Source of the DNA: Schwartzia sp. (in: firmicutes)
GTDB lineage: Bacteria > Bacillota > Negativicutes > Selenomonadales > Selenomonadaceae
Length of the DNA: 47,739 bases
Assembly (NCBI GenBank): GCA_017383125.1
Contig: JAFNYY010000005.1
Coordinates: 1-47,739, forward strand
Reading direction: 5' to 3'
Positions 1-47,739 of this stretch are shown one piece after another (within the stretch, counting starts at the first letter, position 1; every line of letters begins with the position of its first letter). The notes under the pieces were generated by a model that was not told the origin of the DNA, did not search any database, and worked only from the letters and a program-made list of their open reading frames with translations. The translations under genes were made by a program, and so were the position numbers.

Positions 1-2
1 AA

Positions 3-131
3 TACGCTCTAAAGCATAAATCCCCGATATATGCCCTTGAAGCTTGCGCCCCACACGATACAACAAGGGCAATCGATTTCCTCATTTCCCTGATGGAGGC
101 TCTTCCGAAGCAAAACAAAAAAGAGCATTAA
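3..131 (+). CDS. C-terminal end of an unidentified protein (partial)
   Basis: An open frame enters from the left edge and runs 42 codons to TAA at 129-131. The peptide ends in a lysine-rich tail (PKQNKKEH). The stop codon lies inside the left arm of a rho-independent terminator, which supports this being a real gene end. The visible part is too short for me to assign a family. Confidence 0.45.
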   Translation, partial: YALKHKSPIYALEACAPHDTTRAIDFLISLMEALPKQNKKEH

Positions 132-170
132 ACCCTTCCTATTGTTGGAAAGATTTAATGCTCTTTTATT
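118..170 (+). terminator. Rho-independent terminator, probably bidirectional
   Basis: Perfect 14-bp arms (119-132 and 154-167, AAAAGAGCATTAAA and its complement) enclose a 21-base loop, with T-rich sequence after the stem on either strand. It ends the gene entering from the left and could also stop minus-strand transcripts arriving from 184-498. Confidence 0.75.
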
Positions 171-183
171 ATTTAGAAATCCT

Positions 184-267
184 TTAATCCAGTATCGCCC
201 CGACGCTGCCTATAAGCATGAACAGGATAAACAAGGCAATCCAGCACGCCGGCGATGCGATAATCAT
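184..267 (-). CDS. Possible 27-residue single-pass membrane peptide
   Basis: ATG at 267 begins a 27-codon frame that is almost wholly hydrophobic (around CWIALFILFMLIGSVGAIL) and would form one transmembrane helix. The ATG lies one base past the stop of the upstream minus-strand frame (269-271), which suggests translational coupling. There is no independent ribosome binding site. It is the last frame before the terminator at 118-170. Function unknown; a chance ORF is possible. Confidence 0.3.
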   Translation of the reverse strand: MIIASPACWIALFILFMLIGSVGAILD

Positions 268-268
268 T

Positions 269-448
269 CTAATCTACAGGGTCCCCATAGACATACACAT
301 CAAAGGCCACTACCCCACAGGAAATCAGGTTCGGCAGAAAAGCCAATACCAGAGCGAAGATTCCGGCCTTCACTGCTTGGTCGGCTGTATAGAAGCTCAC
401 CTTCACCGGCTCCAGCTTGCCGTCCAGCGCTTCAAAGAACACCGGCAC
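269..448 (-). CDS. Possible small membrane protein, start unclear
   Basis: This minus-strand frame ends at TAG 269-271. It reads like a protein: a polar N-terminal part (PVFFEALDGKLEPVKVSFY) followed by a hydrophobic stretch (AGIFALVLAFLPNLISCGVV). No ATG exists in frame; the GTG at 446-448 is the only plausible start I found, and it lacks a clear Shine-Dalgarno sequence. The open frame continues upstream into the 3' end of the transglycosylase gene. It probably belongs to the same transcript as the genes at 498-2625. Function unknown. Confidence 0.3.
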   Translation of the reverse strand: MPVFFEALDGKLEPVKVSFYTADQAVKAGIFALVLAFLPNLISCGVVAFDVYVYGDPVD

Positions 449-497
449 TTTCGCCGCATTGTCTGCCAGCTCCTTAGCCTCCCATATCCCCGATGCT

Positions 498-1184
498 TTA
501 CCGGTTGTCCTTTTTCTGCGATGAGTACAGCTTCCTGTAGCGTTCTCTGTCCGTCAGCACCTTTTTCACATAGTGCCTCGTTTCATCGTAGGGTATCTTG
601 TCCGCCTCAGCGAAGTGGTCGTCCCAGCCGTGGCTTTCCATCCAGTCATGAACCACTGTACTGCCGGCGTTATAGGCGGCCAGTGCCAGTGTCTCGTTGC
701 CCTCAAACAGCTCCAGCAGGTATGCGATATACCATGTGCCGTAACGGATGTTCAAATCCGGCTCCGACAGCCGCTCTTCCCGATAGTTCTTATCCTCCAG
801 CCTGCCGGCTATCCAGTCGGCCGTCTCCGGCATCAGCTGCATGAGTCCCTTCGCCCCGCGATGGGAGGAGACCCCCTGACGGAACTTGCTCTCGTTATTG
901 ATTATTGCAGCGACCAGATATTCATCCACCCCTCGCCGCTCTGCCTCCCGCTCGATAGTCAGATAGTAGGGGTATGGCGCGGAGCTGCGATACTGTCGCT
1001 CGAAAAAGGGCAGGTAGTACATATAGGCCCCGATACAGGCAGCCGCTATGAAGAAAATCAGAGCATACTTAAAAGAGCTCCATCTTTTCTGACGGCGCTT
1101 TTCCCGGCGGCCGGATCTTCCGGTGCCGGTCTTTTTTGTTTTCCTTTTTCCTCTGGTTTCCGATTCTCCCTTGGTCAAACGCAT
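498..1184 (-). CDS. Membrane-anchored lytic transglycosylase (Slt/MltE-type)
   Basis: 228 residues. After a basic N-terminus (about 1-35, many K/R) there is one membrane segment (about 40-58, FKYALIFFIAAACIGAYMYY). A goose-lysozyme/SLT-like domain follows at about 75-210. The catalytic glutamate sits in IINNESKFRQG, followed by the family motifs GLMQLMP and AYNAG. The enzyme would cleave the MurNAc-GlcNAc bond of peptidoglycan on the outer face of the cytoplasmic membrane. Its start overlaps the 3' end of coaE by 10 bases, so the two are one transcript. Family assignment is firm; the exact subfamily (MltE, Slt or phage-type) is not. Confidence 0.85.
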   Translation of the reverse strand: MRLTKGESETRGKRKTKKTGTGRSGRREKRRQKRWSSFKYALIFFIAAACIGAYMYYLPFFERQYRSSAPYPYYLTIEREAERRGVDEYLVAAIINNESKFRQGVSSHRGAKGLMQLMPETADWIAGRLEDKNYREERLSEPDLNIRYGTWYIAYLLELFEGNETLALAAYNAGSTVVHDWMESHGWDDHFAEADKIPYDETRHYVKKVLTDRERYRKLYSSQKKDNR

Positions 1185-1783
1185 TCAGCCGGGTTCAGCC
1201 TTTCCCACGCTGCCAGTACAAGCCTGCGTGTTTCCTCTATGGTTCCCGAATTATCTATTACTGTGTCAGCCCGCTTCGCTTTCTCTGTAAGTGACATCTG
1301 ACTGTTTATTCTGTCCCTTGCCAGCTTCTCGGGCAGACCGTTCCGCTTTATGAGCCGGTCAAGCTGTACCTCAGATGATACGGACACGACCCATACCTTA
1401 TCGCAGATATCGTCCCAGCCCACCTCGTAAAGCAGGGGAACGTCGATTACGGCGATGGCCGCACCTTCCTCTGCCAGCTTCTTCAGGCGTTCTTCCATTT
1501 CCCCTTTTATTATGGGGTGCGTGGTGCTGTCCATCCAGCGGCGTTCTTCCTTGTCCCGAAATACCACTTCGCCGATACCGGCCCGGTTCAGGGAGCCGTC
1601 CTCCAGCAGCGCTGTCGCCGCCCCGAAATGCTCTACAAAGGCATTGTAGAGAGGCTGTCCTTTATCTGCCAGAGCAATGGCGATAGCATCCGCATCCACG
1701 ATGGGTGCCCCCAGCTCCTGCAAGTAGCTTGATACGGTAGATTTTCCGCAGGCAATACCTCCGGTAAGACCCAAAATAATCAT
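1175..1783 (-). CDS. coaE: Dephospho-CoA kinase
   Basis: The last step of coenzyme A synthesis: ATP phosphorylates the 3'-OH of dephospho-CoA. The P-loop is at the N-terminus (GLTGGIACGKST), followed by the conserved VDADAIA segment and the DVPLLYE motif near residue 110. I chose ATG 1783, giving 202 residues, because GGAGA lies just upstream and GLTGG should begin a few residues in; a longer frame to 1816 adds an unrelated extension. The gene follows mutM by 11 bases and overlaps the transglycosylase gene. The polA, mutM, coaE order is common in Firmicutes. Confidence 0.95.
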   Translation of the reverse strand: MIILGLTGGIACGKSTVSSYLQELGAPIVDADAIAIALADKGQPLYNAFVEHFGAATALLEDGSLNRAGIGEVVFRDKEERRWMDSTTHPIIKGEMEERLKKLAEEGAAIAVIDVPLLYEVGWDDICDKVWVVSVSSEVQLDRLIKRNGLPEKLARDRINSQMSLTEKAKRADTVIDNSGTIEETRRLVLAAWERLNPAECV

Positions 1784-1794
1784 TATATTCTCTC

Positions 1795-2625
1795 CTACTT
1801 CTGACACCGGGGACAAAAGTGTGCGCTGCGCCCACCGATAACCAGCCGCTGTATAGCTGTACCGCAGCCCTTGCAGGGTTTGCCGGTACGCTGATAGGCA
1901 TTGAGATTTTCCTGATGATGGCCGCTCTCGCCGTGAGCGTCCCGATAATCGCTGAAGGTCGTCCCTCCATCGGCAATGCCGTCACCGATTACTTTATTTA
2001 CCGCCTTATACAGCCGGTGAATTTCTTTATCGCTGAGGGTCTTTGCCTTTCTTTCCGGATGAATCCCCGCCAGAAAGAGTGCCTCATCCGCATAAATATT
2101 TCCCAGTCCGGCAATGGCAGATTGGTCTAGTAATAGACTTTTTATCTTCGTCTGCCGGGCGGACAAATAATTCTTCAGATATTCCTCGGTAAAAGCCTCG
2201 GTCAATGGTTCCGGTCCAAGGGTATGAAGCCCCTTTATCAAAGGAATTTCTGCTGGTGTCACCAGGTACAGCGCACCAAGTGTCCGCAAATCCGCAAAGA
2301 GCAGCGCGCTGCCATTGTCGAGGGACAGCGCCAGTCTCGTGTATTTCCTGTCGGTGGAGCCATCCGCGCTGAAATAGAGCTGGCCGGTCATCCGCAGGTG
2401 GACAATGAAAATATCGCCGGCTCCGTCAAGCTGAAAGCAGAGATATTTCCCCCTCCGGGAGAGACTCTCTACTCTGCGTCCTTCCAGTCGGCTCACGAAA
2501 TTCGCTGCATCCGCCGGCACCTTAACCAACCTGTCCAGCCGCAAATCTACCTTTGTTATTCTCCGCCCCTCGATGTGAGGGGCGAGGGTTTTTCTTATTG
2601 TTTCTACTTCCGGCATTTCCGGCAT
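1795..2625 (-). CDS. mutM: Formamidopyrimidine-DNA glycosylase
   Basis: Base-excision repair enzyme that removes 8-oxoguanine and formamidopyrimidines and nicks the DNA. The mature N-terminus is canonical (M-PEMPEVET): Pro2 is the Schiff-base nucleophile and Glu3 the general acid. The C-terminus carries the four-cysteine zinc finger (CKGCG...CPRC). 276 residues is normal for the family. GAGGG precedes the ATG by seven bases. It probably heads an operon with coaE and the transglycosylase. A 426-base gap separates it from polA. Confidence 0.96.
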   Translation of the reverse strand: MPEMPEVETIRKTLAPHIEGRRITKVDLRLDRLVKVPADAANFVSRLEGRRVESLSRRGKYLCFQLDGAGDIFIVHLRMTGQLYFSADGSTDRKYTRLALSLDNGSALLFADLRTLGALYLVTPAEIPLIKGLHTLGPEPLTEAFTEEYLKNYLSARQTKIKSLLLDQSAIAGLGNIYADEALFLAGIHPERKAKTLSDKEIHRLYKAVNKVIGDGIADGGTTFSDYRDAHGESGHHQENLNAYQRTGKPCKGCGTAIQRLVIGGRSAHFCPRCQK

Positions 2626-2678
2626 ATTGTCACCCTCTTTAATGGTTATAGTTGCAAATAATGCCTGTAAGAAAACCG

Positions 2679-2755
2679 TTTATCTACGCCGGTACTTAGC
2701 GAACTGCGAATAAGCATATAAAGCAGGAGCTTAGCACCGTTGCGTAGATAACCGA
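2679..2755. repeat. Imperfect long inverted repeat (possible structured RNA or element end)
   Basis: The sequence around GTTTATCTACGCC near 2681 is mirrored by GCGTAGATAAC near 2741, with further short matches (CTTAGC, GCGAATAAGC, TTATTCGC) in and just beyond the loop. It lies in the polA-mutM gap and could be a hairpin in the mutM leader or a palindromic intergenic element. No RNA family recognised. Confidence 0.3.
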
Positions 2756-2865
2756 ATGAAAATGTGTTTTCGTCAGGCTTTATTCGCAACTTATGTTTAT
2801 TCGGCTCAAAAAATCTTCCGCTCTGATAATGTTTGTTGGAACGCTACCAGTCTTTGCCAGCATGT

Positions 2866-2986
2866 CACCCCTCCGGCCTCGCTTAGCTCGGCCACCTCCC
2901 CTAGAGGGGAGGCTGGATTGCCGTCAACCCATAGGACTCCCCTTCAGGGGAGCTGACACCGAAGGCGGCTGAGGGGTAAAAATCCG
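2866..2986. repeat. Palindromic GC-rich intergenic repeat
   Basis: This begins ACCCCTCCGGC and ends GGCTGAGGGGT, so its ends are inverted copies of each other. Inside are two smaller hairpins, CTCCCCTAGAGGGGAG and CTCCCCTTCAGGGGAG. Related pieces occur near 7786-7985, 11750-11797 and 21483-21535. It resembles short non-coding mobile repeats (MITE/REP-like) and has no reading frame of its own. It fills most of the gap between polA and mutM. Confidence 0.6.
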
Positions 2987-3051
2987 CAGAAGCGGGATTG
3001 ACAGATTCCATGAATTAGGCTGCATCAAGTCTGTAGTGAAACTATTCTTCC

Positions 3052-5520
3052 TTACTTCGCCTCTGCCCAATTCTCTCCGAAGCTTACATCTACCGGCAAA
3101 GGCACCTTAAGCTGTACCACATTTTCCATAGCTTCCCGGATTACCTCTTCCACGATTTCCTTCTCAGCCGCCGGCACCTCCAGCACCAGTTCGTCATGCA
3201 CCTGCAGAAGCAGGCGGCTCTTTAATCCCTTTTCCTTTATCGCCTTATGGGCGGCAATCATGGCCAGCTTTATTACATCTGCCGCCGTCCCCTGTATAGG
3301 CGTATTCATTGCCATACGCTCTGCATTGCTGCGGCGGTTGAAATTGTTGCTGTGTATTTCCGGCAAATCCCTCTGCCGGCCGAAAGCGGTCTCCACCCGT
3401 CCGTTCTTGTGGGCAGCCTCGACTGTTTCATCAAGAAACCTCTTTATCCCCGGACACTTGGCAAAATACTGCTCAATATAGGCGGCGGCCTCCTTACGGC
3501 TGCAGCCGATACTTCTGGCAAGACCGAAGTCGCTGATGCCGTACACTATACCGAAGTTTACCGCCTTGGCCCGGCTCCGTTCCCCGGCAGTGACTTCTTC
3601 AATTTTCTTGCCAAAAACCTCTGCCGCAGTACGGGCGTGTATATCCTCGCCGCTGTTAAAGGCCGCCAGAAATCCCTCGTCCTCCGACAGATGCGCCAAT
3701 ATACGCAGCTCTATCTGCGAATAGTCTGCCGACATCAGCAGATCATATCCGGCTGCTTTGTCCGGTCTGAACAATCGACGAATTTCCTTGCCGTCCTCGG
3801 TGCGTACAGGGATGTTCTGCAGATTCGGTGCTGTACTGGACAGTCGGCCTGTGGCCGCTACCGTCTGATTAAAGGTAGTATGGATTCTCCCATCCGCTCC
3901 TATAAGCGGCTCCAGTCCGTCAAGATAGGTGGACTTCAGTTTTGCCCAATGACGGAAGGTGAGGATTTTTTCAATAATCGGATGGAAAGGAGCAAGATTT
4001 TCCAATACGTCCACACTGGTAGAATAGCCTGTCTTCGTCTTCTTCTCCGCCGGCAAGCCCAGCTTCTCAAAAAGCACCTCGCCGAGCTGCTTGGGAGAGT
4101 TGATGTTGAAGCTTCCCCCCGCCAGCTCGTATATCTCAGCCTGCAGTCTGTCCAGTCTTTCCGCTGCGGCTATACTGCCGGCCCTCAGAGCCTCACGGTC
4201 TATCATTATACCGGCCTTTTCCATCTCTGCCAGTACCCCTGTAAGCGGACGCTCCATCGTTTTATATACATCCCACAGCCGTGAAGACTTGTCCCCATCT
4301 GCTGCGGTGAGCCGTTCATAAATTGCTCCCCCCAGTTTCTGCTGCAGCTCCGCCATATCCCCATGGACACCATAGCGAGCCGCCAGCCGCTCCGGACTGT
4401 AATCTCCCTCGTTGGGATTTACGAGATATGCCCCCAGCGTCAGGTCCAGAACATCCTCCACTTCCAGCCTCTCAGCTTCCTCCGGATTTTCGTGGTACAG
4501 CTTCTTCAAATCGTAGACCACCGGCACCGGACAGGGAGGATACTCATTCTGCCCGAAGAGGTCGGCACCCATATCATCCTCGGCTCCGCTGTCAAAAAGG
4601 CTGCCTGCGGACTTTGCTTCCTTCTGTGCCTTAATCTCTGCGGCATATTGTCTGGCAAAGCTCTTCCCTACCGCATTGAGTCCGTACCTGCGGCAGAAGG
4701 CTTCCATCATGTCCCCCTTTGGCTTGATGGTCAGCTCGTCAAAATCCTTAAATATCTCTGCCATGGGTACATCCCGGACAATCGTGGCCAGCTGTTTGCT
4801 GAGTCTTGCCTGTTCCTCATGACCCCTGAGATTCTCCTGCAGCTTCTTGCCCTTTACCTCCGGAATATGGGCCAGCACATTCTCTACCGTACCGTATTCC
4901 TGCAGAAGCTTCAGCGCCGTCTTCTGCCCTACACCGGGAACACCGGGAATATTATCGGAGCTGTCACCCATCAGGCCCTTCAGGTCAATGAGAGCGACAG
5001 GCTTCAAGCCGCCGTATTCCTCCGCAAATACAGATTCGTCGTAGGTAACTGTATCGGAGATCCCGCGCTTCGTATAAATAACCTTCACCCGATCGCCAAT
5101 GAGCTGGAGAGAGTCACGGTCGCCGGTCACAACACAGGTTTCTATCTCGCCGCTGTCCTCTGCCCGCTTGGACAGGGTGCCGAGTATATCGTCCGCCTCG
5201 TAGTCATCAAGCTCAAGAAAGCTGATGCCCCACGCCTTCATCATTTCTTCAAGTATCGGCACCTGACACTTGAATTCGTCAGGGGTTGCCCCACGGGTAC
5301 CCTTGTACTCCGGGAAAAGTCTGGTACGGAAGGTCTGACGGCTCTTGTCAAAGGCCACCGCCATCATGTCAGGCTGATGCTCCTTGATTATTCGCAGGAG
5401 CATATTGGCAAAGCCGGTTACGGCATTGGTATATTCACCGCCGGGGCCGGTAAGGAGCGGTAATGCGTAAAAGGCTCGGAACAGCAGGCTGCTGCCATCC
5501 AAAAGAAACAGCTTTTTCAT
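3052..5520 (-). CDS. polA: DNA polymerase I
   Basis: Gap-filling and Okazaki-primer-removal polymerase. 822 residues, using ATG 5520 so the protein starts MKKLFLLDGSSLLFRA; the frame reaches GTG 5532 but that would overlap the AAGGA signal. The N-terminal 5'-3' exonuclease (about 1-290) has the usual acidic clusters (DYEADDILG, GDSSDNIPG). The middle domain is short and lacks proofreading carboxylate motifs, as in many Firmicute Pol I enzymes. The polymerase domain has motif A (SADYSQIELR), motif B (RSRAKAVNFGIVYG) and motif C (VHDELVLEV). Family identity is certain. Confidence 0.97.
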   Translation of the reverse strand: MKKLFLLDGSSLLFRAFYALPLLTGPGGEYTNAVTGFANMLLRIIKEHQPDMMAVAFDKSRQTFRTRLFPEYKGTRGATPDEFKCQVPILEEMMKAWGISFLELDDYEADDILGTLSKRAEDSGEIETCVVTGDRDSLQLIGDRVKVIYTKRGISDTVTYDESVFAEEYGGLKPVALIDLKGLMGDSSDNIPGVPGVGQKTALKLLQEYGTVENVLAHIPEVKGKKLQENLRGHEEQARLSKQLATIVRDVPMAEIFKDFDELTIKPKGDMMEAFCRRYGLNAVGKSFARQYAAEIKAQKEAKSAGSLFDSGAEDDMGADLFGQNEYPPCPVPVVYDLKKLYHENPEEAERLEVEDVLDLTLGAYLVNPNEGDYSPERLAARYGVHGDMAELQQKLGGAIYERLTAADGDKSSRLWDVYKTMERPLTGVLAEMEKAGIMIDREALRAGSIAAAERLDRLQAEIYELAGGSFNINSPKQLGEVLFEKLGLPAEKKTKTGYSTSVDVLENLAPFHPIIEKILTFRHWAKLKSTYLDGLEPLIGADGRIHTTFNQTVAATGRLSSTAPNLQNIPVRTEDGKEIRRLFRPDKAAGYDLLMSADYSQIELRILAHLSEDEGFLAAFNSGEDIHARTAAEVFGKKIEEVTAGERSRAKAVNFGIVYGISDFGLARSIGCSRKEAAAYIEQYFAKCPGIKRFLDETVEAAHKNGRVETAFGRQRDLPEIHSNNFNRRSNAERMAMNTPIQGTAADVIKLAMIAAHKAIKEKGLKSRLLLQVHDELVLEVPAAEKEIVEEVIREAMENVVQLKVPLPVDVSFGENWAEAK

Positions 5521-5640
5521 CTCTATCACCATCCTTGTAAGAGATTACACTACAATTATTTAATTATACCACAACAATCTCATTATTCTTAGAAAAATAT
5601 CACATTTAGAGTAACGGATGAGGCGTGGCTCTTTAAGACA

Positions 5641-5690
5641 AATTAAACGGGACCATATCACAGGAATATGCCTGTAAACTGGTCCCGTTG
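5641..5690 (-). terminator. Terminator of the pepD-acetyltransferase unit
   Basis: Arms AACGGGACCA (5646-5655) and TGGTCCCGTT (5680-5689), with an inner hairpin CAGG/CCTG. On the minus strand the stem is followed by a T-rich run, so it ends transcripts coming from 5756-7759. Confidence 0.75.
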
Positions 5691-5755
5691 TTCATCTCTT
5701 GGGTCTTTCTATCGTATTTACTGTAAGCCCTGTTTCATCAGCGGGCCCTTCCGGC

Positions 5756-6262
5756 TCAAAACATCAGCCGCATCTGATGCCACAGAGTTCCCCCGTGGCG
5801 GCAGTCGGAAATCCCTTCATCAACTGCTCCGAAGGTAGCAAAATACGGCACCCGGTGCTCCTTACAGATAAACACCATGCCGGCAAAGCATCCCCTCTGC
5901 CGCAGCTCATTCAAAGCATACTCCAGCAGCCTTCTGGCAGCGTCCTGCTTCCTGTAGGCGGGGGCAATGTCTATGCTTATCCCCATTACCCAGGGGCCCT
6001 CGGGCTTACAGAGGGAAAAATCGGTAAAAACCTCTTCGGTGTACTCTTCCTGCTCTGTGGGCATTCCGTTGAAAAATCCGATTATTTCTCCTGTACCTTT
6101 ATCCACCGCTACCCAGAAGAATTCCGGACAGGTCTTTGCCCGGCAGTAGATTGTTTCCGTGCTGTCCTGCTCCGCTTTCGGGAAGCACATGTCCTCTATT
6201 GCATAGACCGCCTGCATTTCCGCCGCATTGTCTATATCTATATGTCTGATTTCAATATCCAT
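5756..6262 (-). CDS. GNAT-family N-acetyltransferase
   Basis: 168 residues, one GNAT fold. The acetyl-CoA-binding motif A region is visible as MGISIDIAPAYRKQDAARRL (about residues 95-115), with the usual R/Q-x-x-A-x-R-L pattern, preceded by strand FWVAVDKGTGEIIGFFNG. The substrate (small molecule or protein N-terminus) cannot be read. It follows pepD by 30 bases and is likely co-transcribed with it. GAGG lies upstream of the ATG. Confidence 0.85.
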   Translation of the reverse strand: MDIEIRHIDIDNAAEMQAVYAIEDMCFPKAEQDSTETIYCRAKTCPEFFWVAVDKGTGEIIGFFNGMPTEQEEYTEEVFTDFSLCKPEGPWVMGISIDIAPAYRKQDAARRLLEYALNELRQRGCFAGMVFICKEHRVPYFATFGAVDEGISDCRHGGTLWHQMRLMF

Positions 6263-6292
6263 AAAGACCTCATTCCCTAAGTGAATCTGTGT

Positions 6293-7759
6293 TCATAGCT
6301 CTTCAATAGTCCCGGCTATGAGCTTTACCTCTGTCGGTATGGTATTCAGTTCAAGGGTTTCTCTCGGACTATGAATGTCCCTTGTGGTCACGCCGATAGA
6401 CACAATATCCAGCTCCGGTGCTTTCTGTGCATGGAAGCCGCACTCCAGTCCGGCGTGGATTGCCCCTACCTTCATGGGTGAGCTGTTCTGCTCCTGATAT
6501 ACCCTGTTCATGACTTCCGCCAGCCGACTGTTTGCCCGGGGTGCCCAGCCGGGAGCAGGTGCCTCCGCCTCCATCTGCCAGCCGGTGGCTGCCGCCAGCA
6601 GCGCTCCGCTCATGCGGAACTCCGCCAGACGCTCATCTATGGAGGAACGGGGGAAGAATATCACACGGGCCTTGCCGCCGTTCTCCGCCTCCGGCCAAAT
6701 CACCTGACCGATATTTGCCGAGGACTCTACCAGTCCCGGCACCACCGTTGACATACTGTAGACTCCGGTGTGAAGATTGGTAATCAGCTCAATAAGAGCC
6801 AGGGTATCCTCTGCCCCGGCAACCGCCGTCGGGCGCTTTGCTGCCGCCACGGTCACTATTCCTCTGTTATCTGCTGGATAGAGAGTCTTCAGCTTCTGCG
6901 TCACCTGCGCAGCGATTCTCCGCAGTTCGCCCTCGGATGCCGCCGCCACAATAACTGCGGAAGCCTCATCGGGTATAGCGTTGCGGGCATGACCGCCCCG
7001 GAAGGAGGCCAGCCGGTAGTCGACAGCCGCCGCTGCCAGCTCTGTAAGGAAGAACGCCAGAACCCGGATAGCATTTGCTCGGCCAAGCCCTATACACTCG
7101 CCGGAGTGCCCGCCCATAAATCCCGAAAGCTTCACCTCATAGGCGGATCCTTCCTCCGGCCCGATTTCCTCGAAGGAAATCTCTCGCAGGAAATCCATAC
7201 CGATACTTCCGGCACTTCCGATGGTAAGCTCGTCGATATTCTCTGAATCGCAGTTTATCAGATACGGAGCATCTGCAAGCCATTCGGCTGCCAATGCCCC
7301 TGCTCCGGTCATTCCTGATTCCTCATCTACGGTAATAATTGCCCGAATCGGCCCGTGCTTAAATTCATCCCGATGCTTGAATAAATAGAGAATAATGGAG
7401 ATACCGGTACCGTCATCGCTGCCAAGACTTGTACCATCGGCGGTAAGTGTGTCCTCCCCCCGAATGAGCTTTATAGGATCGGTCAGCGGGTCAAAAACCT
7501 TTCCCGGCTCCGCCACGCAGACCATATCCATGTGACTCTGGAGAATTACTCGCGGCATATCCTCGCAGCCTGCGGAGGCCGCCACATCGGCAGCAAGGTT
7601 TCCTGTCTCATCGCGGCGAGCTTCCGCCCCAAGCTGACGAAAACGATTTTCCAGATAGTCCCCTACCGCCTTCTCATGTCCGGAGGGACGGGGAATCTTT
7701 GCCAGCTCTGCAAATTCTTCAATAACTTCGTCAATTATTTCTGCGTTATTCCAGTTCAT
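6293..7759 (-). CDS. pepD: Cytosolic aminoacyl-histidine dipeptidase (PepD, M20 family)
   Basis: Zinc dipeptidase of the M20C group that splits Xaa-His and other dipeptides. Metal-site motifs appear in order: QSHMDMVC (about residue 80), GSDDGTG (about 115) and the catalytic glutamates in DEESGMTGA (about 148). HAGLECG near the C-terminus is also typical. 488 residues matches the family. I chose ATG 7759, preceded by AAGGAG at 10 bases; the longer frame to 7828 has no comparable signal. First gene of a two-gene unit with the acetyltransferase. Confidence 0.93.
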   Translation of the reverse strand: MNWNNAEIIDEVIEEFAELAKIPRPSGHEKAVGDYLENRFRQLGAEARRDETGNLAADVAASAGCEDMPRVILQSHMDMVCVAEPGKVFDPLTDPIKLIRGEDTLTADGTSLGSDDGTGISIILYLFKHRDEFKHGPIRAIITVDEESGMTGAGALAAEWLADAPYLINCDSENIDELTIGSAGSIGMDFLREISFEEIGPEEGSAYEVKLSGFMGGHSGECIGLGRANAIRVLAFFLTELAAAAVDYRLASFRGGHARNAIPDEASAVIVAAASEGELRRIAAQVTQKLKTLYPADNRGIVTVAAAKRPTAVAGAEDTLALIELITNLHTGVYSMSTVVPGLVESSANIGQVIWPEAENGGKARVIFFPRSSIDERLAEFRMSGALLAAATGWQMEAEAPAPGWAPRANSRLAEVMNRVYQEQNSSPMKVGAIHAGLECGFHAQKAPELDIVSIGVTTRDIHSPRETLELNTIPTEVKLIAGTIEEL

Positions 7760-7785
7760 TATGATTACACTCCTTTTTAACCCTT

Positions 7786-7985
7786 CCGCCCTTCGGGCAC
7801 CTCCTACAAGCCTGCTAAGCTCGTCCATCGCTTCGCTGGGATATCACTAAGCAGTTTGCTTGACTCGCACTATATTCGCAAGCTCATTAAGTGCTCATGC
7901 GCACCTTTCAGGGGAGGCTATGAGACGGATTTGCCATTATACTTCGCCGATCGCTAACGCGGCCCCCTCCAAAGGAGAGGGTCAT
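7786..7985. repeat. GC-rich intergenic repeat, composite
   Basis: It begins AACCCTTCCGCCCTTCGGG and ends with CCCCCTCCAAAGGAGAGGG; an internal TTTCAGGGGAGGCT matches the 2866-2986 element. The middle (GCTAAGC, GCTTCGC, ATTCGC hairpins) looks like a longer or rearranged family member. The pepD-sepF gap otherwise holds only a terminator and a short palindrome. Confidence 0.5.
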
Positions 7986-7994
7986 TAAACCGGC

Positions 7995-8032
7995 TAATAA
8001 AAAAGAGGGTGCTGCCTCCGGCAACACCCTCG
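7995..8032 (-). terminator. Terminator downstream of sepF
   Basis: Arms GAGGGTG and CACCCTC with inner GCC/GGC pairs (8005-8031), followed on the minus strand by a run of T. It lies about 220 bases past the sepF stop; nothing convincing is encoded in between. Confidence 0.75.
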
Positions 8033-8081
8033 TAAATATCTTTTTATATCCGGCAATCACATTTCACGCAATTCACAATCA

Positions 8082-8095
8082 AAGTGATATCACTT
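8082..8095. other. Perfect 14-bp palindrome AAGTGATATCACTT
   Basis: A perfect palindrome between the sepF stop and its terminator, with more TCAC/ATCAC repeats on both sides (8056-8115). It could be a regulator site or an RNA hairpin; no partner is identified. Confidence 0.3.
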
Positions 8096-8253
8096 GGGAG
8101 TCAACAGTAATATCACATTTTTGAGGGGTTCAAAAAACATACCTCAAGCCAACCCTACATTTCTTGTGGTTTCTGACTTTCCAGCAACACAAGATGTTGT
8201 GGTTGGGTGCCGAGACGCCCCGGCTGTATATTATGCTTTCATCGAGTTTCTTA

Positions 8254-8715
8254 TTACCGGCGATCCTCTACCTTTATAGAAGAAGGAACATAAAGAATGA
8301 GACCGGCAGAAACCATGGTGACATCGCCACCCAGTACATAGCAGGCACCGTTGAGGAAGTCGAAGATGCGCTGCTGCTCACGGGCATCAGTACGCTCAAA
8401 GTTTACGATTACAGCCTGCTTGCTCTTGATGGCATCAGCGATTGCTGCAGCGTCCTCAAACTTCACCGGAGTGAATACTGCAACCTTCATTTCAGGAGCA
8501 GCAAAGGCGGGATTGGTGTGTACAGTCAGCTCAGGACGATGGCTGACCGGCTGCGGATCAGTGATGAAGATCGGAGCTCCGTTGGCTATCCGGCGAACCT
8601 CTGCACGCTGTGTAGCAGTGTCAGCCTTCTTGTCGGCAACCTGAAGATTTTCCTCCTCCTCGTAAATTTCCTCCTGGGGCATTACCCAGTTGGTCACTCT
8701 GTCCAAAAGACCCAT
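8254..8715 (-). CDS. sepF: Cell division protein SepF
   Basis: SepF binds FtsZ and the membrane and helps form the septum in Gram-positive-lineage bacteria. From ATG 8715 it is 153 residues: an N-terminal membrane-targeting helix (MGLLDRVTNWVMP), an acidic linker (YEEEENLQ), and the C-terminal SepF domain (about 70-150). That domain contains DAAAIADAIKSKQAVIVNF and RIFDFLNGACYVLGG. GGAGG lies nine bases before the ATG; a longer frame to 8766 lacks support. It has its own promoter at 8806-8835. Confidence 0.95.
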   Translation of the reverse strand: MGLLDRVTNWVMPQEEIYEEEENLQVADKKADTATQRAEVRRIANGAPIFITDPQPVSHRPELTVHTNPAFAAPEMKVAVFTPVKFEDAAAIADAIKSKQAVIVNFERTDAREQQRIFDFLNGACYVLGGDVTMVSAGLILYVPSSIKVEDRR

Positions 8716-8805
8716 GATGAAAATCCTCCCATGTTTAATTGTGAATGTGTGCGTGATTGTCGGCATCTAATCTTTTTGATAAGAAGCCATATTCTCACAA
8801 TTCGT

Positions 8806-8835
8806 TTTATACAGGAAAATTCCTGCTAATTGCAA
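8806..8835 (-). promoter_or_regulatory. Sigma-70 promoter for sepF
   Basis: On the minus strand TTGCAA (8830-8835) and TATAAA (8806-8811) are separated by 18 bases. The sepF start lies about 90 bases downstream. Confidence 0.6.
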
Positions 8836-8911
8836 GAAATATTTTACAAAATTTATAAATCTATCCCATTCTCCCACGAGCGCAGGACAAATTTACTACA
8901 TAATTTATGTC

Positions 8912-10744
8912 TTATTTGTCTGCAGCTGCCTTGATGGCATTCTTGCGGGCACGGCCACGGGTAGTATGGTCGAGGACGACCTTGCGGAGACGAACATTCT
9001 GCGGAGTGACCTCTACCATCTCGTCATCGTTGATGTATTCAAGTGCCTGCTCAAGGCTGAGGATACGGGGCGGTACAAGGCGGATAGCCTCATCGGAGGA
9101 GGAGGTACGCATATTGGAAACATGCTTTGCCTTGCAGGGGTTGATGTCGATATCCAGCTCGCGGGTATTCTCGCCGACAATCATGCCCTCATATACGGAC
9201 TGACCCGGGGAGATGAACATTACGCCGCGATCCTGGAGAGTGAAGATACCGTAGCCGGTGGTCTCACCCTGCTCAAAGGCAACGAGGGAGCCGTGGGTAC
9301 GACCCGGGATGTCGCCCTTGTATGGTACATAGCCGTGGAATACATGGTTCATGATGCCGTTGCCCTTGGTATTGGTAAGGAGCGCGGAGCGGAAACCGAT
9401 AAGGCCCCGGGCCGGGATAACGAACTCCATACGGATGTAGGAGGAAACCTCGGTCATGTTCAGCAGCTCAGCCTTGCGGCGGCCCAGCAGATCCATAACG
9501 GTACCCATGTACTCCTGGGGCACTTCGATGGTAAGGTTCTCGATAGGCTCGCAGAGCTGACCGTTAATAGTCTTGTAGATAACCTCCGGCTTCCCGACCT
9601 GCAGCTCGTAGCCCTCACGGCGCATGGTCTCAATGAGAATGGAAAGGTGTAGCTCACCGCGGCCGGAAACCTTGAAGGTATCGGCAGAGTCGGTCTCCTC
9701 TACACGGAGGCTGACATTGGTCTCTACTTCCTTGAACAGACGATCACGGATGTGACGGCTGGTTACGAACTGGCCTTCCTGACCGGCAAAGGGGCTGGTA
9801 TTGACGCCGAAGGTCATGGAAAGGGTCGGCTCATCAATATTGATGGTAGGCAGAGCCTCCGGAGCATCTGCATCGGCAACAGTCTGGCCGATGGCTACAT
9901 CGGTAAGACCGGTGAAGGCAACGATATCGCCCATGGATGCGGTCTCAACCTCGACGCGCTTCAGACCCTGATATACGAAGATTTTACCAATCTTGGCCTT
10001 CTTCTCATGATCACCGTCGGTGAGGATAACATTCTGGTTTACCCTGGCAGTACCGCGGATGATGCGGCCGATAGCTACGCGGCCTACATATTCGTCTGCC
10101 TCGAGGGTAGTAACCATCATCTGGAGCGGGCCGTCGGCATCGCCCTTCGGAGCCGGCAGCTCCTTGACCATCATGTCGAAGAGCGGGGTCAGGTCCTTGT
10201 TGTCGTCAGCCATGTCCAGCTTGGCAATACCATCACGGGCGGCGCAGTAAATAGCCGGGAAATCCAGCTGGTCATCATCGGCACCCAGCTCCATGAACAG
10301 CTCCAGAACCTCATCATAGACATCGTCTACACGCTGGTCAGGACGGTCAATCTTATTGATAACAACGATAGGCTTGAGCTTCTGCTCGAGAGCCTTTCGG
10401 AGAACATATTTCGTCTGGGGCATCGGGCCTTCAAATGCGTCAACCAGAAGGAGAACGCCGTCAACCATGTTCAGTACGCGCTCTACCTCACCGCCGAAGT
10501 CGGCGTGGCCCGGGGTGTCAACGATGTTAATCTTTACATCCTTGTACATGATAGCGGTATTCTTGGAAAGAATGGTAATACCGCGCTCACGCTCGATATC
10601 GCCGGAATCCATAACGCGCTCAGCTACCTGCTCGTTGGCGCGAAATACATGGCTCTGCTTGAGCATGGCATCGACCAGTGTGGTCTTGCCGTGGTCAACG
10701 TGAGCAATAATGGCGACATTGCGCAAATTTTCCCTGGTGGTCAT
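8912..10744 (-). CDS. typA: Ribosome-associated GTPase TypA/BipA
   Basis: Translational GTPase that binds the ribosome and assists 50S assembly and stress adaptation. 610 residues from ATG 10744 ([20 protein letters not shown]), typical for TypA. G1 is [10 protein letters not shown]2 lies in RERGITIL, G3 is [12 protein letters not shown] and G4 is NKIDRPDQR. Domain II, domain V and the TypA-specific C-terminal domain follow. AGGAGGAAGGA precedes the ATG. The frame extends upstream to 10966, but that part overlaps the promoter. Confidence 0.97.
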
Positions 10745-10883
10745 TTGAAAATCCTTCCTCCTGTTACTTTCTACATTAAATGCTACTCTTACGCAAAAGC
10801 GTGTTTTGACAAATAGGCTACTGACCGAAAAAGGCACACAAAATAATAAGCACACCATGGAACTTCTCGTGTCAGCAAATTTC

Positions 10884-10912
10884 ATAATATTATATTCTTT
10901 TTTTGGTGTCAA
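10884..10912 (-). promoter_or_regulatory. Strong sigma-70 promoter for typA
   Basis: Perfect TTGACA (10907-10912 on the minus strand), a 17-base spacer and TATTAT (10884-10889). The leader to the typA start would be about 130 bases. Confidence 0.75.
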
Positions 10913-10960
10913 CAGTTTTCTGTATAGTTGAGCCGTCGCCCAGCAAACGGCCGCCCCGTA

Positions 10961-10988
10961 TTGCATAAATTCCCCCTTGTGATAGAAT
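10961..10988 (+). promoter_or_regulatory. Promoter for the acidic duplicated protein gene
   Basis: TTGCAT (10961-10966), a 16-base spacer and TAGAAT (10983-10988), reading right, divergent from the typA promoter. Confidence 0.5.
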
Positions 10989-11027
10989 GGAAGTCAGGGA
11001 AAATACCGGTGTATTGGAGGTATGCAA

Positions 11028-11741
11028 GTGGAGAACTGGGAAATTCCAGGGCCGGCTGCCACGGCTGACAGTACCCTGAAGGATTACATGGTTTCGGTAA
11101 TGGAAAGCTCTTTTTACTTTGAAAACCATGCATTTGGCAGCACCCTAAAGGAATACGCAAATTCCTTTGAAATAGATGCCTACTATGCTGCCGAGGATGA
11201 TGACTCAGGCTTCTGCCCCATTCGGGAGGATGATGCCATCGTTGAAATCACGGTGTCCATTGACGAGGGCACCTGCTGTCTCGGCTTTGTTTTCGATTCG
11301 GAGGAGGAGTACGGTGTCTTCAGCCTCTGCTATGCCCACGACGGCGAAGCCTCCTTTGATGACCCCGAAGCAGCCATGTCCGTGCTGGAGCCTTATTTTG
11401 CCGAGGCTGAGCTCAACCGCCTCATTGATTTCGTCATGACCAGCTCCTACTATTTTGACGATCTCCCCTTCGGAGAAACAATCCGCCATTGTGCCGATGA
11501 ATTCACCATTGAGGCCGGATTCGCCGAGGAGGACTCTGACGCCGGTATGTGCTCCGTTGCCGAAGGCGAAGGACTCGTCATGATAGAGGCAGTCGCCGCC
11601 GGCCAGCGCTTCTACATGGAGTTCGTCTTCAAAGCGGAGGACGATTACGGCACCTTCTATATGTGCTACGGAGAAGTTGATGAGGAGCCGGTGGAGGACT
11701 TCGATGAATTTATTGCGGCTCTGGAGCCTTTTTTCGGGTAA
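11028..11741 (+). CDS. Acidic protein with two tandem copies of an unknown domain
   Basis: 237 residues, very rich in Asp and Glu. Residues about 12-118 and 125-235 are two copies of one module. Each starts with a helix ending in SSFYFEN or SSYYFDD, then FGSTLKEYANSFEIDA or FGETIRHCADEFTIEA, and ends LEPYF or LEPFF. No signal peptide or membrane segment is seen, so it is probably cytoplasmic. GTG 11028 lies seven bases from GGAGG; ATG 11022 is only one base away and so less likely. Family and function not recognised. It stands alone with its own promoter. Confidence 0.8.
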   Translation: MENWEIPGPAATADSTLKDYMVSVMESSFYFENHAFGSTLKEYANSFEIDAYYAAEDDDSGFCPIREDDAIVEITVSIDEGTCCLGFVFDSEEEYGVFSLCYAHDGEASFDDPEAAMSVLEPYFAEAELNRLIDFVMTSSYYFDDLPFGETIRHCADEFTIEAGFAEEDSDAGMCSVAEGEGLVMIEAVAAGQRFYMEFVFKAEDDYGTFYMCYGEVDEEPVEDFDEFIAALEPFFG

Positions 11742-11749
11742 GTACTATT

Positions 11750-11797
11750 ACCCCTCCGACTTAGCTTCCCTCAGCCACCTCCCCTAAAGGGGCGACT
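11750..11797. repeat. Partial copy of the GC-rich intergenic repeat
   Basis: ACCCCTCCGACTTAGCTTCC followed by CACCTCCCCTAAAGGGGCGA matches the left half of the 2866-2986 element. It sits between two convergent genes (11028-11741 and pdxR). Confidence 0.55.
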
Positions 11798-11804
11798 TTA
11801 TGGG

Positions 11805-13217
11805 TTACTTTCTAAGCTTTACGACCTCTTTACTTATGAGGTTAACCGCTGTCACAATCTGCTCTGCCGATAATGAAGAGTAGTTTATAAGGAAATCATG
11901 CTGGCTCCTGTTTTCCTCCTGCCAGCAGTACTCCGACAATCCCCGGAGCCTCACTCCCTGACGCTCCATTATGCCGGAGAATTCCTCATCGGTGCAGGGG
12001 ATATCCAGCCGCAGCAGGAAATGCAGTCCTGCATCCTCCTCCAGTATCTCTGCAAAGGCAGCCATCGGGCTGCCTTTTATTGTTTCTGTCAGAAGGTCCC
12101 TCTGCTTCCGGTAGAAATTTCTCATCCGGTTGATGTGTTTCTCGAAATAGCCCTTCTCAATAAATTTCGCCGCCGTCAGCTGGATTATTGTCGTTACCGG
12201 GCAGGAGTAGAAGGAAAGCCGCCGGTAATACTCGCTCATCAGATGCTTAGGCAGTACCATATAGCTCATTCGTATTGTGTTGGAAATGGACTTTGAGAAG
12301 GTATTCATATATATGACCCGTTCATTCACATCAATGCTCATAAGTGTAGGTATCGGCTTCCCCGTCATCCGGAATTCGCTGTCATAATCATCCTCGATGA
12401 TATATCTGTCCTCCCCCCTGGATGCCCAGCCCAGCAGTTCATACCGCCGGCTTATAGGCGTTATCCTTCCCGTGGGGAACTGATGCGACGGCGATATGTG
12501 CGCCACCTGCACCTTCTCCTTCTCAAGCTGCTCCACACATATACCGCTGCTATCCAGCGGGATATGACGCACCTTTGCCCTGCTGGCTTCGTAGACTCTT
12601 GCTGTCTTGGGAAAACCAGGATCCTCGACTCCGTAGATTTTTTCCTGTCCAAGCAGCTGCACCAGCTGTCCGTAAAGGTACTCCGTCCCGGCTCCGATGA
12701 TTATCTGCTCCGGGTCAACGGTCATATTGCGAAAGGCGAGCAGATACCCGGCTATTGCCCTGCGCAGTACAAGAGCGCCGCCGCTGGGGGGCATTACAAG
12801 CAGCTCCTCCTGATAGTCCGACAGGCACTCCCTCAACAGCTTTGACCACACCGTGAAGGGAAACATCCCGATATTGGAGCCGTTGCCGGAGAAATCTGCC
12901 AGATATTGCCGGGACTCTCCCGTCACGGCTGCATTCTCTCCGGTGATACTCCCCGGCCGCTTCTCTGCCCGACTGCTTATGTCCGCTGCAAAAAAACCCT
13001 TCTTGGGGATGGAATAAATATATCCCTCATCGATGAGCTGATTGTAGGCATTCTCCACGGTAATGACACTTATACCCAGATTTTTCGCGAAACTCCGCTT
13101 GGAGGGCAGCTTCTCCCCCGGTCTTATACGGCGGGAGATTATGTCCTTTTTCACACATTTATACAGATGCTCATAGAGCGAATCTGACCCTATATCCTCA
13201 AAAGAATAAGTCAACAT
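11805..13217 (-). CDS. pdxR: MocR/GntR-type regulator with aminotransferase domain (PdxR-like)
   Basis: 470 residues. The N-terminal winged helix-turn-helix (about 1-75, GEKLPSKRSFAKNLGISVITVENAYNQL) is joined to a fold-type I aminotransferase-like domain. That domain has the PLP region IEDDYDSEFR and the lysine segment NTFSKSISNTIRMSYMV. It reads away from pdxS, so it is very probably the PLP-sensing activator of pdxST and repressor of its own gene. I chose ATG 13217; the frame extends to 13508 only by running through the shared promoter region into pdxS. Confidence 0.88.
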   Translation of the reverse strand: MLTYSFEDIGSDSLYEHLYKCVKKDIISRRIRPGEKLPSKRSFAKNLGISVITVENAYNQLIDEGYIYSIPKKGFFAADISSRAEKRPGSITGENAAVTGESRQYLADFSGNGSNIGMFPFTVWSKLLRECLSDYQEELLVMPPSGGALVLRRAIAGYLLAFRNMTVDPEQIIIGAGTEYLYGQLVQLLGQEKIYGVEDPGFPKTARVYEASRAKVRHIPLDSSGICVEQLEKEKVQVAHISPSHQFPTGRITPISRRYELLGWASRGEDRYIIEDDYDSEFRMTGKPIPTLMSIDVNERVIYMNTFSKSISNTIRMSYMVLPKHLMSEYYRRLSFYSCPVTTIIQLTAAKFIEKGYFEKHINRMRNFYRKQRDLLTETIKGSPMAAFAEILEEDAGLHFLLRLDIPCTDEEFSGIMERQGVRLRGLSEYCWQEENRSQHDFLINYSSLSAEQIVTAVNLISKEVVKLRK

Positions 13218-13273
13218 TTCCCCATTATCCTCGTTTCTGACCTTTCTGAATATATCCAATCTGATTATTTCTT

Positions 13274-13316
13274 TATGGTCAGTTTTATTATACTGTATTG
13301 GCCATAGAAATTGCAA
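13274..13316. promoter_or_regulatory. Divergent pdxR/pdxS promoter with PdxR-type inverted repeat
   Basis: Minus-strand TTGCAA (13311-13316) and TATAAT (13287-13292), 18 bases apart, form a good pdxR promoter. An inverted repeat, TATGGTCA (13274-13281) and TGGCCATA (13299-13306), straddles it with centres 25 bases apart. The arrangement fits binding by a MocR dimer controlling both genes. Confidence 0.55.
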
Positions 13317-13417
13317 TGCGATTCCTCCCCCTGCCCTTCGGGTATCTCCCGCCGGACAAATGCCGACAACGGCAATCGGGACATCAAACTGCTGCATTAC
13401 AGAAAAGAGGATGTAAA

Positions 13418-14293
13418 ATGACGAACGAACGCTATGAACTGAACAAAAATCTCGCCCAAATGCTGAAGGGCGGCGTAATAATGGATGTAACAACCCCGGA
13501 GCAGGCAAAGATTGCCGAAGCCGCCGGAGCCTGCGCCGTCATGGCCCTTGAGCGGATTCCTGCCGACATCCGGGCCGCCGGCGGTGTTTCCCGCATGAGT
13601 GATCCCAAGATGATACGGGGCATTCAGGAGGCTGTGTCTATCCCCGTCATGGCCAAATGCCGTATCGGTCACTTCGCTGAAGCCCAGATTCTCGAAGCCA
13701 TCGAGATTGACTACATCGACGAAAGCGAAGTCCTCTCCCCCGCCGACGATGTGTACCACATCGACAAGACCAAATTCAAGGTTCCCTTTGTCTGCGGAGC
13801 GAAGGATTTAGGTGAAGCTCTCCGCCGCATAAACGAGGGTGCCGCCATGATTCGTACCAAGGGAGAACCGGGTACCGGCGATATCGTGCAGGCCGTCCGT
13901 CATATGCGGATGATGAACAGTCAGATTGCCAAACTCACCGCCCTCCGGGAAGATGAGCTGTTCAACGCGGCAAAGGAGCTGCAGGTTCCCTACGATCTCG
14001 TACAGTATGTCCATGAGAAGGGCAGGCTCCCGGTGGTCAATTTTGCCGCCGGCGGTGTCGCCACCCCCGCCGATGCCGCTCTCATGATGCAGCTGGGCGC
14101 CGAAGGAGTATTCGTCGGCTCCGGCATCTTCAAATCCGGCAATCCGGAGAAGCGGGCCAACGCCATCGTCAAGGCTGTAACGAACTACAAGGATGCCGCC
14201 ATGCTGGCAGCCCTCTCCGAAGACCTTGGTGAAGCAATGGTCGGCATCAACGAAAGTGAGATTCAGCTGCTGATGGCTGAAAGAGGCAAATAA
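13418..14293 (+). CDS. pdxS: Pyridoxal 5'-phosphate synthase subunit PdxS
   Basis: Synthase subunit of the deoxyxylulose-5-phosphate-independent PLP pathway. It joins ribose 5-phosphate, glyceraldehyde 3-phosphate and ammonia from PdxT. 291 residues, canonical start [15 protein letters not shown]. The active-site lysine is in [10 protein letters not shown], and the phosphate-binding [12 protein letters not shown] motif is intact. GAGG precedes ATG 13418 by seven bases. The stop overlaps the pdxT start (TAATG). The region is C-rich on the coding strand, consistent with its lying on the lagging strand. Confidence 0.97.
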
Positions 14294-14853
14294 TGGCCAT
14301 CGGAATTGTAGCAGTTCAGGGCGCATTCCTTGAACACGAAAAAATTCTGGACCGGCTGGGGATAGAGTATGCCGAGCTTCGTCAAAAATCAGACCTTGAC
14401 AGAGAATACGACGGCCTCATCCTACCGGGAGGCGAAAGCACCGTACAGGGCAAGCTCCTGAAGGAACTGGATATGTTCGACACGCTGAGGGGATGGATTG
14501 CTGCCGACATGCCGGTGCTGGCTACCTGTGCCGGAATGATTCTTCTAGCGGAGAAGCTTTCCAACGATGACAAAGAATATTTCCGGTCTATCCCCATGAC
14601 CGTACGGCGCAATGCCTATGGCCGCCAGGTGGGCAGCTTTCACACTGCCGCCGCCTTCGGGGATAAGGGTGTCATCCCTATGACCTTCATCCGGGCGCCC
14701 TTTGTCGAATCTGCCGCTCCGGAGGCAGAAATTCTGTCCGTCGTGGACGGAAACATCGTCGGTGTCAGATACAAAAATCAGATTGCCCTGGCCTTCCACC
14801 CGGAGCTTGACGACGATCTGACAGTTCATCAGGCATTTATAGGTATGATATAA
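14293..14853 (+). CDS. pdxT: Pyridoxal 5'-phosphate synthase glutaminase subunit PdxT
   Basis: Class I glutamine amidotransferase that supplies ammonia to PdxS. 186 residues. Motifs: GVxAVQGAFLEHE at the N-terminus, LPGGESTVQ, the nucleophile cysteine in ATCAGMIL (about residue 78), and the catalytic His-Glu pair in AFHPEL near the C-terminus. It overlaps pdxS by one base and so is translationally coupled. The terminator at 14982-15026 lies downstream. Confidence 0.96.
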   Translation: MAIGIVAVQGAFLEHEKILDRLGIEYAELRQKSDLDREYDGLILPGGESTVQGKLLKELDMFDTLRGWIAADMPVLATCAGMILLAEKLSNDDKEYFRSIPMTVRRNAYGRQVGSFHTAAAFGDKGVIPMTFIRAPFVESAAPEAEILSVVDGNIVGVRYKNQIALAFHPELDDDLTVHQAFIGMI

Positions 14854-14981
14854 AACGAAAAAATGCAAGCGTACCCGCTGACAAGGATTCGCCATCCTAA
14901 CGCCAGGGCAGGAATAAAGCCTTGATCTTCCTTTCCTGGACGCCCCCTTTTCTTGCCGTCGGTGTATGCATCATCTGAAAT

Positions 14982-15026
14982 AAAAATCCGCAGCTGTTCA
15001 CATTTCGTGAAGGTCTGCGGATTTTT
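14982..15026. terminator. Bidirectional terminator between pdxT and the serC operon
   Basis: Perfect 12-bp arms AAAAATCCGCAG (14982-14993) and CTGCGGATTTTT (15015-15026). A run of T follows the stem in both directions, so it serves the convergent pdxST and serC-serA-DUF1015 transcripts. Confidence 0.85.
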
Positions 15027-15049
15027 GTTTCCAGCTTTATCTGTACTGG

Positions 15050-16282
15050 TTATTTAATTCGTCTCGCTTCCAGATAATAGCGCTTTTCCTTCGCATGACC
15101 GATGGAGAAGGTCTTCCGGGGAAGCGCACCCTGCGCCTGAATGGAGTCGAAGAGCGCACCCTTATCGAAGGGCGGCAGGATAAGGCCGAGGGTATCAGGT
15201 GCCTTTGCCAGCTCCTCTACAGTATCCTCTCCGTGGATGTAGTCTATGCTGCCATCATGCTCAGAGAGATAAGCGTCCAGGAAGTCCTGCACAATCTTGA
15301 CTGTCAGCTTGCCCTTGGTGGGGTCGACTTTTATCGTGCCATGCTCGGCTCCGGCCACCCATGACAGAGGATACCCCTCTGCCGCACCGATTTCAGCCTG
15401 CAGCTTATCAAGCAGACCCTTCACATCACAGCTGGCGATGACACGATGGATAGGCTCAAATTCCTGTGCCTCGTCCTGTATGTTTTCGATTTCTACCATC
15501 GCGTAGCGGGAGGGATGCTTAGCCGCCTCCTCTGGACTCAGCTTGGCCTTGACCGCTTCATAGCAGGCCTTGGCTGTGGCCAGAGAGTGATTGCCGTCGC
15601 CTACCGCCAGCACCACGGGAGCCTGTCCCTGATACTTGGCATTGCACTTTGCTTCATATCCGGCAAAGAGGTCGTCTACCGCTGCTTTCGCCTCGCCGCT
15701 GATGAGCCAGCCGGTAATATGGCCGCCGCCGCACATCAGGTCGAAGTCGTACAGCACCGGATAACTCCCCTTGTTGGCCTCGCAGTTCCCCAGCAATGTA
15801 TCCTCTGTCTCATCGCAGAACAGAATGATATGGGGCAGCTCCACCGGAGCATTCTCACGGATAGCGACCCGAGGCGGTATACGCTCCAGTACCGTCTGCT
15901 CCGTTGCCCGGATTGAGCAGCTGGCATCTGACTTGTAGCTGTACTGCTCCAAATCTATTACGCCCAGCAGACCGCGACGGATTTTACCGTTCAGCAGAGT
16001 CCGCTCTACATATACATAGCTGTCGGCACAGCACCGGAACACCCCCTGCTCCAGATAGCTCTCCATATTGGCATTGATTTGGGGAATCAGCTTCTCATAG
16101 CCCGGCTGCAGCCGGCACTCCGGCAGCACCAGTCTGAGGGTACTGGGAGCATCACCTACATTATCCTCTACCTCCTGCCAATATTCCGGCTGGGAGGTGA
16201 ACTGGTCGCAGGCAATGACCGACCAGCGGAAAAAATCCTCTATCTTCGGCAAAAGAATATCGGTTGCAGTAAACAAATTCAT
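15050..16282 (-). CDS. DUF1015 family protein
   Basis: 410 residues, matching the DUF1015 family: N-terminal ATDILLPK, the middle segment GLLGVIDLEQYSY, and the conserved VLAVGDGNHSLATAKACYE. The biochemical role of the family is not established. It is often found beside serA and serC in Firmicutes, as here, 31 bases after serA. That position suggests a link to serine or phosphoserine metabolism, which is inference. GAGGT precedes the ATG. Confidence 0.9.
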   Translation of the reverse strand: MNLFTATDILLPKIEDFFRWSVIACDQFTSQPEYWQEVEDNVGDAPSTLRLVLPECRLQPGYEKLIPQINANMESYLEQGVFRCCADSYVYVERTLLNGKIRRGLLGVIDLEQYSYKSDASCSIRATEQTVLERIPPRVAIRENAPVELPHIILFCDETEDTLLGNCEANKGSYPVLYDFDLMCGGGHITGWLISGEAKAAVDDLFAGYEAKCNAKYQGQAPVVLAVGDGNHSLATAKACYEAVKAKLSPEEAAKHPSRYAMVEIENIQDEAQEFEPIHRVIASCDVKGLLDKLQAEIGAAEGYPLSWVAGAEHGTIKVDPTKGKLTVKIVQDFLDAYLSEHDGSIDYIHGEDTVEELAKAPDTLGLILPPFDKGALFDSIQAQGALPRKTFSIGHAKEKRYYLEARRIK

Positions 16283-16313
16283 TGACTTACCTCAAATTCA
16301 AAACTGCTGATTA

Positions 16314-17906
16314 TCAATGGCGGCAGTCGATGAGCTTAACATCGAGGATGCCTTCTATGCCGCGAAGCTGCAGCATGATGTTATTGGGAATGTCATCTCC
16401 CACGGCAATGGCCATGATATTGGTGCCATCCTGAAGGGTCTTGCCTACCACCATGCCGTTGATGTTTATTCCGGCACCGCCGAGAATGGTTGCCATCTGA
16501 CCAATCATGTTCGGACGGTCAGCATGGGGCAGAAGCAGAAGAATACCCTTGGGGGAGAAGTCTACATGGTAATCGTCAATGCGGACAATCTTCGGCTCCT
16601 TGCCGTCAAAGAGGGTACCCATGACGGTATGCTCACCCTTGTTGGTGACGACCTTCAGTTTGATGGTGGTGCTGAAATAGCCCTGCTTATGGGATTTGAT
16701 TTCACGGACATCTATATTGCGACGCTTAGCCAGCTGCGGAGCGTTGACGAAGTTTACGCTTTCCTGCAGGATGGGATTCAGCAGGCCCTTTATGACAGCG
16801 GTGCTGAGAGCCTGTACCTCGGTCTCAGCCAGCTCGCCGGTATACTCTATCTCTACCTCGCTGATGGGGCCTTCGGCAAGGTAAATACCGATGTTGCCGA
16901 TACGCTCTGCCAGCGGGAAATACGGCTGAATGACCTGAGCGACCTCACGGGGGATGGGGCTCATATTGACCGCGGTCATGACAGGGCGACCCTCCAGCGC
17001 CTCAATAACGCCATGAGCACCGTCTACGGAAACGCTGATCTGTGCCTCGACAGTGGAAGCGCCAAGATGCGGAGTCTGAACAACATTGAACATGCCGAGG
17101 AACGGATTGCTATCAGCGGTCAGCGGCTCCTTCGGATAAACATCGATAGCCGCGCCGGCGATTTTACCGGATTTCAGAGCGGCAGCGACAGCATCTGCAT
17201 CCATGCACTTGCCCCGGGCAACATTGATGAAGCGCACGCCGTCTTTCATCTTGGCGATGGCTTCAGCGTTAATCATATTGGTGGTCTCTTTGGTCAGCGG
17301 AGTGTGGATAGTGATATAGTCGGAGGTAGCCAGCAGAGTATCAAGGTCTACCAGCTTGACGCCTACCTGATGGGCACGCTCCTCGGTGATATACGGGTCG
17401 TAGCCGATGGTAGTCATTTCCATAGCCTGCATACGCTTTGCTACGCGGCTGCCGATACGGCCGACACCGATGATACCCAGGGTCTTGCCCTGAAGCTGGA
17501 CGCCGTCAAAGCTCTTTCTGTCCCACTTGCCCTCCTGGATGGACTGATGGGCCTGGGGAATATGACGGGTGATGGCCATAATCATGGCGCAGGTATGCTC
17601 AGTAGCCGCAATGGTATTGGACTCCGGAGTATTGCAGACCACGATGCCCCGGGCAGTAGCTGCCGGAATATCTATATTGTCTACACCTACGCCGCAGCGG
17701 CCGATTACTTTCAAATTGGTTCCTGCATCAATCAGACGCTTGGTGAAGCGAATCTGACTGCGGGTCAGCATGGCATCGTACTCACCGATAATCTTGACCA
17801 GCTCGTCCTCGCTGAGGTTGGGCATTACATCTACTTCAAACTCAGGATGCTTCTTCAGGACTTCTACGCCGGCCGGGCTTACATCATTCGATACAAATAT
17901 TTTCAT
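16314..17906 (-). CDS. serA: D-3-phosphoglycerate dehydrogenase
   Basis: First step of serine synthesis, NAD-dependent oxidation of 3-phosphoglycerate. 530 residues, the long form. The Rossmann domain has GIIGVGRIGSRVAKRM. Active-site residues lie in NVARGKCMD, DVYPKEPL and QTPHLGAST. The allosteric substrate-binding region (about 330-450) and a C-terminal ACT domain (about 455-530, for serine feedback) follow. AGGAGG precedes ATG 17906. It lies 36 bases after serC, in the same T-box-controlled transcript. The huge antisense frame across serA and serC is a codon-bias shadow. Confidence 0.97.
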   Translation of the reverse strand: MKIFVSNDVSPAGVEVLKKHPEFEVDVMPNLSEDELVKIIGEYDAMLTRSQIRFTKRLIDAGTNLKVIGRCGVGVDNIDIPAATARGIVVCNTPESNTIAATEHTCAMIMAITRHIPQAHQSIQEGKWDRKSFDGVQLQGKTLGIIGVGRIGSRVAKRMQAMEMTTIGYDPYITEERAHQVGVKLVDLDTLLATSDYITIHTPLTKETTNMINAEAIAKMKDGVRFINVARGKCMDADAVAAALKSGKIAGAAIDVYPKEPLTADSNPFLGMFNVVQTPHLGASTVEAQISVSVDGAHGVIEALEGRPVMTAVNMSPIPREVAQVIQPYFPLAERIGNIGIYLAEGPISEVEIEYTGELAETEVQALSTAVIKGLLNPILQESVNFVNAPQLAKRRNIDVREIKSHKQGYFSTTIKLKVVTNKGEHTVMGTLFDGKEPKIVRIDDYHVDFSPKGILLLLPHADRPNMIGQMATILGGAGININGMVVGKTLQDGTNIMAIAVGDDIPNNIMLQLRGIEGILDVKLIDCRH

Positions 17907-17942
17907 GTTATTTTCCTCCTATATAACACAGATAATATCAGA

Positions 17943-19016
17943 CTATTGATTGTCCTTCATATACTGCTTCATAAATTCAGCCAGAGCCTCGCAGGCTTCC
18001 ATCGGCACCGCATTGTAAGTGCTGGCCCGGCAGCCGCCTACCAGACGGTGACCGCCGATACCTACGAAGCCGGCAGCCTTTCCTTTGGCTACGAAGTCTT
18101 TTTCCATTTCCGCATTGGCAAGATTGAAGGTGATATTCATCTTGCTGCGGTATTCCTTATCTGCATGGCCCTTGTAGAAGCCGTTGCTGTTGTCGATGAC
18201 ATCGTAGATGACCTTCGCCTTGGCCTCGTTGCGCCTTGCGATTGCATCTACACCGCCCATAGCCTTTATCCAGTGCAGGGTCTTGTTGACCATATAAATG
18301 CAGAAAACCGGCGGCGTATTGTAGAGCGAATCATTGTCTGCAAAGGTCTTGTACTTCAGCATGGTGGGCAGGTCCTCTCTGGAGGTCGCCAGGAAGGACT
18401 TCTTCACGATAGCCAGTACAACACCGGCAGGAGCCAGATTCTTCTGAGCGCCGGCATATATCAGGTCAAATTCCGCCACATTGATTTTCCGGGAGAGAAT
18501 ATCGCTGGACATATCGCAGATGACCGGCACATCGAACTTAGGAAAGCTCTGCCACTCGGTACCGTAGATGGTATTGTTGCTGGTAAGATGCACATAGGAT
18601 GTATCCGGCTCCAGCTTATAGCTCTGAGGGATATAGCTGTGATTCTTATCCGCAGAGGATGCAGCCTCATAGGCCTCACCGTAGAACCTGGCCTCGGCCA
18701 TAGCCTTCTTGGCCCAGACACCGGTATTCACATAGGCGGCTTTTGCCTTGGTATGGAAATTCGCCGCCGCCATCAGGAACTGTGTACTACCGCCGCCCTG
18801 AATAAAGAGGATTTCGTAATCCTCGGGAATCTCCATCAGCTCACGCAGCAGCTCCTTAGTCTCCTGATGGAGCCTGCTGTACTCGGGACTGCGATGACTC
18901 ATCTCGATGATGCTCATTCCGGTGCCGGCATAGTCGGTAAACTCTGCCCGGGCCTCCTCAAGCACCTCTAAGGGCATTGCCGAAGGGCCGGCGTTAAAAT
19001 TATATGCTCGACTCAT
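17943..19016 (-). CDS. serC: Phosphoserine aminotransferase
   Basis: Second step of serine synthesis: transamination of 3-phosphohydroxypyruvate with glutamate. 357 residues from ATG 19016 (MSRAYNFNAGPSAMP). The PLP lysine is in YAGAQKNLAPAGV. Substrate-binding residues include the MSHRSPEY segment, and the C-terminus has the GHRLVGGCRAS motif. The longer upstream frame reads through the T-box and is not used. First gene of serC-serA-DUF1015. Confidence 0.97.
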   Translation of the reverse strand: MSRAYNFNAGPSAMPLEVLEEARAEFTDYAGTGMSIIEMSHRSPEYSRLHQETKELLRELMEIPEDYEILFIQGGGSTQFLMAAANFHTKAKAAYVNTGVWAKKAMAEARFYGEAYEAASSADKNHSYIPQSYKLEPDTSYVHLTSNNTIYGTEWQSFPKFDVPVICDMSSDILSRKINVAEFDLIYAGAQKNLAPAGVVLAIVKKSFLATSREDLPTMLKYKTFADNDSLYNTPPVFCIYMVNKTLHWIKAMGGVDAIARRNEAKAKVIYDVIDNSNGFYKGHADKEYRSKMNITFNLANAEMEKDFVAKGKAAGFVGIGGHRLVGGCRASTYNAVPMEACEALAEFMKQYMKDNQ

Positions 19017-19084
19017 AAATATATTCCTCTTCCTTTCACAGATAAACCGCAGAAAACAGCTTCCGCTCAGCCGAGGACTGTTCA

Positions 19085-19310
19085 CCCAATAAAAAAGCTC
19101 CCGTCCCACATGGGACGAGAACTGCTCGCGGTGCCACCCAAATTCGACTATATAAAAGCCATCTCTTACCTCTGTATCGGGAGCACCCGTTGAACTCATC
19201 GCTCAAAGCTCCGGAGCGGAACGACAGTGGTCATCTGCTGGCTCGCATCAACCGCCAGCTTTCTGTAAACATTGCACTGCGCTTCTCTTTCATCGCCGAA
19301 AATATAAAAT
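19085..19310 (-). promoter_or_regulatory. T-box riboswitch (serine) upstream of serC
   Basis: On the minus strand the conserved T-box GGGTGGCACCGCG lies at 19127-19139. It is followed by a terminator stem (CCCGTCCCA/TGGGACGAG region, 19096-19119) and a T run. Further 5' is a stem with arms GCTGGC/GCCAGC, typical of Stem I. The TGGC bulge would pair with an NCCA end whose discriminator is G, as in tRNA-Ser. A TCC triplet on the 3' side of Stem I (about 19222-19226) may be the serine specifier. Uncharged tRNA-Ser would allow read-through into serC-serA. Confidence 0.9.
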
Positions 19311-19317
19311 TGAAGTT

Positions 19318-19345
19318 AGTGTATCATAATCCCCCGGTTTGTCAA
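19318..19345 (-). promoter_or_regulatory. Promoter of the serC operon
   Basis: Perfect TTGACA (19340-19345, minus strand), a 16-base spacer and TACACT (19318-19323). It lies just upstream of the T-box leader. Confidence 0.7.
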
Positions 19346-19348
19346 TAG

Positions 19349-19636
19349 CTATACGACCATTAAGTAATGTATACAATATCTGATGCGTCCTTCGTGACAT
19401 TTCTCCCTGACAGATTTCCTCATATCCGGCCTGCGGCATACATAAAAAGCGGTGTTTTCATCCGAGTGAGTTTCCTTAATAATGGTGATTACCTTGCCGC
19501 CGGGGCGGTTATACTTGATGGCATTAGTAAGAATATTTACCACCAGCTGCCTGAGCTGCAACGGACTGGAAATAAAATGCTGATGAATGATCTCGACTTT
19601 TGGCAAAGCTGGAAAAACTGTCGCCTCAATCGCCAA
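19349..19636 (-). pseudogene. Relic of a sensor histidine kinase (ATPase domain)
   Basis: The recognisable core is SSPLQLRQLVVNILTNAIKY followed by NRPGGKVITI, which is the N-box and first ATP-binding strand of a HATPase_c domain. Beyond it the frame decays (VCRRPDMRKS where DTGIGM would be expected). The dimerisation domain, phospho-acceptor histidine and full G-boxes are missing, and the piece is under 100 codons. It has no start signal and sits between the serC promoter and a terminator. It is the debris of a kinase gene, not a working protein. Confidence 0.7.
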
Positions 19637-19690
19637 AGGATAGTATAAGAAATCCCTACCGAAAAAAATTTCTTACATTGCCCCGACAAA

Positions 19691-19720
19691 ACAAAAAAGG
19701 CGGACAAAGGTCCGCCCCGC
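19691..19720 (-). terminator. Terminator after the FTR-like gene
   Basis: GGCGGAC/GTCCGCC hairpin (19699-19716) followed on the minus strand by a T-rich run, about 17 bases past the stop of the 19737-19937 gene. Confidence 0.8.
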
Positions 19721-19736
19721 CGATATTTCAAACCAC

Positions 19737-19937
19737 TTACTGCAAGCTCTTGTAATAAAGCCTACAGTGACAGAACCCTTCAAACTCCGGATCCGCCATC
19801 TGCTCCCGAAATTCCTTACACATACACTTCGTATCCTCTGTCCTCTCCAGCCGGCAGGGACAGTACCCACCTGTCCTTTTCAAGCCTTCTCTTACTACTT
19901 CCGCGATTTTCTCATCCGGATTGACAGAAATCTTCAT
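19737..19937 (-). CDS. Ferredoxin-thioredoxin reductase catalytic-domain-like protein
   Basis: 66 residues from ATG 19937, with GGAGG seven bases upstream. The cysteine pattern GYCPCRL...CMCKEF...GFCHCRLY matches the catalytic beta chain of ferredoxin-thioredoxin reductase, which binds a 4Fe-4S cluster and carries a redox disulfide. It is shorter than plant and cyanobacterial chains, and no variable subunit or ferredoxin gene is nearby. Similar stand-alone proteins occur in anaerobes. The partner is unknown. It lies 18 bases downstream of the next gene, so it is probably co-transcribed. Confidence 0.8.
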   Translation of the reverse strand: MKISVNPDEKIAEVVREGLKRTGGYCPCRLERTEDTKCMCKEFREQMADPEFEGFCHCRLYYKSLQ

Positions 19938-19955
19938 GTTTCTTCCTCCCATCTG

Positions 19956-20501
19956 CTAGATTTTCGTTATAATCACATTCCTCTCACGGGCATCGTTGTA
20001 AATATCCCGGAATTCTTTCTTCAGGTCATCCCCGTAAGTAATATTCATCAGGCCTATCAGACCGTCGGTAATTATTGACCCCTTGAAAGGAAGAAGGGTC
20101 GCCGTCAGCGCCAGCGGCAGCACTCTACCGCTAAACATCACATCAAGAGCGATACTGGTACCCTTTACCAGATACACCTCTTTGTCCTGATTGATGAATA
20201 CCGAACCGTCACGCAGCTGCCGCTCGAATATGAAATTGTCCGTCTTTGCCCTTTTCCAGGACAGAAGGACTTCTCTCTCCTCTGGGGTAAGCTCCGGATT
20301 TCCCCCTGCATATTCATCTATGAGGGATACCTCATCCCAAAGCCGCTCGGCTATCTCGCTGGCAATCTGCGGAACCATCTTTGTCCCTATATTCATCGAA
20401 TCCAGCTCCGGGAAAAGCTTCTTTCTCTTATTCACATAGCCAAGAAGCGGCAGCCATATACCAAAAAATTCTGTTACATCACCTGCTGAAAGATGAGACA
20501 T
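19956..20501 (-). CDS. Conserved hypothetical protein, 181 residues
   Basis: No signal peptide or clear membrane span. Visible features are an aromatic N-terminus (TEFFGIWLPLLGYVNKRKKL), a charged middle helix (ELTPEEREVLLSWKRA), and a C-terminal part with FKGSIITDGLIGLMNITYGD. The good sequence complexity and ribosome binding site (GGGGGA) mark it as a real gene. I do not recognise the family. It is upstream of, and probably co-transcribed with, the FTR-like gene. Confidence 0.8.
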   Translation of the reverse strand: MSHLSAGDVTEFFGIWLPLLGYVNKRKKLFPELDSMNIGTKMVPQIASEIAERLWDEVSLIDEYAGGNPELTPEEREVLLSWKRAKTDNFIFERQLRDGSVFINQDKEVYLVKGTSIALDVMFSGRVLPLALTATLLPFKGSIITDGLIGLMNITYGDDLKKEFRDIYNDARERNVIITKI

Positions 20502-20625
20502 CGCCCGTTCCCCCTGTATCTGCCTGCTGTAATTTCTCTCTGAACTTATTCGACAGCACTACCACATTCTCCTTTATTCTGCACCCCCAGGAGAAAAAAA
20601 TATCGTCCGCGGCTTCCCATACAGG

Positions 20626-20653
20626 GAAAAAGCCCCGGCAAACGCCGAGGCTC
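20626..20653 (-). terminator. Terminator of the 20673-21305 gene
   Basis: AGCCTCGGC/GCCGGGGCT hairpin on the minus strand followed by TTTTT, some 20 bases after the stop codon. Confidence 0.8.
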
Positions 20654-20672
20654 CTGATGGCTCAGATGTATT

Positions 20673-21305
20673 TTACCTTGCACGGAAAAGCAGATGAGCT
20701 CCCTGCTCCACACCCTCCTCAAAGGCATCTACCAACGCCCTGTCACGGCTGCGGCTACTATCGCCCTCGGCGGTAAACTCATACCTCCTGGAAATACCGT
20801 TCTTGTCCACAAGGACAACGACGAAGCGCTGGCTTACGACATACTTCGTCTTGAACTTGCCATCGTCATAGACTCTCTTCTGGGAATCGTTAATGTCCTC
20901 AGTAGCGTAAACAAAGAGAACAGGCCGCGCCTGCTGAGCGACAAACTCTACCAGCAAATCCGGCTGGAGAATATGCTCACCGGTGTGCATGGTGCTGTTG
21001 CAGTACTCAATCCACTTTGCCTGCAGGTCTCTATCACATACGATTTCCGGAGTGCCGTACTTCCGGTCTTCGTTCATCTCGTCCTTAATAATCTCGAAAA
21101 ACAAATCCTGCCGATTGAGATACTCGTCCTGAGAGCCAATCAATACCGCAGTGTAGGCATTTGCCTCCTTATAGCTGCGGCTGGATTCCTCTACCGCTGC
21201 ACCGGGATTGTAGCGGTCATATCGATCATCGCTTTTGGATGCGAAGACCGTACCGGCACAGAGTGACAAAGCAGTCAGAGCCACGGCAACAGTTTTCTTA
21301 AACAT
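20673..21305 (-). CDS. Exported hypothetical protein
   Basis: 210 residues from ATG 21305 (AAGGAG at eight bases). A clear Sec signal peptide, MFKKTVAVALTALSLCAGTVFA, is followed by a mature, charged domain rich in Tyr, Asp and Arg with no membrane span. Segments such as LVEFVAQQARPVLFVYATED and YVVSQRFVVVLVDKNG suggest an alternating alpha/beta domain. It probably resides in the periplasm or on the envelope. Family not recognised. It stands alone between a terminator and a non-coding gap. Confidence 0.8.
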   Translation of the reverse strand: MFKKTVAVALTALSLCAGTVFASKSDDRYDRYNPGAAVEESSRSYKEANAYTAVLIGSQDEYLNRQDLFFEIIKDEMNEDRKYGTPEIVCDRDLQAKWIEYCNSTMHTGEHILQPDLLVEFVAQQARPVLFVYATEDINDSQKRVYDDGKFKTKYVVSQRFVVVLVDKNGISRRYEFTAEGDSSRSRDRALVDAFEEGVEQGAHLLFRAR

Positions 21306-21482
21306 CGTCAACACTCCTTCCTTATCAAAGACATATAAGACGGATATTCGTACTTTCCAATTATATTCTACAACATTCCGCCACAGAATACAATTAGAGC
21401 AAAATTAAAAATTATACCCCTCTGCCATAGTTCATTTTCACCAACACCCGAAATAAAGGCCATCCCTTGTCCAACAGCGGGG

Positions 21483-21535
21483 CTTCTGCGGCCGCCCCCT
21501 ACAACCCCTCCGACCAGCTTCGCAGGCCTCCTCCC
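21483..21535. repeat. Fragment of the GC-rich intergenic repeat
   Basis: CCCCCTACAACCCCTCCGACC and CAGGCCTCCTCCCCTATTC resemble the ends of the 2866-2986 element. The rest of the gap 21306-21650 shows nothing I can assign. Confidence 0.4.
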
Positions 21536-21650
21536 CTATTCTCTCTTGACTACGGTTCCGTCAGATATATTTCCGCTCCCTCCCAGGTATGCCGCTGCCG
21601 TAAACAGGTCGTTATCGCTGTCCTCATGCTTCAATCCTGTCTATTCCCCA

Positions 21651-21679
21651 TTGATACACTTACGGGAATGTGCTATATT
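21651..21679 (+). promoter_or_regulatory. Promoter of the WYL regulator-bcp unit
   Basis: TTGATA (21651-21656), 17 bases, TATATT (21674-21679), then GGAAGG before ATG 21704. Confidence 0.65.
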
Positions 21680-21703
21680 GACAATTAAAAGGAAGGTACA
21701 ACA

Positions 21704-22702
21704 ATGGCTAAACAAAACGGGCAAAAGCTGAAGCTTCTTCGCCTTTTAAATTTTCTAAAAGAGAATACCGATCAGGAGCATGGCGTAACCATGGCCGAGA
21801 TTATCTCTCACATGGAGAAATATAATATTCCGGCAGAGAGGAAGTCTATCTATGCCGATCTTGAACGCCTTACGGACGCCGGCTATGGGATAGAGAAGCA
21901 GAAAAAGGAGCAGACTGTATTCTATCATCTGCTGAGGCCCAAGTATGACCTGACCCTCTCAGAGCTGAAAATTCTCGTAGACGCTGTACAGGCATCCAGA
22001 TTCGTATCGGAGAACAAGTCCAGAGAGCTTATTTCAAAGCTCAGCAAACTCACCAGCCGCTTTCAGGCTGGACAGCTTCAGCGTCAGGTATATCTTTCAG
22101 ACCGGGTAAAGACCATCAACGGCAGCAGCTTTAAAAACATCGACAAAATCTACGCTGCAATAAACAGAGACAGGATGATTTCCTTTACCTATCTGCAGTG
22201 GTCTACAAAAAAGGAGCTGCTTCCCCGCCGCGGCAACAAGCTGTACAAGCTCAGCCCCTGGTCTGTCGCCTGGGTGAATGACAATTATTATCTCATCGCC
22301 TTTGATTCTGAAGCAAAAGAGATGAAGCATTACCGGATAGATAAAATGCAGAATATTATAATTCTCGAGTTGTCTCAGCGTGAGGGCAGCGATTATTTTG
22401 CCGGGCATGATATGAGCAGCTATTCCGAGCGCCACTTCGGTATGTTCAACGGCAGGGAATGTCACGTCAAGCTAGAATGCAAAAATGATCTTGTGGGTGT
22501 CATTGTCGACCGGTTCGGTAAAGATGTCCCCATCATGAGGAAGGATGATGAGCATTTCACGACAACTGTTAAGATTTTTATGAGCAATCAGTTCATCGGC
22601 TGGGTGGTCGGTCTTGGTGACGGCATCAAGGTAGTCGGCCCCGATGAAGTAGTCAAGGAAATGAAGATGGCCGTCAAAAAACTGCGGAAGCTTTATTTAT
22701 AA
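21704..22702 (+). CDS. WYL-domain transcriptional regulator
   Basis: 332 residues. An N-terminal winged helix (about 8-70, with SIYADLERLTDAGYGIE) is followed by a WYL domain (about 140-235: ISFTYLQW, KLYKLSPWSVAWVNDNYYLIAF) and a WCX-like C-terminal extension (about 245-330). WYL domains bind nucleic acid or small ligands. In bacteria such proteins regulate DNA-damage, defence and metabolic genes. Here it precedes bcp by 32 bases, hinting at stress response. Target unknown. Confidence 0.9.
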   Translation: MAKQNGQKLKLLRLLNFLKENTDQEHGVTMAEIISHMEKYNIPAERKSIYADLERLTDAGYGIEKQKKEQTVFYHLLRPKYDLTLSELKILVDAVQASRFVSENKSRELISKLSKLTSRFQAGQLQRQVYLSDRVKTINGSSFKNIDKIYAAINRDRMISFTYLQWSTKKELLPRRGNKLYKLSPWSVAWVNDNYYLIAFDSEAKEMKHYRIDKMQNIIILELSQREGSDYFAGHDMSSYSERHFGMFNGRECHVKLECKNDLVGVIVDRFGKDVPIMRKDDEHFTTTVKIFMSNQFIGWVVGLGDGIKVVGPDEVVKEMKMAVKKLRKLYL

Positions 22703-22734
22703 GTCCGTTTTTTACAGAAGAAAGGGGTTTCACC

Positions 22735-23187
22735 ATGCTAGAGATTGGATCTGCCGCTCCCGACTTTACTCTCCCCGACCAGAACGGGGTAAATCATACA
22801 CTTTCCGATTACAGGGGGCGGAAGGTAATTCTATATTTCTACCCGAAGGATAACACCGCCGGCTGTACCAAGCAGGCCTGCGGCTTCGCTGAGCGTTATC
22901 CTCAAATCATTGATAAGGGTGCCGTCGTGCTCGGTGTAAGTAAGGACAGCATAAAGTCTCACAAGAATTTTGAGACGAAGCAGAATCTTCCCTTTACCCT
23001 TCTTTCTGATCCGGAGCATACCGTCATCGAGTCCTACGGAGCATGGCAGGAGAAGAAGAACTACGGCAAGATCTCTATGGGTACAGTCCGCACTACATAT
23101 CTTATCGACGAACAGGGCATCATCACCAATGCAGTGGGCAAAGCCAAGGCTGCCGACAATCCGCAGCAGATGCTGGAGATGCTCTGA
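22735..23187 (+). CDS. bcp: Thioredoxin-dependent thiol peroxidase (Bcp/PrxQ)
   Basis: Reduces hydrogen peroxide and organic hydroperoxides. 150 residues. The peroxidatic cysteine lies in PKDNTAGCTKQACGF, with the resolving cysteine five residues later as in the PrxQ class. The N-terminal GSAAPDFTLPDQNG is typical. AAAGGGG precedes the ATG. It is co-transcribed with the WYL regulator and ends at the terminator at 23210-23256. Confidence 0.95.
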   Translation: MLEIGSAAPDFTLPDQNGVNHTLSDYRGRKVILYFYPKDNTAGCTKQACGFAERYPQIIDKGAVVLGVSKDSIKSHKNFETKQNLPFTLLSDPEHTVIESYGAWQEKKNYGKISMGTVRTTYLIDEQGIITNAVGKAKAADNPQQMLEML

Positions 23188-23209
23188 TACATTTGGCAAT
23201 CCATTTACG

Positions 23210-23256
23210 AAAATAGCCGACAACCTGGGAAGAATCCCGGCTGTCGGCTATTTTTA
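23210..23256. terminator. Bidirectional terminator between bcp and the GGDEF gene
   Basis: Long arms AAAATAGCCGACA and TGTCGGCTATTTTT with an inner CCTGGG/CCCGG hairpin. U-rich tails arise in both directions. Confidence 0.85.
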
Positions 23257-23278
23257 GTCCTTGTTCATTTATCCCTCT

Positions 23279-24643
23279 TTAAGCTTCGTAGAAGTGGTGA
23301 CTGGCCCGCCCGTGTGCCTTTACATAGAACAGGGCTTCGTCTGCGTGCCTCATCAGCTCTTCTGTATATCCTGATTCTGAGAAGGCTACGCCCATGCTCA
23401 CAGACAGAGCTATCTCGTCCTCCCCTGCTTTTTTCAATGCTTCATTTATCCCGCTAAGAGCTTTATCCAGTGCCTCCTTTTCCTGTGCCGACGTATCTAT
23501 AAGCAGTGCTACGAATTCGTCTCCACCGTATCTGGCTATAACATCCGTCTCCCGGAAGGCCCTCTTCAGCGCATTTGCCACCCTTACCAGTGCAGCATCG
23601 CCTGCTTCGTGGCCGAATTTGTCATTAACCGACTTGAACTGGTCAACATCAATTATGACAAAAGCCATCGGTTTGGGACTTTTCCCGAGCAGCTCCCGCC
23701 ACTCCTCAAAAGCGTGCCTGCTCAGCGTATTTGTCAGCGCGTCATGCTCCATTTTGTACCGGAGCTGTGCCTGTGCTGTTTTATTTATTTCAAAGATGTT
23801 GTTGTAGGTAAGGGCAAGGTATTTGAATTCGTATGCCCCTGTTACCTCAAAAGTTTTGCCTGCCTTTATAGCCTTTACATAAAGGTTAAGGGGACGCAGT
23901 ATAAGGACTGCAATGCCGCCAAATAATGCAACAAGAATTATCAGAGAAACAAGCTGCAGACCCTTCAATGTCATTATAGCCTGCTTCAATGCCAGCGTGC
24001 TTGCGATTGAGTCCTTATTCATCGCTTCTCCGAGTTCGGCAAGGGACTTCTGTATATTGGTGTCTATTTCCTTTTTTTCCCGGAGATACTTCTTGCCGTA
24101 AATCAAATCGAAGGCTATGGCTTTTCTTGCTTCATCGGATATATTCACTTCGTTTTCCGGCAGCCGATATGCTGCCAGAACAGACAGCAGCTTTTCTCCA
24201 GTGTATGTCCCCATCTGTGAAACAAGCTTCATTGCATGAAGTTCGTATTCCATCAGTGCATTGGATTCCGCAAAAGCTGTTTTTACCGCCTCCAGGGACG
24301 CTATATAGCTTTCGTTTTCACCGATAAGCTCCGTCAGGTTTTTTACGGCTTCATTTCGGTATTCCCCGTCGACTGTCCGGAAATAGTTTTCCATATATTC
24401 GCCGTTTTGTGATATGACGAAGAGCCTCGTTTGAACCGTCATGTAGTCCGAGCCCTTCTGAAGCTTTGTCAGCTGACTTTGGGACTGACTGTAAAGCCTT
24501 ATTCTCCCTTCGAGTTCGTCATAGCTGTTTTCTATTTTTGATATACTGAAAATCACAGATATAAATATAACGACCCCAATCAGGACACCTATCTTTGAAG
24601 CTGTCCTGATTTTTATCCCCTTGCTTCTCTGTTCATTGCTCAT
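23279..24643 (-). CDS. Membrane-bound diguanylate cyclase (GGDEF)
   Basis: 454 residues. TM1 (about 18-34, IGVLIGVVIFISVIFSI), a helical periplasmic sensor region (about 35-205), TM2 (about 210-232), a short linker, then a GGDEF domain (about 290-452). The active-site motif is RYGGDEFVALL and is intact. An inhibitory I-site RxxD (RETD) lies five residues before it, so product feedback is expected. It would make cyclic di-GMP in response to an unknown envelope signal. No EAL or PilZ gene is in the window. Confidence 0.92.
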   Translation of the reverse strand: MSNEQRSKGIKIRTASKIGVLIGVVIFISVIFSISKIENSYDELEGRIRLYSQSQSQLTKLQKGSDYMTVQTRLFVISQNGEYMENYFRTVDGEYRNEAVKNLTELIGENESYIASLEAVKTAFAESNALMEYELHAMKLVSQMGTYTGEKLLSVLAAYRLPENEVNISDEARKAIAFDLIYGKKYLREKKEIDTNIQKSLAELGEAMNKDSIASTLALKQAIMTLKGLQLVSLIILVALFGGIAVLILRPLNLYVKAIKAGKTFEVTGAYEFKYLALTYNNIFEINKTAQAQLRYKMEHDALTNTLSRHAFEEWRELLGKSPKPMAFVIIDVDQFKSVNDKFGHEAGDAALVRVANALKRAFRETDVIARYGGDEFVALLIDTSAQEKEALDKALSGINEALKKAGEDEIALSVSMGVAFSESGYTEELMRHADEALFYVKAHGRASHHFYEA

Positions 24644-24694
24644 ACCTTTTCTGTCTCCTGTGGGATATTTTGTTATTCTACCGTCCTAAGCTTT

Positions 24695-24724
24695 ATTATA
24701 TCATGGCCTTATTTTTTCTGTAAA
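24695..24724 (-). promoter_or_regulatory. Promoter of the diguanylate cyclase gene
   Basis: Minus-strand TTTACA (24719-24724), 18 bases, TATAAT (24695-24700). Confidence 0.6.
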
Positions 24725-24738
24725 TTGGAAATGTTTCC

Positions 24739-24912
24739 CTACCCGCAGAAACCCAGTACATCCACCACATCCGGTGTCAGTATATATTTTGTTACCTGCT
24801 GTGTATTGTAGGGGCTGCGCACTAGTACATACCAGTCTCTTATTCTATTCATAAGCCATTCAGAGTAAAATGCCGGTATGTCTGTCCGCATTCCAGTATT
24901 TATTATCACTAT
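24739..24912 (-). pseudogene. Truncated N-terminus of a DUF1848 protein
   Basis: The translation MRTDIPAFYSEWLMNRIRDW...ILTPDVVDVLGFC matches the conserved N-terminus of DUF1848 proteins, which normally run about 300 residues and continue with an iron-sulfur cysteine cluster. Here the frame stops right after GFCG, where TKNP is usual, so only about 55 codons survive. The open frame extends upstream through the palindromes at 24930-24977. It looks like a gene cut when neighbouring DNA was inserted or rearranged. Confidence 0.65.
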
Positions 24913-24929
24913 GATTCCTCGTTTCCCGA

Positions 24930-24951
24930 AATCGCCTATTAGTAGACGAAT
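24930..24951. other. Candidate parS site A
   Basis: 22-bp near-palindrome; 20 of 22 positions match the best copy at 30043-30064 read in the opposite orientation (core CTATTAGTAGACGAAT). Confidence 0.65.
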
Positions 24952-24955
24952 TAAA

Positions 24956-24977
24956 AAAAGTCTACTAATAGACGAAT
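24956..24977. other. Candidate parS site B
   Basis: Second copy, 26 bases centre to centre from site A and in the other orientation. It matches the best copy at 19 of 22 positions, with core GTCTACTAATAGACGAAT intact. Confidence 0.65.
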
Positions 24978-25041
24978 CTGTACAACAGGAGAACTGCCGC
25001 AAAGAAGGGAGCTGCTTTTTACTGCCGCAGCTCCCTTATTT

Positions 25042-26139
25042 TTATTCCTTGTATGGATTCTTTAGTTTATCGTCCCGTTCTTTCATCCTGGCCGCAGCAT
25101 CTATCTCCGCCCAGTATTTCATCTGTTTTTCGTATTCCTCTCTGTCCTCGATGACAGATCGGACAAACCCACCGGGATTGCTGTATCTGCCTTCTTTTAA
25201 AAGAGGTTCAATTTTCATCAGGACATGTTCGATCCAACGCTCGCCATACTCTTGTATAAGCTTGTCGGGAACATAATCAGGCTTGATGCCAATCCGCCGA
25301 AGTCTATATGCCAGGAAGGATCTGTTTTCTTCCGGTGTTGTCTCCGCTCTTTCCTCTGCGATTATCTCCTCCGAGCGTTCCATAGTGATAGTGTATCCTG
25401 CTGTCCTGCCACCCTTGAGGAGAGTTTTCGCCGAAACCTTATATTTTGTCTTTTTATTTATTTCCTCGATTGGCTTATCAATAACATTCTTCTTGAAGGA
25501 GGATACCTTTAGCTTGCCGTCGATCATATAGGCGTCATCCTTCAGATTCAGATACCTGCGCAGCTCTTCGATGGTGAAGTTTCGCACTATTTTCTTCGTC
25601 GGCATATTTTTGTGCTGCAGCAGCAGCTCCAACAAACGCAGGGCGTGGGTGCTGCTCACCTGAAACGCTGCATTCAAAGGAAACTTCGTATAAGGTATAT
25701 CCTCCAGCTCCAACAGATACGGTTTTGTCTCTATATTGAAGCAAATTGTCAGTCCTTCTGATGCTCTGAATTCAATTTTTCTGAATACTGGGACCACACG
25801 AAAATCCGGCTTGTTCTTGTCCGAAGAAACATTTATATCTCGAATCGCTTTCGTACCCATATTCTCACAGGTCTTTCGCAGCTCTGTATAGAATCGTTTG
25901 TTGCCGCCAAAGAGGTCGATAATCTCTTTTGTGTCGATATGGATTTCCGGAAACTCATCATCAAAGTACTTCGCATTAGGAAGATGAGGACGAAGGCGCT
26001 GCAATCCAAGGAAGAACAGTCTGCTTTCATTCATGGAAAAAGTTTTTCTTGATTCAATAAGAGGATTGGCCTGATAGACCATTACATCATTGAGATGCTC
26101 AAATTTTGTCTGCTGTTCTTCTTCCTTTTTATTTGCCAA
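25042..26139 (-). CDS. Plasmid-type replication initiator (Rep_3/RepB family)
   Basis: About 365 residues. An N-terminal polar stretch leads to the two winged-helix domains of Rep_3 initiators: WH1 (about 25-145, with NPLIESRKTFSMNESRLFFL and FPEIHIDTKEIIDLFG) and WH2 (about 150-270, with NAAFQVSSTHALRLLELLLQ and FTIEELRRYLNL). A charged C-terminal tail follows. The start is TTG 26139, eight bases after GAGGAGG; the frame extends to 26166. Iterons begin 53 bases upstream, so Rep probably binds its own promoter region. The gene is unlike chromosomal dnaA, yet polA, typA and serA lie on the same stretch. Confidence 0.88.
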   Translation of the reverse strand: MANKKEEEQQTKFEHLNDVMVYQANPLIESRKTFSMNESRLFFLGLQRLRPHLPNAKYFDDEFPEIHIDTKEIIDLFGGNKRFYTELRKTCENMGTKAIRDINVSSDKNKPDFRVVPVFRKIEFRASEGLTICFNIETKPYLLELEDIPYTKFPLNAAFQVSSTHALRLLELLLQHKNMPTKKIVRNFTIEELRRYLNLKDDAYMIDGKLKVSSFKKNVIDKPIEEINKKTKYKVSAKTLLKGGRTAGYTITMERSEEIIAEERAETTPEENRSFLAYRLRRIGIKPDYVPDKLIQEYGERWIEHVLMKIEPLLKEGRYSNPGGFVRSVIEDREEYEKQMKYWAEIDAAARMKERDDKLKNPYKE

Positions 26140-26191
26140 GAGATTTACCTCCTCGTCGACAAGCAATACATAAAAACTGCATTTTCGGTCA

Positions 26192-26873
26192 GGATATTTT
26201 TTGATACTTCATCAAAAGGTCTTTTCAGGCCTGCCCTTCAACGCTTAAATCGGGATAGCTTTTCGAGACCAGATTCTCTTTTTTCCTATCCACCGGCAGA
26301 AACTCCAATAACCAGAAATGCCGCTCCTGAATCATTGTCTTCTGAAATACAACCTGTTCAGAAAAAGCATTGTACTCCATATCTTTCTCTGAAATATTTT
26401 CCGGGATAGTTATTTGATACCTTATATGCCGGCCTTACTGGTCACGGGTTTCACGACCCTCATCGGGATAGTCCTTCGATACTTTTCTATAGAAAGCGGT
26501 GTCTTCTTTCTTCCTTTTTCACGGATATGAGACTGCATAGTATTTAATGTAGAATATATAGCCATGCATGATTTGTAAAGAGCACGATACCTGTGGGATA
26601 GTTTTTCGATACTCTTTTAAAATTCACGCAGCCGCATATATTTTAAAATGTCAGCAAGCCGGGATAGTCTTTCGACACCTCGCAAATACTGGCGCTGTAT
26701 CGCACTCTCCAGGGAGGTATCGGGATAGTTCTTTGACACTTTTCCAAAATACCCTCGTTGCTCAATTTCAAATCGAAAAAGCCTCGACCTCCGCGGGATA
26801 GTTTTTTGACACCCAAATGGTAAGTCCATATTACCTGAGCAGCGGTCAGCAGGCCATGATAGTTTTCTGATAC
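26192..26873 (+). repeat. Iteron array 1: nine 17-bp units, about 61-73 bp apart
   Basis: Consensus GGATAGTTTTTCGATAC. Units start at 26192, 26253, 26404, 26466, 26596, 26662, 26723, 26796 and 26857. Intervals are 61, 151, 62, 130, 66, 61, 73 and 61. The two long gaps are about twice the unit step, as if a copy had decayed in each. The first unit has 16 bases. Confidence 0.85.
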
Positions 26874-26985
26874 TTTTGAGATATCTCGGAGAGTCGTTGT
26901 CACATTACTCGCACGCATCAGTATGAAGCAGCTCAAACACCTGTTATCGGCTTCCTTACCTTTAGTATACTAACACATTCCTTTC

Positions 26986-27222
26986 GTATCGGCAAGCTTT
27001 CCTTTTGTATCTCTTTTCTATCCCAGAGTATCTAAATACTATCCTGTATAAGTATCGAAAAACTATCCTCTTGATTTGACTTTCAAATCTGAGGGACATG
27101 TCTATCTGATTTCTATCCCTTTTATCTTAAATCTATGCTTCGGTATCTCTTTCATATCCTTCAGTATCTGACATCTTTCCTTTTGTATCTTTTTTCTATC
27201 CCGCATTATCGAATTCCTATCC
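26986..27222 (-). repeat. Iteron array 2: ten inverted units, mostly 21 bp apart
   Basis: The complement of the array 1 unit (GTATCGAAAAACTATCC) starts at 26986, 27007, 27028, 27052, 27102, 27122, 27143, 27164, 27185 and 27206. The 21-bp step equals two helical turns, so Rep would bind on one face. One position near 27077 is degenerate. Confidence 0.85.
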
Positions 27223-27311
27223 TCCGCACAGCCGCATTTTCATCTTCTTTTTAAACTGACAGTTTTTTCCAAGAATACTATGTAGAATCAGGATACTCCC
27301 GTCATGCGTCG

Positions 27312-27328
27312 GTATCGAAAACCTATCC
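27312..27328 (-). repeat. Single iteron between arrays
   Basis: GTATCGAAAACCTATCC, one mismatch from the copy at 27052; it stands alone 84 bases before the first DnaA box. Confidence 0.8.
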
Positions 27329-27411
27329 TTACTTAAAACGATTTCTGCCGCTTGACCGTATTCTGTACCAGGGCAGAGGTCTACGAACCAGAAAACCCCC
27401 GGATAACATGG

Positions 27412-27453
27412 TTATGCACAAAGCTTTAGTAGTTATCCACCGAGTTATCCACA
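27412..27453 (+). other. Cluster of three DnaA boxes
   Basis: TTATGCACA (27412-27420), TTATCCACC (27433-27441) and TTATCCACA (27445-27453), all in the same orientation. The first and third fit the TTWTNCACA consensus exactly; the second has one mismatch. They sit directly beside iteron array 3. Confidence 0.8.
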
Positions 27454-27458
27454 GCCAG

Positions 27459-27583
27459 GTATCTAAAATCTATCCCGAAAGTATACTTCTGCTATCCTCA
27501 AAGTATCAATTTCCTATCCCAACGGTATCTAATTGCTCACCAAAAGTATCTTTTTTCTCTCTCAAAGTATCACATACCTATCC
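27459..27583 (-). repeat. Iteron array 3: six units, 21-22 bp apart
   Basis: Units start at 27459, 27481, 27503, 27525, 27546 and 27567, in the same orientation as array 2. The fourth and fifth are degenerate at the CTATCC end. The array lies between the DnaA boxes and the AT-rich block, the usual place for origin iterons. Confidence 0.85.
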
Positions 27584-27599
27584 CAAAAAATTACGCAGC

Positions 27600-27715
27600 C
27601 CTTTACAGATAAGGCTTTCCGCGATAATAAAGCAATATAAAGCATTAAAAAACAATATCTAAAAGAATCAAAATAGAATATATTGTTTTTCTTTTTAGAT
27701 AAAAATAGGAAGATG
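27600..27715. other. AT-rich block, likely DNA-unwinding element
   Basis: Strongly AT-rich, with A-tracts and T-tracts. It contains perfect 11-bp inverted arms AAAAACAATAT (27648-27658) and its complement (27680-27690). Its position next to array 3 and the DnaA boxes fits the site where strands first open. Confidence 0.6.
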
Positions 27716-27777
27716 AAGCTACCTCCTGCATTAACAAGACAAAATCTGCTGGGAATGGATAGCAACAGATAGTTTAA

Positions 27778-27850
27778 GTATCGAAAAGCTATCCCGTAAA
27801 AACATGGTACTCATCAAACCTGATCTAAATGCAGGATAGGAAAAAGATAC
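27778..27850. repeat. Two iterons in opposite orientation flanking the right edge
   Basis: GTATCGAAAAGCTATCC at 27778-27794 and the inverted GGATAGGAAAAAGATAC at 27834-27850. They bracket the region just upstream of the kinase gene and could affect its promoter. Confidence 0.75.
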
Positions 27851-27937
27851 TCGCAAATTATCGCGTCTTGACCATAAAAGATAAGGATGATATATTTAAT
27901 CTATATAGAGGTTAACTGTCGTGCTGAGGACAATACT

Positions 27938-28273
27938 ATGGAACGAGTAATCATTGACAGCAAAGGAATCTCTTCTTTCCAGCGGGATATTCCGCAAATA
28001 TTAAAGGTTGCTAAAATTGGAATGTGGAAACTCCTCCTGGGGGAAGGTGCGCCCAAATTGTATATTGATGAATGGATAGCCAATCTTATGTCAGTCCCAG
28101 CCGGCTTGCCCCCGGAGGAGGTATATGAAGGATTCAGGAAAAGCATCGCGCCTCAGAACTTGCAAAAGTTCCTGGTTTATAAGAATGACTTAGAGGACGG
28201 AAAAGCGGCAGAGCTGGAGTACCGGATTTTCAAACCCTCCGGGGAAGTTATGGATGTCAGGTGCGGCGTGTGA
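27938..28273 (+). CDS. N-terminal PAS part of a split hybrid histidine kinase
   Basis: 111 residues from ATG 27938 (GAGGA seven bases upstream). It encodes a PAS-like sensor start (ILKVAKIGMWKLLLGEG, ELEYRIFKPSGEVMDVRCG) and then hits TGA at 28271-28273. The PAS sequence carries on in the next frame at 28261 (RRVMDTDYSGQG), so a frameshift near 28255-28262 splits one original gene. The junction is TGATG, so translation could restart on ATG 28273 and give two polypeptides. A sequencing error or pseudogene is also possible. Confidence 0.6.
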   Translation: MERVIIDSKGISSFQRDIPQILKVAKIGMWKLLLGEGAPKLYIDEWIANLMSVPAGLPPEEVYEGFRKSIAPQNLQKFLVYKNDLEDGKAAELEYRIFKPSGEVMDVRCGV

Positions 28274-30021
28274 TGGATACTGACTATTCCGGACAGGGGA
28301 TTCTTATATGCGGTTACCTTAAAGATGTAACTCCGGTAAAGAGGGTCTTGCATGAAACGCAGCAGCAGCTTGAAGAGGAGCATAGAAAACTACAGGATGC
28401 GCAGCTGGTATCCAATGTATTAACCCATGAATTTGCCAATGTCTATCTGGTCAATACGGTCGACAAGACGATAGAGGTCAGGAAGCAGGACGGCTTCGAG
28501 GTCGAAAATGTAGAGAACGGTGACTTTCTCAGGCTGGGTTATGATGATGCCTGGAAATACTATATAAATTCCTGCGTTCACCCGGATGACAGAAAGGCTC
28601 TGTATCGGGCCGGAAAAATGGATAATATTATCAGAGAGCTTGAGACCAAGGAAGAATACACCTTTAATTACAGGTCCATTAAGCAGGGAGTCCGTCATTT
28701 TCAGTGCGTGTACCACAGATTAGATAAAGACAGGATAATTGCCGGATTCAGAAATGTTGATGCTATCGTAACGCAGGAGCAGCGTCATCGTCAGATAATA
28801 GAAGATGCTTTGCGGCAGGCAGAACGTGCCAGTAAGGCGAAGACGGCTTTCCTGAACAGCATGAGCCACGATATTCGTACGCCGCTAAATGCCATTATGG
28901 GATTTACGCGGATAGCAGCCACAAGTCTTGAGGATAGGGAAAAGATAACAAGATGTCTGGATAAGATAAAGATTTCATCCGAGCATCTTTTGGCGCTTAT
29001 AAACGATGTCCTTGAGATGAGCCGAATTGAGTCAGGAAAAGTCCAAATCGAACTAGGCGTAGTCAGCCTGCGGAAAGTAATAAACGGTCTTCAATATATG
29101 TTTGAAGAGCAGGCATGGAAAAAGAATCAGGTATTGTTGTTCGATACGGATGACATAGAAAACAGCAGAGTACTGGCGGACGAACTGAGACTCAATCAGG
29201 TTATGATAAACTGTGTAAGCAATGCAATAAAGTTTACTCCGGACGGAGGAACAATAACGGTAAAGGTTTCACAGTCAGCCGGTAGCAGGGCAGGATACGG
29301 ATTGTATACCTTCTCTGTTCGTGATACAGGAATTGGGATGAGTCCCGATTTCATGGAATCTATTTTTACAGCGTTTTCAAGAGAGCAGGCTTCTACTGTC
29401 AATAGTGTGCAGGGAACCGGACTGGGAATGGCAATCACGAAAAACCTTGTGGACTTGATGGACGGAACGATTACCGTATCCAGCGAAAAGAACAAGGGAA
29501 GCGAATTTATTGTTTCCCTTGAGCTTGAAATCAATGATTATAAAGAATCCGAACCAGAGGTTTCTTCGGAATGTATCACAAAGATGATTGAATGTGATAT
29601 GAACTCCGATATTAAATCCCCCCTGTATGGTATGTCTATCTTATTGGTTGAAGACAACGAGCTTAACAGGGAGATTGCGGAGGTATTGCTGTCGAGCCTC
29701 GGAGCGAGGGTCGAACTGGCCGAGGATGGGGACATTGCTGTCGAGAAAGTTGGCCGGGAGTCTGACGGCGTCTATGATCTCATACTTATGGACATTCAGA
29801 TGCCCAGGCTGAACGGATACGAAGCAACGGCAGCTATAAGGAAGCTGCCAGATTCCCAAAAGGCGGAGGTGCCAATCATTGCAATGTCGGCAAATGCTTT
29901 TCTGGAGGACCGGAAGGCAGCTTTGGCGGCAGGCATGAATGATCATGTAGCGAAGCCGATAGATGTGAAGACGCTTGTTGCAGCGATACAGAATATAAGA
30001 AGGGATAGGAGCAGTGTCTGA
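28261..30021 (+). CDS. Hybrid sensor histidine kinase/response regulator (main part)
   Basis: 586 residues: the end of a PAS domain, a coiled coil (RVLHETQQQLEEEHRKLQDA), a second PAS-like domain (about 65-175), a HisKA domain with the phospho-acceptor histidine in SMSHDIRTPLN, and a HATPase domain with NAIKFT, DTGIGM and GTGLGMAI. A C-terminal receiver has the phospho-acceptor aspartate in LILMDIQMPRLNG and the conserved lysine in HVAKPID. No membrane span is seen, so it is cytoplasmic. It sits between the iterons and the parAB genes. Such hybrid kinases are common in gut anaerobes; whether this one has any role in replication is unknown. Confidence 0.85.
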   Translation: MRRVMDTDYSGQGILICGYLKDVTPVKRVLHETQQQLEEEHRKLQDAQLVSNVLTHEFANVYLVNTVDKTIEVRKQDGFEVENVENGDFLRLGYDDAWKYYINSCVHPDDRKALYRAGKMDNIIRELETKEEYTFNYRSIKQGVRHFQCVYHRLDKDRIIAGFRNVDAIVTQEQRHRQIIEDALRQAERASKAKTAFLNSMSHDIRTPLNAIMGFTRIAATSLEDREKITRCLDKIKISSEHLLALINDVLEMSRIESGKVQIELGVVSLRKVINGLQYMFEEQAWKKNQVLLFDTDDIENSRVLADELRLNQVMINCVSNAIKFTPDGGTITVKVSQSAGSRAGYGLYTFSVRDTGIGMSPDFMESIFTAFSREQASTVNSVQGTGLGMAITKNLVDLMDGTITVSSEKNKGSEFIVSLELEINDYKESEPEVSSECITKMIECDMNSDIKSPLYGMSILLVEDNELNREIAEVLLSSLGARVELAEDGDIAVEKVGRESDGVYDLILMDIQMPRLNGYEATAAIRKLPDSQKAEVPIIAMSANAFLEDRKAALAAGMNDHVAKPIDVKTLVAAIQNIRRDRSSV

Positions 30022-30042
30022 TTCTGTTCCGGTATATTGAAG

Positions 30043-30064
30043 ATTCGTCTACTAATAGACGAAT
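30043..30064. other. Candidate parS site C (best copy)
   Basis: A near-perfect 22-bp palindrome; its inner 20 bases fit TTCGTCTAYTARTAGACGAA. Only the paired central C/T and A/G positions break the symmetry. It lies 55 bases from the 3' end of parB. Confidence 0.7.
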
Positions 30065-30086
30065 TTGAATAGGTAAGAAAAATAGA

Positions 30087-30120
30087 AAAGGCGAGTCGAT
30101 TTCGCGACTCGTCTTTTTTT
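30087..30120. terminator. Bidirectional terminator between the kinase and parB
   Basis: CGAGTCG/CGACTCG hairpin (30092-30111) with A-rich sequence on the left and seven or more T on the right. Confidence 0.8.
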
Positions 30121-31105
30121 AGTCTTCCTGAGCAGAGAGGATAAATGTTTTTTCTTCTCCGGTCCTGAGCTTTACAGTTACCTGCATTTTAACGGGATTT
30201 TCAGAGAGAACTTTGGTGATTTTCATTAGGAGGGAACAGCCAACATTAAGGCCGTCAGACTGGAAAAGTGTTTTAGCTATATACTTTTCCTTTATCTCAG
30301 GCGGCTTCATATTTTCCCAATCCTGAGTCAAAAGCTCACGCTGGACAGCGGGGGGGAGGGAAGATATGAGACGGGCTTTGGTGGTGGCCAGTCGCAGGCC
30401 GTATTCCTTCTGGAATTCCGGAATCAGTTTTTTTGCAATCTGCGTATATATGCCTGCCTGACTGCGGGAAATACCAAATGTGTTGGCGACGCGCTGAAGA
30501 ATATCTCCATCACCGTAGTAGGAGTGAGCCTTTTCCAGCTTCACCATTTCCAGAACGGACTTGAGCTGAAGCTGGGGTGCTTCCTTTGCTCTGCCGAGTC
30601 CGTTGTTCAGGATGCAGATTCGCCGGGCATCAGCCTCGGTCAGTGTGCCGTAGGCATATACCTTCGCCGGAATGGAAGAATAGTGGGAAGATTTTACGCT
30701 GTCTCCTTTAGCACGGTAATCCTCCAGGAGCTTTTTATACGCCCGGAGGCGGGTATGACCGCCGAGGATGGTATATCTGCCGTTGGGCCGGGCCCAGACA
30801 ACAATCGGACACCAGAGACCGTCCTTGTCGATGCTGGTGACAAGCTCTTCAAAACGATTTTCTTCCAAAGGCGGGAAAAAATTCCATTCATTGGGAGCAG
30901 GGTCAAGCAGGTCAAGCTTTATTACGGAATCGGTGCAGCCTTTGTATAATCTGCGGTAATTTTCATCGGCCCTGATGGCGTCCTGCTTGGCTTTTTCCTT
31001 TGATAATAGTCCGCTGGCGCCTATTTCGGGAGCAATCTTAGCATCGGTACTAATATCGAAGGAGCCGAGTCCCAGGAGCGTCTTTCCTTTAATTTTGTCA
31101 GCCAA
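30119..31105 (-). CDS. parB: ParB-family centromere-binding protein, plasmid type
   Basis: 328 residues. The ParB/Srx N-terminal domain (about 60-150) includes LVTSIDKDGLWCPIVVW and the CTP-binding-type motif GGHTRLRA in place of the GERRxRA usual in chromosomal Spo0J. The central helix-turn-helix is RVANTFGISRSQAGIYTQIA, and a C-terminal domain (about 270-328) probably dimerises. TTG 31105 is the start, overlapping the parA stop by eight bases, so the pair is translationally coupled. It should load and spread at parS; the palindromes at 24930-24977, 30043 and 45641 are the candidates. Confidence 0.88.
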   Translation of the reverse strand: MADKIKGKTLLGLGSFDISTDAKIAPEIGASGLLSKEKAKQDAIRADENYRRLYKGCTDSVIKLDLLDPAPNEWNFFPPLEENRFEELVTSIDKDGLWCPIVVWARPNGRYTILGGHTRLRAYKKLLEDYRAKGDSVKSSHYSSIPAKVYAYGTLTEADARRICILNNGLGRAKEAPQLQLKSVLEMVKLEKAHSYYGDGDILQRVANTFGISRSQAGIYTQIAKKLIPEFQKEYGLRLATTKARLISSLPPAVQRELLTQDWENMKPPEIKEKYIAKTLFQSDGLNVGCSLLMKITKVLSENPVKMQVTVKLRTGEEKTFILSAQED

Positions 31106-32078
31106 GTCTGCTCACCACCTCTTTAGCAAGATTCATATATTCGAGAGAAATCTTGTCCTTTGGTCGCCGTACGGTAAGCAGCTCTGAACGAAGCTCGGAT
31201 TGTCTTGCTACCTGACCGCGGGAAATCTGAGTGGTGAAAAGCATCTCAGCAGGAAGCGTATCGGTGACACCTTCATAGGCCAGGTCGGTTGACTGTGTGC
31301 CCCGCTCGACGATGTTGAAGAATACGCCGAGGAGAGAAAGCTCCGGAGAAGCAATCTGTATCTTTTTTACGAAGCGAATCATACGGATAATGGCTTTAAT
31401 AGAGCTTTTGTCGAGCGTGGTGGGAACGAGGACGCAGTCAGCAGCAAGGAAAACGGAGCTGGTATCTTCGTTGAGATCAGGATGGGTGTCGACAATGATA
31501 TAGTCGTATTTATCTAGGTCTTTAACAGCCTGAATGATGCGCTTCAATATATTGATGCCGTAGTCATTTTTATAACTGCGAATTTCCTTGCAGGCATTTA
31601 TTAGGCCGTCATCTCCAGCGATAATATCAAGGTTGTCAACAGAGGTGCTGAGAATGTAGTCTTCTATGGAACCGGGCTCATCCTTAGTGTATTCAAATAC
31701 AGCATCGGTCAGGGTGATATGATGGGGAAGACTGGAGCCGGTCATCCGGGCCTGATAGTTGTATTCCGGGTCATATTGCAGCAGCTCGGACAGACTGCCC
31801 TGATGGTCGAAGTCTATGAGAAGAACCTTATTGCCAAGCTTGGTGAGGCTATGGCCAAGGCATCCTGCTGCGGTGGTTTTTCCGATACCGCCCTTATCAC
31901 TGGCGATTACAATCGCTTTGGCGGTCGGTTTTCTGAGCTTGGCAACCATTTTTATACCCTCCTCAATAATCGAAGTCTGGGTTCTGCCTGATGCACTGGC
32001 GAGTTCATCCAGTCGTTCCTTGGCTTCTTTGGAAACCCGGCTGGGAATTCGGCCTATATCTTCCGGTTTTTTTGCCAT
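31098..32078 (-). CDS. parA: ParA-family partition ATPase with N-terminal RHH-like segment
   Basis: 326 residues. Residues about 10-50 (RIPSRVSKEAKERLDELASA, then SGRTQTSIIEEGI) look like a ribbon-helix-helix DNA-binding unit. The ATPase follows with a deviant Walker A (KGGIGKTT, about 63-70), Walker A' (LLIDFDHQG) and Walker B (YIIVDTHPDLNED). ParA drives segregation of ParB-parS complexes over the nucleoid. GGAGG lies seven bases before ATG 32078. The promoter and a symmetric operator are immediately upstream, and the fused RHH segment is the likely autorepressor. Confidence 0.9.
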   Translation of the reverse strand: MAKKPEDIGRIPSRVSKEAKERLDELASASGRTQTSIIEEGIKMVAKLRKPTAKAIVIASDKGGIGKTTAAGCLGHSLTKLGNKVLLIDFDHQGSLSELLQYDPEYNYQARMTGSSLPHHITLTDAVFEYTKDEPGSIEDYILSTSVDNLDIIAGDDGLINACKEIRSYKNDYGINILKRIIQAVKDLDKYDYIIVDTHPDLNEDTSSVFLAADCVLVPTTLDKSSIKAIIRMIRFVKKIQIASPELSLLGVFFNIVERGTQSTDLAYEGVTDTLPAEMLFTTQISRGQVARQSELRSELLTVRRPKDKISLEYMNLAKEVVSRLG

Positions 32079-32116
32079 ATGGTATCCTCCCTGTCAATTT
32101 ACCCGGTAGGGTGATG

Positions 32117-32148
32117 TGACGCAAAATTTGACGTCAATTCTTGCGTCA
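32117..32148. promoter_or_regulatory. Symmetric parAB operator
   Basis: Outer arms TGACGCAA (32117-32124) and TTGCGTCA (32141-32148) are exact complements. A perfect 10-bp palindrome, TTGACGTCAA (32128-32137), sits exactly midway, centres 12 bases apart. This gives four TGACG half-sites, suited to two or more RHH dimers. It covers the expected transcription start. Confidence 0.75.
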
Positions 32149-32177
32149 AATATAACATTGTGCAAACATAATGTCAA
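32149..32177 (-). promoter_or_regulatory. parAB promoter
   Basis: Perfect TTGACA (32172-32177 on the minus strand), 17 bases, TATATT (32149-32154), abutting the operator. Confidence 0.75.
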
Positions 32178-32376
32178 TAAGAATCCAGTAATGACGGGAG
32201 GTTTTATGCGATTTTTATTATAAAAAGTTTTGTTAAGAGACACATTTTTATCGCAAAAAACATCCGGCAGGCCCGGAAAATATGATGTACTATTGTACTG
32301 CAGATAAAATGTCTGATAAAATATAAACAGAATTTACAACAGAAAAACAGTATCTACCAGGAGAGGGGGAATCGGT

Positions 32377-32895
32377 ATGCGGCGCAAAGACCGTGAGGTT
32401 AGAGATATCGGCAGGATTACGGCAATCCTTGATGAGGCGAAGGTGTGCCGTCTGGGGTTCTATGACAGTGAGGCACAGGAAGTTTATATAGTCCCGCTCA
32501 ATTATGGCTGGCAGTGGTCGGAGGCAGGTACTGAGTTGCCGGAGGACGGTGCGCCTCAGGGGGAGCTGAAGCTGTATTTCCACGGTGCGAAGGAAGGGCG
32601 AAAGCTGGATTTAATCGCAAAGACCGGTGGCAGGAAGGGAATCGGCTTTGAAATAGAGACGGGTTTTGAATTGCATCCAAGCGATAAGGCCTGCAGCCAT
32701 AGTGCTGCATTCAAGTCGCTCATCGGTACCGGAGCTGTCGAGCTTGTAGAGGACAGTGAGGAGAAAATCGTTGCTCTTACCGGGATTATGAAGCATTACA
32801 CCAGCCGTCATTGGGATTTTACGGCAGAGCAGGCGGATGCTGTGGCGGTTTTCTGTCTGACAGTAGGCAGACTGTCCTGTAAGGAACATGCCTAA
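32377..32895 (+). CDS. Pyridoxamine 5'-phosphate oxidase-like (NimA-type) flavoprotein
   Basis: 172 residues with a split-barrel flavin-binding fold. N-terminal MRRKDREV and EAKVCRLGFYDSE are characteristic of the Nim/PNPOx-like group, as are YIVPLNYGW, KLYFHGAKEGRKLDLI and, near the C-terminus, IMKHYTSRHW. Relatives include 5-nitroimidazole reductases, but most have no proven substrate. It lies just right of the parA promoter. GGAGAGGGGG lies upstream. Confidence 0.88.
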   Translation: MRRKDREVRDIGRITAILDEAKVCRLGFYDSEAQEVYIVPLNYGWQWSEAGTELPEDGAPQGELKLYFHGAKEGRKLDLIAKTGGRKGIGFEIETGFELHPSDKACSHSAAFKSLIGTGAVELVEDSEEKIVALTGIMKHYTSRHWDFTAEQADAVAVFCLTVGRLSCKEHA

Positions 32896-32955
32896 GGGGA
32901 AGCTGAAAATGCCGGGCGGCGGAATTGGCGTGCGGCCGGAAAAGGAGAGACCTGT

Positions 32956-33489
32956 ATGAAAACATTGGCCTGCTTCGGGGATTCTCTGATATACGGATTT
33001 CCTTTTTCTCCGGAGTACAGCTGGACCGCTGTGCTGGAGAAGAAGCATGGAGTCATGGTTATCAATGAGGGAGTCTGCGGCGCTACTACAGATGATATTC
33101 TGGACAATATGAGGTATACGCCACTGCCGGAAGCTGTAAAGCATGTGCTTTTCTTCGGCGGGGCAAATGATGTAATTCAATGCTGCCCGGGAAAAGCAAC
33201 CCTCGAAACAATAGAGAAAGTAAAGGGGCTGGCCAGAGAAAAAGGCTGGAAGCTTTGCATCGTACTTCCTCTGCTGAGCGGGGATTCATCGGCCAATGAA
33301 AAAATAGAGGCTCTGCGGGAGGAAATAAAAAAGAGGGAGGGGGCGTTTATTCTCGATCTGCAGCCGGCAATAGGGAGCAGTAAGGATGCTCTGGGAAAGG
33401 CATTCGTTGACGGTTGGCACCCAAGGGCGGGTGTTTACGAGAAGATGGGAGAATATGCGGCTCCAATTTTAGCTGAGTGGCTGAAGTGA
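32956..33489 (+). CDS. SGNH/GDSL-family hydrolase
   Basis: 177 residues. Block I FGDSLIYGFPF holds the nucleophile serine. Block II glycine is in INEGVCGATT, block III is GGANDV, and block V is DGWHPR with the catalytic Asp-x-x-His pair. It resembles arylesterase/lysophospholipase (TesA-like) enzymes without a signal peptide. It follows the flavoprotein by 60 bases and is probably co-transcribed. The natural substrate is not evident. Confidence 0.9.
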   Translation: MKTLACFGDSLIYGFPFSPEYSWTAVLEKKHGVMVINEGVCGATTDDILDNMRYTPLPEAVKHVLFFGGANDVIQCCPGKATLETIEKVKGLAREKGWKLCIVLPLLSGDSSANEKIEALREEIKKREGAFILDLQPAIGSSKDALGKAFVDGWHPRAGVYEKMGEYAAPILAEWLK

Positions 33490-33505
33490 TTCGGTCTGCA
33501 GGGCA

Positions 33506-33522
33506 GGATATCTTTTCGATAC
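33506..33522 (+). repeat. Outlying iteron
   Basis: GGATATCTTTTCGATAC fits the array 1 consensus with two or three changes, yet lies 5.6 kb beyond the last origin iteron, just after the SGNH gene. Confidence 0.55.
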
Positions 33523-33545
33523 TAAGTGATGCGGATATTTACGGC

Positions 33546-33592
33546 ATAAAAATAAGCGGAGCCTCCGGGGTGGGGGTGCCGCTTATTTTTAT
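33546..33592. terminator. Bidirectional terminator
   Basis: Perfect 14-bp arms, ATAAAAATAAGCGG and its complement, between the SGNH gene and the DUF2284 gene. Confidence 0.8.
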
Positions 33593-33633
33593 GCATTGTG
33601 GTATTGAAATAAGTACAGACGGGAAAGACAGAT

Positions 33634-34104
33634 TTAGTTAAAAAGGACACTTGAGAAGTAGCGAATGATTCCGTCATTTCCCCAGCAAATCATGTTACAG
33701 GCTTTTGCCATGGCGTCGGCATCTATGGAATATGCTGACATACAGGAATTTTTCTTCCACGGGCCGGAGGACATTACAAGTATGTTGTCCAGCTTCAGCC
33801 TGTCCAGCAGCTTTTCCGTAAGCTCGTTGTGCAGCCTTTTGCCACGGATAAATTCTTCCATGGTTTTCTCCTCGGGGAGAAATTCGCTTTGCAGTACAAG
33901 GCAGTTTTTATACATTAGCAGCCTTTCATGCATTTGGTCACTGGTGCCGCAGGCCGGCGGGCAGACGGGGAGCTTGCCGTAGTTTCCGCAGAGATTTTCT
34001 TCGCAGTATTTCCGATATTTCGGGACATAGACAAGCTCGTCTGTGCCGATAATAGCGGCGCCTGAGAATCCCAAAGCCAATGCTTCGGAAATCATATTGT
34101 TCAT
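33634..34104 (-). CDS. DUF2284-type cysteine-rich metal-binding protein
   Basis: 156 residues. The conserved cluster C-x4-C-x2-YGKLPVCPPACG (about 33-53), with further cysteines near the C-terminus (SCMSAYSID, CNMICWG), matches predicted metal-binding proteins of the DUF2284 group. They probably bind iron-sulfur or another metal, but no reaction is known. GGAGG lies nine bases before ATG 34104. The terminator at 33546-33592 is downstream. Confidence 0.8.
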   Translation of the reverse strand: MNNMISEALALGFSGAAIIGTDELVYVPKYRKYCEENLCGNYGKLPVCPPACGTSDQMHERLLMYKNCLVLQSEFLPEEKTMEEFIRGKRLHNELTEKLLDRLKLDNILVMSSGPWKKNSCMSAYSIDADAMAKACNMICWGNDGIIRYFSSVLFN

Positions 34105-34253
34105 TGCAGGATACCTCCCTTTTTTCTATAAAAGTCTTCAGAGTCCCAGCTCTTCCCTGATGATGATAACTTCCATGGGGCGATAGCTCATTTTTTTGTA
34201 GTGGATTGCCAGGGTATGTGATAATCGAATATAAAAGCTGAGGAGTAATATAA

Positions 34254-34283
34254 AAATGACCCGTCCGAGGATGGGTCGTTTTG
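34254..34283 (-). terminator. Terminator of the flavin reductase gene
   Basis: AAATGACCC/GGGTCGTTTT arms; the minus-strand tail is T-rich. Confidence 0.65.
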
Positions 34284-34315
34284 TCGCGGTGGGACATTTT
34301 GTGTCGGTAGAGAAA

Positions 34316-34878
34316 TCACTCCGACAGAGCTTTGCCGTCCCGGAATGCATGACCGGCAACATTGCCAAGCTTCATGTACAAGGCCCGCACCGGGTCATAG
34401 CTGATAGGGGACAGTTTGGTAATGTCTACCTTGCCGTCCTCTGCCAGAACAGAGTCATCTATACTGATGTCAACGATTTCACCGATGAGGATTTCGCTGT
34501 CTTCATCGTAGGAAAGCATTCGGCATTCCAGCGTCATGGGCAGCTGCTCGATGATGGGGCGTCAACCTTGTCACTCTTTACGGCTGTGAAGCCGGAATGG
34601 GAAAATTTGTCGGGGACATCCTTGCCGGAAAATATACCTACATAGTCGGCGGCTGCCAGCTGGCTTTCGGTAGCTGGGCTGACGGTGAAGGCTTTGCGGG
34701 AGAGGATGTTGGCGGTAGTTTTGTGCGTCTTGTCAAGGGTCAGGGTAATCTTCGTGTAGTCACAGATATTGCCCCAGGCGGCGTTCATGGCATTGGGGGT
34801 GCCATCCTCGTTGTAGGTACCGATGATAAGAACCGGCATGGGATAAAGCCATGACTGGGGGCCGAAGCTTTTACGCAT
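34316..34878 (-). pseudogene. Flavin reductase-like (FMN-binding split barrel) gene with a frameshift
   Basis: The N-terminal part from ATG 34878 (MRKSFGPQSWLYPMPVLIIG, AAWGNICDYTKITLTLDKTH) and the C-terminal part (MTLECRMLSYDEDSEILIGE, SISYDPVRALYMKLGNVAG) belong to one NADH-FMN flavin reductase-like protein. Near 34560 the frame changes: the first part ends DAPSSSSCP, while the neighbouring frame reads IIEQLPMTLE as expected. Loss of one base in a CCCC run explains it. Either the gene is broken or the base call is wrong; the rest is undamaged, so the event would be recent. Confidence 0.8.
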
Positions 34879-35023
34879 AGGAGTCATCCTTTCTTTTATT
34901 GCCTGTAATGGTGGGTGTGCGGAAAAATATCCTCGCAATCTTGTCGGAGTTAGCAGTATAATACTATTAACGATAAAAATGTGGGATTAGAGACGATTAT
35001 AACACGAAGGAGCGGATGCGCAA

Positions 35024-36508
35024 GTGAAAAAGTGGGGAGTGATGACCATGGCAGGGATGATGGCAGCAAACACCGGATTTGCAGGAGAGGTGCATGACAA
35101 TTTCTACTGGCTTGGGCAGATAAATAAGGCCAGCTGTGTTATCAATACGGATGAGGGCCTCATAACTGAGGAACAGGGAGGACGATTTGCCAAAAGTATA
35201 GAGCAGGTCATAAAAGACGGAGCAAAGTCGGGAGCGGAGAGACCAAAGCTGGTAATCACCTTTGAGCCGCTTTTGATAAAGGCCTGCGGCAGCGAGGAAA
35301 TCACCGTGCTTCATGCGGGCCGTTCCAGTCAGGATATGCTGAGTACGGTAACCTTTGCCAAAACAAGAGAAGAGCTGATAAATCTTGCGGCAGCGATGAA
35401 TGATATGCAGGCATCCCTGCTCCGGCTGGCAAAGGAAAACGAAGGGACTCTGATTCCCAATTATACAAACGGCGTGGCGGCTCAACCAAACAGTCTGGCC
35501 CATTATCTGCTGGGATATGCGTATGCTTTCGACCGCGATATGGAGCGGCTGGGAGAATACTATGGGCGGCTGAATCGTTCTCCGATGGGAGCGATGGTTC
35601 TCAATGGCACGGGCTGGCCGCTTAACAGGGAAAGAATGGCGTCGTATCTCGGGTTTGACGGGATAGCGTACAATACATACGATGCGGGTCAGATTTATTC
35701 GGCAGAAAGTCCGGTAGAAGCGGCTGCGGTATGCAATACGATTGCGCTTCACATGGGCAGCTTCATTGAAGAAATAATGCAGCAGTATGCTCAGCCCCGA
35801 CCGTGGATTATCCTGAAGGAGGGTGGGACGAATACCTATGTGTCCAGCGCGATGCCGCAGAAGAGAAATCCGGGACTGCTGAATCGGGTGAGAACTCAGA
35901 GCTCAACAATATTGGCAGACGGAACAGGCTCCCTCTTCAGAGCGCACAATATTCCTGCGGGAATGGCCGATGGACGGGGCGGTTCGCACAAGCTGCTGAA
36001 GGATACCGCGGCTGCAGTGAGAGGCTTTAATCAGATACTCAACAATCTGGTGATAAATCCGGAAAGAAGTCTTGAGGAGCTTGACCTTGACTGGACTGCC
36101 TCGCAGGAAGTGGCCGACGAGCTGATGAGGACATATAATGTTCCCTTCCGTACAGGTCATCATTTCGCTTCGGAAATAGTCGGGTATGCCAGGGCGCATG
36201 AGATTACCCCGTCGGCATTTCCCTACGACAGGGCAAGGGAGATATATGCGGCTCTGGCCGCGGCAGACCGGGATATTCCGCGGGAGCTGCCCCTGACGGA
36301 GGAAGAATTCCGGGCCTGTCTGAATCCGGCTGCCATCGTTGCTCATCGGGCGGTAAAGGGCGGACCGCAGCAGAAGGAGCTGGATATCATGATAAGGCAG
36401 ATAGAGAAGAAGCAGGAGCAGAGGGATGCCTGGACGGAGACGCAGCGCAGGCTGCAGGAAACGGCAGCAGACAGGCTGAACGAGGATTTTGCCAGACTGC
36501 TGGAATAG
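35024..36508 (+). CDS. Argininosuccinate lyase-like protein with an export signal
   Basis: 494 residues of the fumarase/aspartase superfamily. The signature SSAMPQKRNPGLLN (about 285) contains the flexible-loop serine. Other active-site regions are LLHAGRSSQD-like (LHAGRSSQDM), PNYTNGVAAQPNS and LNGTGWPLNRERM. The first 21 residues (MKKWGVMTMAGMMAANTGFAG) look like a Sec signal peptide, which cytoplasmic ArgH lacks. No arg genes are nearby. It may be a periplasmic lyase acting on an unknown substrate. GTG 35024 is the only in-frame start close to AAGGA. Confidence 0.75.
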   Translation: MKKWGVMTMAGMMAANTGFAGEVHDNFYWLGQINKASCVINTDEGLITEEQGGRFAKSIEQVIKDGAKSGAERPKLVITFEPLLIKACGSEEITVLHAGRSSQDMLSTVTFAKTREELINLAAAMNDMQASLLRLAKENEGTLIPNYTNGVAAQPNSLAHYLLGYAYAFDRDMERLGEYYGRLNRSPMGAMVLNGTGWPLNRERMASYLGFDGIAYNTYDAGQIYSAESPVEAAAVCNTIALHMGSFIEEIMQQYAQPRPWIILKEGGTNTYVSSAMPQKRNPGLLNRVRTQSSTILADGTGSLFRAHNIPAGMADGRGGSHKLLKDTAAAVRGFNQILNNLVINPERSLEELDLDWTASQEVADELMRTYNVPFRTGHHFASEIVGYARAHEITPSAFPYDRAREIYAALAAADRDIPRELPLTEEEFRACLNPAAIVAHRAVKGGPQQKELDIMIRQIEKKQEQRDAWTETQRRLQETAADRLNEDFARLLE

Positions 36509-36538
36509 TAAGTATCGGCAGTTTTGAATTTTACGCAA

Positions 36539-36590
36539 AAATAAGGGGACTGTGAAAAATGATTACTCATTTTTCACGGTCCCCTTATTG
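36539..36590. terminator. Long bidirectional terminator
   Basis: About 22-bp arms (AATAAGGGGAC...GTGAAAAATGA and its complement) around a four-base loop, between two convergent genes. Confidence 0.85.
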
Positions 36591-36635
36591 ATGTATATGC
36601 CGTTTTCATAGCCTTTTTTCAGGGCCGATATTATC

Positions 36636-38756
36636 TCACAGCTTTACATATTCCATTTCCTGCAGGATTTCCTCCGGAACAGGTTTGGCGGCCTTTTCAA
36701 ATTTCACCTGAACAAAGCCGATGGAATGCTCTCTGGCAGCGCGCTTTGCATTCCAGCGGGAAATAAGCGGCGCAAATTTCGGGTTGTTTATGAGTGAATC
36801 TCTGTATTTCTTGGCGAAAGTACAGTATTTGAAAAGAATTTCGCGGGCGATTTTGTTGAGCCTCGACATGCCGTTGACTTCATGCCGTATGAACAGCTCG
36901 TACTCCGAGACGAAGACCTCGCTGTAGCTGTTGTGGCAGCGGGAGAGAGCGGCTTTTATCTTTTCCTTCACGTCCTCGGAAAGCTCGCCGTTCTTCTTGT
37001 AGAACTGCAGGTAGTTGATATATTCAGCAGTCAGGGAATGCTCGCGGATATCGCTGTAATGTACGCCCTGAATACGGCGGCACATTTCCCATCTGAACTT
37101 GCCGCAGAGATTCAGCATGGTATTCTCTATGTTCGGCAGGTGTAATATGGATACCATCATGTGGGCTGGAGTCAGCTTCAGACGACCTTCGATTTCCTGC
37201 CACATGACGCCGCGGCTGCCCATATTTGGCATCAGTATTACATAGGGAAGAACCTCGACATTGTATTCAAAGTGGTTGATTTTCAGGTCTATATAGGAGG
37301 CCAGAGTGGGACGATAGAAGCAGCTGTAGTCAATCTCCTTAATGCTGTTTATCGTGTCGCGTATTACAGCAGGGGAGAGGAGGCACTTCTCTAGAGGCAT
37401 GGATACATTTTCCTTGTAGAAGGCGGGGATAAAGGAGAAGAAGCTGCCAAAGGTCATTTTGTTGGCGCTCTTGAACATATTATCCAGCTCAAATTTTACC
37501 ATTGCCCTGGTATCTGCCAGTAAATCATCGGCAACCTTCTTAGTAATGGTATTCGTGCGGAGGTCTTCCCTGACGCAGTCGGCCCAGTCCTGATCGAATT
37601 CGTTCTTGGACGGTGGAGCCTCCCCTCGGAAGATTTTGAGGAGCCACTCGTACGCGGTGACGATCTTGCCCTCCGGGTCGCTTTCCCACAGAAGAGAGTG
37701 CTTGTAAAGCTCAGCCGTATTTTCCGTACCAGCAAGATTCTCATCTACAAAGCCGAAGAGGAAGAACATCCTGACCTCTGCCGGAATGTCTTCTACCTCC
37801 AGACTCTTAAAGAAGGCAGCTTCGTATATCTGATAGAAGGTGGCGGTGATTTCGCGGCGAATCCTGATGAGGGTATCGGATTTCTGCGCCTTATCGGGGG
37901 CCTTCATAAAGGCAGCAATATTTCTTCTGAAGGTGTCGGCAGTTTCGTGCTCTATGCCGGCGAAGGCCAAAATTGTATCAAGGGCGTTCTTGATAGACGG
38001 CAGACTGCTGCTGCCGGAGCCCATGGCATCCTGTCGGACTGCTTCATCGACTTTGGCTTTCTGGGTGCGGTACTCTATGGTGAATTCCAGAGTATCCTGC
38101 TTTGTTCTACTTACGAAGGCGGCCAGGGAATCAATCTGCTGCATTATACCGGGAGCGGTCTGTGCTGCCAGCATAATGGTTCCGGTGCAGAATGCACTGT
38201 CGGCCGTGTAATAGCTCTTGCGGAGCAGTTCATCCTGATTGACATAGGCCTGACACAAATCCATCTGCCAGCTGTAAAGCAGGTCCGGCTTCTGCGGCTC
38301 GAAAAGTATTTCTATCATTTCCTGCTTTTTCGGCGCAGTCATCAGGGTAGCGCAGATGTTTCTGTATTCTGAATAGTTGGATTTCAGAGTGCGTACCAGA
38401 GAGCAGGCATCTTCATAGGCGGCGGCCAGCTCGCTGAAAAGCGAGTTCAGATATGCCGTCATTGCCGAGGCTATTGCCGGGGCAATAGAGGGCGTGGACT
38501 CAATGGCAGCAATCAGGTCGGCAGGATAGTTGTATTCGTATGTGATAAAAGTACAGTCCTCAGCGGCCACCAGGTCGCAGTCATACTGGCTGCCGGGTTT
38601 GTTGAAGGCGCCGAGGATAACACCGCTTTTTGCCGGTACGGTAAAGGAGTCGCCGTAATGTGCCGAGACGCTGCCATTCAGCAGCAAATCAAGTGTATTT
38701 ACAGCATCGCCCTGCCGGTGCAGGAATTGACCTTTTGAAATGCTGATTTTTGCCAT
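36636..38756 (-). CDS. Large protein with N-terminal cyclic-nucleotide-binding-like domain
   Basis: 706 residues from ATG 38756, which follows GAGGTGAC; GTG 38768 overlaps that signal. Residues about 1-115 resemble a cNMP-binding/Crp sensor barrel (GQFLHRQGDAVNTLDLLLNG, VILGAFNKPGSQYDCDLVA). The remaining 590 residues are mainly helical and lack a recognisable helix-turn-helix, kinase or membrane span. Related large proteins occur in Clostridia and Negativicutes without known function. It stands alone between a terminator and a divergent MerR gene. Confidence 0.7.
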   Translation of the reverse strand: MAKISISKGQFLHRQGDAVNTLDLLLNGSVSAHYGDSFTVPAKSGVILGAFNKPGSQYDCDLVAAEDCTFITYEYNYPADLIAAIESTPSIAPAIASAMTAYLNSLFSELAAAYEDACSLVRTLKSNYSEYRNICATLMTAPKKQEMIEILFEPQKPDLLYSWQMDLCQAYVNQDELLRKSYYTADSAFCTGTIMLAAQTAPGIMQQIDSLAAFVSRTKQDTLEFTIEYRTQKAKVDEAVRQDAMGSGSSSLPSIKNALDTILAFAGIEHETADTFRRNIAAFMKAPDKAQKSDTLIRIRREITATFYQIYEAAFFKSLEVEDIPAEVRMFFLFGFVDENLAGTENTAELYKHSLLWESDPEGKIVTAYEWLLKIFRGEAPPSKNEFDQDWADCVREDLRTNTITKKVADDLLADTRAMVKFELDNMFKSANKMTFGSFFSFIPAFYKENVSMPLEKCLLSPAVIRDTINSIKEIDYSCFYRPTLASYIDLKINHFEYNVEVLPYVILMPNMGSRGVMWQEIEGRLKLTPAHMMVSILHLPNIENTMLNLCGKFRWEMCRRIQGVHYSDIREHSLTAEYINYLQFYKKNGELSEDVKEKIKAALSRCHNSYSEVFVSEYELFIRHEVNGMSRLNKIAREILFKYCTFAKKYRDSLINNPKFAPLISRWNAKRAAREHSIGFVQVKFEKAAKPVPEEILQEMEYVKL

Positions 38757-38937
38757 TAGCTTTGTCACCTCGTCGTGAATAATCTCGAAACAGAGAAATA
38801 ATGCAATTCGTACCTTTCAATTGATTAATTCTATATTAAATAGATATTTCCTCTTTTTAGTTAGGGCGAGAAAAAATGGAGACTTATAGCATGTTTTTAG
38901 GGTCGTTTGTCTTAGAAAAAAATAGATTTTTTTGTGC

Positions 38938-38965
38938 TTGTCATAATATATCCTTGTGTTATAAT
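38938..38965 (+). promoter_or_regulatory. Promoter of the MerR-type regulator
   Basis: TTGTCA (38938-38943), 16 bases, TATAAT (38960-38965); the start codon is about 105 bases further on. The flanks are very AT-rich. Confidence 0.6.
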
Positions 38966-39072
38966 AAATATAAATAACCATATGATTTACGTTTTATATT
39001 TATGTGTGTAGGGGCTATATAGTTTGCGATCATAAAACTATAATTAGTAAATCCTTATATGAGGAGAATGCT

Positions 39073-39912
39073 ATGGATATGACCTTCAATCATCCGCCAA
39101 AACAATATTATACGGCTGGCGAGATGGCTTCCTTCTTTGAAATTAGTAAGCAAACCTTGCTGTATTATGACAAGATAGGCCTGCTCCATCCTGAGTATAT
39201 CTCTGAGAATGGGTATCGGGAATACAGCATCCATCAATATCAAATACTGGAGATAATTGTAAATCTTCGTAAGCTGGATGTGTCTTTGGAAGCAATAAAG
39301 AGACATATAGAAAATCGCAGCGAAGCGTCATTGAAAGAGCTGCTAGAGCAGAAGGTAGAGGAATGCAATTCCATTATAGAGAAGACCATGAGGATAAAAG
39401 CTGTCATCACCGGCATAATTGACAGGATGGAGGACCAGCATAAATATCCATTGGAAGCATTTATGCTGGAATATCGAGACGCAAGGAAGATAATCGTGAC
39501 AGACAGAAGTATCTTGGGAGGGGACGTGTTGAGCTCTTTTTCCCGGCACAATCTGGATGCATTGACTGACACCGGACTGAGGGACAGGGGAGCTGGCTGG
39601 ATAGTATCAAAGAACGACCTGGAGTCCAAAGAAAATGCAAGACCATGCGCCTTCTTCTCCGTAATCTCTCCAGAGTACAACGGAGTAGAAAGAATAGGGA
39701 TACAGAAAGCCGGAATATATCTGGTGAAGTATATCAATGGGAGCTTTCATTCCAACCGGAAAAGAATAATCGGGGAAATATGGGATTACCTGCATAAGAA
39801 TGAGTTGATCCCGGTAGGAGATTTATATATCATGCCGCTGAGAAACCACTGGATGACAGCCGATAGGAAAGAATACATTGATGTAATCAGTATTTGCGTA
39901 AAGTACAAGTAG
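39073..39912 (+). CDS. MerR-family transcriptional regulator with effector-binding domain
   Basis: 279 residues from ATG 39073 (GAGGAG six bases upstream). N-terminal MerR winged helix: YYTAGEMASFFEISKQTLLYYDKIGLLHP, then a dimerisation coiled coil (about 80-120), then a GyrI/BmrR-like domain (about 125-279, with GIQKAGIYLVKYINGSFHSN and EIWDYLHKNELIPVGDLYIM). Such proteins bind drugs or other small molecules. The target promoter may be its own or that of the 36636-38756 gene. No efflux pump is adjacent. Confidence 0.9.
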   Translation: MDMTFNHPPKQYYTAGEMASFFEISKQTLLYYDKIGLLHPEYISENGYREYSIHQYQILEIIVNLRKLDVSLEAIKRHIENRSEASLKELLEQKVEECNSIIEKTMRIKAVITGIIDRMEDQHKYPLEAFMLEYRDARKIIVTDRSILGGDVLSSFSRHNLDALTDTGLRDRGAGWIVSKNDLESKENARPCAFFSVISPEYNGVERIGIQKAGIYLVKYINGSFHSNRKRIIGEIWDYLHKNELIPVGDLYIMPLRNHWMTADRKEYIDVISICVKYK

Positions 39913-39921
39913 TTTCGCAGC

Positions 39922-40452
39922 TTATTTTTTCGTACTCCACTCTTTACATATATTAAACATAGCAGAGGCAAAAGACTCCGCAGGAACAGGTTTCATTTCA
40001 CCAGTACCTGTTACGGAGTCTATTTTTTTGTTCTTGTTGGTGTAGTATTCGGTCTCCAAAACGGTGTAGCATTTTCTATTTATGTCAAATTGCATCTTCA
40101 TGAGCCAGTATGTGACCTTTTCCTTAGTGTTCAGCTGGGGCTTGTATTTTTCTTGCAGTCTCTTTAGAGCAGGAGACTCTGCGAAGATTGTGCGGACGGT
40201 TACCTCTACCAGCTGTGTGTTATCCTTCTCACCATCTTTGCCATAGCTTAGAGAATTGGCATCGTAGGCGAAGGAGCCGACCTGATTGTCCAGACAGGAT
40301 ACCCAGTCTGTAGCATCAGACCGATAGAGTGAGAATTCCTCCGTACTGGACAGGTGCCATTCGGGGATAGAGTCGGACTGCTCTGCTGCGGAGCAGAGAG
40401 GCGATATGGAAGCAATGGCGGCGGAGAGAAGGAGTATCTTGATATATCGCAT
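39922..40452 (-). CDS. Exported protein resembling surface-adhesin E
   Basis: 176 residues. A signal peptide (MRYIKILLLSAAIASISPLCSA) is followed by a small beta-rich domain. The end pattern NRKCYTVLETEYYTN...ESFASAMFNICKEW, with two cysteines likely forming a disulfide, is like the E-domain of surface-adhesin proteins in Negativicutes and Proteobacteria. AGGAGG lies eight bases before the ATG. Assignment rests on pattern only. Confidence 0.65.
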   Translation of the reverse strand: MRYIKILLLSAAIASISPLCSAAEQSDSIPEWHLSSTEEFSLYRSDATDWVSCLDNQVGSFAYDANSLSYGKDGEKDNTQLVEVTVRTIFAESPALKRLQEKYKPQLNTKEKVTYWLMKMQFDINRKCYTVLETEYYTNKNKKIDSVTGTGEMKPVPAESFASAMFNICKEWSTKK

Positions 40453-40585
40453 ATGAATTTCCTCCTGATGTGTTGATTGTGTCCATTATGTTTGATGACA
40501 TTACTATATCATATTCATGACAAGATTGCGATAATTTATGATAAAAATTGGATATAATTGGATATAATCGGTTGACTGTATAGTT

Positions 40586-40607
40586 GTTATATACATTACC
40601 ATATAAC
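40586..40607. promoter_or_regulatory. Inverted repeat upstream of the TonB receptor gene
   Basis: GTTATAT (40586-40592) and ATATAAC (40601-40607) form exact 7-bp arms, 80 bases before the start codon. A TTGACT at 40572-40577 may be the -35 element. This is a plausible repressor site; no match to the classical Fur box is clear, although GATAATTTATGATAA about 40528-40543 is mildly Fur-like. Confidence 0.3.
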
Positions 40608-40684
40608 CCGTTATTAAAAAATCGGCCAGCAAGTTAGAGTACAAGGCTTATCTTGGTCGAGGATTAAATGATGGAGGTTTTTGC

Positions 40685-42880
40685 GTGAATTACTCAAAGA
40701 AGATGCTGCTGACGGCGCTGGTCTGCGGCAGTACCATGTACACAGGGACGGCCTGGGCTGCGGAAGCAGCGACAGACGTGCCGGCAGAAAAGACTGCTGA
40801 GGCAGAGGTGGCAGAGTTCGTGCTGGAGCCAATGCTGGTAACAGCGACAAGAACCGAGAAGAATATATTCCAGGTTCCGGCCAATGCGACGGTCATTACT
40901 AAGGAAGAACTTCATTATCGCAATATTAACAATGTAAATGATGCGCTCAAGACCAAGGCTGGTATTTATATAAGCCCTGCGACAGATCCTTATGGCAATG
41001 TTCAGATTCGTGGATTCGGTAGCCAGGATATACTTTTTTTACAGGATGGCACTCCTCTTAACAATGCATGGAATGGACAGCCGGATTTGAACCTAATTCC
41101 CGTTGAGTCTATCGAGCGCATCGAGGTAGTTCGCGGTGCAGGTTCGGCACTTTACGGTGGCCGCGCAGTTGGCGGCGTCGTAAATATCATTACGAAGGAA
41201 GCGTCAAAGCAGCTGTCCGGTGATGTTACTCTGACCTATGGGAGCAACAGCACCTGGAAAAAAGCTGTCAATATTGGTACCAAATTAGATGACAAGTGGT
41301 CATTTAATGTTGGATATGAAAAGAGACAGACGGATGGTTTTAGTGGATATAGGAAGACTGCTAGTCCAGTTACCTCTGGCATATCCGCTGGGACTATAAA
41401 TGTGCCGCAGATGGCAAACGGAGACTATCTAATCGGTGAACGCGGTGAGAGAAAAACCGAAACAGAAAATGTATCGTTTGCAGTAAAGTATAATTTTGAT
41501 AAAAATAAATCGTTGAAGTATACCTACCGTCATGCAGAGTATGAGTACTCCTATAATAACCCGAGGACTTATGTTACTATGGGAGGACTACCATTTTGGG
41601 GAGCACCGGGAAAGAGTTACACGACACAGAATGGCGATAAAATAAAGTTAGCTCCATCTTATTTCCTTGGTTATAATGGGTTGCGAAAGAATAATCTTCA
41701 TACACTGAATTATACGGATAAAAAGAATCAGTGGATAGTTAATGCTTCGTATCAGGATATATATCGTGACGGATATAGTGAGGCTCCAAGCAGTGCTTCT
41801 AGCATCAACTATCAGGGAGAAGGAACCAGCTACTATTATCCCAACAAGAATATCAGTGTGGATATGCAGAAGACCTGGGAGCTGAAGAAGCATACCTTAA
41901 CAGCCGGTGCAAATTACAAGAATGAAGAGATAAAGAGGATGAACCTTAAGGTGAGCAACTGGCGAGATCCGGAAAGCACATCTGGCTGGGGAAGTACTCC
42001 TCTTATAACTGGTGGTAAAGCTCGGAGTATAAGCGTCTTTATTCAGGATGAATATAATTTCAACAAGTACTTCACCATATATGTCGGTGGCCGTATTGAC
42101 AGCTATAAGAAATATGATGGATTCAATGACGCTGTTAAGATTCCCTCGTCATCCTTTACGGAATTCAGTCCAAAGGCTGTGTTTGAATGGCATCCTCAGG
42201 ATACTACCAGCTACTATATTTCCTATGGGCATTCCTTTAATACCCCAACATTGTTCCAGCTGTACAGAGATGCGAATTCCGGAATGTCAAAAACTTATCC
42301 AAATCCAGATTTGAAACCGGAAAAGACTGATACCTTTGAACTTGGTTTCAAGAAAAAAATAAAGAAGACCAAGTTAGGAACGACGCTCTTCTATTCAAAG
42401 ACGAAGGATGCTATTTTCTTGGTACCCTATAGTGGTAGAAAACGCTATGAAAATTGCAATGAGGGCAAGCGAAGAGGGTTTGAACTTGAGGTGTCGCATG
42501 AGTTTGACAAGCATTGGAGCACATATCTGAATTATACATGGCAGGAGGGTGAAAATTCTGGTCGAGGAATGAATAATATGACACAGCAGAACAATGAAAT
42601 ACCGCGTCATCTGTTTCAGACCGGTATCGAGTATAAGCAGGGTAAATTCACTGGTGTACTTGATGGTATGTTTGTCAGCGCTCGTCAGGCAAGTGATGCA
42701 ATCACCGGCGAGTATGGCTCTGAGGATCCGTACTTCGTCATGAATCTTTATCTGAACTACAAGTTCACCAAAGAATGGTCTGTACAGTTTGGTATCGACA
42801 ATGTCCTAGACAGGAAGTTCTACGCCAGCGAGGCTATTCAGGGCAGAACCTATAACCTCGGCCTACGCTACGAGTTCTAA
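40685..42880 (+). CDS. TonB-dependent outer membrane receptor
   Basis: 731 residues from GTG 40685 (GGAGG seven bases upstream). Signal peptide (about 1-26), TonB-box region (FVLEPMLVTATRTEKN), plug domain (about 50-165, PANATVITKEEL, IQIRGFGSQD-like NVQIRGFGSQDILFLQDGTP) and a 22-strand barrel ending YNLGLRYEF with the terminal phenylalanine used for outer-membrane insertion. It resembles siderophore, haem or cobalamin receptors; the ligand is not readable. It shows that the cell has an outer membrane. Confidence 0.93.
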   Translation: MNYSKKMLLTALVCGSTMYTGTAWAAEAATDVPAEKTAEAEVAEFVLEPMLVTATRTEKNIFQVPANATVITKEELHYRNINNVNDALKTKAGIYISPATDPYGNVQIRGFGSQDILFLQDGTPLNNAWNGQPDLNLIPVESIERIEVVRGAGSALYGGRAVGGVVNIITKEASKQLSGDVTLTYGSNSTWKKAVNIGTKLDDKWSFNVGYEKRQTDGFSGYRKTASPVTSGISAGTINVPQMANGDYLIGERGERKTETENVSFAVKYNFDKNKSLKYTYRHAEYEYSYNNPRTYVTMGGLPFWGAPGKSYTTQNGDKIKLAPSYFLGYNGLRKNNLHTLNYTDKKNQWIVNASYQDIYRDGYSEAPSSASSINYQGEGTSYYYPNKNISVDMQKTWELKKHTLTAGANYKNEEIKRMNLKVSNWRDPESTSGWGSTPLITGGKARSISVFIQDEYNFNKYFTIYVGGRIDSYKKYDGFNDAVKIPSSSFTEFSPKAVFEWHPQDTTSYYISYGHSFNTPTLFQLYRDANSGMSKTYPNPDLKPEKTDTFELGFKKKIKKTKLGTTLFYSKTKDAIFLVPYSGRKRYENCNEGKRRGFELEVSHEFDKHWSTYLNYTWQEGENSGRGMNNMTQQNNEIPRHLFQTGIEYKQGKFTGVLDGMFVSARQASDAITGEYGSEDPYFVMNLYLNYKFTKEWSVQFGIDNVLDRKFYASEAIQGRTYNLGLRYEF

Positions 42881-42900
42881 TTAAATATTTTTCCCGTGAT

Positions 42901-42935
42901 ATCCGGCAGCGTATTACGCTGCCGGATTCTTTTCT
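42901..42935 (+). terminator. Terminator of the TonB receptor gene
   Basis: ATCCGGCAGCGT/ACGCTGCCGGAT hairpin followed by TCTTTTCT. Confidence 0.8.
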
Positions 42936-43030
42936 GATTAACGTATTATAAAAAGGTTCACCTGTAGTGCGCCTGTTAGACGGTCCGGCATATGACATGC
43001 TATAATGAATCCATCAAGGAGGAATGGAAA

Positions 43031-43393
43031 ATGAAGTCTGCTTTTCGGAATTTTAGCGAATTAGAAAGAAATACAGCTCAGTCGAAAAAGGAGCCATTGG
43101 CTGATACAGTACCGGAAGACTATTCCCAGCATATCGAAAAGCTGATGGAGTCCATTGATGACCGGATGGAGCTTACCTCACGGCTGGCGGCACTTATAGA
43201 AGAAATCGGAGCGGAGTATAAATGCCGTGAGAAAAAATCCTTTGAAGATATGCAGCGGTTGGCAGAGAAGGAGGCAGGAATCAGGCTTCTGGAGAAACGA
43301 ATAATCCGTCTGACAGATCATATCAAGACATATATTGACTATTTCTACACAGATCCATGCCCCAGCGATGATCCTCTTACCTGGGGAAACTGA
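43031..43393 (+). CDS. Hypothetical coiled-coil protein, possibly frameshifted at its end
   Basis: 120 residues from ATG 43031, after AAGGAGG at eight bases. Mostly charged alpha-helix (EKLMESIDDRMELTSRLAAL, EKEAGIRLLEKRIIRLTDHI), with no signal peptide. The frame stops at 43391-43393 (DDPLTWGN). The next frame continues to 43457 with protein-like sequence (ETERWEEIDLLMREKINLFI), so one base may be missing near 43388 and the real protein may be about 20 residues longer. Function unknown. Confidence 0.65.
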   Translation: MKSAFRNFSELERNTAQSKKEPLADTVPEDYSQHIEKLMESIDDRMELTSRLAALIEEIGAEYKCREKKSFEDMQRLAEKEAGIRLLEKRIIRLTDHIKTYIDYFYTDPCPSDDPLTWGN

Positions 43394-43564
43394 ACGGTGG
43401 GAAGAAATAGACCTGCTGATGCGGGAGAAAATAAATCTGTTTATTAAGGAGCTCTAATGGTCATTTAATTTTTCTGCCCTTTTTATTTAATCTTCAGCAT
43501 TTATACTGTCATCAAGCTAAAGAAAACAAATGCCTCACGGCAATGACAGTAAGGAGTGGAGATT

Positions 43565-44344
43565 ATGAGATTCGGCAATAATAAGTTAAACAGGATTTTG
43601 GCAGGGGCACTTTGTGCAGCAACCCTTACAGGAGGTTTTCTCCCGACTGTCAGTGTAGAGGCAGCAGTCCGCAGCGGACAGCATAGCGAGGTGCGGCAGG
43701 GCCGGGGTGACAATCAGCAGCATAAGCGGACCGATTCCGGCAATAAGGCTGGACATACAGCGCCTGCGCAAAAAAATAATAAAAACCGTCAGCCGGACAG
43801 GCAGACGCAGGATAAGCACCGGGATGAACAGAATAGATATCAGGAGCAGCAGCGCAAGGAACATGAGCAGCGTCAGCGTCAGGAGCAGGAAAAGCATCGT
43901 CAGGAGGAAATGAAGCGACAGGAGCAGCACCGCAAGGAGCAGGAGCACAAGCGACAGGAACAGGAGAAGCGGCGGGCTGAGGAGAATCGCAGGGAAGAAG
44001 AAAGACGCCACGAAGAACAGCGGAGAGAGAAGGACCACCGGCAGGAGGAGGCCCGCCGTGAAGCTGAGAGGCGTCATCATGAGGAGGAGATGCGCCGCCG
44101 TGAGGACGAGCGTCGCCACGAAGCGGAGATGCGCCGTCGTGAACATTGGCGCTACCATGACTATGATGACGACCGCCATGACAACAAAACCGGCGAAGCG
44201 ATTCTGGGCGGTATCATCGGCGCGGTAATAATCGGGGCAATACTGCAAAACACCAGCGCTTCTCACCATAACAGCAAATACAGTAATGTAATGAGCACGG
44301 ACTACGAGCCGGAGGAAGAGGAGACAGAAAAAATCCTTCTGTAA
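43565..44344 (+). CDS. Exported Arg/Glu/Gln-rich coiled-coil protein
   Basis: 259 residues from ATG 43565 (AAGGAG eight bases upstream). Signal peptide about 1-36 (ILAGALCAATLTGGFLPTVS). Residues about 60-205 are a low-complexity run of R, E, Q, H and K (EEERRHEEQRRE type), predicted as one long charged helix. A short hydrophobic glycine-zipper segment follows (GEAILGGIIGAVIIGAIL, about 215-232) with an acidic tail. It may span the periplasm or anchor in a membrane. Function unknown; similarity searches on such sequence give false hits. Confidence 0.75.
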   Translation: MRFGNNKLNRILAGALCAATLTGGFLPTVSVEAAVRSGQHSEVRQGRGDNQQHKRTDSGNKAGHTAPAQKNNKNRQPDRQTQDKHRDEQNRYQEQQRKEHEQRQRQEQEKHRQEEMKRQEQHRKEQEHKRQEQEKRRAEENRREEERRHEEQRREKDHRQEEARREAERRHHEEEMRRREDERRHEAEMRRREHWRYHDYDDDRHDNKTGEAILGGIIGAVIIGAILQNTSASHHNSKYSNVMSTDYEPEEEETEKILL

Positions 44345-44362
44345 CAGATTCAGATGACAAAA

Positions 44363-44400
44363 AAGGGCTGCTGTACGGAATAAACCGCACAGCAGCTCTT
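44363..44400 (-). terminator. Terminator of the MarR gene
   Basis: AGAGCTGCTGT/ACAGCAGCCCT arms on the minus strand followed by TTTTTT. Confidence 0.7.
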
Positions 44401-44419
44401 TGGCTTGTGTAGTATCGGA

Positions 44420-44875
44420 TTAGATATTCTTCATCAGACGATCGTTGAGCTCATATAACATATCAAGCTCTTCCGGAGAAAAGATTTTCTCGGCAACAGA
44501 GGCAATTTGCCTGCAGGCATGATCCTGTGCAGCCATGATATGCTTGCCGTTTTCGGTGAGAGACAGATGATATACACGGCGATCGGTCTCACTCTGAACC
44601 TTGTCTACCAGACCGGCCTTGCAAAGGCGGCTTACGATGTTGGTAACAGTCGGACGCTGTACATCGAAAATCTTGGAAAGGTCAGATGATGTAATGGATG
44701 GCTGAGACGCGATAGCGTGAATGTAATAAAGCTGAGTAAGTGTGAGATGCATGAAAGTCGGTGCGACTTCCTTACTTCTGGTTTGGCTTTCCTTGCTGAA
44801 GACCTGACGGAAGGCCTCGGACATATTGCTAAGTTGCTTAGCTATTTTCCTTGTAATAATTTTGGTCTTGGACAT
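44420..44875 (-). CDS. MarR-family transcriptional regulator
   Basis: 151 residues. Winged helix at about 45-120: LTQLYYIHAIASQPSITSSD, LSKIFDVQRPTVTNIVSRLCKAGLV, and the wing SETDRRVYHLSLTENG. MarR proteins repress nearby genes until a ligand binds. It diverges from the SpeD-like gene, which is a possible target. GGGGAG lies upstream of the ATG. Confidence 0.92.
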   Translation of the reverse strand: MSKTKIITRKIAKQLSNMSEAFRQVFSKESQTRSKEVAPTFMHLTLTQLYYIHAIASQPSITSSDLSKIFDVQRPTVTNIVSRLCKAGLVDKVQSETDRRVYHLSLTENGKHIMAAQDHACRQIASVAEKIFSPEELDMLYELNDRLMKNI

Positions 44876-45032
44876 GAATGCTCCCCCTGCTGCAGGTTAT
44901 GTACAAATAATTTTTCCCCGAATGATTATATCATATTTTGTCAATACTTTTCGTTAGTTTTTGAAAAATTTACAAAAGAAGCACTAGACTATACTGTGCT
45001 TGATGGCTTAAGGAAACATTTGCCTCGTTTAA

Positions 45033-45062
45033 TTGACAATCCAATGGATGATACTCTATAAT
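45033..45062 (+). promoter_or_regulatory. Promoter of the SpeD-like gene
   Basis: Perfect TTGACA (45033-45038), 18 bases, perfect TATAAT (45057-45062). The gene starts 46 bases later. Confidence 0.7.
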
Positions 45063-45108
45063 AAGTGTGTTTTACTACTTTGAAATTAACCTTTTAGGAG
45101 TTGTATGG

Positions 45109-45570
45109 ATGGAAGCAAAGATTACTGCCCGTCATTTGACATTTGATTTATACACCTGTAAGCCTGTTGAACAGGATCCTGTCGGCCATCTGCGTGAAGA
45201 GCTGCCGACAATGCTGGAGGCGGCCGGACTGCATGTCCTGCTGGCAGACAGTCGCTGCGTAGATGAGAAGCATCTGGCGGCGATGGTACTGCTGACGGAA
45301 GGTCACTTTACCGTTCATTTTTATCCGGAGCAGAAGTATGCAGCCTGTGATTGTTACCTTTGTGCACCGATGGCGAAGCCTGAGCAGATATTCAAGGAAG
45401 TAAAGCAGCTGCTCCGGCCGGAGAAGACAAGGACAACCTATCTGAAGCGGGGAGACTTCATGAACATGACTGATATGAAGCCGAAGGTCAAGACCAGGTT
45501 TGCTCCGCTGCGTAAGATAAAAAACACCGGGGCAAAGATGATATCGTGTCTGAAGACAAACAAGAAATGA
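45109..45570 (+). CDS. S-adenosylmethionine decarboxylase-like protein lacking the pyruvoyl serine
   Basis: 153 residues from ATG 45109 (AGGAG eight bases upstream). The fold follows bacterial SpeD: TARHLTFDLYTCKP at the N-terminus, then LLTEGHFTVHFYPEQKYAACDCYLC. In SpeD this reads ESH, where the serine is cut autocatalytically to form the pyruvoyl cofactor; here the codon is GGT, glycine. The active-site histidine (TVHFYP) and cysteine (YLCAP) remain. A basic C-terminal tail of about 35 residues is additional. It probably cannot self-process, so it is a pseudoenzyme or has another role. No speE is nearby. Confidence 0.75.
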   Translation: MEAKITARHLTFDLYTCKPVEQDPVGHLREELPTMLEAAGLHVLLADSRCVDEKHLAAMVLLTEGHFTVHFYPEQKYAACDCYLCAPMAKPEQIFKEVKQLLRPEKTRTTYLKRGDFMNMTDMKPKVKTRFAPLRKIKNTGAKMISCLKTNKK

Positions 45571-45577
45571 TTTTGAG

Positions 45578-45608
45578 TAGCTGCTGGTAGCGGCTGCTTT
45601 TTTTTTTT
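45578..45608 (+). terminator. Terminator of the SpeD-like gene
   Basis: AGCTGC/GCGGCT hairpin followed by at least ten T. Confidence 0.75.
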
Positions 45609-45640
45609 GCAGGAGGCATTAAAGCAAAGAGAAATATCCA

Positions 45641-45662
45641 TTATGTCTACTAATAGACGAAT
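45641..45662. other. Candidate parS site D
   Basis: Fourth copy of the palindrome, 19 of 22 positions matching site C, with the core GTCTACTAATAGACGAAT intact. It lies 15.6 kb from site C, between the SpeD-like gene and the ABC transporter promoter. Confidence 0.65.
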
Positions 45663-45669
45663 GTTAACC

Positions 45670-45698
45670 TTGCATTTGATTCAATAATTTAGTATACT
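45670..45698 (+). promoter_or_regulatory. Promoter of the amino acid ABC transporter
   Basis: TTGCAT (45670-45675), 17 bases, TATACT (45693-45698). Confidence 0.65.
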
Positions 45699-45736
45699 AA
45701 AAAGACTTATATATTTCCTCGAAGGAGGTTATGCCT

Positions 45737-46381
45737 GTGGAGCAGATTATGCATACTTCTGCTTTGATGCTTGAGGGTTCAAAGGTAACCCTTGAGATTT
45801 TTTTCCTTACTCTTATGATGGCGCTGCCTTTGGGTCTGATAGTTGCTTTGATACGATTGTCCGGGCTGGGTATTCTCCGCTGGGCAATGGAGTTTTATAT
45901 CTGGATTATGCGCGGCACGCCGCTGATGCTGCAGCTCCTGTTTGTGTACTTTGCACTGCCGATGGTGGGGGTAAGGCTGAATGATCTTTCTTCGGCGCTG
46001 CTGGCTTTTACCCTGAATTATGCGGCATATTTTGCTGAGATTTTCCGCGCGGGAATACAGTCGATTCCCAGAGGGCAGTACGAGGCGTCAAAGACATTGG
46101 GCTTTACCTATGTGCAGACTATGCGGCATATAATAATCCCGCAGATGATTGCCCGAGTCCTGCCGCCGGTTTCCAATGAGACGATAAACCTGGTGAAGGA
46201 TACTTCTCTCATTTATATATTGGCAATGAATGACCTGCTGCGGGTAGCCCGTACCATCGTACAGAGGGAGTTTGACATGACCCCATTCGTAATTGCGGCA
46301 GTGTTCTATCTGGTTATGACATTTGTTCTGACCTGGGTGTTCAACAAGCTGGAGGCACACTATGCCAAGTACATTGATTGA
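45737..46381 (+). CDS. Polar amino acid ABC transporter permease (HisM/GlnP type)
   Basis: About 214 residues with five or so membrane segments. The EAA loop that contacts the ATPase is YEASKTLGFTYVQTMRHIIIPQ. The N-terminal LEGSKVTLEIFFLTLMMALP and FYIWIMRGTPLMLQLLFVYF are typical of the His/Gln/Arg permease group. AAGGAGG is two bases from ATG 45731 but eight from GTG 45737, so I prefer the GTG. It overlaps the ATPase gene by 20 bases. No substrate-binding protein gene is visible here. Confidence 0.9.
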   Translation: MEQIMHTSALMLEGSKVTLEIFFLTLMMALPLGLIVALIRLSGLGILRWAMEFYIWIMRGTPLMLQLLFVYFALPMVGVRLNDLSSALLAFTLNYAAYFAEIFRAGIQSIPRGQYEASKTLGFTYVQTMRHIIIPQMIARVLPPVSNETINLVKDTSLIYILAMNDLLRVARTIVQREFDMTPFVIAAVFYLVMTFVLTWVFNKLEAHYAKYID

Positions 46382-47150
46382 TAAAAATGACATTATGGTG
46401 CAGATAACCGGCCTGAAGAAGAAGTTCGGCGACCTGCAGGTACTTGATAATATTGACCTCAATATCTGTCGCGGTGAGGTAGTGGCGATCCTTGGGCCCT
46501 CCGGCTCCGGCAAGTCTACTCTGCTGAGGTGCATGAACCGGTTGGAGGAGATAAATGCGGGCTCCATTGTTATCGCAGGGGAAACTCTGGTAGAGAACAA
46601 TGAAAAGGGTGAGGCAAGCTATACCTCTCCCGAGAAAGCACGGAAAATTCTGTCCCATATGGGGATGGTCTTCCAGCAGTTCAATCTGTTTCCTCACATG
46701 AGTGTTATTGATAACCTCATGGCAGCACCGAAGATAGTAAAGGGGCAGTCTGACAGCGAGATTCGTCCCATTGCGGAGGAGCTGCTGAAAAAGGTAGGGC
46801 TGTACGATAAGCGGGAGGTTTTCCCATCCAGGCTTTCCGGCGGTCAGCAGCAGCGCGTAGCTATCGCCCGGGCTTTGGCAATGCGGCCGGATATTCTCCT
46901 CTTTGACGAGCCTACCAGCGCCCTCGACCCGGAGCTGACCATAGAGGTACTGAAAACCATACGGCAGCTTGCAGACGAGAAGATGACGATGGCTGTAGTC
47001 ACCCATGAGATGTCCTTCGCAAGAGATGTAGCGAGCCGGGTTGTTTTCATGGCGGACAGCCATATCGTAGAAGAGAATACATCGCAGGAGTTCTTCCGTA
47101 ATCCCCGTGAGGAAAGGACGAGAAACTTCCTGAAAAATATGCTTTACTAA
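46362..47150 (+). CDS. Polar amino acid ABC transporter ATP-binding protein (GlnQ/HisP type)
   Basis: 262 residues. Walker A GPSGSGKST, Q-loop in VFQQFNLFPHMSV, signature LSGGQQQRVAIARAL, Walker B ILLFDEPTSALDP and the switch histidine in VTHEMSF. The insert AGETLVENNEKGEASYTSPE is characteristic of this family. Translation may begin at 46362 or at the internal ATG 46395 (MVQITGLKKKFG). Together with the permease it forms an importer energised by ATP on the cytoplasmic side. Confidence 0.94.
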   Translation: MPSTLIDKNDIMVQITGLKKKFGDLQVLDNIDLNICRGEVVAILGPSGSGKSTLLRCMNRLEEINAGSIVIAGETLVENNEKGEASYTSPEKARKILSHMGMVFQQFNLFPHMSVIDNLMAAPKIVKGQSDSEIRPIAEELLKKVGLYDKREVFPSRLSGGQQQRVAIARALAMRPDILLFDEPTSALDPELTIEVLKTIRQLADEKMTMAVVTHEMSFARDVASRVVFMADSHIVEENTSQEFFRNPREERTRNFLKNMLY

Positions 47151-47198
47151 ATTAAAAATCGACGGGGTTCCCGTCAGGAAAATTCGGAGGAAAAAATA

Positions 47199-47739
47199 AT
47201 GATAGTCGTAATGAAGCCGTCGGCAACTGAGGAAAATATTGTCAATGTACAGAAGCACATTGAATCCCTCGGTTTGTCCACTCACCTTTCCAAGGGTTCT
47301 GATGTAACCATCATCGGTGTAATCGGTGATAAGCATAAAATCGCCGTACTCCAGATGAACTCCTATGAGGGGGTAGAAAAGACCGTCCGCATTACTGAGA
47401 AGTATAAGCTTGTAAGCCGTGAATTCCAGAGTGAGCGCTCTGTTATCGATGTCCGCGGGGCAAAAATCGGCGGCAGGGAGCTGGCAATAATGGCCGGTCC
47501 CTGCTCGGTAGAGTGCGAGCCACAGCTCATGGAGGCAGCAAAGGCGGTCAAGGCTGCCGGTGCTCAGTTCCTTCGCGGCGGTGCTTTCAAGCCCCGTACC
47601 AGCCCCTATGATTTCCAGGGTCTTGGCGAGGAAGGTCTGAAGCTGCTGGCGCAGGCTGCTAAGGAATATGACCTCCGGGTTGTTACCGAAATCGTAGATA
47701 TTGCCGATCTCGATGTCATCTGCAAGTATGCTGATGTTC
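47199..47739 (+). CDS. aroF: 3-deoxy-7-phosphoheptulonate (DAHP) synthase, 5' part
   Basis: First step of the shikimate pathway, condensing phosphoenolpyruvate and erythrose 4-phosphate. 180 codons are visible before the window ends. The N-terminal ferredoxin-like regulatory domain (MIVVMKPSATEENIVNVQKH, about 1-70) precedes the catalytic barrel start with IMAGPCSVEC and the phosphate-binding motif FLRGGAFKPRTSPYDFQG. This is the type I beta form found in Firmicutes. GGAGG lies upstream of ATG 47199. Confidence 0.94.
   Translation, partial: MIVVMKPSATEENIVNVQKHIESLGLSTHLSKGSDVTIIGVIGDKHKIAVLQMNSYEGVEKTVRITEKYKLVSREFQSERSVIDVRGAKIGGRELAIMAGPCSVECEPQLMEAAKAVKAAGAQFLRGGAFKPRTSPYDFQGLGEEGLKLLAQAAKEYDLRVVTEIVDIADLDVICKYADV

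Follow-up and report, generated by a model that had tools for sequence, protein, structure and literature searches.

The region between the rep gene and a histidine kinase gene on a Schwartzia sp. contig appears to be where a Rep_3/iteron replicon starts its replication and controls its copy number; this replicon carries essential genes and is most likely a chromid. Two dense iteron arrays (arrays 2 and 3) would serve initiation and autoregulation, and a sparse array (array 1) would act as an inc-type locus for titration and handcuffing; we give this reading a probability of about 0.7. The window, by which we mean the whole stretch of DNA analysed, comprises 47,739 nt of contig JAFNYY010000005.1, forward strand (assembly GCA_017383125.1, Schwartzia sp., Selenomonadaceae), and its own draft genome (G000) amounts to 1.76 Mb in 134 contigs. 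The locus was compared with that of the nearest relative, a Selenomonadaceae MAG referred to here as the sister (contig JAUNIB010000005.1, 152 kb; locus L020 on G001:C13), which was not used in building the weight matrix described below.

Iteron arrays and origin in the window and its relatives

The genes flanking the region are as follows.

25042..26139, minus strand: rep, Rep_3 family initiator, 365 aa (Pfam Rep3_N 4e-22, Rep3_C 2e-9)
28261-30021: hybrid histidine kinase, to the right of the iteron region
30119..31105, minus strand: parB-like gene (Pfam ParB_N 5.9e-6)
31098..32078, minus strand: parA (Pfam AAA_31 1.7e-32; sister copy 97.5% identical)

Rep is 94% identical between the two species, and its relatives with solved structures in the PDB are RepE of F and pi of R6K. 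The most likely start is the TTG at 26139, just preceded by GAGGAGG, and this ribosome-binding site is kept in the sister. Positions 26140-27886 are non-coding except for short reading frames without support. Within this region lie about 30 copies of GGATAGNNNNNNGATAC, a motif that was refined by iteration and then scanned for with a 17-position weight matrix trained on the window itself. The sites and the elements among them are listed below; they were found by the matrix scan unless stated otherwise.

26191..26873, plus strand: array 1, nine sparse right-reading iterons adjoining rep, matched unit by unit to the sister; core starts 26191 (degenerate), 26253, 26404, 26466, 26596, 26662, 26723, 26796, 26857
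26944..27222, minus strand: array 2, 12 dense left-reading iterons including weak ones, the same block being present in the sister; cores 26944, 26965 (read by eye), 26986, 27007, 27028, 27052, 27102, 27122, 27143, 27164, 27185, 27206
27312..27328, minus strand: isolated left-reading iteron, at distances 106/107 and 147/148 (window/sister)
27412..27453, plus strand: three DnaA boxes just before array 3, TTATGCACA at 27412, TTATCCACC at 27433 and TTATCCACA at 27445
27459..27583, minus strand: array 3, six dense left-reading iterons; cores 27459, 27481, 27503, 27525, 27546, 27567 (steps 22, 22, 22, 21, 21, identical in the sister)
27600..27710, unstranded: AT-rich stretch, presumed unwinding element, read directly; A/T character kept in the sister, sequence different
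27778..27794, minus strand: isolated left-reading iteron, with a perfect copy in the sister
27834..27850, plus strand: right-reading iteron at the far edge, kept in the sister, 56/54 bp (window/sister) from the preceding site
33506..33522, plus strand: remote single iteron-like site GGATATCTTTTCGATAC, strong, 5.7 kb from the array and beyond parAB

The scan bore out the units as real: 26141-27870 holds 25 sites above 10 bits, whereas 100 first-order Markov shuffles averaged 0.11 such sites and never exceeded 2, and all 13 exact matches to GTATCN6CTATCC in the window's genome lie at 26404-27850. As an independent test, the window-trained matrix recovered the whole arrangement at the sister locus and scored just a single site above 13 bits elsewhere on the 152-kb contig. 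In the sister, nine sparse right-reading units (with one additional right-reading unit and one reversed unit) come first, then a dense block reading left, a single site and the DnaA boxes; these are followed by six closely spaced left-reading units, one isolated left-reading unit and one isolated right-reading unit. Both the scan and the sister locus confirm the two opposed orientations described in the first-pass annotation. Its count of 16 left-reading units 21-22 bp apart rises to about 18 when weak ones are included, and the steps of array 2 range from 20 to 24 bp, with one of 50. For array 1, nine right-reading units 61-73 bp apart had been described; eight are good and one, at about 26191, is degenerate with a 5-nt instead of a 6-nt gap, and because this unit aligns with a perfect unit in the sister, nine is the right number. 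Two of the eight intervals (151 and 130 bp), however, fall far outside the range given. The first reading had also left unseparated the isolated sites at 27312 and 27778 (left-reading), 27834 (right-reading) and 33506; for the last of these, the sister has no counterpart above 13 bits at this place.

Judged from sequence, the repeats are true arrays of predicted binding sites belonging to a plasmid-type replication origin. A CRISPR-like array, with a repeat and spacers of about 40 bp, was considered and rejected: the middles of the units vary, the units match the dense iterons, and their place is the origin. GATC is absent from the iteron consensus. The region yielded neither a further class of Rep site (a clear dimer operator, for example, or a counterpart of the Vibrio 39-mer) nor any other long multicopy repeat family; as to an operator of inverted half-iterons at the rep promoter, the palindrome TTAGTATACTAA of the window is out of register in the sister.

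The locus has what is expected of a Rep_3 replicon, namely an initiator with two winged-helix domains (Rep3_N and Rep3_C both above the Pfam cut-off), head-to-tail iterons about 21-22 bp apart near rep (arrays 2 and 3), and DnaA boxes with an AT-rich unwinding region beside the iterons. The sister has four DnaA boxes at the corresponding place. GC skew in the window is negative to the left and positive to the right of 27-28 kb, with a sharp flip at the arrays, and on the sister contig it flips at 57-60 kb and is mostly one-signed out to both ends. Since the skew flips at the arrays, and the DnaA boxes and the AT-rich stretch flank the dense array, the region is predicted to be a replication origin. 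The earlier proposal that the dense arrays serve opening is supported, on sequence evidence, by the coincidence of DnaA boxes, AT-rich stretch and skew flip at one place.

Several features lie outside the origin. Short interspersed repeats of about 110-140 bp occur at 7793-7925 and 2657-2790 of the window, and a DNA search found several dozen relatives on most large contigs of the sister genome. A 39-bp tandem repeat stands at 44053-44143 inside a TolA-like reading frame. The sister has Type I-F CRISPR-Cas genes (Csy3 and a Cas2-Cas3 fusion; L069:3624-10081, C13 at about 43-50 kb) less than 15 kb from its origin, and they are apparently absent from the corresponding place in the window. Elsewhere in the sister genome (G001:C11:69320-69387), six DnaA boxes with up to one mismatch fall within about 70 bp, near a skew minimum and about 29 kb from dnaA, and form a candidate chromosomal oriC.

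A related Rep was found in 32 of 189 Selenomonadaceae genomes. Several relatives on small contigs have about 5-8 iterons of their own motif, mostly about 21-22 bp apart, and some loci show no clear motif. A second genus (g21; L055-L058 and L037) has large origins built on a different motif, TTATGATACAATTAGGTCATG, with 20-25 units in the four full loci; L037 covers the first part only. The orientation string --+-+--++-+++---++++++ is nearly the same in all five loci, with a few extra or missing units, and 9-15 sparse units of mixed orientation at helical multiples (steps of 21, 31, 42, 52 and 63 bp) are combined with a terminal dense array at 21-22 bp. This spacing is phased, in that none of 5000 simulations reached the observed value. 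GC skew flips at rep in this genus also, and on a 280-kb contig (G101:C3, L103-L116) the minimum lies at the Rep_3 gene and the maximum about 140 kb from it, which is the pattern of a circle replicated in both directions. That contig, which has no tested core gene except a weak TypA-like match, is probably a near-complete megaplasmid; a search for end overlap as a sign of circularity found none in it or in the 152-kb sister contig. Extra partial DnaA-like matches, some with internal stop codons, were also seen in g21 (G104:C5, G021:C24, G100:C9 and G101:C3/C13/C14). The layout of the window would then be a variant of a larger type, namely the family's big Rep_3 replicons, in which the sparse array is close to rep and the dense one farther off.

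Essential genes and the nature of the replicon

The following core genes lie to the left of the origin.

1175..5532, minus strand: coaE, mutM and polA (NCBIfam equivalogs)
8912..19199, minus strand: typA, pdxR, serA and serC (NCBIfam equivalogs)

The sister contig additionally carries miaB, mutS, mutL, PBP1A, polC, tyrS and tRNA-Arg. There is one full-length copy per genome of mutS, polC and tyrS; the sister's copies are on its Rep_3 contig, and those of the window's genome are on other contigs (C52, C57 and C118), separate from the window contig in the draft. Core genes stand on both sides of the origin in the two species, with the right side coming from the sister's longer contig only. A chimeric assembly is unlikely because two MAGs agree on the arrangement. 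An essential part of the genome appears to be copied by plasmid machinery.

Several properties of chromids are found here. Plasmid-type replication and partition genes are present (Rep_3, ParA and a ParB-like protein), together with core genes of the relatives' chromosomes (polA, coaE, mutM, typA, serA and serC, and in the sister the sole polC, tyrS and mutS). The G+C content is 48.7%, against 50.8% for the dnaA contig (the chromid criterion being about 1%), and dinucleotide distances overlap the within-contig range. As to separateness, Rep_3 and dnaA are on different contigs, the latter with its own skew minimum and DnaA-box clusters, so that two skew minima are seen, all in draft assemblies. 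The arrangement points to one of two things, a chromid or a chromosome that contains a plasmid origin, and a chromid is the simplest reading.

It is possible, if doubtful, that the Rep_3 origin is part of the main chromosome, where it would be an additional or a replacing origin left by an integrated plasmid or a replicon fusion. The sister's 152-kb contig, with the only full-length polC, tyrS and mutS besides polA, coaE, mutL and miaB, holds a usual chromosomal set, and neither of its ends shows a terminus or circular overlap. In the closed genome of a relative, G009, polC, coaE and polA are adjacent, as are polA, coaE and mutS in G030. Furthermore, gene-order scatter against G009 is equal for the Rep_3 contig and the dnaA contig, although the presumed g21 megaplasmid scores alike when core-gene scatter and ortholog density against G009 are taken. 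Against a chromosomal location, the second skew minimum and the DnaA-box clusters on the dnaA contig point to two origins, which are rare on one chromosome; the replicon has its own ParAB; and the second-genus relative resembles a replicon of its own, since the skew maximum of its 280-kb contig is opposite its origin. A dif-site search for the number of replicons returned AT-rich chance matches. One might tentatively suppose that a plasmid Rep_3 origin is now an essential origin of the genome, possibly in the main chromosome, copying the only polC, tyrS and mutS as well as polA, with copy control set by how far apart the opposed iterons stand in the rep leader, roughly six and seven helical turns.

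Geometry and possible role of the sparse array

How the sparse array might act depends in part on where rep transcription starts, for which we found one conserved candidate.

26967..26995, minus strand: candidate rep promoter TTGCCG-N17-TAGTAT, overlapping the first units of array 2

The candidate has the top minus-strand promoter score in the sister and the third in the window, and it lies inside the longest and best-conserved non-coding stretch of that part. A stricter consensus scan did not recover it, and in the window a rival minus-strand promoter at 26579-26551 outscores it, though that site as a whole is not conserved. If the promoter at 26995-26967 drives rep, array 1 falls within a rep leader of about 820 nt, and it is probably transcribed as part of that leader.

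The intervals of array 1 are 61-62, 151, 62, 130, 66, 61, 73 and 61 bp, the first being 61 or 62 since the unit at 26191 is one base short. Compared interval by interval, window and sister have 62/62, 151/127, 62/62, 130/133, 66/74, 61/62, 73/74 and 61/62 bp, so that five of the eight distances agree within 1 bp and three differ by 3-24 bp. The spacers tell a different story: seven of the eight are at the shuffled level of identity (0.20-0.35 versus about 0.3), the exception being the spacer between units 1 and 2 (0.41 versus 0.25 shuffled). The units themselves keep 14-19 of 19 bases, apart from unit 1 with only 11. Selection on geometry is the best explanation for distances that persist where sequence does not, and the distances of array 1 do look selected. 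This geometric constraint, like the conservation of the promoter-like site, is a sequence result.

Helical phasing is not significant for array 1 of the window alone (p ~0.35). In the sister, however, none of 5000 simulations reaches the observed value at 10.5 bp, and p = 0.003 with the period left free. The two kinds of array had been described as differently phased; this is so for spacing, whereas no difference in helical phase emerged, the sparse sites of the sister and of the second genus also lying near multiples of 10.5 bp.

We propose that arrays 2 and 3 become occupied by Rep monomers, which together with DnaA open the AT-rich stretch so that replication starts in both directions. By binding the first units of array 2, Rep would cover the rep promoter and limit its own synthesis. 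Array 1, in the transcribed rep leader, would be an inc-type locus that titrates Rep at its nine sites, and contacts between Rep molecules within the origin or across it (handcuffing, looping) would stop re-initiation. The fixed distances of 61-62 and 73-74 bp, about six and seven helical turns, would hold the bound proteins on one face for pairing. We infer binding of Rep to both arrays and inhibition by array 1, since opening at dense arrays and a cis array that lowers initiation by titration and Rep pairing are established for P1, as well as for F and Vibrio ori2 (PMC13028717, PMC6090056). Of the two functions suggested earlier for the wide array, autoregulation or titration, a regulatory role is favored by distances that are kept where spacers are not; direct autoregulation is more likely to reside in the first units of array 2, because the best candidate rep promoter overlaps array 2 and not array 1. 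The opposed orientation, by contrast, need not favor handcuffing as had been thought, for the second genus combines mixed orientations with helical spacing.

Other roles for array 1 fare less well. It may mainly block rep transcription, with Rep bound in the leader as roadblocks instead of titrating or handcuffing, and indeed RNA polymerase starting at the conserved promoter upstream of array 1 must pass nine sites before rep; the conserved 61-62 bp distances are not needed for this, and we consider it unlikely. That the units are decayed iterons or drifting duplicates without function is very improbable: the unit at 26191 is degenerate, GACAC occurs in three units and GAGAC in one, and the spacing in the window is irregular, yet the units and five of the eight distances are kept between species whose spacers are randomised, and the variants occur at matching units (units 6 and 7 share GACAC, and unit 2 shares GAG). 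An action of array 1 as RNA, by structured or antisense control, would suit its probable transcription, judged from the promoter position, but can be dismissed almost entirely, as the fold of the leader is ordinary against shuffles (z = -0.28), an Rfam search of the leader gave no match, and spacer sequence is not conserved, so that an RNA element in the leader was rejected.

Comparison with known systems

The first-pass view that typical iteron origins have one array overlooks F (oriS and incC) and P1 (incC and incA). In F, the second iteron set is a negative regulator acting through RepE-mediated looping (PMC13028717). Like F oriS/repE/incC, the window has an initiator of the Rep_3 family, dense iterons accompanied by DnaA boxes and AT-rich DNA, where opening would occur, and a second iteron set. 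F differs in having 4 + 5 iterons, with incC downstream of repE, whereas the window has about 30 sites, with the sparse set upstream of rep, in opposite orientation and at a spacing of 61-151 bp. P1 (oriR/incC/incA) has a separate, irregularly spaced incA array for titration and handcuffing, which lies on the far side of repA. Unlike incA, the sparse array of the window is in the probable rep leader and has conserved distances.

In chromosome 2 of V. cholerae, ori2-min and ori2-inc (RctB) form a dense phased initiation array and an adjacent inhibitory array (PMC6090056). Both this origin and that of the window are plasmid-type origins on an essential replicon, with a dense array and an adjacent second array. 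The window differs in its Rep_3 initiator and its host, a member of Selenomonadaceae, and no 39-mer class, Dam sites or crtS were identified in it. The fused V. cholerae strains NSCV1 and NSCV2 have oriC-type and plasmid-type origins in one cell, although a two-origin chromosome is exceptional and confined to single strains (PMC6284228). The present case resembles them in having both origin types in one cell, possibly on one chromosome, but its layout is common to two species.

Iteron chromids are confined to beta- and gammaproteobacteria according to one review (PMC6090056), though a later survey finds chromids in eight phyla including Bacillota (PMC12456017). BPc2 of Butyrivibrio proteoclasticus is a small chromid of 302 kb (PMC2914790); its host shares the phylum Bacillota with that of the window's replicon but belongs to a different class. 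A search of open-licence papers on iterons in Butyrivibrio, Selenomonas megaplasmids and Negativicutes chromids returned nothing relevant. As far as we found, what is new is the number of sites (about 30) and the opposite orientation of the sparse array, its place between the probable promoter and rep, and its conserved distances. Essential genes on such a replicon also appear to be new to the same extent, and we found no report of a chromid for Selenomonadaceae in the open-licence literature.

What is known of iteron control comes mostly from Vibrio and from plasmids of proteobacteria. In Selenomonadaceae, two genera have large Rep_3 origins in which sparse sites lie next to rep, and the sites of the Schwartzia genus keep most of their spacing despite replaced intervening DNA, which makes the geometry of handcuffing directly testable. 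If confirmed, a plasmid-type origin copying essential genes (polC, tyrS) would be a clear case, in this group, of a plasmid system tamed for essential replication.
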